Virus record (IMG/VR): IMGVR_UViG_3300038441_000386
Span: 1-33,903 of that record
Length of the DNA: 33,903 nucleotides
Origin: a virus
Reading direction: 5' to 3' (one strand)
The notes under the pieces are model-generated. The model was not told the origin of the DNA, did not search any database, and saw nothing but the letters and a program-made list of their open reading frames with translations. Shown in pieces: positions 1-33,903 of this stretch. Position numbers and translations under genes: made by a program. Every line of letters starts with the position of its first letter. Within the stretch, counting starts at the first letter, position 1.

Positions 1-121
1 AGTTGGATATCGATAATGTATCAGGCAATCGATCAGGCAACGCGTCCACAGTGTACCGAGTATTAACATCGATCCACGTTGCCCCATTGAGACTCTTTTG
101 GTATTGTGTAGGATTAGCCAT
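1..121 (-). CDS. Partial gene, N-terminal 40 residues, baseplate region
   Basis: An open frame starts at an ATG at 119-121 and runs off the left edge of the window with no stop, giving MANPTQYQKSLNGATW... at its N-terminus. It lies 4 bp after the PAAR gene stop, and a weak GGGTGA ribosome binding site overlaps the end of that gene. In contractile-tail phages the gene after PAAR is often a gp25/W-type wedge protein, but the visible 40 residues do not establish this. The position, not the sequence, is what suggests a baseplate role. Confidence 0.6.
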   Translation of the reverse strand, partial: MANPTQYQKSLNGATWIDVNTRYTVDALPDRLPDTLSISN

Positions 122-125
122 TTAG

Positions 126-389
126 TCACCCAGCATTAACATCAGAAGAGCCGGCCACTATTACGGCACCGCAGCCTGCTACTGCACCGACGGTCACAAT
201 AAGCTGACCATTAACACGTTGTGTAGTTGTTACCGCAGTTAAAGCCGTGACACCATGCCCAGATATAGGACATGCGTGAAGATCGCCCTCACGTGCTACG
301 GCTATACCATTTGCTGCCACGTTTGATGATGCAGATATGATGGTTCCACCGTGGCTAGAACCGTCACCTAGTCTTGATATCGCCGGCAT
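126..389 (-). CDS. PAAR-domain spike tip protein
   Basis: An 87-residue protein that begins MPAISRLGDGSSHGG and is almost entirely short Gly/Ala/Val/Thr beta-strand repeats, with an HACPISGHG segment and paired Cys/His residues. This is the PAAR pattern: a small metal-stabilised cone that sits on the tip of the gp5/VgrG spike and sharpens it for membrane puncture (T4 gp5.4 is the model). Length is normal for a free-standing PAAR protein. It lies 1 bp downstream of the spike gene, which supports the role, and the two are probably translated together. Confidence 0.9.
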   Translation of the reverse strand: MPAISRLGDGSSHGGTIISASSNVAANGIAVAREGDLHACPISGHGVTALTAVTTTQRVNGQLIVTVGAVAGCGAVIVAGSSDVNAG

Positions 390-390
390 A

Positions 391-1047
391 TTAGTTTAGA
401 TTGATTTGAGAACCTGTGATAGTCACAGTACCTGAAGAGGCTATATCGACGTTACCTTGTACAACAATCGATAAGTTCCCCTGCACCATTTTAGCGGCGT
501 CACCCATGACCGTCGTTGCTTCGTCTCCTGCTACGGTCTTAGTTGCGTTACGCCCCACCTCTACGTTTTCATCCCTAACGATGGTCAGCGTTTGATCGCC
601 CTGCGCATTGTATTTCAACGTTGTACCTGAGCTATGGGTGAATTCCCAAGCATTGGTCTCCATATTAACCCACAGCTCATTACCTGATGGGTCTTTGAAG
701 CCCCAAGTGTGTGGACTGGAGAATTTCGGATTGGGCTTACTATAGTGGGAGGCTTCATAGAGACCATAGTTAGCATCGCTATTCTGAAGATGAACCCTGA
801 CCTCAGAGCCGACTGCAGGCGAACCATAGGTACCATAGCCTTCGCCAATACCGAACGGAGAATAAGGGTGTGGACCTACCCAGGGTATCTCACCTTCAGC
901 AGGATCCCAAAAGTTAGGTACCTTGACCTTAATGCGATTTTGCCCCAAAGGGTCTGCGTTATCGACCACCACGCCTACTAGGTAATTCTTCTCTTGGGAG
1001 TCTTCTACGGCCTCGCCTATCTGGTCATTTACACTATTGAATCCCAT
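391..1047 (-). CDS. Baseplate spike protein, gp5/VgrG-like, no lysozyme domain
   Basis: This 218-residue protein has an N-terminal OB-fold of the phage base-plate V/gp5 type (about residues 22-110, with YLVGVVVDNADPLGQNRIKV and the PWVGPHPY turn). A C-terminal segment of short repeated strands follows (about 125-218, ending in repeats such as GNVDIASSGTVTITGSQINL) and is typical of the triple-stranded beta-helix needle. T4 gp5 has a lysozyme domain between these parts; here there is no room for one, so wall digestion is probably done by the transglycosylase encoded at 3330-4781. Neighbours are the hub gene upstream and the PAAR tip downstream. Confidence 0.88.
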   Translation of the reverse strand: MGFNSVNDQIGEAVEDSQEKNYLVGVVVDNADPLGQNRIKVKVPNFWDPAEGEIPWVGPHPYSPFGIGEGYGTYGSPAVGSEVRVHLQNSDANYGLYEASHYSKPNPKFSSPHTWGFKDPSGNELWVNMETNAWEFTHSSGTTLKYNAQGDQTLTIVRDENVEVGRNATKTVAGDEATTVMGDAAKMVQGNLSIVVQGNVDIASSGTVTITGSQINLN

Positions 1048-1048
1048 A

Positions 1049-2167
1049 TCAGCCCTCTACATATTGTTCATTCGTACCGTGACGAGTCACATAAATTTTC
1101 TCTGAGTAAGTTGCGCCTCTGATGTAGATTGCCCTTCCGTAGGTAGTGTAGATGCCTGAATTGGCTACGTCTTGCGTCGTGTCTTCCTTCTGAATACTAA
1201 GATTAACAAGCTCCATGAGATCGAGATTGGTAGCCATCTGAATCAATAGTTCCAAGTTCTGTGAAAACAGATTACGATACCTTATATTTTGGTACGATGC
1301 TTTCTCATAGTTTTGATGCACGTTACCTACGTCAATGGGTCCGAATCTTACGGGCCCTCGTTGCAACTTGGTCTTCAAGGCTTGGTTATACAAGGGCGCT
1401 CTCGAATCCGACTTAAAGGCCAGATTATCGATCTTCGTCTGTATGTTGCCAATCATAGACTGAGCATACCGCATGTTCTGATAGCCAGATAATGCATTGT
1501 TGAATCCTGATGCGGCTGCCGCTGCTATGTCCACAGCCGTAAAGGCATCTGCTGCATATTGGTAGGCCACAATCTTCTTGGTTGCAGGCGGTAGTTTATT
1601 GATATTTCGGTACAGCAGCTTGCCACCCAGATTGACACCTAATCCAGTACAGGACTCATCATCGATATAACCACATAGAGCTATGTCACGGGCGAACGTT
1701 GACCACGATAGATTCTGTGGTACCCATAGTTGTGCGTCATTCGTTGTAGGTCCGTCGTAAAGCAATCCGCATTTCTCTGCTATAGTCCCCAATACCGAAG
1801 AACTGGTGCCCCGTATTGATGTACTGGACGTGGTATTCCAATATAGCGGCGCGTCCCAATAGCCAGTTATCTTGTACACATAGGACGCACCATTAAACGT
1901 TCGTGTGTGATTAAATTTACGGAACAGGTAGGTTTGTGTATCACTACTACCGCTTTTGATGGTAACTCTTATAGGTATACCGTCCTGAAGCCCCATTTTG
2001 TCCATAACGTGCTGCACATCAGTGATACCCAAACTTAGTGTTGGCAGCTTGTAGGCAACCGACGCGGCAATCAGCAGATAGTCCAGAATGTTGGTGTTCT
2101 GTAGGGGGTATTCGCGGTCATCAATGAACACGGAGACCTCTAAGTCTCCTTGTAATAGGTAACCCAT
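1049..2167 (-). CDS. Baseplate hub protein, gp27/gpD-like
   Basis: A 372-residue protein directly upstream of the gp5-like spike, one base apart. Early segments resemble the hub fold: an N-terminal beta domain (LQGDLEVSVFIDDREYPL), then a domain with VYKITGYWDAPLYWN and a helix near SVLGTIAEKCGLLYDGP, the motif where gpD/gp27 proteins carry a short helical insert. Hub proteins form the trimer linking the tail tube to the spike. The assignment rests on gene order (hub, spike, PAAR), length and these motifs; sequence identity to T4 gp27 looks low. Confidence 0.75.
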   Translation of the reverse strand: MGYLLQGDLEVSVFIDDREYPLQNTNILDYLLIAASVAYKLPTLSLGITDVQHVMDKMGLQDGIPIRVTIKSGSSDTQTYLFRKFNHTRTFNGASYVYKITGYWDAPLYWNTTSSTSIRGTSSSVLGTIAEKCGLLYDGPTTNDAQLWVPQNLSWSTFARDIALCGYIDDESCTGLGVNLGGKLLYRNINKLPPATKKIVAYQYAADAFTAVDIAAAAASGFNNALSGYQNMRYAQSMIGNIQTKIDNLAFKSDSRAPLYNQALKTKLQRGPVRFGPIDVGNVHQNYEKASYQNIRYRNLFSQNLELLIQMATNLDLMELVNLSIQKEDTTQDVANSGIYTTYGRAIYIRGATYSEKIYVTRHGTNEQYVEG

Positions 2168-2168
2168 G

Positions 2169-2513
2169 TTAGATCACAAAAGCAGGCAACTGGTTATTTT
2201 GTTGGGCTGACATATATGCAATAATATCGGCCTTAGCGGGCACCTTCAGAACCATTCCTGGGTAAACCTCTTGAATAGGATCCTGAAGACCATTATAGGT
2301 CAGTAATACACGCCACAAAGAAACATCAGCATACAGTTTATACGCCATACCAGCTAGGTTAGCCAAATCAGATTCTGTGATTACATAGGTCGAGGTGAAT
2401 GGTATAGCAAACCGTATATTCTTATAAGCACTCTTGAATACAGAGCGATTGGTTCCCGTGTTGTCAACAGGCGTATAACGTCCCCAATCATAATCAGTAG
2501 ATACGTCAGCCAC
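2169..2513 (-). CDS. LysM-like baseplate protein, gp53-like candidate
   Basis: A 114-residue protein. The middle (ITESDLANLAGMAYKLYADVSLWRVLLTYNGLQDP) followed by VYPGMVLKVPAKADI resembles a LysM-type fold with the usual ending of pairing, G and L(K)VP. Small LysM-like proteins between the tape measure and the hub are common in contractile tails, and T4 wedge protein gp53 has a similar C-terminal domain. The role is inferred from that context. The start ATG follows the upstream gene by 10 bp with an AGGAGG-like site (cctcct on the plus strand at 2518-2523). Confidence 0.6.
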   Translation of the reverse strand: MADVSTDYDWGRYTPVDNTGTNRSVFKSAYKNIRFAIPFTSTYVITESDLANLAGMAYKLYADVSLWRVLLTYNGLQDPIQEVYPGMVLKVPAKADIIAYMSAQQNNQLPAFVI

Positions 2514-2523
2514 TTATACCTCC

Positions 2524-3330
2524 TTATTGAGCGCCCTGCAGCGCAAATATCTTGTCCAAATCGGATTGTAGCAGCAAGAACAGGGGCGTGAATTGCACGG
2601 CCACCCGAGCATACATAGGTAAGCCTGTTCGTGCGTCTATTTGTGATTCATAAGTCTTTTGCACGTTGGTGATGACCACCGAATCAAAGAATGCATAGCG
2701 GCCAATACTGATCGATATCTGGTTCTTGATTCTACGTTTCCACTCTTCGGCTTGGCCAAGTCCACCGTTAGAAGGTACGCCTTGGGTCTGGTTATTACCA
2801 TTAAGAACCTGGGTCTCGCTGTTGGTCATCTTCGCGGGCTTAATGAGTCCGAAAGCTTCACCAAGCGCCGTACCAGCATACGAAGCGGTATCCACAAACT
2901 GATCCTTGGCGGCGGATAGTATGTCCTTGGCTGCCTGTATGTCTAGTTGGGGACCGGGAGACTGCAACATCCCTGATTTAACGTCCATACGTGGTGTCGT
3001 AAGTTTTAGGAGCTTCAATATAGGATCCCGAACGTCCTTCACGGGATCCGTTTCTGTTTGGAATTCTAGCTCAAGACCCAATTGTGTGTCAGTAGAACCC
3101 TGCCAGATTTTAGCTGTCAACGCTTGTGAAGTGAGCCTTATGCCACCCATTCGGGCTAACGAAGTCAAGGCGTTCTCACCGAATACGCCTTGGCTGAAAG
3201 GCGCTTGGTATTCTGATTGGCTATCGAACGTGAATTGCTGGGGCATATAAGCATTGACCACCACTGGTGTGCCTTCAGCTGGATTCACGGTCATTATTGT
3301 TACCGTATAATTAGGGTTGGTAGACGCCAT
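2524..3330 (-). CDS. Baseplate/tail-tube initiator candidate (gp48/gp54-like)
   Basis: This 268-residue protein lacks clear catalytic motifs. Its C-terminal third (IKNQISISIGRYAFFDSVV, then TYESQIDARTGLPMYARVAVQF) has the alternating strand pattern and late V-x-F-x-P ending of tube-like baseplate proteins. The middle (about 120-190) is helical and poorly structured, rich in Asn/Gln/Gly. Its ATG overlaps the stop of the transglycosylase gene as TAATG. Position between tape measure and hub suggests a gp48/gp54-type platform for tube assembly. It could instead be another wedge component. Confidence 0.5.
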   Translation of the reverse strand: MASTNPNYTVTIMTVNPAEGTPVVVNAYMPQQFTFDSQSEYQAPFSQGVFGENALTSLARMGGIRLTSQALTAKIWQGSTDTQLGLELEFQTETDPVKDVRDPILKLLKLTTPRMDVKSGMLQSPGPQLDIQAAKDILSAAKDQFVDTASYAGTALGEAFGLIKPAKMTNSETQVLNGNNQTQGVPSNGGLGQAEEWKRRIKNQISISIGRYAFFDSVVITNVQKTYESQIDARTGLPMYARVAVQFTPLFLLLQSDLDKIFALQGAQ

Positions 3331-4781
3331 TATGATACCTCTAGAAGTGTTTTACCCTTACCTTTCACGATCTGACGATTTACCTTATCTGAGAGGGCCA
3401 CAGATAGATCAGATTCCTCAGCAGTAGCCGCAATTACTGCGGTTCTCTTTGCAGCACCCTTAAGAACGGGGGTGCCCATAGTGGGCTTCGATTCAGCCAC
3501 CACAGATGTGTTCTCATTGGCTGCCGCGTAGTGTGTGCTAAACCTGCCCTTCTGATATACCAGGAACTGTTCCGCAGTTTGACCCTTAAGCATACCGTTT
3601 TGCTGCATTGCCAATAAAGTGGCTTTAGAAGCAGGCTGCCCTAGCATGACAGGTATAATGCCAGGCCCAATGTTATGTAGCATATAAAGATTTTCGCCCG
3701 TCACCGGCAGGTTAGCTTTCTGAAGAAGTCGCGCATTCTCTTTAGCCAACAAAGCGGTAGCCAAAGTATTGATGCGCTTGTCATGCCGAGGATCATCAGA
3801 AGTCCTAAACGTTTGCTTGGTAATAGGGACCATGCCTATTGCTTTGCCCTCCGCTTTGGCGGCTAAAGCATTCCACGTACCATAGATAAACTGGCCAGCA
3901 CCGATAGCACCTGTTGGGGACATCTTGCCAGTCCAGCCGCCCTCCATCTTTATAAAGCCTCGTAACACATCTTCAGGCAAGCCGAATCGAGAGCTGGCTT
4001 CCTTAATGTGGGAGTCCATGTCCTTACCAAAGCCTTGAAACTTCTGACTTTTGGGCTCGCTTTTAAACAACGAGGAGACCGCCGATATAGGAGTTTGAAT
4101 CGCTGACTTAGCGGACTCCATTATGGTCGGCTGGTATACGGGAGAGGCTTCTACAGGTGCCGTGGTAGTGCTAATGTCCTGCTGGGGCGGCTCTACCTGT
4201 CGTGTAAGCCTAGCTGGCACATGATCTGCGTCATTCTTACCCCAGAACTTTCTATATAGCCAATACAGACCACCGGCAGTCAATAACGTACCACCTATAA
4301 TGGCAGCCGTCAGAGGATTACCAATGATAAATGCGGCAACCAACCCGATTATTGGCCTGATGACGCCGAAGATCAAGCTTCGAAAAACATTCCTGGCTAT
4401 GGCCATAGCCAAACGACCTGCAAATGTCAGTATAGGCCTCACTATGTAGGTGATTAGCCGTCGACCAATGAACGTCAGGGCCCCCATCACTATACGCCTG
4501 CCCGCAAACGTTAAAAGCGATTTCAGGATACTCTTAAAGCTCAGCCCCTTAGATTTTTCTTCGTCATCTTCTTCCGGCTTGTCTCTCTGATGCTGAAGGC
4601 TTTGCAGAACAATTCCCATTATATTATGGGCTCGGTCTGCATTCTCCTTATTGCTGATCCCGCTTTTGACCATTCGTAATAAAGAAGCAGAGAGCGCCAA
4701 AGTCTTGGTTGATTCGTGAAGCAGCTGGACACTCTTCTCCTTGCGGGGCACAAAGGACAGTGCGTTAGCTATGGTGCTCAC
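3330..4781 (-). CDS. Virion lytic transglycosylase with hydrophobic segments
   Basis: A 483-residue protein with three parts. Residues 1-80 are helical and charged. Residues 85-178 carry several hydrophobic stretches broken by Arg (repeats of the type FAGRRI, FIGRRL), suggesting membrane insertion. Residues 252-400 form an SLT/lysozyme-like domain: FGLPEDVLRGFIKMEGG with candidate catalytic Glu280, then GAIGAGQF and a LHNIGPG motif. It would cut peptidoglycan during DNA entry and perhaps form part of a channel. Its start overlaps the tape-measure candidate's stop (ATGA), which ties it to the tail operon. A tape-measure-associated or ejection protein is the likeliest identity. Confidence 0.8.
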   Translation of the reverse strand: MSTIANALSFVPRKEKSVQLLHESTKTLALSASLLRMVKSGISNKENADRAHNIMGIVLQSLQHQRDKPEEDDEEKSKGLSFKSILKSLLTFAGRRIVMGALTFIGRRLITYIVRPILTFAGRLAMAIARNVFRSLIFGVIRPIIGLVAAFIIGNPLTAAIIGGTLLTAGGLYWLYRKFWGKNDADHVPARLTRQVEPPQQDISTTTAPVEASPVYQPTIMESAKSAIQTPISAVSSLFKSEPKSQKFQGFGKDMDSHIKEASSRFGLPEDVLRGFIKMEGGWTGKMSPTGAIGAGQFIYGTWNALAAKAEGKAIGMVPITKQTFRTSDDPRHDKRINTLATALLAKENARLLQKANLPVTGENLYMLHNIGPGIIPVMLGQPASKATLLAMQQNGMLKGQTAEQFLVYQKGRFSTHYAAANENTSVVAESKPTMGTPVLKGAAKRTAVIAATAEESDLSVALSDKVNRQIVKGKGKTLLEVS

Positions 4782-6580
4782 GATACTAAGCTCCCCATGT
4801 TAAGCATATGCAGCATGTCATCGCCAGGATTCAAGCCAAAGCTGGAGATAGACACACCGTTAGTAGCCGCCAAACCAGACTTCTCTGGTTGTGTTGCCTG
4901 TGGTGGTTGTACCGCAGGGTCAGGTATCGTTATACCGTCCTTAAATGATGCACTCACCTCCGGAACTACTGTAGTAGTTGGCACACTACTAGACGCCAAT
5001 ATTGCAGCAGGTGCCGGCCCTGTGCTTGTTGCACCACCCATAGGTGCCACGCTTTGGGTAGAAACCATCGTGGCAGGCTTGGCTACCACACTAGCGGTTG
5101 TCGTAGGGCTTGCCGCACCTCTATAGTAAGCAATGTCGGCCTCCACTTTGGCTATCTGGTGCGGTGCGTAGGCCAAAGTAGTTTTGGTTTCCAACGATAG
5201 CTCCGTACCGTTACGTTTGGCTTCCTGCTCCTTCTGTTGGGCCGTTTTCAAACGGGCTTTCAAGGAAGCCAATGTGGTCTGGAGTTCAGGCAGCTTGGAC
5301 TTCGCTTCATCAGCGCTTACCTTAGGTCGGGCTGACGCAGGTGTGGGCGCCGGAACCTTAACAGGGCTAGGTGTTTCTTTGCCGGTCACCCAACCCTTTG
5401 CTTTCTCCCACAACGATGGTCCTTTATCATCCTTCAAGCCGAACCAACCTCTAACCTTATCAACTAGCCAATCAATGATAGCGGATCCACCTTCTTTAAT
5501 TGACTTCCATTGATCACCCATAAACTTGGATATCGTCTCGAAGTTGAGGTACTGCCTAACGTTATCCGCTATAGTCTTGATCAATTGAGGGGCTGTAAGC
5601 GCTACAACAAGAGGGGCCATCAGCTTGCTTATAAGGCTCTTGGCTCCACCAAAGAAGCCTTTGGCACCCTTAGCTGCGGTCCCCAATTTGTCTTTACCCG
5701 CGCTGAGCCAGAGCTTGGCTTCTCTAAACCATGCCCTGGCCTTCTTTTCTTCAGGTTCTTTCTCTGACCTTGACTTATAAGCGCGCCACTCATCTTCTAC
5801 AGAAGACCGCAGTTTATTGTTGGCTTCCACCGCCCTGTTGATCTTGTTATCTACGGCGACCGTTGTGGTCTTCTTTATATCGTCCCCGATCTTGGCATCG
5901 TCTTTCACACCACGGGCAACCATAAAGTCTTCTAGTGAGTCATAGGCTTCTGGCTTAGGTTTGGTGAAAAGCGACGTTACTTTGCTGAGGGTACCAGACT
6001 TTGCTTCGGTGGCTTTCTCTTTAAGAGATCGGAATCGATCAAATAAGGACGGACCTTGGTCCGTCTTCTTATTGACCATCTGCTCGAATTTATCGAACGT
6101 GTCTTTGGCTTCTTTCTGGTCCCTGGTGGCCTTGACGACGGCTTGGAGTTTGTCGAACATGCTTTCGACTTCTTCCTCTTGGTCATCAAGGCGTTCTTCA
6201 AGGACATCCTCAAGCTCATCGAACTTCTCGGTGATATAGTCCTTCAAGCTTCCCACTATATCTACCGTAGCCTCGGCAAGAACCTGCTGGAATGTCTGCT
6301 TGAAAACCCGATCATGTGCCTTAGGCGTAAGGGGTCGCTTACCCAGTGCAATACGATCAGCATTGAGCTTGTCAACAATGGTATCAGCCGTAGCCTCAAC
6401 GCTGGCTATCTGGTCTTCAAACAGCTGGGCCGCCAGTTGATCGTACTTGGCTAAGACTGTGCCCAAACCTTTCAGATCCTGAGGTGTAGCGGCGCCCTCC
6501 AGCATCTTATCGAAGGTAGTGGACGCCGCGCCCTGTATTTCAGCCCATTTTGCAGTTTCTTTATCGGTTCTAAATGCCAT
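4778..6580 (-). CDS. Tape-measure candidate, large helical tail protein
   Basis: A 600-residue protein from the ATG at 6578-6580. A TTG nine bases upstream is also in frame, but ATG is preferred. Residues about 1-290 are charged and coiled-coil rich (EDVLEERLDDQEEEVESMFD and similar). Residues 300-345 contain a hydrophobic segment (LISKLMAPLVVALTAPQLI), and the C-terminal third is Pro/Thr/Ser/Ala rich. Length is close to T4 gp29, and the position directly after the gp26-like assembly gene fits a tail-length or hub-internal protein. No enzymatic motif is seen. A general virion structural protein cannot be excluded. Confidence 0.55.
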   Translation of the reverse strand: MAFRTDKETAKWAEIQGAASTTFDKMLEGAATPQDLKGLGTVLAKYDQLAAQLFEDQIASVEATADTIVDKLNADRIALGKRPLTPKAHDRVFKQTFQQVLAEATVDIVGSLKDYITEKFDELEDVLEERLDDQEEEVESMFDKLQAVVKATRDQKEAKDTFDKFEQMVNKKTDQGPSLFDRFRSLKEKATEAKSGTLSKVTSLFTKPKPEAYDSLEDFMVARGVKDDAKIGDDIKKTTTVAVDNKINRAVEANNKLRSSVEDEWRAYKSRSEKEPEEKKARAWFREAKLWLSAGKDKLGTAAKGAKGFFGGAKSLISKLMAPLVVALTAPQLIKTIADNVRQYLNFETISKFMGDQWKSIKEGGSAIIDWLVDKVRGWFGLKDDKGPSLWEKAKGWVTGKETPSPVKVPAPTPASARPKVSADEAKSKLPELQTTLASLKARLKTAQQKEQEAKRNGTELSLETKTTLAYAPHQIAKVEADIAYYRGAASPTTTASVVAKPATMVSTQSVAPMGGATSTGPAPAAILASSSVPTTTVVPEVSASFKDGITIPDPAVQPPQATQPEKSGLAATNGVSISSFGLNPGDDMLHMLNMGSLVS

Positions 6581-6585
6581 AATAA

Positions 6586-6750
6586 TCAACCCACATAAAT
6601 TTTTCCTTCCTTGGCGGCCTTCTTCTTGTCTTCTTTGATCTGATAGGCTTTATCGCTAAGATACAGGAATTGATGAACAGGCGCCGAGTCAGGAAGATAC
6701 ACATGGAATTCAGACATAATTAGAGCATGTCTGTCCATGATATCCTGCAT
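6586..6750 (-). CDS. Small ORF between assembly protein and tape-measure candidate
   Basis: This 54-codon frame opens 1 bp after the stop of the gp26-like gene and ends 5 bp before the tape-measure candidate. Two other in-frame ATGs exist at 6738 and 6717; the one at 6738 has an AGGA four bases upstream and may be the true start (50 residues). The product ends in a Lys-rich helix (KEDKKKAAKEGKIYVG). The frame is +1 relative to the upstream gene and is open back through that gene's last codons, so a frameshifted C-terminal extension is possible. Function unknown; tail-assembly chaperone pairs occupy this position in many phages. Confidence 0.5.
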   Translation of the reverse strand: MQDIMDRHALIMSEFHVYLPDSAPVHQFLYLSDKAYQIKEDKKKAAKEGKIYVG

Positions 6751-6751
6751 A

Positions 6752-7702
6752 CTATGCTTTGGGAAGAAACGAGTGCGCGTCGAGAGTGATTTTACTCACC
6801 CAAGACGCGCCACACTCCTTACATTTCACATTGATAGACTCAACTACGCCATAATCCATAATGGCTTTCTCGTATGCCTTGATAGTCGATATGTCATCAG
6901 CACACATATCCTCTACCACGGCTATACGTTCTTGAAGCGATGCCGGGTGACCTATGTCTAAGTAGGCCGCTATCTCTGCTGCATACCTAAAGTCCTCTTC
7001 GGCGAACTGCGGGTGTTCCATCATCTCTACAGTGTCGCGGGCTGTAACGCTCTTACAGGTAGCACCCGGATACTGGAGAACATACAGTTCTGGGTTGGGG
7101 AGGTGCTCAAGTTTGTTGATCTTGAGACTCGACTTCCTTACGATCTCTGAGACCACAAGTGAGTCTTGAGGAAGTTGGCCATCCATTACCTTCTTAACGT
7201 GCGCCTCGTTCTCACATGTTGTGGTATGTGTGTACATATACTTGGTATAAGAGTTCTGTCTCAACCAGTACAGAACAAAGTAGAAGTCTGGTAAGGCCAA
7301 GTCGAAGGCCAAGTTCTGGTCTCCTCGTGTATTGCTCAATACCGAAGACACGACTTCCACTATCTGCAGGAAGGAACCTTCATCCGAAGCCCGGCTTAAC
7401 TTGGCTAGATGACGACCTTTAAAGGGCTTGATGTACAGGTCCTTGAACTCGTAGAACACATAATTACTGGGCAGGTCGATCAGCACGGCCTCTGCTTCTG
7501 CCACTGGGTTGGTGAAGCCTGGCGTAGATACCGGAATCGTAGGCTCTTGTATAGGTGCCTGACTGGTCAAACCCTGTGCGTGGACCTTAGGCTTTCGGGC
7601 TTGTTCAGGCAGATGTGGGCTTTGGTATGGCTCACGTGCCTTTACACGTTGTTCAATAGCCTGCTGTCTTTCAGGCGGGAATGGTTCAAACTGGGTAGTC
7701 AT
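6752..7702 (-). CDS. Baseplate hub assembly protein, T4 gp26-like
   Basis: A 316-residue protein starting at the ATG at 7700-7702; a GTG six bases upstream is the alternative. After a Pro/Gln-rich N-terminus, the segment FKDLYIKPFKGRHLAKLSRA and the following helices match the T4 gp26-type baseplate assembly family. The C-terminus has a CKECGASW knuckle and an upstream Cys, possibly a zinc site. Its place before the tape-measure candidate suggests a tail-assembly or chaperone role rather than a core virion part. The next small ORF begins one base after its stop. Confidence 0.65.
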   Translation of the reverse strand: MTTQFEPFPPERQQAIEQRVKAREPYQSPHLPEQARKPKVHAQGLTSQAPIQEPTIPVSTPGFTNPVAEAEAVLIDLPSNYVFYEFKDLYIKPFKGRHLAKLSRASDEGSFLQIVEVVSSVLSNTRGDQNLAFDLALPDFYFVLYWLRQNSYTKYMYTHTTTCENEAHVKKVMDGQLPQDSLVVSEIVRKSSLKINKLEHLPNPELYVLQYPGATCKSVTARDTVEMMEHPQFAEEDFRYAAEIAAYLDIGHPASLQERIAVVEDMCADDISTIKAYEKAIMDYGVVESINVKCKECGASWVSKITLDAHSFLPKA

Positions 7703-7714
7703 AGACACTTTCTA

Positions 7715-8722
7715 TTAGAGGAACTCTTCACCAGGGCTTAGAGACTCAATGGGGTTGAACAAAGAGGAATTAGAAACATTGTACAGATTGACGTAAACAT
7801 CACCCACAGAGAACGTAACGTGATTAACTACCCGGTCAGATGAGCCACTATTCAGCGAATAAGCATCTATGGTCTGGGGCCAGCACTCCGTATATTCCAG
7901 CTCAGCTATCACGTTCCTTGCAGAGTTCATCAGGTATATTAGAATCGGCTTCTTGTAGGCTGAGGGTCGACCCCAAGCACCACCATTGAACTCAGCATTT
8001 TGGCTGGACGTGTTCTGGAGAATAGCGTTATTCCATGCCTGTAGATATCGCAGTGCCCTATTGGTAGAGTCTTGGTATATCGATAAGCGTAGGGAATCCA
8101 CACTATACACGGTGCCTACATAATGCTTATTCCTGCCAGCCCTAAAGATGGCTCTGGTATCAAAGTTCCTAAAGGGAGTTGTGGCTTCCTCAACGTAGTA
8201 CCAGGGTAACCCTTCAGCAGCACCATTAAGTGGCAGAATAACGGGCATTACCGCATACCAGTTGAATGACATCTGTGGATCTGACCGAGCCAGCGCACCA
8301 GCAAGGGCATTACCTTCAGTAAGAGGCGAACCCAGATTTATGTTGGGTCCGTCTAGACCACCGAAGAAGCCTGGGGACCTAAGAATCGATCCAGACGTAA
8401 TGGGACCAAAGACTTTGCCTAGGTTCCCCATCACTTGATCCGGTGTCGATATAATCTTATTAACCCCACCACTAACATCGCCCCTAAGAATATCGTAGAG
8501 CGCACCGTTTAGATTCTTAAGCCCACCAGTTACCGTCTTGTTAATGCCTCGTGTAGTAGATCCTAACGTGCTGTCTATGGACCTGTTTACGGCTTGGCTA
8601 ACGTCACGTTTCGCTGTGTTGTTGCTATTTACTGTTGAGGTCCTAACATTCTTAGGCACACTCTGCGTATTGTTCTTGATCTGTTTCTTTGCCTGACCGA
8701 GAATATCGTTTAAAAGGCTCAT
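7715..8722 (-). CDS. Tail-tube-fold baseplate protein
   Basis: A 335-residue protein. Residues 1-130 are Ser/Asn/Gly rich and low in structure. From about 150 on it looks like the gp19/gp54 tube fold: FNWYAVMP, a strand-loop YYVEEATTPFRNFDTR, a central YKKPILIYLMNS strand, and the diagnostic late WPQTIDAYSLNS and VNHVTFSVGDVYV. It could nucleate the tube on the baseplate. It is the first gene of the tail block, preceded by a 105-bp gap with hairpins. ATG at 8720-8722 has AGGA about 10 bases upstream. Confidence 0.65.
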   Translation of the reverse strand: MSLLNDILGQAKKQIKNNTQSVPKNVRTSTVNSNNTAKRDVSQAVNRSIDSTLGSTTRGINKTVTGGLKNLNGALYDILRGDVSGGVNKIISTPDQVMGNLGKVFGPITSGSILRSPGFFGGLDGPNINLGSPLTEGNALAGALARSDPQMSFNWYAVMPVILPLNGAAEGLPWYYVEEATTPFRNFDTRAIFRAGRNKHYVGTVYSVDSLRLSIYQDSTNRALRYLQAWNNAILQNTSSQNAEFNGGAWGRPSAYKKPILIYLMNSARNVIAELEYTECWPQTIDAYSLNSGSSDRVVNHVTFSVGDVYVNLYNVSNSSLFNPIESLSPGEEFL

Positions 8723-8751
8723 GTTGGCGAATTCCTAATGAATCCGCGACA

Positions 8752-8785
8752 AAGGCTGACTATTGGATCCTCATGAGCCAGCCTT
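8752..8785. repeat. 7-bp inverted repeat upstream of tail block
   Basis: AAGGCTG at 8752-8758 is mirrored by CAGCCTT at 8779-8785 with a 20-base loop. It sits in the only long gap of this part of the genome (8723-8827), between a terminator-like hairpin and the first tail gene. No good promoter hexamers were seen here, so its role (RNA processing, regulator site or chance) is open. Confidence 0.35.
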
Positions 8786-8795
8786 GCTCACGGGT

Positions 8796-8815
8796 AAAGG
8801 GGAGTTTGGCTCCCC
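8796..8815 (-). terminator. Weak intrinsic terminator candidate
   Basis: On the minus strand GGGGAG is followed by a 5-base loop (CCAAA), CTCCCC and then TTT. The stem is perfect and GC-rich but the T run is only three bases. It lies 12 bp past the stop of the gene at 8828-9262 and before the tail block, a logical place to separate portal-region and tail transcripts. Confidence 0.55.
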
Positions 8816-8827
8816 GGAAGAACTAGT

Positions 8828-9262
8828 TTAATTGCCCCACAAGTACAGCACTATAGGGTCAGTCATGCCACTATGGTTGGGTGGTGGCCTGTTTATCAAC
8901 GATGACGATCTACCTGGTCTTCCCTGAGGAGCCAAGAAATAACCGCCATGATCAGCATCTGATAAACCACCTCTGTCGGTTGTCTCTTGATAGAGATCGC
9001 GCTCGATAACAGTCACAGCATGTTCGGGTGGCTCTACGTGTTCTGGACCTGTGCGATATACTATCCATAGGTCCGCCAGAGACTGCAAGGGACATGGTTG
9101 AACACGCAGGGCCTCTAAAGTTCGATTAGCTGCACCATTCAATACGGCTACCATTAAATTGCACCTCGGTAACTGCTGAAGTGCAATAATATCCCTTACT
9201 ATTTGACCCTCTACAGCAGGCGTATAGTTATCCCATACGATGCCGAAGCAGTAGTTTTTCAT
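8828..9262 (-). CDS. Hypothetical protein between portal and tail genes
   Basis: A 144-residue protein not recognised. The N-terminal half has strand/helix alternation (MKNYCFGIVWDNYTPAV..., CNLMVAVLNGAANRTLEAL). The C-terminal half is Pro/Gly/Arg rich and probably unstructured, ending in DPIVLYLWGN. AGGG lies upstream of the ATG at 9260-9262. It is followed by the terminator-like hairpin at 8796-8815. A head-tail joining role would fit its place, but nothing in the sequence shows it. Confidence 0.6.
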   Translation of the reverse strand: MKNYCFGIVWDNYTPAVEGQIVRDIIALQQLPRCNLMVAVLNGAANRTLEALRVQPCPLQSLADLWIVYRTGPEHVEPPEHAVTVIERDLYQETTDRGGLSDADHGGYFLAPQGRPGRSSSLINRPPPNHSGMTDPIVLYLWGN

Positions 9263-9270
9263 GATAAGCC

Positions 9271-9513
9271 CTACACATGTTTGGCCAAGTCTCTGGCTTG
9301 GTCCAGCGAGATCGTGAACACGCGGTTTACATCGTCGTCCAGTATTAGGCGTATTGCCTTTTTGTTGGCCGATTTACGTACACCGAACTTCTGGCCTTTA
9401 GTGACCAGTATCTCTTTACCTCTGAAATCAAGCGGTACAGGACGTTTCCCCTCATAGGTAAAGAATTGGTAATTATCTGCGGGCTTGATTCGAGCAACTA
9501 AAAACGAATACAT
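9271..9513 (-). CDS. Small hypothetical protein after portal
   Basis: An 80-residue basic protein, not recognised. It looks like a small beta-rich domain (YSFLVARIKPADNYQFFTYEG, then GKEILVTKGQKFGVR) with a C-terminal helix (ISLDQARDLAKHV). Its ATG is one base after the portal stop, so it is almost certainly translated with the portal. It could be a small head or neck protein. Confidence 0.65.
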   Translation of the reverse strand: MYSFLVARIKPADNYQFFTYEGKRPVPLDFRGKEILVTKGQKFGVRKSANKKAIRLILDDDVNRVFTISLDQARDLAKHV

Positions 9514-9514
9514 A

Positions 9515-11368
9515 TTATTTCAATCCTATGTCAGAATGAATGGGCAATTTTGTGGTACCGAATTTATCCATGTTCCTCTTAGCTAGTTCTCTACGGTATT
9601 CAGGATCGACCTCTGCACGAGCCGCTATCTTTGCGATTCGTGCGTTCTGATCACGAACTGCCGCCCGTTGATTAATAACGTGGTGTTTCTTATTACCACT
9701 CTTACTTACTGAATATGCCTCAGGATCACCAAACTTGCGGGACAACAGCGGCTTACGAGTACGGGCACCACTGTTTATCGATTGAGCAGTAAGCCTCGCA
9801 CGTAAATGGGCTTCAAGGTCTTCACCTATTGCATCTTCACCTTCATGGCTAGTGTCTTTGCCTGTGAACTGCTCTAATTGTTTTCTTAGAGCAGCATCTT
9901 CCTTGAGGTCCTTTAGTAATGTATCGCTGTCTAATCCCGCAGCAGCCATCCAGTTCTTTAGAGGTACTGGAACACCTTTTTCTGAAGCCTGCTCCAGAAG
10001 CTCAAAAGTATTCTCTTCACCTTTGGCTTCTAAAGATTTATGCCACATCAACTGAGGTATCTTGAGATTGCTACGGTTAGTAGAATTCAGAAGATACTCG
10101 GATATTTGCCCCCTCTTCACTTTATTGGCACTGTCCTTATATAGATTGTTTGAGACCGCAATCAACGGGAACAAGGTAGAGTAGAATATAGAATGTGTAA
10201 GGTGTTGACGATAAGAGTTCATAGTCTCCAGGAACGTGGAATACGCTGATTCTGCGGCGGCAAAACTAGCGTCACCACTTAGGAGTGCCTCACTCATACC
10301 CAGTGCCCGCATCTTATAGGGCACCAGAACATCGGCCATATCAGTCCACTTCCAGAAGTCCCCACCCGGGCGAATGTCCGTCGATTGCACTGCACCACGT
10401 GTAGCAATCCAGCCACCTAGGGGATCCGACTCTGCGGATTGGAACATATTCACGTAGGCTTGCAGCTCTTCACCAGTAGGCGTCCACACATCATCACCTG
10501 CTGTAATGTGCGTCATTGCCCTTTGCCTACGCTGGGCCTCAACCAACGTACCCCTGAACATCGTCTTTTCGATCAGATACATCGGCAGAATTCTGTGCAA
10601 GAACGATACGTAAGCCCGGTCCGGCAAGCTTCGTCTTGCAACGAACAACGTGGACACAGGATTAAGGATGAAGGTCCCTTGTTGTAGCATCTGCGTGAAT
10701 TCACGGGGAAGCGATGCCTTGTACTGCCTGGAGTATGGAGAATTGGAAGCTAAAAACGATTGGGTTGCCTGACCAGTCTGCACATGAATTTCAGGCATCA
10801 AGTTAAAGAACGAGGTCGGTATAACGGTGCACTGTAGCGCATCGTATATCAGGGTGTCCATAAACTTACGGGCTTTTTCATCGTAGACCAACGAGCCACA
10901 GAAGAAACCATCGACTAGATAAGCCGTAGATATCTCCGGAAGCATGCGCAGTATATTGAGCTGGTCTAGCGCATGCTTATAAATGTCTAGATCAGGTTCA
11001 GGCAGACCACGAAGATCATAATCAGAGAATGGGAATGTTGACTGGATATCGACAGCAGAACCAGCCACATTGTCGAACAAATAGCAGTCCCTGTAAAACA
11101 GAGCCAGATTGGACGAGTCAGTATACCCAGGGTCAGCCGGGATCAAGCCCGTCATGTAATACTGGTAATTGGAAGCCCATGAAGTATTGATGCTCATAGA
11201 GTGAGCACCACCTCCATATCCGCCGAAGCCGCCAAAACCACCCATCGATGCATTAACCGGCTTCGGCGGCTCTGGCCTTGCAGCACGAGCCCCTACAGAT
11301 AGGCCTTGGTTTGGAGCGGTCTGAATCTTGCCGCCAACTACCCCAGTTACTTTATTGCGTGGAAACAT
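9515..11368 (-). CDS. Portal protein, gp20-like
   Basis: A 617-residue protein with a Gly-rich N-terminus (GGFGGFGGYGGG) and a portal-like core. FRDCYLFDNVAGSAVDIQST near 100 is followed by VDGFFCGSLVYDEK, then a long domain with YLIEKTMFRGTLVEAQRRQRA (stem helix) and DVLVPYKMRALGMSEALLSGD, a phrase typical of phage portals before the channel helix. Portals form the dodecameric ring through which TerL pumps DNA. Length fits the family (T4 gp20 has 524). The C-terminal 110 residues are very basic and could be a crown or barrel. AGGAAG precedes the ATG at 11366-11368. Confidence 0.85.
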   Translation of the reverse strand: MFPRNKVTGVVGGKIQTAPNQGLSVGARAARPEPPKPVNASMGGFGGFGGYGGGAHSMSINTSWASNYQYYMTGLIPADPGYTDSSNLALFYRDCYLFDNVAGSAVDIQSTFPFSDYDLRGLPEPDLDIYKHALDQLNILRMLPEISTAYLVDGFFCGSLVYDEKARKFMDTLIYDALQCTVIPTSFFNLMPEIHVQTGQATQSFLASNSPYSRQYKASLPREFTQMLQQGTFILNPVSTLFVARRSLPDRAYVSFLHRILPMYLIEKTMFRGTLVEAQRRQRAMTHITAGDDVWTPTGEELQAYVNMFQSAESDPLGGWIATRGAVQSTDIRPGGDFWKWTDMADVLVPYKMRALGMSEALLSGDASFAAAESAYSTFLETMNSYRQHLTHSIFYSTLFPLIAVSNNLYKDSANKVKRGQISEYLLNSTNRSNLKIPQLMWHKSLEAKGEENTFELLEQASEKGVPVPLKNWMAAAGLDSDTLLKDLKEDAALRKQLEQFTGKDTSHEGEDAIGEDLEAHLRARLTAQSINSGARTRKPLLSRKFGDPEAYSVSKSGNKKHHVINQRAAVRDQNARIAKIAARAEVDPEYRRELAKRNMDKFGTTKLPIHSDIGLK

Positions 11369-11376
11369 GGTTCTTC

Positions 11377-11922
11377 CTATACATACCGTTTGATGGACTC
11401 AGCTACTATATGCCTAGCCGACATCCTATTGGGTAGATCACCGCAGTCATATAAAGAATCAACTGCGAGCTTGGCTAAAAATTGAGGCCTCGCTTCCTTG
11501 TTCTTTCGTTTACCTCTTGTTGCCGAAGCTGACCTATATGCCATTCGAGTTATCACGTTTAAGCGTACAGAGCGCTTTATCTCATTAATAGTGGCCCGCT
11601 TCTTGTTCCGCATAGTGACCCTGCCTACAAGGAATACACCAATCCCTTTGGGTACCAGATGCTTGACCTTGGCATACACTTCTTCTGACATAGCTAGGTA
11701 AAGCTTATCGCAATATTTAGCGTAGAGACCCATCTTCTTGTCGGCCTTAAAATCGGCGACCGAGGATTTGATTTCTACGATAACGATTTCACTCCGCATA
11801 TTAGTTGCCAACACGTCCACCCGTAGCCGCCCACTTTTAACTATGCCGACCTCAAAATGAACGGCCCACAGTTTATCAGTGAAATATTTGGCCACTATCT
11901 GCCTTATGTGTTCGGCATCCAT
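11377..11922 (-). CDS. MmcB-like PD-(D/E)XK nuclease
   Basis: This 181-residue protein carries the nuclease signature RLRVDVLATN ... IVIVEIKSS: Asp36, Glu50 and Lys52 form the D-(X)n-ExK metal site. SSVADFKADKKMGLYAKYCDKLYLAM follows, which is the typical continuation in MmcB/DUF-type DNA repair nucleases. The C-terminal half is Lys/Arg rich and may bind DNA. It lies just upstream of the portal gene in a packaging block that also encodes a RuvC-like nuclease. It may trim or resolve DNA before or during packaging, but that role is inferred. Confidence 0.8.
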   Translation of the reverse strand: MDAEHIRQIVAKYFTDKLWAVHFEVGIVKSGRLRVDVLATNMRSEIVIVEIKSSVADFKADKKMGLYAKYCDKLYLAMSEEVYAKVKHLVPKGIGVFLVGRVTMRNKKRATINEIKRSVRLNVITRMAYRSASATRGKRKNKEARPQFLAKLAVDSLYDCGDLPNRMSARHIVAESIKRYV

Positions 11923-12215
11923 TAGGGAACAAGGTAGACCAAAGCAGGGGAACCATCGGAGTCGTACTCGACAGCTACCTTATCGCTACCTACATTCCAT
12001 ACCCTATGCACTAAAGTGCCTTTTGTAGTCCATATATCAGGTGCCCCATGCTTCTTGATCAATTGAGGCAACAGCTTCAGATTCTGTTTGGTAGTCAAAC
12101 GAAAGCCCTTCTTTGCCTCTTGTGCCGGATTCAAATCGAAACCCAGAAATTCGCTTAGGGTCGACATTTCGGTAGCCACAGAAGCAATAATCCTACTGCA
12201 AATATTCCTGATCAT
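11922..12215 (-). CDS. Hypothetical protein in packaging block
   Basis: A 97-residue protein, not recognised. It reads as an N-terminal helix (MIRNICSRIIASVATEMSTL), a basic helix (TTKQNLKLLPQLIKKHG) and a C-terminal beta hairpin (VWNVGSDKVAVEYDSDG...LVYLVP). A later ATG at the Met in position 17 is an alternative start. Its stop overlaps the next ATG by one base (TAATG), so it is co-translated with the nuclease gene. Confidence 0.6.
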   Translation of the reverse strand: MIRNICSRIIASVATEMSTLSEFLGFDLNPAQEAKKGFRLTTKQNLKLLPQLIKKHGAPDIWTTKGTLVHRVWNVGSDKVAVEYDSDGSPALVYLVP

Positions 12216-12217
12216 AG

Positions 12218-12814
12218 TTACCTCTGCAAATAACTGGTGGTCTCGTCTTTGACCTGACGGTATTGTTTATTTATCGAGTCAGCTAGACGGCTCCTGCTTT
12301 CTCGAAGAGCCGTACTGAATTCCGGCCAGTCCTTCTCAGGTATCAAGTTCTTAGCGTCGGTCGCTATGGTGCTGTACTCTCTAACAATAGCATTGGCTAA
12401 ATCAGAGTAAGCAGGCCGTATGACCTTATCGACCAGCGCTTCTCCCAACATACCTCTATCTTGAGCTGACTGAATATCGACCATTAGCTCCCGCATGCTG
12501 GATATCAGGGAGTTGATTTGGTAGACACCACGGGCACCCTTTGATTTCCGTACCGCATGTTCAGCATATGGCAGAAGATCGACCAAGCTGGATAAAGCCT
12601 TCTTGTATATCAGTTGAACAGCGGTATCCGTTTCGTTGGTATCCAGAAGCTGAAGAATCTTCTCCGCGTTATCACCAAATATGGACCGCATATTTTTGGT
12701 GTTAAGCTTGGATACCTTGCTATCGGACGGCTCCCCTTTCTCGACAGGCGCAGGAAGCATCTTGGGCTTTACTCGAATATCTTTGACTACGCCGCCTTTC
12801 GCCTTAGTTTTCAT
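12218..12814 (-). CDS. Hypothetical helical protein in packaging block
   Basis: A 198-residue mostly helical protein with a Lys-rich N-terminus and no catalytic motif. Residues 50-198 look like a bundle of amphipathic helices (QINSLISSMRELMVDIQSAQDRGM, FSTALRESRSRLADSINKQYRQV). It shares an ATGA overlap with the zinc protein upstream. A small terminase, scaffold or DNA-binding accessory would all fit the context, and the sequence does not decide between them. Confidence 0.6.
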   Translation of the reverse strand: MKTKAKGGVVKDIRVKPKMLPAPVEKGEPSDSKVSKLNTKNMRSIFGDNAEKILQLLDTNETDTAVQLIYKKALSSLVDLLPYAEHAVRKSKGARGVYQINSLISSMRELMVDIQSAQDRGMLGEALVDKVIRPAYSDLANAIVREYSTIATDAKNLIPEKDWPEFSTALRESRSRLADSINKQYRQVKDETTSYLQR

Positions 12815-13062
12815 GATGGTACGAATGTGGTAGGTAGAGGTCCGCCTTCTACCACGTCTGGTTTGGGGATTGAAATACGATCAGCGTGGCACACATAGGT
12901 TTCGTGGCCATTAGCATAACCCGTCCCCATAGGGCGCTTGCAATCCGGGCACAGACCAGCGCCTGCTACTTCAGCACTCATGTCTACCCGAGCAGTCACT
13001 GGCGTAGGTTTCTGTTCGCCAACATGGGCCGCCACTTTGGTCCAAGCTTGTGGTAACTTCAT
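12811..13062 (-). CDS. Small zinc-finger-like protein
   Basis: An 83-residue protein with CPDCKRPM at about 38-41 and a later YVCHADR, giving a CxxC plus C/H set that could hold one zinc ion. Flanks are Pro/Thr/Val rich. It overlaps both neighbours by ATGA, between the RuvC-like nuclease and the helical protein. It may be a DNA- or protein-binding accessory of the packaging block. Confidence 0.6.
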   Translation of the reverse strand: MKLPQAWTKVAAHVGEQKPTPVTARVDMSAEVAGAGLCPDCKRPMGTGYANGHETYVCHADRISIPKPDVVEGGPLPTTFVPS

Positions 13063-13667
13063 TTGATTCTCCTATTACGTAAGGGCAGCAAACTGGAAGC
13101 CTCTACCTTCCTAACAATAGACTCTGGGCTGTACCGAAGTTCTCTGCGCAAACCTGCCTCTAGTCCATAACATCCGATAAGAGAGGAATCCAGTTGGTGT
13201 GGTGTAACCAATAGCTCTCTGTATATGGCATCCAACTCATGCTCAAATCGGCGGTGAAACTGATTCTTCCACTGAGAAGCCACAATCATCTTGCAAGGCA
13301 AATGTTTGTAGGCCGTACATATGGATCCGATCATAACTGAAACAAGTTCGATCAAGGGGCCGCCTGTGCCTCGGGTTTGAAATCGCTCCATCACTAAGCC
13401 ATGGGGCTGGTACATTCTGACCCACCTATCGACCTCCTTAAGATAAACCAAAAGGGAAGCATGGAATCCCGAGGTAAGGTGTGTGATAGGGTTAGTCAGT
13501 ATAGAGTTAGCCAATACCTGAATTCTGTCCTTCTTGTCCACACCCACACAGGAGATTCCCATGTTTCTGGACCCAGGATCCAAAGATAGAACCCGTCGGG
13601 TTGTTAAGCTAAGGTCAGCAGGTTTGAGTTTGTATTCTGCATTAGGCTTTCGTGGTTTTTTCTTCAT
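13059..13667 (-). CDS. RuvC-like Holliday-junction resolvase/nuclease
   Basis: This 202-residue protein has the RuvC-fold RNase H motifs. VLSLDPGSRNMGIS gives the first catalytic Asp (Asp30), LVMERFQTRG the Glu (Glu94), and TPHQLDSSLIGCYGLEAG the late acidic motif (Asp160). Order and spacing match phage and poxvirus-type RuvC resolvases. It would cut branched DNA so that recombining concatemers can be packaged. The gene lies directly downstream of TerL in transcription order. A small perfect hairpin (TGCAAT/ATTGCA, 13685-13699) sits between the two genes. Confidence 0.85.
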   Translation of the reverse strand: MKKKPRKPNAEYKLKPADLSLTTRRVLSLDPGSRNMGISCVGVDKKDRIQVLANSILTNPITHLTSGFHASLLVYLKEVDRWVRMYQPHGLVMERFQTRGTGGPLIELVSVMIGSICTAYKHLPCKMIVASQWKNQFHRRFEHELDAIYRELLVTPHQLDSSLIGCYGLEAGLRRELRYSPESIVRKVEASSLLPLRNRRIK

Positions 13668-13700
13668 GGTTTACCCCACAATCATGCAATAAAATTGCAG

Positions 13701-15833
13701 TTACCGTATTCGCGGGAAACCTCCACCACCTCTGCTGATGTATATAGGCATAGGCGAATTAAGGCTGGTTGGGCCTGAAGACGGCTTCCATTCCTTCAGG
13801 ATTTCCATGACTTTGGGTTCGTGGAGTTTAGACACGCCTAGGACCATGGCTCGTGCCATATCATCAGTGTACCCTTCACCCTTCTCTGGCGGCCTAGACG
13901 AATTGACGTCCTTTATGGTAACCAATTGCAGCATCAAGTGAGCAACAGGTTTATTGACGAGTTCCGTCTTGAAATTCTCGACACCTATATCTAGGACCAA
14001 CCGTTGATCTTCTTTGGAGATTACGGGCAATACGAGACTCTTATCGGCCATAAGCTGGACCACAAAATCGAAGTCCTTACGTTTACACGAATACTGTTTG
14101 GTAACCGTTATCGGCTTTTGAGTTGTAGGATGTAGACCACGATCGTCCTTCATTCTGTGAAGGTGATCCAGACTATTCCACCGGTCAGCCAGCATTACAG
14201 CGCAATTGGTATTCTTGGCCAACGGTAAAAGCACATGCTGGTATACCATATTGAAGTTGATGGTTCGTCCCTGCTGTGGCACTATTTCCAACACACAGTC
14301 CACAACCGTCTTGCCTGTATTGAAATCGAAGTATGTAGAAGCCACCGCAAAGGCATTGTTGGTGAAGCCTGCATCGATGGACAGAACCGTCGGGAACTGA
14401 TGGTTGTTTAAGCGCTCCAGCTTACCGTGTATCTCACCCGGTTGGTCAAACTGGTGGACCAAAATATGTGAATTAGGTTTGCCAACAAAGATTCCGCTCT
14501 CAACGAGATTTCTCTTAATATAGGTAGAGTGTACCCGTGGTGGATTGGCTCCAAAGTCACGCTCCGCCTTTTCAGGATTACGCTCGTAGGCCAAGGCAAT
14601 GATAGGTGTGGTGCGCTCGATGTAGGGATTGACTTCCCAGGTAGGCAACTGAATACCCAATATGTTCTTCGATCCCAGTTCGGTGCGGGACTCCTTCAGG
14701 AGACGCATGACCTTATCACGTTCAGACATAGGCGATGATACACCAACCATTAGTGCGCCAGGTACAGAGTTGTAACCACGTTTCATGAGCTGCTCTGATA
14801 CAGCCTGCACGGTAGTCAAGCTGTTGGTCAGCGACTTGTGGGCCTCGTCGGAGTTGGCGCGCTCTGATTGCTCGTCTTCATCGTCTTTTCCGGAGGGTAA
14901 GGGAAAGAGGCCCAATTCGTCGATGAATGCAGCAAAGCGAGTATCACCACGGAGGATAGGGCCGTTAGGGTGACTAGGATATAAATGCAGACCTTTATGG
15001 TGATATTTGAGGAACACATCTTTTTTACGATACAATTCTTGTCCATACTTAGTACCATAGTAATCAAGCATAGCATGGTATTCTTGGAACCAACTAGAGC
15101 TACTAATCTTATTATTAAAAGGGGTCCACAGAAGGCTGAAGGCTTTATTAAAGGTTAGGGATACGAAGGTGCAGGTCAATGGTGTAGATGCTTGAAGCGC
15201 CTGCGACATCGAGGACAGCTTGGGGAACTTCAGGTATCTATGTGTCTGGTACGACCCTAGGTTAGCGGCGGTTTCCGATTTACCTGATCGCTGACCCCAA
15301 CACAGGGTCAGTTCTTGGTAGTTCCTTAGGTTGTGCTTGACTATCAGCTCATGCTTACCTGTCTTACATTTGGGGCACTTTCCATTCTCCAAGAACTGCA
15401 GGTGCTCTGGCATGTCCTTGCTTCTGTATTCCTTCGGAACATTCTCGACATCCAGCCATTTTGGATTACTACATTTAGGGCAAACCTCCCCGAAGAGCAT
15501 AGCACCGGTCCACAGCTGCCGAGCCCAAGGAGGATTGCTATCCTTACCTATGATATTGAAGCAAAAGTCATAGTAGTTCTTGGCTAACGGCAAATCACGG
15601 TCATCGATCTTGAGATCACGAAGAACACCCGTTATAGGATCTTCTGCCGAGTCCATCAAGGCTTTTATATCAAAGTCCTCGGCAAACTGAGGTTCGGGCT
15701 CAGGCAGAATAATCGATTTCTTCTTTTTCTTCTTGGTCTTCGATTCCCAATTGTCTAAAGCTTGCAAGTCTTCGGTACTAGTTAGCTCTGGAAATAGCGA
15801 GTGGACCAGAGCCTTGTTCTTCATTTTAGACAT
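13701..15833 (-). CDS. terL: Terminase large subunit
   Basis: A 710-residue packaging motor with ATPase and nuclease domains. Walker A is GQRSGKS at 180-186, Walker B AAFIDE around 301-306, and the coupling motif MVGVSSP near 361-367. The nuclease has VLSIDAGFTNNAFA (Asp486), MLADRWNS (Asp549) and GYTDDMARAM (Asp656/657). An extra zinc-like element precedes the ATPase: CPKC at 118-121 and CPKC at 153-156. A Lys run (residues 34-39) lies near the N-terminus. Length exceeds T4 gp17 (610). TerL docks on the portal, drives DNA into the head and cuts the concatemer. Confidence 0.95.
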   Translation of the reverse strand: MSKMKNKALVHSLFPELTSTEDLQALDNWESKTKKKKKKSIILPEPEPQFAEDFDIKALMDSAEDPITGVLRDLKIDDRDLPLAKNYYDFCFNIIGKDSNPPWARQLWTGAMLFGEVCPKCSNPKWLDVENVPKEYRSKDMPEHLQFLENGKCPKCKTGKHELIVKHNLRNYQELTLCWGQRSGKSETAANLGSYQTHRYLKFPKLSSMSQALQASTPLTCTFVSLTFNKAFSLLWTPFNNKISSSSWFQEYHAMLDYYGTKYGQELYRKKDVFLKYHHKGLHLYPSHPNGPILRGDTRFAAFIDELGLFPLPSGKDDEDEQSERANSDEAHKSLTNSLTTVQAVSEQLMKRGYNSVPGALMVGVSSPMSERDKVMRLLKESRTELGSKNILGIQLPTWEVNPYIERTTPIIALAYERNPEKAERDFGANPPRVHSTYIKRNLVESGIFVGKPNSHILVHQFDQPGEIHGKLERLNNHQFPTVLSIDAGFTNNAFAVASTYFDFNTGKTVVDCVLEIVPQQGRTINFNMVYQHVLLPLAKNTNCAVMLADRWNSLDHLHRMKDDRGLHPTTQKPITVTKQYSCKRKDFDFVVQLMADKSLVLPVISKEDQRLVLDIGVENFKTELVNKPVAHLMLQLVTIKDVNSSRPPEKGEGYTDDMARAMVLGVSKLHEPKVMEILKEWKPSSGPTSLNSPMPIYISRGGGGFPRIR

Positions 15834-16434
15834 TTGGGGTCCCCTTCTTGGCCCTTGGATCGTTTCCGTGTCGAGGTCCCTCAGGTACGGGCAGTATTAT
15901 GGGTTTGGGCTGTAATTCAGATATCAGGTGACTTGCTACCTTCTTGGGTAACCCGAGGTAGTCCACAATGAATCGAGCCATAGATACATTAACTGCCGTG
16001 TTCATCATACGCTCATACCGAACGAAAGTCCCTGGATCAACTTCGGTACCCAGCATCTTCTGCACTATGTCCTTAGCCTGCGCGGCACCCGCTACACCCG
16101 CTAATGTTTTGGGCCCTAATTCAGTTAGAAAGAATTCTCGAACCCGGTCTATGTGGGTACTCAATTCAGGCGGCAACTCCTTCTTATAGTCCTTTAGACG
16201 CCCTTCAACAGCGGCATCAATGTGTTCCATTACCTTGGGAGTGAATTGCTCGGCCCTCTCTTGCACTTCTTCTGAAAGACTTTTAAGCCTGAAAAAGAAC
16301 TTGGACTTACGCTTGCTCTTGGTCTTGACTGGTGTCCTTGGTACCGCAAATGCTATGTTAGACAGAGAGGCTAAGAGGGAATCCGCAGCAGCCTCCCCTT
16401 CAACATCGGTTAAAACTAAATCTACGGATTCCAT
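15826..16434 (-). CDS. Possible small terminase subunit
   Basis: A 202-residue protein overlapping the TerL start by 8 bases. The centre is strongly helical (residues 48-110: LSEEVQERAEQFTPKVMEHIDAAV...) followed by a loop (FVRYERMMNTAVN) and a Pro/Gly/Lys tail. Position directly before TerL is where TerS usually lies, and helical oligomers are typical of TerS. No helix-turn-helix is clearly visible, so the assignment is positional. Confidence 0.45.
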   Translation of the reverse strand: MESVDLVLTDVEGEAAADSLLASLSNIAFAVPRTPVKTKSKRKSKFFFRLKSLSEEVQERAEQFTPKVMEHIDAAVEGRLKDYKKELPPELSTHIDRVREFFLTELGPKTLAGVAGAAQAKDIVQKMLGTEVDPGTFVRYERMMNTAVNVSMARFIVDYLGLPKKVASHLISELQPKPIILPVPEGPRHGNDPRAKKGTPNV

Positions 16435-16437
16435 TCA

Positions 16438-17838
16438 TTACTCCTCAGTGTCTACTTCGCCCTTGAAGGCTACATACAACCGTTCAGCGGTGCCATCTGC
16501 CATCTGCTTGAAGCAGTAGGAGCGGAGGGACATAGGCTTGAAGCCCGCTTTCTTGGATATCTTGATCATCATTTCCTTGTCACCCAATACCCAAGCCTTA
16601 TACTCACCCCACGTTAAGGCTTTGGCTTTGCCTACGCCTTCAAGATTAAGAGTAAGCTTATCCCGGCCTTTACCAGTCAATTGACCTGTCTGGCGTAAGT
16701 AATACAAGGTATCCCAAAAGGGATCGAAGCCCCGTGCCATGCCTGAACCGTCTTCATGCCATAGCCTGTACCATGCTTGGCGACCAGGTGTCCACAACTT
16801 GTTCTTGACGGCCTTACTGTGGATATATCGGTATTGGTCTTTGCCATCAAATTCTACGGAGCGCTCTTCTTCCAGGTGCTCCTTGTTGAACTTCTTAGGC
16901 CACAGAGGTTGATTTGAGTTACGACCGGTATTGCGGAGACGGGCATCAGAGTTATATTTCAGAGCATTACCACCAGGTTCTGCCTCTTTAGGGCCATACA
17001 TAGCCATCGGTATAGCCCGCAGTTGATTGACGCCAACCAAAGCTACCATCTTCTCCGCAAGACGACCCTTAATGCGAGGCAGGTGCTTAGAGAACATACG
17101 GGCTTGCAAAGCCAAGCCATTGTTTGCGTCCTCTTCGTCATTGGCCGTAGAGTTCATAGCAGGATACGAGTCCACGAACACAATGCCCTGCAGTTTATCA
17201 TCAGGGGCTTCAAGCCAAATACCTTTACCATATCGCCTAGGCATAGTATCGTCTGCATACTCACCGTATTTGGCTTTGTTGATTTTGTTATCCTCAAATA
17301 CCAGCCACCACTTCTTGTTGATGTATTTTTTATCTGGTAGTTTACGAAGCACTTCCGATACATAGTCGAAGAACTTTTCGCCAACACTGACAGAGTGGTA
17401 TCGAACACGTGGTCTTATTACCCACTTACCTGTCTTCTCATCGCGTTTACCGAACAGTTCGTCATTGGTGATCTTGACCCCTGCACCTTTGATAATGGAG
17501 TGAACATACCTCTTAGAGTTCTTGGTTGAGCCCTCATAGTCCCAAAGTTCAATCAGAGGTATGACCTGTTTGATTGCCGAAGCCATGATGGTCAATGCTG
17601 TAGTAGTCTTGGCCGACTGCTCTGCACCAGCTGTCGTGTACATAGCAGCCCGAATACCACCACCCAACTGAAGGTCAAGGCAGAGCAAACCTGTGCTCAT
17701 AGCGGGCCCTGCGTCTAAGGAAGAACTCTCAACACCTTGGCGTCGAGCTATAGTATCCATGTCCTCGTTATAGATAGAGGCTATGTCAAACTTAGGCTTC
17801 TTCTCTTTGTCCTTCTTGGCTTTGTCTTTCTTAGGCAT
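16438..17838 (-). CDS. RecA/UvsX-family recombinase
   Basis: A 466-residue strand-exchange ATPase, starting at the ATG at 17836-17838 behind AAGGGA. The upstream in-frame extension runs through the terminator and is unlikely to be used. Walker A is GAEQSAKTT at 71-79, with Ala76 in place of the usual last Gly. Glu102 lies in LIELWDYEGS, and Walker B is IVFVDSYP with Asp223. The L2-type region is GVNQLRAIP ... GGNALKYNSDARLR at 269-302. An insertion of about 60-90 residues between Glu102 and Walker B makes it longer than RecA (353) or UvsX (391). It would act with the adjacent SSB in recombination-dependent replication. Confidence 0.88.
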   Translation of the reverse strand: MPKKDKAKKDKEKKPKFDIASIYNEDMDTIARRQGVESSSLDAGPAMSTGLLCLDLQLGGGIRAAMYTTAGAEQSAKTTTALTIMASAIKQVIPLIELWDYEGSTKNSKRYVHSIIKGAGVKITNDELFGKRDEKTGKWVIRPRVRYHSVSVGEKFFDYVSEVLRKLPDKKYINKKWWLVFEDNKINKAKYGEYADDTMPRRYGKGIWLEAPDDKLQGIVFVDSYPAMNSTANDEEDANNGLALQARMFSKHLPRIKGRLAEKMVALVGVNQLRAIPMAMYGPKEAEPGGNALKYNSDARLRNTGRNSNQPLWPKKFNKEHLEEERSVEFDGKDQYRYIHSKAVKNKLWTPGRQAWYRLWHEDGSGMARGFDPFWDTLYYLRQTGQLTGKGRDKLTLNLEGVGKAKALTWGEYKAWVLGDKEMMIKISKKAGFKPMSLRSYCFKQMADGTAERLYVAFKGEVDTEE

Positions 17839-17850
17839 AATTTGTCCCTT

Positions 17851-17889
17851 AAAACAAAAGGGCCCGACGAGGATCACTCCAGGTCGGGC
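17851..17889 (-). terminator. Strong intrinsic terminator after SSB gene
   Basis: On the minus strand GCCCGAC (17889-17883) pairs with GTCGGGC (17868-17862); an inner GGA/TCC stem caps the loop. CCTTTTGTTTT follows. It lies directly after the SSB-like gene stop and overlaps the leader of the recombinase gene, so part of the transcript probably reads through or the recombinase has its own start. Confidence 0.85.
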
Positions 17890-17896
17890 TCATCGA

Positions 17897-19378
17897 TTAA
17901 CGCTTAGACTTCTTTTTCTTTGACTTCTTCTTGGGCTTGGACTCCTCTTCGTCCTCATCCTCGTCGAATTCATCGTCTAGGTCATCATCGTCTTCCTCTT
18001 CCTCTTCTTCGTCCTCGTCTTCATCCTTGGACTTTTTAGACTTAGCCTTAGACTTCTTGGATTTCTTAGACTTGGGCTCATCGTCCTCTTCGGCCTCATC
18101 ATCTTCCTCGTCCTCATCATCGAAGTCATCCTCGTCTTCATCCTTCTTGGATTTCTTCGATTTCGATTTCACCTTAGACTTGGACTTTTTCTTCGACTTA
18201 GAGTCTTCTTCATCGTCCTCGTCTTCATCGTCATCGAGGTCGTCGTCTTCATCGTCATCCTTGGACTTTACCTTCTTTTTCTTCTTAGACTTGGGCTCAT
18301 CGTCCTCATCATCTTCGTCCTCATCTAGATCATCATCGAAGTCGTCATCGTCATCATCCTTCTTGGACTTCTTCTTTGACCTGGATTTTTTTGACTTGGG
18401 CTCATCATCTTCATCATCCTCATCGTCGTCAAGGTCCTCATCATCCTCATCATCTTCGTCCTTCTTTTTCTTCTTGGACTTAGACTTAGAGTCAGACTTG
18501 CTCTTCTTGGATTTCTTAGACTTGGGCTCATCGTCCTCATCTTCATCATCAAAGTCTTCGCCATCATCCTCGTCGAAGTCCTCGTCCTCGATTTCTTCCT
18601 TCTTTTTCTTCTTGACTTTGACGCCGTTGCGGCTTGCCCAACCTTCGTAATCTCTTTTCACTTCAGACTCCTTCATTTCTTCAACAAGATCAGATAGATC
18701 CCACTTCAACATTTCCTCTTCCTCTTCCGTAAGAGGCTTCCGCTCACCAATAGATACTTGATACTGGTCTGCGGGGGCCTTCTTGGAATCGTAGAGAATC
18801 CGTACATCACAGCCGTATTTTGGATGGGTAACAGAGAACGCCTTAGACTGGCCGCCCTTCATTTCTACCACATTCAAACCTGCCTGTTCCTTGAGCTTAC
18901 GCACCGCTCCTGGAGGAAGCTTGACAGCCACGTTAGCTGTCCACGTGTCGCTATCCTTATCCTTAAAGCCTGTCTTGCGTTCTGCCTTAGTAGGCTTTGT
19001 TCTGGACTTCGGCTTATCCCGTTGAGCAGCCCGGGAAAGAGCATTCATGTAACCGTGTTGCGTAAAGTTCACATGCCGTTCTTCTGGCTTAAGGTCTGCT
19101 TCAGACTCTTCCAGTTGACGCCAGGGATCGTACTTCTTGGAGTCGCGTTCTTGTGTCTTGGGGTCATAAGAAGGGCAAGGCGTATAGAACTGGCCCCGCT
19201 TACCATCCTTCTTCTTTGTCTTGACCCAGTACCCACCGTAAACGAAGATCGGGCCATGAATACGAAGCGTAATCCACTTTCGCTCAGGAAACTTGAGGAT
19301 CGTGATCTTGTCGCCTATATCGGCCCGTCTCTTACCTCCGGTACTAACATCGTCGAGATCAGTTCCCGATTGTGCCAT
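17897..19378 (-). CDS. Putative ssDNA-binding protein with very long D/E-K/S tail
   Basis: A 493-residue protein. Residues 20-250 form a globular part with an OB-like start (ITILKFPERKWITLRIHGPIFVYGG), a FYTPCPSYDP segment, and conserved-looking aromatic and basic residues, as in phage gp32-type SSBs. From about 255 the protein is a long low-complexity tail: blocks of Asp/Glu alternate with DEPKSKKSKKSKSK-type basic blocks. Acidic C-tails are normal in SSBs and contact partners, but about 235 residues is extreme. It sits directly before the recombinase gene. Function as SSB is inferred; no zinc site is certain. Confidence 0.65.
   Translation of the reverse strand: MAQSGTDLDDVSTGGKRRADIGDKITILKFPERKWITLRIHGPIFVYGGYWVKTKKKDGKRGQFYTPCPSYDPKTQERDSKKYDPWRQLEESEADLKPEERHVNFTQHGYMNALSRAAQRDKPKSRTKPTKAERKTGFKDKDSDTWTANVAVKLPPGAVRKLKEQAGLNVVEMKGGQSKAFSVTHPKYGCDVRILYDSKKAPADQYQVSIGERKPLTEEEEEMLKWDLSDLVEEMKESEVKRDYEGWASRNGVKVKKKKKEEIEDEDFDEDDGEDFDDEDEDDEPKSKKSKKSKSDSKSKSKKKKKDEDDEDDEDLDDDEDDEDDEPKSKKSRSKKKSKKDDDDDDFDDDLDEDEDDEDDEPKSKKKKKVKSKDDDEDDDLDDDEDEDDEEDSKSKKKSKSKVKSKSKKSKKDEDEDDFDDEDEEDDEAEEDDEPKSKKSKKSKAKSKKSKDEDEDEEEEEEDDDDLDDEFDEDEDEEESKPKKKSKKKKSKR
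17900..18610 (-). repeat. Low-complexity repeat encoding the acidic/basic tail
   Basis: About 700 bp of GAT/GAC/GAA and AAG/TCT codons in repeated blocks: five or more near-copies of an acidic run, then DEPKSKK, then Lys/Ser. The blocks are imperfect at DNA level. The reverse strand shows a false serine-rich frame (17931-18650) that is only a shadow. Confidence 0.85.
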
Positions 19379-19392
19379 ATAAGAGTCCTTTG

Positions 19393-19701
19393 TTAATGAT
19401 TGATTGCTATGGTTAGTGATTTTATTATTTCAATGAGTTGCTCCTTAATCTGATCTGTTGTTAGTGTTTGAAGATTGTCCCTTAAGAGAGTGACCGACAT
19501 CGATGTTGCGTTGATCACTGACTCAAAGTGTGTTGCTCGATCTGCCTCACGTTCTTCTATGTGATTGCGTATTGTATTTACTATGCTGCTTGCGTCAGCA
19601 TGGCCCTTGAGTAACTGCTGGGCCAATTCTTCGGCTTGTCGGGTCCTCAAACTATAATCAGCGAGGGCCGACGCATGTGCTGCTTGTTGTAGGCTACTCA
19701 T
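19393..19701 (-). CDS. Hypothetical helical protein
   Basis: About 102 residues from the ATG at 19699-19701, which overlaps the stop of the sigma-like gene; ATGs at 19710 and 19719 are alternatives. The product is one long helix pair (SSLQQAAHASALADYSLRTR; ITTLLRDNLQTL-type segments) without catalytic motifs. Not recognised. Coupling to the sigma-like gene could make it an anti-sigma or co-activator, but nothing shows this directly. Confidence 0.55.
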   Translation of the reverse strand: MSSLQQAAHASALADYSLRTRQAEELAQQLLKGHADASSIVNTIRNHIEEREADRATHFESVINATSMSVTLLRDNLQTLTTDQIKEQLIEIIKSLTIAINH

Positions 19702-20680
19702 CTTCTTCATGCCCTTCATACACAAATTCTTTTAAGGTTTCTAGTTGAGCGCGAGTAACGAATTGCGGGATACCAAGAGCAGTCCGCACAAGTCCTTGTA
19801 GGTCTACTTGCTTCGCTACATAGGCTATATGCTCCTGAAGCTCCATACTTAGATCAGGCAGTGTAACACCCAATGCTTCGTGTGCTGCGTCGCCCAGGTC
19901 TTCTGCAAGTGATTCGTAAGACTGGTCTGTTCGGCCTTCCGCAAGCTTTGCTATTTCACCTCTAGCTGACTTAAACCAGTTCTGAATAAAGGTCGTCAAC
20001 ACGCCTTGCCGAGCATCGCAACGATCAATGGCTTTAGAGACAACCAGCAGATATACCTGCACCACATCATCGAGAGGCACAAAATAGTTATAGTCCTCGT
20101 AGGCTTTCTGAGCCTGTAGGAGAGCCATGCGTGTGTACTTCTCTACGATAAGTCTTTTGAAATCTCGTGCTTTATTGTCCCAGTACACTACCTGTAGGAG
20201 TGCCGCATATAGGGAACCGAAGGGACGCAAACCCAAGCTAAGTTCGATACGGTGAAGCACGGTCGAACGCTCAGGTGCGCTAATATTGTGGTGGCCTCTG
20301 CTTAGCTCTTCATAGTATCGAAGTTTATTGCGAAACATCGATATGAAGCCAAATAGGAGACCGCGATTGATATACAAGAGCTTGGATGACTCGAAAGCTT
20401 TAGTTGGCGATTTCGAGACCAAGCTGTTGAATAATTGGATGGGAAGTTTGTGGCGTTCACCACTTGTGAACTTTGCGCTAGACTTCAGGGATTGCCGTGC
20501 AACTACCTTGGTTAGATAGTTATAGAACAGGCTTGGGCATTCCGCAGCAATGGGTTCCAAAGCCTTCCACAAAAAGAAATCCAGGGTTTGTAGATATTGA
20601 AGGCTGGTATAGTTATTAGTCAACTCCTCCTTGATATTCTTCAGAATATGAAATGAGGTGCTATGCTCATAGTTTTTCAT
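19694..20680 (-). CDS. Putative sigma-70-like transcription factor
   Basis: A 328-residue protein. Residues 184-245 read as sigma region 2: a helix ALLQAQKAYEDYNYF, then LDDVVQVYLLVVSKAIDRCD, RQGVLTTFIQNWFKSARGEI, matching the D-D-x-x-Q ... D...G.F.T(Y/F)I..W pattern. The C-terminus (ITRAQLETLKEFV-like) may contain a weak region 4. The N-terminal 180 residues are unlike host sigmas. Phage sigma factors of this sort direct host RNA polymerase to late promoters (T4 gp55 is the precedent). Its stop overlaps the next gene. Confidence 0.65.
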   Translation of the reverse strand: MKNYEHSTSFHILKNIKEELTNNYTSLQYLQTLDFFLWKALEPIAAECPSLFYNYLTKVVARQSLKSSAKFTSGERHKLPIQLFNSLVSKSPTKAFESSKLLYINRGLLFGFISMFRNKLRYYEELSRGHHNISAPERSTVLHRIELSLGLRPFGSLYAALLQVVYWDNKARDFKRLIVEKYTRMALLQAQKAYEDYNYFVPLDDVVQVYLLVVSKAIDRCDARQGVLTTFIQNWFKSARGEIAKLAEGRTDQSYESLAEDLGDAAHEALGVTLPDLSMELQEHIAYVAKQVDLQGLVRTALGIPQFVTRAQLETLKEFVYEGHEEDE

Positions 20681-21099
20681 CTCTTGCTTACCAGCTTAGG
20701 TTTTATATGTTCAAAAAGCGCTATCAGATGTTTACACATCCCTGGGTTATGTTTTGGGTTCTTTATGTTTGGTGCGTCTCCGTTTGAGTACTCTATATCG
20801 GCTGCGTCTTTGTAATGGTTGGCTACCTCGTACATGAACATGTTGTCCTCACAGGAACAACTTACCTTAACGTGTAGAGATTTGTCAAGGAACATGATGA
20901 TCGTCACGTACTTATTTGGCTTAACATTGCGTACAGGTTTACCGGATTGGTCTATCTTATACCGAGAATACGACTGGCAGGCTATGAAACCTAAACCTTC
21001 TTTTGTGTAGCCTGCCTTGACCTTTAGGAGACGAACATAAATACTCCTCTGTTTACGGTCGGACGTAGTTCTTTGGTACAACTGAGGTAATGTCAGCAT
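20677..21099 (-). CDS. SWIM-type zinc-finger protein
   Basis: A 140-residue protein with VKVSCSCEDNMF at 77-87 and PGMCKHLIALFEHIKP at 119-134. Cys81, Cys83, Cys122 and His124 give the CxC...CxH set of SWIM zinc fingers, which bind DNA or proteins. The N-terminal half is basic. It has AGGAGG upstream of its ATG, and its end overlaps the sigma-like gene by ATGA, suggesting a joint role in transcription or replication. Confidence 0.75.
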   Translation of the reverse strand: MLTLPQLYQRTTSDRKQRSIYVRLLKVKAGYTKEGLGFIACQSYSRYKIDQSGKPVRNVKPNKYVTIIMFLDKSLHVKVSCSCEDNMFMYEVANHYKDAADIEYSNGDAPNIKNPKHNPGMCKHLIALFEHIKPKLVSKR

Positions 21100-21126
21100 G
21101 GTGCCTCCTAGTGAATGGCATAAAAT

Positions 21127-21300
21127 TCAGCCAAGCAGGTCGATAAGCAACTGACAGAATCTCTCAATAAGGTCAAAGGCGATGAATATGGCTACCGGAA
21201 CGGCTATAGTGAGAGCCAGGAATACCAACATGGAGTAGGCAGTGATGGTCTTCCTGGATATCCTCTTAAGCCTTGTCCGCCTCTTTGGTTTAGTCTTCAT
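21127..21300 (-). CDS. Small single-pass membrane protein
   Basis: A 57-residue protein from the ATG at 21298-21300, which forms an ATGA overlap with the thymidylate kinase stop. It has a very basic N-terminus ([16 protein letters not shown]) followed by one hydrophobic span ([20 protein letters not shown]) and a short tail. The positive-inside rule predicts a cytoplasmic N-terminus. Possible roles include a holin-like or lysis-timing protein or an envelope modifier; none is shown. Confidence 0.7.
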
Positions 21301-21992
21301 AACCCCGCCTCTAAGGGATTGATCCATGATTTGGGCCGAAGCGCAGAACGGGCAAACGATGTTAGGATCTGGCTGATATTACCACGTATGTCTTCTATGG
21401 ATGCTGTCGCGTCGATGAGGCGGAATCTCATAGGTGAGATAGATGCTCTTCGGAGATATTCTTGCCGAACCCTTGTAAAGAACTCCCCGCGTTCTGATTC
21501 GAACTTATCAAGTTCCCGGTTACCACTTATTCGAGCTTGAGCCACCTCAGGCGGTAAGTCGAACAAGAAGGTAAGGTCTGGTTGGAACCGCGGATGCACC
21601 CAGTATTCTAGTTCTCCTAACTTCGCTAAAGATAATGAACGGCCGCCGCCTTGATAAGCGAACGATGAGTCCGTGAAGCGGTCACAGATAACGATTTGAC
21701 CAAGCTTAAGTGCAGGCCATATAACTTGCTCCAGGTGCTCCCTGCGGGCCGCGAACATCAGAAGTGCCTCGGTTTCTAAGTTCATCTTGTCGTGTAGCAG
21801 GAGCTCTCGCAACTTCTCGCCTAAGGGCGTACCACCAGGTTCTCGGGTTACGACAACTCCGTAACCCTGGTCTCTGAATACAGAAGCCACGTAGTCAATG
21901 TGGGTTGATTTGCCTGCACCGTCCATGCCTTCGAAAGTGATAAACGCACTCGGCTTTGTTTTTACTGAGTTGATTAGTTCGTGTTGGTCCAT
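21297..21992 (-). CDS. tmk: Thymidylate kinase
   Basis: A 231-residue dTMP kinase. P-loop [10 protein letters not shown] is at 21-30, [14 protein letters not shown] carries the substrate-binding Arg, [16 protein letters not shown] the DR-x motif and base contacts, and [18 protein letters not shown] the core strand. A lid region with RELDKFESE follows. It converts dTMP to dTDP for DNA synthesis and works downstream of the phage's own ThyA and DHFR. AGGAGGGG lies just before the ATG. Length is slightly above the E. coli enzyme (213) because of N- and C-terminal extensions. Confidence 0.95.
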
Positions 21993-22048
21993 TGCCCCTC
22001 CTGTGTTTGCGCTTAATATTTACTAGCAATTTTTTGGACCATAGCCAC

Positions 22049-22085
22049 AAAAAAGCCCGACGCCGTCGAAAGACAGGGCCGGGCT
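22049..22085 (-). terminator. Intrinsic terminator of chemoreceptor gene
   Basis: On the minus strand AGCCCG (22085-22080) pairs with CGGGCT (22059-22054), followed by TTTTTT. The long loop contains further self-complementary bases. It lies 33 bp after the chemoreceptor stop and is a textbook bacterial terminator, stronger than most in the window. Confidence 0.85.
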
Positions 22086-22117
22086 AAAGTACAGCTACCT
22101 GGTGTTGCTACTTGTGA

Positions 22118-23659
22118 TCAGAGTTTGAAGACGCCTACAGCTTTTGCAAGTCCCACAGCCTGGTCCTGCATTGATTCAGAGGCTGCCGCTGCTTCTTCAA
22201 CCAGTGATGCATTCTGTTGCGTTACCTGATCCATCTGCATGATGGCTTGATTGATCTGTTGAATACTTGATGCCTGTTCTTGACTTGCCGCCGTTATTTC
22301 TCCCATGATATCGGTGACGTGCTGAACGCTTACCACTATCTCATTCATCGTGGCACCTGCTTGACCGACGAGCTTTGTTCCCTCTTCTACGCTAGTCACA
22401 GACGCATCGATCAGGCCCTTGATTTCTTTAGCGGCACCTGCCGATTTTTGTGCAAGACTGCGAACCTCGGCTGCTACGACTGCAAAACCACGCCCTTGTT
22501 CACCTGCCCGTGCTGCTTCTACTGCGGCATTCAATGCAAGTATATTCGTCTGGAATGCAATGCTATCGATGACCCCAATGATCTGCTCAATCTTCTTGGC
22601 AGAATCACTGATGTGACCCATGGTTGTCACGACGTTTGCCACTACCTGCCCGCCCTTGTGCGCTACAGCAGCAGCCGATGCTGCAAGATTGTCGGCTTGT
22701 CTTGCATTGTCTGCATTCTGCTGAACCGTCGAGGTCAACTCTTCCATCGAGGAAGCAGTTTCTTCTAACGAAGAGGCTTGTTCTTCAGTGCGTGAAGAAA
22801 GATCGAGATTGCCTTGGGCGATTTGACTAGAAGCCGTTGCAATGGTCTCTGTACCAGAACGAACTTCACCAACGATCTTGACCAGGTTGCTATTCATGGC
22901 CTTCAGAGCCAGAAGCAATTGGCCTGTTTCGTCTTTCGTTTTCACTTCGATTTCAGAAGTGAGATCGCCAGCTGCTACTGTTTGTGCTACCTTCACCGCA
23001 GCCTTAATCGGCATTGAAATGATGCGGGCAATCCACAGAGCCAACACCATACCGAGGATGATGCTGCCTGCCAATAAGCCGCCGATCATGTTGAGCGACA
23101 ACTTATAAGATGCCTCACTGTCTTTCGAAGCTTTAGCAGTGCTTGCATTATTCAGGGTCACCAGTTGATCGATGGTTTCGATTAGATCGCGGTTCAGCTT
23201 GGTTGAACGACCACGCAATGCTGTAACTGCTTCCTCGGTTTGGCCCTTACGTGAAAGCTCGAGGATCTTTTCGTTCTCCACGTTGTACAAGTGCCATTGT
23301 CTTGCCAGATCATCCGTAAGACCCTGTTCCTCAGGAGAAAGAACAAGCTCTGTAAACGACTTTTGAAAACCCCCGAACTTCTCTATCGAGTCTTTAATCA
23401 TCTGTTCAAACTGACCACGATTGGCCTCGGTGGCTAAAACGTGCTGGAAGGTTTGGGTGCGATATCGCGCTAACGCAGCCTTCATTTCCAGTACCGATTG
23501 AACAGAGGGCAGAAGATTGCTGGAAATGGCAACCACATTGTTATTGACCTTGACCAACTGGATGATCGAAAACGCACCGAGCCCTGCAGTAAGTGCGAGT
23601 ATCAGGAAAAACGAAATGATGAGCTTGGCAGACAACTTCAGGTTGTAGAAAAACTTCAT
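22118..23659 (-). CDS. Methyl-accepting chemotaxis protein (complete)
   Basis: A full 513-residue chemoreceptor starting at the ATG at 23657-23659 behind GGAGG; an in-frame extension upstream of it is unlikely to be used. TM1 is at about 11-33, a four-helix-bundle periplasmic sensor domain at 34-188, TM2 at about 190-214, and HAMP at about 212-264. The cytoplasmic coiled coil has the hairpin tip [37 protein letters not shown] at 365-400. All parts needed to bind CheA/CheW appear intact. There is no NWETF-like CheR tether at the end. The style is typical of betaproteobacteria. It sits alone in a phage operon as a cassette with its own terminator. Confidence 0.95.
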
Positions 23660-23741
23660 AGCAGCCTCCAGGTTATTTAGGTTAAGGTGATTCAAGTTCA
23701 CAAGGTTAGCGCATAGGTCTCCCTGCTGCTCTTGCGCCTTC

Positions 23742-23747
23742 AGTATA
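23742..23747 (-). promoter_or_regulatory. Possible -10 box for chemoreceptor gene
   Basis: TATACT on the minus strand lies about 85 bases before the ATG, preceded by GTGC. No good -35 hexamer at 16-18 bases was found (AACAAT at 17). The gap 23660-23796 holds no other gene. Confidence 0.35.
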
Positions 23748-23792
23748 GCACGAAAATCACCAAAATTGTTGGTTTTCCTGGTAAAAATAGGC

Positions 23793-23844
23793 AAAAATGG
23801 TGAAAAAGCGTGAAATTTGTTGAAAAATCACGCTTTTTCACCAT
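23793..23844 (-). terminator. 17-bp perfect inverted repeat terminator
   Basis: ATGGTGAAAAAGCGTGA at 23797-23813 is mirrored exactly at 23828-23844 with a 14-base loop. On the minus strand a run of five T's follows. It starts 10 bp after the stop of the coiled-coil gene at 23855. Because the stem is symmetrical and A/T-flanked it may also act on the plus strand. It shields the chemoreceptor cassette from upstream phage transcription. Confidence 0.75.
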
Positions 23845-23854
23845 AAAATACTGC

Positions 23855-24352
23855 TTACTCTTCGATTACTTTGGTAGTCTCAGTCTCGTTTGCGTTCTGC
23901 ACTGATCCGCCATACGCTGAATAACCATTACCACCTGGGCAACCTTCGACAGGTATAGCCACGTTGCGGGTTACTTCAGTGCGGACCTGACGGTTCTTGA
24001 ACACTGTTTCGAACATACGCATAGTGGTATCTGCCTTTGCGTTGGCTACATCGGCTTCACACTTGATCTCACGTTTAAGCACCTCTAACTCCCGTGAGTG
24101 TACCGCTTGCTCACGGGTATCCAAGGTTTTTGCCCTCTCGTCTAGGTGGTGACGAAGCTGCTCGTATTTGGCAATCTCTGCCTTTGCAAACTTGAGGTCG
24201 TCCTTTGCTCTAGTTAGCTCCTCAGTTTTGGCTTTTAGTTGGGCCTCAGCGGTACCCAAGCGCTCTAGCTGTTGGCGAAGAGTATCACCGACAGTGGATG
24301 GCAAGTGTCTGGTAATCGCTTCGTGGACTTCTTGTTCAAGTTCTGGTGTCAT
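23855..24352 (-). CDS. Hypothetical coiled-coil protein
   Basis: A 165-residue protein dominated by a long coiled coil (residues 25-115: EAQLKAKTEELTRAKDDLKF..., LDERAKTLDTREQAVHSREL). A Gly/Asn/Thr-rich tail ends in ETTKVIEE. No catalytic motif. It overlaps the next gene upstream by ATGA and is followed by the strong hairpin at 23797-23844. Likely a structural or scaffolding accessory. Confidence 0.65.
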   Translation of the reverse strand: MTPELEQEVHEAITRHLPSTVGDTLRQQLERLGTAEAQLKAKTEELTRAKDDLKFAKAEIAKYEQLRHHLDERAKTLDTREQAVHSRELEVLKREIKCEADVANAKADTTMRMFETVFKNRQVRTEVTRNVAIPVEGCPGGNGYSAYGGSVQNANETETTKVIEE

Positions 24353-24780
24353 TTAGTTCTCCCAAAGGTTATAAGTGCATTGATAAAGGATACCCACTCC
24401 TCATGGGTAAAGACCATTTTATTAATGGGTGTATTCTCGTCCATCCATAGTGCAGAAGGGGACAATTCGATGGAGTTATATTGCCACCAAGCACCTCGAA
24501 CAGAAGTACCCCAGTCAATACGATCCGCAAAGAAAGGTATATTACATAGAAGGAGATACCACTTATAGTTATCCGAGTTGTTTATATAGTCAGCGACCGT
24601 TTTATTGGTCAGTGCTTCACATACCTCTAGAGCTTTATCACTAAATAGCTCTGACATTTCTGAGTCGTAGGTAGTGAAATCAAAGATATACTCAGATATA
24701 AATTCAAGACGGCTACGTGAATAGCCGTCTTGACTCGGCTGTTTATAGCCGGTCTCCAGGAGTGTAAGGTAGTCAAGCAT
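24349..24780 (-). CDS. Hypothetical acidic protein
   Basis: A 143-residue acidic, aromatic-rich protein (for example WYLLLCNIPFFADRIDWG, GAWWQYNSIEL). No family was recognised and no active-site pattern stands out. It is stop/start-coupled on both sides (TAATG upstream, ATGA downstream), so it belongs to the operon of the zinc-protein genes. Confidence 0.6.
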   Translation of the reverse strand: MLDYLTLLETGYKQPSQDGYSRSRLEFISEYIFDFTTYDSEMSELFSDKALEVCEALTNKTVADYINNSDNYKWYLLLCNIPFFADRIDWGTSVRGAWWQYNSIELSPSALWMDENTPINKMVFTHEEWVSFINALITFGRTK

Positions 24781-25439
24781 TAAGCACCTTCTCCTTTGGG
24801 TAGCGCATTCACGCTAGTTAAAATAAAGTCCTTAACGACCTTTGTACCATCAGGTTGCGGTATAAGGGTACCGCACGTACCTGCAACTCTGAAATCGCAT
24901 TCAGCTATATCTCGAATCACACTACCCTTAGGTGTATTAAGTACAATGATGTTGGCCACCACTTTGTTGCCTTCAATTCGAAGTCCCGTTACTTTGAGCG
25001 CGGCATCAGGATGTGCGGTGTCTTCAGGTCGTAGGGTGGTTATGTTACCAAAGACGGGCAGTCTGGTAGTCTTTATGATTTTCTGTAATTCCTCCTTAGG
25101 CCAGACCACACCATTACGGTCAGGTACGTCCAATACCATAAGCGTGGCTTCCAGTGCTGGGCAATCCCTTAAAGACCTAAGGGCTGACCCATACTCATTC
25201 CAGTAGGCCGTTGCTTCTTTGATGGTACCCCAATAGAACTCATTAGGCGGCATATACAGTAAGCATCCGCAAGCGTTTTCTGTTGGTGGCCCAATCTGTT
25301 GGGTATTACTGCAACAGACGGCTGTCTCTGTTGGGGAACTTGGGTCTGCGCTTCGCCTCCATATCTCAGCCGAGAAATTACAAATTGGGCATTTACCTAA
25401 CCAAGTACCTTCAGGCGTATCAATACGATTATATTCCAT
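24780..25439 (-). CDS. Lar-like zinc domain fused to protease-like domain
   Basis: A 219-residue protein from the ATG at 25437-25439, which overlaps the upstream stop as TAATG; a GTG nine bases earlier is possible. Residues 12-75 have GKCPICNFSAEIW, AVCCS, ACGC and ATAYWNEYG, the pattern of Lar-type restriction-alleviation zinc proteins. Residues 90-200 (VLDVPDRNGVVWPKEELQ, then KVVANIIVLNTPKGSVIRDI) resemble the start of the phage prohead-protease fold. The usual Ser is not obvious, although RVAGTCG holds a Cys in a similar place. The second assignment is weak. Not clearly an active enzyme. Confidence 0.5.
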   Translation of the reverse strand: MEYNRIDTPEGTWLGKCPICNFSAEIWRRSADPSSPTETAVCCSNTQQIGPPTENACGCLLYMPPNEFYWGTIKEATAYWNEYGSALRSLRDCPALEATLMVLDVPDRNGVVWPKEELQKIIKTTRLPVFGNITTLRPEDTAHPDAALKVTGLRIEGNKVVANIIVLNTPKGSVIRDIAECDFRVAGTCGTLIPQPDGTKVVKDFILTSVNALPKGEGA

Positions 25440-25819
25440 TATGCACACCTAGCTCTGCGTTGCTTCTTACGCTTGTTAAACATTTTGATTTGCTTTCTAG
25501 ACTCAACGAGTTTGGCTTGAGCCTCGTCTGCAAGTCCCTGAATGATGCGGTTAGCGCCAGTTAAGCCACAGACGATACCCAATATAGTGTAGTGCTGGGG
25601 CACGTCCCCATCTTCTACAGATGCCGCAGACCACAAATGACCTTGGTTATCGACATACATGCCTATAGCGGACCGCTTTTTGAATACACCATGCCATTTA
25701 CCGATCTGCGGATCGCAAGCAGAGCACAAAAGAGGCTTCTCATTGGATTTACGGAACCAATAATTACAACAGGCAGTATTTTCGACTGCCAGGCATTGCC
25801 TACAAGGGAATAGCGGCAT
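25439..25819 (-). CDS. Cys-rich zinc protein with basic FNKRKKQRRARC tail
   Basis: A 126-residue protein starting at the ATG at 25817-25819, which has GAGGA upstream. Paired cysteines occur at the N-terminus (CRQC, CC, CSAC), likely one or two zinc sites. A beta segment follows (GMYVDNQGHLWSAASV). The C-terminus is a helical basic tail ending in FNKRKKQRRARCA. The same 12-residue tail ends the unrelated protein at 33256-33492. The ribosome binding site overlaps the last half-motif of the guide array. Function unknown; nucleic-acid binding is plausible. Confidence 0.65.
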   Translation of the reverse strand: MPLFPCRQCLAVENTACCNYWFRKSNEKPLLCSACDPQIGKWHGVFKKRSAIGMYVDNQGHLWSAASVEDGDVPQHYTILGIVCGLTGANRIIQGLADEAQAKLVESRKQIKMFNKRKKQRRARCA

Positions 25820-25824
25820 TATAG

Positions 25825-26506
25825 TCCTCATTTTGGAACTGTGGTACTCTCATGTTGCACTGATTCACTCTACCGTTATGGTACTCTCTAAATATATGAT
25901 TCGCTTACATCTCAAGGTACTCTTACTTGTCAGGGCTCAATACCAGCAGTTGGTACCCTAATACTTCATGGTTCAATCATAACGACTGGTGCTCTTGGAT
26001 ATCATGATTCAATCATGTGTTTTGGTGCTCTCGTGGTTTATGTTTCACTATTCATTTCGGTGCTCTCAAATGCTATGGTTCAATCGCGCGCTAAGGTGCT
26101 TTCTAAATACAAGATTCAATTACGTTGTGTGGTGCTCTCAGATATCTTGGTTCAATTAAGCATTATGGTGCTCTACCAGTAGTGTCTCATTCTGATATGA
26201 TGGTGCTCTCAAGTTACTGATTCAATCACAAGTGCTGGTGCTCTTATATGTAATAGTTCATTCATTGAGGGATGGTGCTCTAGATTTCCAGGATTCAATT
26301 CAGCATATTGGTTCTCTACCTCACAATGGCTCACAAATATACAATGGTTCTCTTACAAACTAGGGCTCATTTTACTCATCAGGTACTCTCAAGAACTTTG
26401 ATTCACTTTAACTCTAGGGTACTCTCATGGGTAGGGATCATTTCGTAGTTTTGGTGCTCTGAAGGGCTATGATTCAATTCTGACTCTTGGTACTCTACTC
26501 ATATAT
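25825..26506 (-). repeat. TIGR-type dual-spacer guide array, 18 units of about 36 nt
   Basis: Nineteen copies of GGTnCTCT (plus-strand reading, first at 25843-25850, last at 26489-26496) alternate with 18 copies of a second 8-nt motif, consensus GRTTCAAT. The two are separated by variable segments of almost always exactly 10 nt. Unit lengths are 36 nt in 12 of 18 cases, 35 in four and 37 in two. A further half-motif fits at 25825-25832. The array starts at the stop of the Nop/IS110-type protein gene. Units contain no long repeat as in CRISPR and no reading frame. This 8+10+8+10 layout is that of TIGR arrays, whose about 36-nt tigRNAs carry two short spacers. Expression from the minus strand, with the tas gene, is assumed. 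On that strand the motifs read AGAGCACC and ATTGAATC. Confidence 0.88.
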
Positions 26507-26508
26507 GT

Positions 26509-27498
26509 TTAAGCTTCACCCACTTTGCGAAGATGGGCATGGCCCAGAATAGCAATTGGGTAAGGTAAGGGTGCAGGTTTGCCAAAATGCTTTTCATACC
26601 ACACTGCATGTAGGTCAGCAAGGAATTGCTTAACTGCATAGCGCTCACACCGTTGATTGATATGAGCCTGCGGCAATTGACCAATTGAATATGCCTTATA
26701 AGCTTCAGTGGTCTTACCAATGTTCTTGGCTTCCAGAATGCTCTTCGCTTGATCAGCGTATGCGCCACCCAAATTCTTTTCCATCTCATAAAGCTTACGC
26801 TTATCGTAGATTGCACGATAAGGACACTTCTGTGGATTCTGTTTCAAGAAAGACTGACCAATCTTCCAACAGAGGGTCTTCAGTATGGCATTCCAGGGGC
26901 GTCGGGCACCTATGGCCTCGATGTTGGCAACAGTTAGACCACCCTCAAGTTTGTTAACCTGATCGATAAAGTTCTGAGGCTTAATCCCAACATACTCAGC
27001 AACTCTGACCATAAGTTCCATAAGTTGGTCTTCGGTTATTTGGCTCTTTTGACCTAGCTCCTGATTGCTAACAAAACGTTTGATCTTCTCCCTACCGTGC
27101 CAGTAACGATTGGGGTCCAGACCAGCATATGCCCAAATGTGACCAACAGTAGGGCACTGCTCGATATCAATGTAGGCCAAAAGCCCTGCGCTTAATACGG
27201 GGCCCATGCCGTATATCTCCCGCATCCACCCACCCATAGTGTGAGCCTGTGTATAAGCGTCAAGCACAGACTTTACCTGGGTTTCTAATTTCTCAAAAGA
27301 CTGGCCAAAATGCTGAAAAGTCAGATTAGGCTCTTGGTCTTCGTATAAGGAACGAGCTTGTGCGTCAGAACGAATACGCTGGTTCTGCATAGAGTAATAC
27401 AGGTCGACCAGAAAGCGAGCCTCTCTGTCACTCAATGTACGTGCTGCCGCTTTCACGTCCTTACTGACCTTTGCTACGGCTTCGAGTAGTTCTTCCAC
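26509..27498 (-). CDS. tasA: TasA-like RNA-guided protein (Nop/IS110 C-terminal-type domain)
   Basis: A 329-residue protein with a GTG start at 27496-27498, 10 bp after the nucleotidyltransferase stop. Residues 1-88 are helical. Residues 92-140 hold the helix-hairpin-helix block WMREIYGMGPVLSAGLLAYI ... TVGHIWAYAGLDPNRYW, the hallmark shared by IS110 transposase C-termini and Nop-type proteins. The rest (150-329) is helical and basic. No N-terminal DEDD catalytic domain, HNH or RuvC motif is present, so it fits the nuclease-free TasA class of TIGR-Tas systems. The adjacent dual-spacer array supports this strongly. It may bind guides to block or mark DNA rather than cut it. Confidence 0.85.
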   Translation of the reverse strand: MEELLEAVAKVSKDVKAAARTLSDREARFLVDLYYSMQNQRIRSDAQARSLYEDQEPNLTFQHFGQSFEKLETQVKSVLDAYTQAHTMGGWMREIYGMGPVLSAGLLAYIDIEQCPTVGHIWAYAGLDPNRYWHGREKIKRFVSNQELGQKSQITEDQLMELMVRVAEYVGIKPQNFIDQVNKLEGGLTVANIEAIGARRPWNAILKTLCWKIGQSFLKQNPQKCPYRAIYDKRKLYEMEKNLGGAYADQAKSILEAKNIGKTTEAYKAYSIGQLPQAHINQRCERYAVKQFLADLHAVWYEKHFGKPAPLPYPIAILGHAHLRKVGEA

Positions 27499-27508
27499 AA
27501 TGGATCTT

Positions 27509-27814
27509 TCAGATAGGGTTGAATATGGTTATGTCCACGGGCTTACCGTTATAGGCCACATGAAATATGGTGCGGCCCTTTAGGTATCGTGGGTTCGACA
27601 GTTGTTGAGTAAACGTAGTGCTCAGTAACTTCAACAAGGTTGTAGGATCAGTCTCAACATCCGTTCGTGGTATGATCAACAGGTCTAAGTCATTGTCACT
27701 ACTGCCATCAATTAGTACACTACCAGCCACAGAGACAAAATAACCCGCCTGTAAACAGGCCTTAGATAGAGCACGAATAAGGACTAGTGCTGTCTCATAT
27801 GTCCAAATAGCCAT
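27509..27814 (-). CDS. Minimal nucleotidyltransferase
   Basis: A 101-residue protein from the ATG at 27812-27814 (TAATG overlap with the upstream gene). AGSVLIDGSSDNDLDLLIIP holds the G-S and D-x-D signature (Gly31-Ser32, Asp42 and Asp44) of the MNT/polymerase-beta fold. A later acidic strand (GKPVDITIF) gives the third Asp. Such proteins transfer a nucleotide to protein, RNA or small molecules; the acceptor here is unknown. It lies directly upstream of the tas-like gene, so it may be expressed with it. Confidence 0.7.
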   Translation of the reverse strand: MAIWTYETALVLIRALSKACLQAGYFVSVAGSVLIDGSSDNDLDLLIIPRTDVETDPTTLLKLLSTTFTQQLSNPRYLKGRTIFHVAYNGKPVDITIFNPI

Positions 27815-28080
27815 TATGTTTTGCACCTAAACCTCGACAGCCAGGTTTTCTTTTGAGGCATAGAGATCCCGAAAGGTGATCCTTTACCTTTGACGTGCGT
27901 TTCAACCAAGACCTTATAAACGTCAGGAGGTAAGTGGACTACAAGGCCGCCAGGTGTGGTGCCGTCGAATACTCTTAGTTGCGGCACATCTGTACACAAG
28001 CCAAGGGATCCTCTAGGTAAGGTCAATTGATCCGCAATTGTACTTGAACCACGGTTCATTCGATAATAATAGGTACGCAT
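27814..28080 (-). CDS. Small hypothetical protein
   Basis: An 88-residue protein from the ATG at 28078-28080 behind GGAGGAGG; longer in-frame upstream sequence overlaps the previous gene and is unlikely to be used. It starts MRTYYYRMNRGSSTIADQ and contains a hydrophobic strand pair (LVVHLPPDVYKVLVETHV) and a basic end. Not recognised. Confidence 0.55.
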   Translation of the reverse strand: MRTYYYRMNRGSSTIADQLTLPRGSLGLCTDVPQLRVFDGTTPGGLVVHLPPDVYKVLVETHVKGKGSPFGISMPQKKTWLSRFRCKT

Positions 28081-28099
28081 AGCCTCCTCCAGTAATAGC

Positions 28100-28387
28100 C
28101 TATAGTTCCTCAGAGTCAAGGAATAGATCCAAGTCCCTATAGTCGTGTACACTTATACCATCAGCCCATACGATGCGCCTTTCTTGTGAATCGAAAATGT
28201 ACATGGTGTCCCAAGATTGGGCTGAGTTACCAGGTCGTCGCCAAGTAAGTTCATTGTCAGTGGTAGACTCGTATATTCTCTCCTTAATCTTCTCTATATC
28301 GTCAGAGACCGCAATAATATCCTTAAGACCTCCAGATGGATAATAATGCTGTTGAGCGAATACCCAATAACGTTTGTCTAGCTTCAT
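28100..28387 (-). CDS. Small hypothetical protein
   Basis: A 95-residue protein. The ATG at 28385-28387 with TAGGG upstream is preferred over one at 28406. YWVFAQQHYYPSGGLKDII, a helix (DIEKIKERIYES) and TMYIFDSQERRIVWAD make a small alpha/beta domain that resembles other phage small proteins, but no function is known. The downstream gene begins 20 bp later. Confidence 0.55.
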   Translation of the reverse strand: MKLDKRYWVFAQQHYYPSGGLKDIIAVSDDIEKIKERIYESTTDNELTWRRPGNSAQSWDTMYIFDSQERRIVWADGISVHDYRDLDLFLDSEEL

Positions 28388-28394
28388 GTATGCC

Positions 28395-28601
28395 CTATTT
28401 ACCGTCATCGTCAGCCAAAAGCTTGGTCAATATGAACTTCATGTTGCTCTTAGCCGCCGCATTCCTTGCCCGTAGGTCGATCAAGGTTTTCGGGCTAGCA
28501 GAAACCAGGTGATGCTCGATCAATAGAATGCTGAGCGAAGTTGCGGTGAAGAGCACCTGGTAATCGATGTAGTCTTGTACGGAGACCGTCACCCTTTCCA
28601 T
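28395..28601 (-). CDS. Small hypothetical helical protein
   Basis: A 68-residue helical protein with a hydrophobic middle (YQVLFTATSLSILLIEHHLV) and a charged end. It overlaps the DHFR gene's last 13 bases. The hydrophobic stretch has His and Glu inside it and is more likely a buried helix than a membrane span. Not recognised. Confidence 0.5.
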   Translation of the reverse strand: MERVTVSVQDYIDYQVLFTATSLSILLIEHHLVSASPKTLIDLRARNAAAKSNMKFILTKLLADDDGK

Positions 28602-29092
28602 ACTAGCCTTTCGTAGGTAACGAACGAATAGCCATCATGAGGTTCCGTATGGGTAGGTATCCATTGAGAGCCTAGCGCAGGAAAGAAGGTATCACATTCA
28701 TATATGCCACATATTTCGGTAAGCAACACACGGTCAGCGAAAGGCAGGGCCAACCCGTATATCTGGGACCCACCGATAACGAATACCTCGGCATCTGATT
28801 TAGCTAACTCCAGGGCGTTCGCAAAGGAGTCCACATAGTTTATACCTTCTGGATCATGAGGTATTTTGAGTAACTCAGAGTCACGGGTTATAACTATGTT
28901 GAGTCTGCCGGGTAAACGACGCCCTATGCTCTTAAAGGTAGTATTACCCATCACAATAGGGTGACCCATAGTTATGGCCTTAAAGCGGGCCAAATCTTGA
29001 GGGATATTCCAAGGCAGAGCGTTATCTTTACCGATCCCACCGTTAAGGTCTGTTGCAGCTATAAGGCTTATTCTAGGCATGTTGATTATCAT
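28589..29092 (-). CDS. folA: Dihydrofolate reductase
   Basis: A 167-residue DHFR from the ATG at 29090-29092, chosen because AGGGA lies just upstream and the ATG overlaps the TAXI gene stop (ATGA). Motifs are ISLIAATDLNGGIGKDNALPW (start of the fold and Met20-type loop), PQDLARFK with the catalytic Asp33, MGNTTFKSIGRRLPGR (NADPH site), VFVIGGSQIYG and YECDTFFP. It regenerates tetrahydrofolate that thymidylate synthase turns into dihydrofolate. The pairing with ThyA and Tmk gives a phage route to dTTP. Confidence 0.95.
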   Translation of the reverse strand: MIINMPRISLIAATDLNGGIGKDNALPWNIPQDLARFKAITMGHPIVMGNTTFKSIGRRLPGRLNIVITRDSELLKIPHDPEGINYVDSFANALELAKSDAEVFVIGGSQIYGLALPFADRVLLTEICGIYECDTFFPALGSQWIPTHTEPHDGYSFVTYERLVWKG

Positions 29093-30024
29093 TTGGTTCC
29101 CTGCAGTTCGTACCACAACCATTTGCCCTGAGATACTGGGTCCACGTCTTGCCACTTAGCATGCGAGCCTGTGGTATCTGCAATCTTCCCCGCGTTCTTT
29201 CTCAAGCATTGACGGAGTCCAGATAAGGACCGCAACATATCATCAGAACGCCATGTTCTGGTCACTAGTAGTGCCTGTGTCGAAAGCGTATCAACAGAGC
29301 GCCCGTCATTCAGGTTACGGTATTCAACTTTACGAGCATCGTACACTGTGGCTGTATCACTATTGCCTCGCAGGGCCAAAAGCTTGAATTGGTTTACAGG
29401 CAACTTCTCTACAGCTCCCGATGGTGCACCTGCAACAATAATGGCCGCATCGATCTTACTCTTTGTCAGCGCATCTACCAACGCATTGTTATCGGCGAAA
29501 GGCACTACCTTCCAACCCAAACGAAGCAGGTCACCAAGCACCTGGGCACTGACCACAGAACCGCCTACAGCACCCACTGGACGACCCTTCAAGTCCTCGG
29601 CTACGTTGTAGGTAATCTTGTCGCCACCCAGATTGAATTTACCAAGAGAAAGCCCGCCCTCGGTCTTAGTACCAGCACGGGCAATCAGGTGAACTTCCTC
29701 TGGATGCAAAGCGAATATGGTACGAATGTTGGCTACCGAAGTAGCGTTTTGCATCTTGGACGCGAATAGAAGATCAGTAGGTACGATAGCAGCTTTAACC
29801 TTGTTTCCCTTCAGCATTTCCAAGTTTGTGACACCACCATTACTATTGATCTCTTTGAGAGGTAACTCCTCATTAGAGCATACTTGAGCAATATCACCCA
29901 ACATCCAACTGTAAGTGGAGCCCTGCTTCTGACCACCACCGCCTGCAATGGTGAAATCTTCGGCCTGAACTGAAGCTGTGGCTATTAAGCCAACACAAAG
30001 GGAGAGGAGAATTTTTCTTTTCAT
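29089..30024 (-). CDS. Secreted TAXI-type solute-binding protein
   Basis: A 311-residue protein with a Sec signal peptide: MKRKILLSLCVGLIATASVQA, cleavage likely after residue 21. The mature part starts with FTIAGGGGQKQGSTYSWMLGDIAQVC, then INSNGGVTNLEMLKGNKVKAAIVPTDLL. This is the TAXI family of TRAP-transporter binding proteins (G-x-x-x-G-x-T/S-Y near the start, N-G-G-V...N...L). Transporter partners (membrane subunits) are absent. Cys residues at 48 and about 270 could form a disulfide. Being periplasmic, it may bind a small molecule or a host receptor during infection. Such a gene is unusual in a phage. It is translationally coupled to DHFR. Confidence 0.8.
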   Translation of the reverse strand: MKRKILLSLCVGLIATASVQAEDFTIAGGGGQKQGSTYSWMLGDIAQVCSNEELPLKEINSNGGVTNLEMLKGNKVKAAIVPTDLLFASKMQNATSVANIRTIFALHPEEVHLIARAGTKTEGGLSLGKFNLGGDKITYNVAEDLKGRPVGAVGGSVVSAQVLGDLLRLGWKVVPFADNNALVDALTKSKIDAAIIVAGAPSGAVEKLPVNQFKLLALRGNSDTATVYDARKVEYRNLNDGRSVDTLSTQALLVTRTWRSDDMLRSLSGLRQCLRKNAGKIADTTGSHAKWQDVDPVSQGKWLWYELQGTK

Positions 30025-30039
30025 GGTCTTACCTTTCTT

Positions 30040-30180
30040 TTATTTGCCGAAACCAGAGTAACCAGAGGACTCTGTAGAAGTTGGAGTGGGACTGCTGTGG
30101 TTAGACTCTGTGCCAGAGAATGCTAGGTACAGAACTGAGAGAACTACGATGACTACAATGCTCATAACTGCGCGATACAT
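30040..30180 (-). CDS. 46-residue membrane peptide
   Basis: An ATG at 30178-30180 behind AGGACTAAT opens a 46-codon frame ending at TAA 30040-30042. Residues 5-22 are hydrophobic (VMSIVVIVVLSVLYLAFS); the rest is Ser/Thr/Gly/Pro rich with an aromatic end (GYSGFGK). This suggests an N-in membrane anchor with a periplasmic tail. It lies 1 bp after the stop of the membrane coiled-coil gene and 15 bp before the secreted protein. Confidence 0.65.
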   Translation of the reverse strand: MYRAVMSIVVIVVLSVLYLAFSGTESNHSSPTPTSTESSGYSGFGK

Positions 30181-30181
30181 A

Positions 30182-30970
30182 TTAGTCCTTTCTGACAGGA
30201 ACTACATCGACTATGGGAACCGCATTAAAAGTAGGGCTGGGATCATGGGCCAATGCCGGAGGAGTCATATCGACCTCCTCCATCATCAGCGTATCTAGTT
30301 CTGCTAGTGAACTTGCTAGACCATCGCGTACCGCACCTATTGCCGATTCACGCTGAATCTTCATCAAGAAGGTATCATCAAGATCACCGGCAGCTTCTTT
30401 TAGGTCAGAAGATGCAAGCGTCATTGCCCATATAGCGCTAAACTTCTGGATCTCGCTACCGAACTGATTGAGCTTATCCCTGCTTTCTCTCCATTTAATA
30501 CGCCGCGCATCAAGTAATTGGCGCATCTTATCGCTGATGTCCTGAAATGATTGGGCATCGCTAGGGAACTGTTGCTTGAAGGTCTCCAATTGACCATCGT
30601 AAGCTCCAACTTTTACCGCAAACTTCTCTATCTTCTGTTTGACGACCTCCAGTATTTCCTTCTTTTCCCGAAATTGATTCTCCATGGTCTCTATGGGCTT
30701 ACGCTTGGCCTCCTCTTTGATCTTCTCGATCTTATAGTTGGCGAGCTTCATAGTGAACACAGGGTACAAGTTGATGGCTGTAAGAGCTGCGGTGGCCACC
30801 ACGGTAGTAATGATGCCTAAAGCCGCTATGCCAGCTACTGCATATACCAATGTCCAGATGACTGGGGCTAATACGAGAGCCGTCAATGCGCCTAAGCCCC
30901 ACTTCAGAAGGTTAGCTTTCTTCAATACCTTTTGTGTTTGACCTTTGAGGTCTAATGATAAATCGCTCAT
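30182..30970 (-). CDS. Membrane-anchored coiled-coil protein
   Basis: A 262-residue protein. Residues 22-65 hold two hydrophobic segments (LKWGLGALTALVLAPVIWTLVYAV and GIITTVVATAALTAINLYPV). A long helical cytoplasmic part (75-225) follows, with coiled-coil features (IEKIKEEAKRKPIETMENQFREKKEILEVV). The C-terminus is Pro/Asp rich. It looks like a membrane scaffold, not an enzyme. It is coupled by ATGA to the paralogue gene upstream and precedes the 46-residue membrane peptide and secreted TAXI protein. Confidence 0.7.
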   Translation of the reverse strand: MSDLSLDLKGQTQKVLKKANLLKWGLGALTALVLAPVIWTLVYAVAGIAALGIITTVVATAALTAINLYPVFTMKLANYKIEKIKEEAKRKPIETMENQFREKKEILEVVKQKIEKFAVKVGAYDGQLETFKQQFPSDAQSFQDISDKMRQLLDARRIKWRESRDKLNQFGSEIQKFSAIWAMTLASSDLKEAAGDLDDTFLMKIQRESAIGAVRDGLASSLAELDTLMMEEVDMTPPALAHDPSPTFNAVPIVDVVPVRKD

Positions 30971-31272
30971 GTTGCTCCCTGTTCTCCAAGTTTCAGCTTT
31001 TGATTACGCCGGATTGTTTTTAAAACGCATCTGAGGAAATGTGCCTTGTCCTTGTGATACCTTTCTTTGGTGGTAACCATAATTGCAGACTGATCTCCAT
31101 AACTGGTATTGAGTTCAAACTGACCAATCCTAGAAGGTTTCATGCCGTTGAATAGTGCAGGGTAACTATTGAATAATAGCCTATCACTATTTCGAGCTAA
31201 CTGGTAAGGTCTAGCTCGTTCATAATAAGTCAGGGTCTTGAAAGTGTAGATGAGTACGTATACCTTATCCAT
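30967..31272 (-). CDS. Small paralogue B of a tandem pair
   Basis: A 101-residue protein similar over most of its length to the neighbour at 31265-31672. Both share a start like VYxxIYTFxT, a central KPSRIGQFELN / KYKRLGQFQYN, IMVTT / VMVTT, then E-x-Y-x-x-D-x-x-HFxxCVxK. The family is unknown. The pattern (strand, basic loop, strand, helix) suggests a small alpha/beta domain. Coupled to the membrane gene by ATGA. Confidence 0.65.
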   Translation of the reverse strand: MDKVYVLIYTFKTLTYYERARPYQLARNSDRLLFNSYPALFNGMKPSRIGQFELNTSYGDQSAIMVTTKERYHKDKAHFLRCVLKTIRRNQKLKLGEQGAT

Positions 31273-31672
31273 TATTGTCCTTGTTTGTCTGGGCCTTTAT
31301 TGGTTCTACCGCATAAAACGGAGACTTAACTAGGAAATCTAAGCTTGCGAATCTCTTGTTGAAGTCACCTCTTAGTGTGGACGCTAAAGTATGTGCCGCC
31401 CTCTCTTTGAGCTCCAGGTCTATAGACCTTTTTACTACACACTTAAAGAAGTGGTTCAGGTCTGTCGCATACCATTCATCGGTAGTCACCATCACTGCTG
31501 TCTTAGCAGCCCTGTTGTATTGGAATTGACCTAGTCGCTTATACTTCAAGCCATTGGCAGCCGCTATCGGATGATCGAACACCTGCCTATGTTGTTTGGA
31601 GACCGTATATGTTCTGGTAGCCGAAGTGAACTGCTTGGTCCTGAAGTTGTAGGTAAATATGTGGAGACTCAT
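31265..31672 (-). CDS. Small paralogue A of a tandem pair
   Basis: A 135-residue protein from the ATG at 31670-31672 (ATGA overlap with ThyA). Its first 86 residues align with the product of 30967-31272; the last 40 (HTLASTLRGDFNKRFASLDFLVKSPF...) are unique. A duplication followed by divergence explains the pair. Function unknown. Confidence 0.65.
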   Translation of the reverse strand: MSLHIFTYNFRTKQFTSATRTYTVSKQHRQVFDHPIAAANGLKYKRLGQFQYNRAAKTAVMVTTDEWYATDLNHFFKCVVKRSIDLELKERAAHTLASTLRGDFNKRFASLDFLVKSPFYAVEPIKAQTNKDNNG

Positions 31673-32661
31673 ACAGCTACCGGTGCCGGTATGTGGGCCC
31701 AATGTTCATAGTTACTAATCTCCAGGTCTTCCCACTTATAGTATTCAAGGGGCTTGGGTGCGCACTTGATTTTCAATTGAGGTGACGTCATGGGTTCCCT
31801 TGAAAGTTGAAGAGCCACCTGCTCTGTATGATTCGAATATATGTGGCAGTCTCCGCCAGTCCAAATGAATTCACCAGGTAACATGCCGCAATGATGAGCC
31901 ATCAGGTGAATCAAGAACGAATAGCTCAGTATATTGAACGGTACGCCCAAGAACATATCGGCCGATCTTTGATACAGCTGGCAATCTAGATAACGACGGG
32001 GTATGTAGGCCGCATCAAAGAATGCGTGGGCCTCGGCTATGGCCTGAGGATCATCACCACGTAAAGCCTCACCAAATTTAGGATTACCCCGGTATAAGGA
32101 TTTAAGATCACACAGAGCGTCCCTCTGGGCAATAGTTAGCTCACGAGTATAGAACTGAAAGAATGCATGACACGGGGGCAGCTTCATGTGGTTAATCTGA
32201 CCAACATTCCACGCTGAAACAATCAGTCGCCTACTATCAGGAGTGGTCTTCAATTGCTTGATAACGTCCGCTATTTGATCAACGGAACTCAAGAAGTAGT
32301 ACCCAGGCGCGTCTTCTTGCGAGCTAGTCATCTCTACTGGTATTGGCCACCTGCGCCACTGTTCACCGTATATTGGCCCAAGCTCACCATTAGGATCAGC
32401 CCACTCTTCCCAAATAGTTGGGTCTTGATTGCCATTCAGCAGCCGCAGACGCTCATTATTCGTCGATCCCTCAAGCATCCACTTAAGCTCATTGAATACC
32501 GTCTTTGCGGGCACAAATTTGGTAGTCAACCGAGGTAAACCCTCTTGTAGATTGAACCGCATTTGTTTGCCAAACAGGCTTTTGGTTCCCGTACCAGTGC
32601 GGTCGGTCTTGACTAGGCCACGATCATTAATTTCACGCAGCAACTCTAGGTATTGTTTCAT
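31669..32661 (-). CDS. thyA: Thymidylate synthase (ThyA type)
   Basis: A 330-residue enzyme that makes dTMP from dUMP with methylene-tetrahydrofolate. Motifs are VKTDRTGTGTKSLFG (Arg21 phosphate contact), GPIYGEQWRRW, SRRLIVSAWN, catalytic Cys164 in LPPCHAFFQF, QRSADMFLGVPFN and GGDCHIYSNH. Two insertions make it longer than E. coli ThyA (264): about 15 residues near 110-122 and about 50 residues at 172-222. Unusual for ThyA, the motif after the Cys has QRSAD instead of QRSCD. DHFR in the same cluster recycles its dihydrofolate product. Confidence 0.93.
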   Translation of the reverse strand: MKQYLELLREINDRGLVKTDRTGTGTKSLFGKQMRFNLQEGLPRLTTKFVPAKTVFNELKWMLEGSTNNERLRLLNGNQDPTIWEEWADPNGELGPIYGEQWRRWPIPVEMTSSQEDAPGYYFLSSVDQIADVIKQLKTTPDSRRLIVSAWNVGQINHMKLPPCHAFFQFYTRELTIAQRDALCDLKSLYRGNPKFGEALRGDDPQAIAEAHAFFDAAYIPRRYLDCQLYQRSADMFLGVPFNILSYSFLIHLMAHHCGMLPGEFIWTGGDCHIYSNHTEQVALQLSREPMTSPQLKIKCAPKPLEYYKWEDLEISNYEHWAHIPAPVAV

Positions 32662-32747
32662 CGGGTTCCCTTATTCTGTAGTTTGCACATGTATTTACTA
32701 TTGGTTCTGGCAAGCTTAGAACATGCCCTGCAAATGTAGGATTTCAT
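32658..32747 (-). CDS. 29-residue Cys-rich micro-ORF
   Basis: A 29-codon frame (MKSYICRACSKLARTNSKYM...) overlaps the NADAR stop by ATGA at one end and the ThyA start by ATGA at the other. These two exact couplings argue that it is real. CRAC plus a later Cys could hold a metal or form a small zinc knuckle. Product unknown; it may also serve only to couple ThyA translation to the upstream gene. Confidence 0.65.
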   Translation of the reverse strand: MKSYICRACSKLARTNSKYMCKLQNKGTR

Positions 32748-33259
32748 GGTTTAACCCTTAGTTTATTGAGTTCCTCGGCAAGAAGGGATTGTCGGCAACA
32801 CATAATTATTTTCCCCAAGTTATCGTCACCTATACCATTATATACGCCCCAAAATGTATCGCCCCAATTATTGGTTTCCTCTAAGTAGGCATACTCTGTG
32901 GCTATAAGTAGGGCCTTCAGCTCAGGATTCTTGTACTTGGCTACCTGAACATTGAACATGGACCGGTAAACAACGTGGTCCCAATCAGCCCTTAACTTGA
33001 TCTTACGCCCCAGTTTCTTAACATCGCGAGGCTCAATGGTGGCCAAAACCTCGCGCCGAAAACCAGCGTCCCGTGATTTATGCCACACGTAGGCTTGCTC
33101 TGCAGACTGAAAAGCTAGACCATACAGTTGAAGGGGGTGCTTATGGAAATTACTAAGCCACCGGTACTCGTCAAAGAATCCAAGAACTGGCTTATAGTGA
33201 CGAGGCCACCTTGAATACAAGAGGTTCAGTGGATTGTAAGTCAAGGTCCGGATTCTCAT
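32744..33259 (-). CDS. NADAR (YbiA/RibX-like) domain protein
   Basis: A 171-residue protein from the ATG at 33257-33259 (ATGA overlap with the upstream gene); an ATG at 33265 is an alternative. Motifs follow the NADAR pattern: YRWLSNFH at 32-39, FQSAEQAYVWHKSRD at 50-64, KKLGRKIKLRADWD, YLEETNNWGDTFWGVYNGIGDDNLG at 125-149. NADAR enzymes remove ADP-ribose from modified nucleobases or related ligands and can counter DarT-type toxins. The gene sits just upstream of thymidylate synthase. Defence against ADP-ribosylation of phage DNA is a plausible role. Confidence 0.85.
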   Translation of the reverse strand: MRIRTLTYNPLNLLYSRWPRHYKPVLGFFDEYRWLSNFHKHPLQLYGLAFQSAEQAYVWHKSRDAGFRREVLATIEPRDVKKLGRKIKLRADWDHVVYRSMFNVQVAKYKNPELKALLIATEYAYLEETNNWGDTFWGVYNGIGDDNLGKIIMCCRQSLLAEELNKLRVKP

Positions 33260-33492
33260 TTGCATCTCGCACGGCGTTGCTTCTTTCTCTTATTGAAGAG
33301 TTTGGTATATTTGCGATTAATTAGCTTAAGGTCTTCCAGAAAGATAGCGTCCTCTTCGCGGATCATGGCTTCAACCATCTCTTGAATAACTTCCTCCTGA
33401 GCTATCAGAAAAGGATTATCACCTGTGTAGGGCTCTAGGTCTTCCGGTTTAATAGACACGATCTCTGATTGAGGTAGGTATTGGGCCATCAT
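33256..33492 (-). CDS. Small acidic protein with basic FNKRKKQRRARC tail
   Basis: A 78-residue protein starting MMAQYLPQSEIVSI. Residues 1-60 are acidic and helical (QEEVIQEMVEAMIREEDAIFLEDL); the end is KLFNKRKKQRRARCK. Its first two codons are both ATG. The 12-residue tail matches that of the zinc protein at 25439-25819, in an unrelated body. Function unknown; the tail may target nucleic acid. Confidence 0.6.
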   Translation of the reverse strand: MMAQYLPQSEIVSIKPEDLEPYTGDNPFLIAQEEVIQEMVEAMIREEDAIFLEDLKLINRKYTKLFNKRKKQRRARCK

Positions 33493-33726
33493 TTATCCCT
33501 TGTACTTACGACTGACAGCAATACGTTTCTTAAAATGCCGAATACTACTGGGATTAGTGGCTGGTTCTTTAAAGGGGGAAGGGTCAATTAATACTTCGGC
33601 CCTAATTTCCTCGAGCAAGGCTTGTATTTGGGTCTCCTTCCGAGCCTGTTTTTCAAGGTCCTGACTATACCTTTCAGCCATTAAAGAAAACACGCTTTTA
33701 CCAGTATGTTTTGGTTGACCAATCAT
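33493..33726 (-). CDS. Small basic helical hypothetical protein
   Basis: A 77-residue protein with a helix rich in Glu/Lys/Gln (AERYSQDLEKQARKETQIQALLEE) and a basic end (HFKKRIAVSRKYKG). No family recognised. It is coupled to the partial gene upstream by ATGA, and its stop is followed directly by the ATGs of the next gene (TAAATGATG). Confidence 0.55.
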   Translation of the reverse strand: MIGQPKHTGKSVFSLMAERYSQDLEKQARKETQIQALLEEIRAEVLIDPSPFKEPATNPSSIRHFKKRIAVSRKYKG

Positions 33727-33903
33727 TTGACCCTCCTATTGAGCTTGCGACTTGCTTTGGCGATTAATTTCCTAATATACCGAGGATTCTTCTTGGGTTT
33801 AGTACCACTGCGATTACGCTCCCTACGGAAATCGTCACCTCGCTCACCTGACTGACAGGATTCATCCATATCTGGATATGAGTCAACAACAATTCTAAAG
33901 CCC
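33723..33903 (-). CDS. Partial gene, C-terminal 59 residues
   Basis: An open frame without a start enters from the right edge and ends at TGA 33723-33725. The visible part (GFRIVVDSYPDMDESC..., then RRERNRSGTKPKKNPRYIRK and RKLNRRVK) is basic and probably nucleic-acid binding. It joins the chain of coupled small genes. The rest of the gene lies outside the window. Confidence 0.5.
   Translation of the reverse strand, partial: GFRIVVDSYPDMDESCQSGERGDDFRRERNRSGTKPKKNPRYIRKLIAKASRKLNRRVK

What the first reader, a model, noticed from the sequence alone, without database searches (positions are those of the whole stretch)
25825..27498. Phage-encoded TIGR-Tas system: TasA-like protein plus dual-spacer guide array
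A gene for a Nop/IS110 C-terminal-type protein without any visible nuclease domain ends at the edge of an array with strict 8+10+8+10 spacing. The array has 18 units, 12 of exactly 36 nt, with two alternating 8-nt motifs (GGTnCTCT and GRTTCAAT on the plus strand) and 10-nt variable segments. This is the layout recalled for TIGR-Tas (tandem interspaced guide RNAs with two spacers per guide). That is established knowledge recalled without a search. The role in this phage (silencing, superinfection exclusion, targeting of host or rival DNA) is unknown.
Basis: partly seen in the sequence, partly recalled or inferred. Interest (0 to 1): 0.95.

Follow-up and report, generated by a model that had tools for sequence, protein, structure and literature searches.

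The report
Phage TIGR-TasA RNA-guided DNA-binding system
A large environmental phage carries a nuclease-less member of the recently described TIGR-Tas family, a protein followed by an array of 19 two-part RNA guides; it is a genuine new member of a known kind, and its relatives' arrays change much faster than the protein, which suggests a race against changing DNA targets.

Summary
The finding holds. The protein at 26509-27498 (-) is a TasA. NCBIfam's curated TIGR-Tas model scores it 186.8 bits (cut-off 100). Its family profile hits TasR (9mty) and TasH (21kl). A confident model (pLDDT 92.6) has TasH/TasR as its ten PDB matches at E<=0.001. It lacks an N-terminal RuvC or HNH domain. The array (26511-25824, minus strand) is real: 19 loop and 18 full edge repeats, units 35-37 nt (12 of 18 exactly 36). 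88 of 90 relatives clearly have a same-strand array nearby. [quoted passage not shown] By terminase the carrier is closest to jumbo phages BcepSauron and Motura, where no Tas was detected. New in relatives: TasA proteins 98-100% identical can carry largely different arrays, differing by internal whole units; some phages have arrays tens of kb from tas. No targets were found: 603 spacer pairs gave no exact match in their own contigs. Best reading: RNA-guided, non-cleaving DNA binding against rival DNA; that last step is inference.

The parts
26509..27498 (-). tasA: 329-aa solo Nop-domain (Nop/IS110 C-terminal type) protein, GTG start, TAA stop; carries a ~60-aa helical insertion at residues 134-197
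   Evidence: NCBIfam NF052498 186.8 bits, cut-off 100; PDB profile TasR 8e-29 and TasH 4e-16; AlphaFold2 pLDDT 92.6 and Foldseek top hits TasH/TasR; phrog_4285 3e-45
25824..26511 (-). TIGR dual-repeat array, 19 predicted tigRNA units (edge - spacer A - loop - spacer B), on the strand of tasA
   Evidence: lag-36 autocorrelation 0.53 vs null max 0.38
26506..26511 (-). 5'-truncated edge repeat TAAACA, fused to the tasA stop codon TAA
   Evidence: sequence; same arrangement ([TAG]CCA, [TAA]GCCA) in many relatives
26488..26497 (-). first loop repeat TAGAGTACCA (19 loop repeats, consensus nAGAGnACCA)
26470..26479 (-). first full edge repeat AATTGAATCA (18 full edge repeats, consensus nAnTGAnYCA)
25824..25833 (-). 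last, 3'-truncated edge repeat AAATGAGGAC; contains the ATG (25831) of the next ORF
   Evidence: relatives end the same way
27509..27826 (-). upstream gene ending 10 nt before tasA: small protein with a nucleotidyltransferase-like GS..DLDL motif; probable operon neighbour, not a recurrent tas partner
   Evidence: sequence; no Pfam, PADLOC or NCBIfam hit; not recurrent in relatives
25439..25831 (-). downstream ORF starting in the last truncated edge repeat; unknown (phrog_11861)

Best explanation
This is a phage-borne TIGR-TasA system. SHOWN by sequence: a TasA protein of the TIGR-Tas family, and right behind it on the same strand a dual-repeat array of 19 edge/spacer-A/loop/spacer-B units. BY HOMOLOGY to tested systems (FpTasA, TaTasR, SpTasH in Faure 2025): the array is transcribed, cut inside the edge repeats into about 36-nt tigRNAs, and a TasA dimer holds one tigRNA; spacer A pairs with one strand of a DNA target and spacer B with the adjacent stretch of the other strand, unwinding and sharply bending it without needing a flanking motif. 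INFERRED: with no nuclease, TasA acts as a roadblock to transcription or replication of DNA that competes with the phage (other phages, prophages, plasmids, perhaps host genes). The arrays diversify by gaining and losing whole units inside the array, probably through edge-repeat recombination plus an unknown source of units, to keep up with changing targets. Identity and layout about 0.97; RNA-guided DNA binding about 0.85; non-self interference as the role about 0.5.
For: Identity. Array. Family coherence: 88 of 90 fetched relatives clearly have the same kind of array near tas, on the tas strand, above the level of random phage DNA. Mechanism of TasA/TasR/TasH: PMC12045711. Non-self role: 603 spacer pairs of 28 contigs have no exact match in their own contig and no excess of near matches; the window's 19 pairs likewise over about 53 kb. 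Rapid turnover: TasA 98-100% identical but e.g. only 7 of 26/50 spacers aligned, with internal whole-unit changes.
Against: No target was found for any spacer, so the role is not shown. Non-self cannot be separated from an unseen part of the same genome: only about 53 kb of a probable >200-kb genome is visible. The window's edge repeats are more degenerate than most relatives'. A terminator-like hairpin at 25790-25772 (-) is at chance frequency and lies inside the next ORF. In the paper read, TasA was shown to bind 36-nt RNA, but DNA targeting was demonstrated for TasR/TasH, not for TasA.
Confidence: 0.85

Rival explanations
1. TIGR-TasA as a regulator of the phage's own or its host's genes: the guides bind promoters or origins to time expression or silence host functions, rather than fighting rivals.
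For: A nuclease-less DNA-binding effector suits regulation; the paper lists gene regulation as an option.
Against: No self-targets in 28 phage contigs or 53 kb of this phage. Fast array turnover with an almost unchanged TasA is unlike a set of fixed regulatory sites.
Confidence: 0.25
2. TasA as an RNA-guided DNA-bending aid to recombination, replication or segregation of the phage genome (integrase helper or ParB-like partner).
For: Proposed in the paper from the ~180 degree bend and from TasParB operons; L001 has a ParB-like ORF (DGQHRL motif) about 2.8 kb from tas.
Against: Would need sites in the phage or at an integration site; no self-sites found. No ParB-like family recurs near tas in this clade and none was seen next to tasA in the window.
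Confidence: 0.1
3. Decayed system: the window's array and gene are a relic, since its edge repeats vary a lot.
For: Edge repeat consensus is loose (nAnTGAnYCA) against near-uniform repeats in many relatives.
Against: The ORF is intact with a high-confidence fold. Loop repeats are 17/19 exact, spacing is kept within 1 nt, and the TGA core of the edge repeat is kept in 17 of 18 full copies.
Confidence: 0.05
4. IS110-type transposase remnant beside an unrelated repeat array, or a small CRISPR array.
For: Pfam Transposase_20 hit 1.6e-5; PHROG label 'transposase'.
Against: NCBIfam IS110 model scores 23 bits against a cut-off of 140 while the TIGR-Tas model passes. No N-terminal DEDD domain. The array recurs with the gene in almost every relative. 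Repeats of about 10 nt in two alternating kinds are not CRISPR.
Confidence: 0.01

Closest known systems
TIGR-TasA dual-repeat systems (Faure et al. 2025, PMC12045711; FpTIGR of Flavonifractor plautii)
   Same: Solo Nop-domain protein; adjacent array of alternating edge and loop repeats with two short spacers per ~36-nt unit; truncated edge repeats at both ends; found in tailed phages.
   Different: Here repeats are 10 nt and spacers 8 nt (paper: 8-12-nt repeats, mostly 9-nt spacers). The array starts inside the tas stop codon. TasA has a ~60-aa insertion shared with about a fifth of relatives (12 others of 63). By terminase the carrier is closest to the jumbo phages BcepSauron and Motura, where no Tas was detected.
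TasH and TasR (PDB 21kl/9w04 and 9mty)
   Same: Same Nop core and coiled coil, top fold and profile matches; same guide layout.
   Different: They carry N-terminal HNH or RuvC nuclease domains; the window protein has none.
TasA-TasParB operons (Faure et al. 2025, fig. S14)
   Same: 10-nt edge and loop repeats.
   Different: No TasParB gene was seen next to tasA in the window, and no recurrent ParB-like neighbour in this clade.
IS110/IS621 bridge-RNA transposases
   Same: Homologous C-terminal RNA-binding part.
   Different: No DEDD domain; a guide array instead of a single bridge RNA; transposon ends were not looked for.

Membership tests
TIGR-Tas (TasA, dual-repeat type) | Protein of the Tas branch of Nop-domain proteins | tested here: met
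   NF052498 4.8e-55, 186.8 bits over cut-off 100; TasR/TasH best in PDB by profile and by fold
TIGR-Tas (TasA, dual-repeat type) | No nuclease domain (TasA rather than TasR/TasH) | tested here: met
   Matches begin at the coiled coil; no RuvC/HNH family hit in Pfam, PHROGs or NCBIfam
TIGR-Tas (TasA, dual-repeat type) | Adjacent array of two alternating 8-12-nt repeats with short spacers, ~36-nt unit | tested here: met
TIGR-Tas (TasA, dual-repeat type) | Array begins with 5'-truncated and ends with 3'-truncated edge repeat | tested here: met
   [TAA]ACA at the start, AAATGAGGAC at the end; same in relatives
TIGR-Tas (TasA, dual-repeat type) | Rho-independent terminator after the array | tested here: inconclusive
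   One hairpin+T-run at 25790-25772 (-), but 3 found vs 2.8 expected, and it lies inside an ORF
TIGR-Tas (TasA, dual-repeat type) | Box C (CCA-like) and box D (UG-like) ends shared by edge and loop repeats | tested here: inconclusive
   Family consensus GAGNGNNCCA is shared by both repeats and the CCA end fits box C; but the loop has AG where the edge has YG and the TasR repeats have UG
TIGR-Tas (TasA, dual-repeat type) | Processing to 36-nt tigRNA bound by Tas | not testable with these tools
   needs small-RNA sequencing
TIGR-Tas (TasA, dual-repeat type) | Tandem-spacer DNA targeting | not testable with these tools
   Target searches found no site above chance; binding needs an experiment
IS110 transposase | N-terminal DEDD catalytic domain and IS110 equivalog score | tested here: not met
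   23 bits vs cut-off 140; domain absent
CRISPR array | One long (>20 nt) repeat, Cas genes | tested here: not met
   Two alternating ~10-nt repeats; no cas gene among the window proteins scanned

The most novel reading that the evidence does not exclude
Phage TIGR-TasA arrays are a fast-evolving offensive or defensive memory without an adaptation machinery. Units are swapped inside the array, edge to edge, at a rate far above that of the TasA gene, and one TasA may serve several arrays scattered over the phage genome. The window's system would be a member of this arms-race weapon, blocking rival mobile DNA by binding and bending rather than cutting it.
Probability: 0.35. Interest if true: 0.8.

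Novelty: new member of a known kind. Interest (0 to 1): 0.55.

Why it matters
TasA is described as the commonest Tas effector and the one whose function is least apparent (PMC12045711). This locus places an intact TasA with 19 guides in a phage whose terminase is closest to those of jumbo phages. The surrounding family adds facts on points the paper listed as open: arrays change inside, by whole edge-to-edge units, while TasA stays 98-100% identical; the arrays do not target the carrier contig; and some carriers hold arrays tens of kb from tas. That makes the questions of array growth and of target choice directly testable, for instance with the tas loci found in the isolates Halomonas sp. NO4 and Acidobacteriaceae KBS 96.

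Tried and rejected
Self-targeting by spacer pairs (A followed by rc(B), gaps 0-2, and the reverse arrangement): 603 pairs, 0 exact, near matches not above mis-paired controls. Targets in other fetched phages: 4 exact hits against 2-5 in controls (2-7 for the reverse arrangement). A whole IMG/VR scan for one widely kept unit of the L028-L031 cluster: 13 scattered hits, none in that project's samples. Window pairs against the window plus 19.5 kb of the same phage: best 2 mismatches, as in controls. Phage database by DNA or protein with the window gene: no match. A conserved partner gene: none recurs beyond array-derived ORFs and general phage genes; the nucleotidyltransferase-like neighbour seen in the window and in L001 looked promising but is not recurrent. 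The Microcystis phage hit is weak (28% identity, 36% coverage); its neighbourhood was looked at and not pursued. Sister phages carrying the same tas locus: not found; the one near-identical contig (G053) stops before the locus.

Full report
What was checked. The array is real. On the minus strand, from the stop codon of the gene at 26509-27498, there are 19 copies of nAGAGnACCA and 18 full copies of a looser motif nAnTGAnYCA, alternating with short variable stretches. The 18 full units measure 36 nt (12), 35 (4) and 37 (2). The lag-36 self-match is 0.53 against at most 0.38 in 20 shuffled windows. Of 49 random 9-kb pieces of the relatives' contigs, 48 scored about 14 or less in the motif-chain test, against 391 here; the one exception (165) turned out to be a real second array. 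No other array lies in the window, and no Rfam family or tRNA is found in it.

What the protein is. Pfam gives only the IS110 C-terminal domain and PHROGs calls it 'transposase', but NCBIfam's TIGR-Tas equivalog model matches it at 4.8e-55, well above its cut-off, while the IS110 equivalog fails. The model's name says endonuclease; this member has no nuclease domain. A profile of 62 relatives finds TasR (9mty) at 8e-29 and TasH (21kl) at 4e-16, IS621 only at 3e-5. The AlphaFold2 model has mean pLDDT 92.6; its ten PDB matches with E<=0.001 are TasH and TasR chains, and the eleventh match is TasH too. There is no N-terminal nuclease, so it is a TasA. It has a helical insertion (residues 134-197). 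Among 64 representatives this stretch is either 4-5 or 54-70 residues long, the long form in 13 including the window.

The family. Scans of IMG/VR and GTDB gave about 90 relatives, mostly 33-50% identical over their length. In 88 of 90 the array chain on the tas strand scores clearly above the random level; L019 has no array beside tas and L088 is marginal. The repeats share a common form, loop GAGAGNACCA and edge GAGYGARCCA, 10 nt each, with 8-nt spacers. In many relatives the array starts in the stop codon of tas, as [TAG]CCA, i.e. [quoted passage not shown] The window does both, which yields 19 guides. This matches the published description of TIGR arrays (PMC12045711).

The carrier. The window is a 33.9-kb virus fragment with a terminase about 50% identical to that of the jumbo phages BcepSauron and BcepSaruman and 46% to Motura, plus portal, UvsX-like recombinase, SSB and sigma-factor genes. 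A second contig, G053, has a 100% identical terminase, matches the compared 8-kb stretch (window 10000-18000) at 100%, and extends about 19.5 kb beyond the window's left end. No relative of the window TasA was detected in any of the 50,697 phage records searched, which include those jumbo phages.

How arrays evolve. Contigs with TasA 98-100% identical often have largely different arrays: L028 and L029 have identical TasA over 274 aa, yet only 7 of their 50 and 26 spacers align; L034 and L037 align at 27 of 44 and 54 in the same order, with unique units in between; the closest pairs (L008/L010, L017/L018) are nearly the same. Changes are internal and mostly whole units: 110 gap blocks start after an edge repeat, 39 after a loop repeat. 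The last unit is shared in 13 of 16 pairs. This differs from the leader-end growth of CRISPR arrays and supports the edge/loop assignment. Some phages hold further arrays far from tas (G031 at 62, 66 and 75 kb with tas at 19 kb; G016 at 80 kb with tas at 104 kb).

Targets. If tigRNA works as in TasR, a target reads spacer A followed by the reverse complement of spacer B; this order was derived here from the published cut sites and 8-nt 3' overhangs, and the reverse order was tested as well. In 28 contigs, 603 pairs had no exact match in their own contig, and near matches were not above mis-paired controls. Other phages in hand and one IMG/VR-wide scan gave only chance-level hits. So the arrays do not target the carrier contig, and real targets remain unknown. 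With 16 specified bases, database-wide searches have little power.

Interpretation. Identity and layout are shown; guide processing and tandem-spacer DNA binding are carried over from tested homologues; the role is inferred. Fast, internal array turnover with a constant protein, no self-sites, and a non-cutting effector fit best with blocking rival DNA. Regulation of host or phage genes remains the main rival.

Noticed in passing
window 22118-23794 (-): Full-length methyl-accepting chemotaxis protein (4HB sensor, HAMP, MCP signal) between phage genes. In the phage collection the good matches lie in records that look like bacterial DNA.
   Followed up: partly
window 32744-33265 (-): NADAR-domain protein (Pfam 2.3e-16; PADLOC PDC-M42C), possibly reversing ADP-ribosylation used in host defence.
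   Followed up: no
window 29089-30024 (-): TAXI/NMT1-like solute-binding protein, known as a phage family (phrog_6856).
   Followed up: no
window 25439-25831 and 33256-33492 (-): Two otherwise different ORFs end in the same tail FNKRKKQRRARC.
   Followed up: no
window 17897-19378 (-): Single-strand DNA-binding protein with a long acidic/lysine low-complexity tail; the identical contig G053 ends near here, probably an assembly break.
   Followed up: no
window 13059-13667 (-): RuvC-like Holliday junction resolvase encoded about 13 kb from tasA; a stand-alone RuvC, no sign of a link to TasA.
   Followed up: no
L175/L178 (G031), L119 (G016), L188 (G041), L154 (G029): Extra TIGR arrays away from tas, up to about 55 kb in G031.
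   Followed up: partly
L028-L031, L033-L037, L045-L050, L080/L081: Arrays of near-identical TasA differ by internal gain and loss of whole units.
   Followed up: yes
L086, L087: TasA with array in records named as bacterial isolates (Acidobacteriaceae KBS 96, Halomonas sp. NO4): possible laboratory models.
   Followed up: no
window tasA residues 134-197 (26909-27100): About 60-residue insertion, present or absent as a block across the family, at the point where TasR/TasH have only a short linker.
   Followed up: partly
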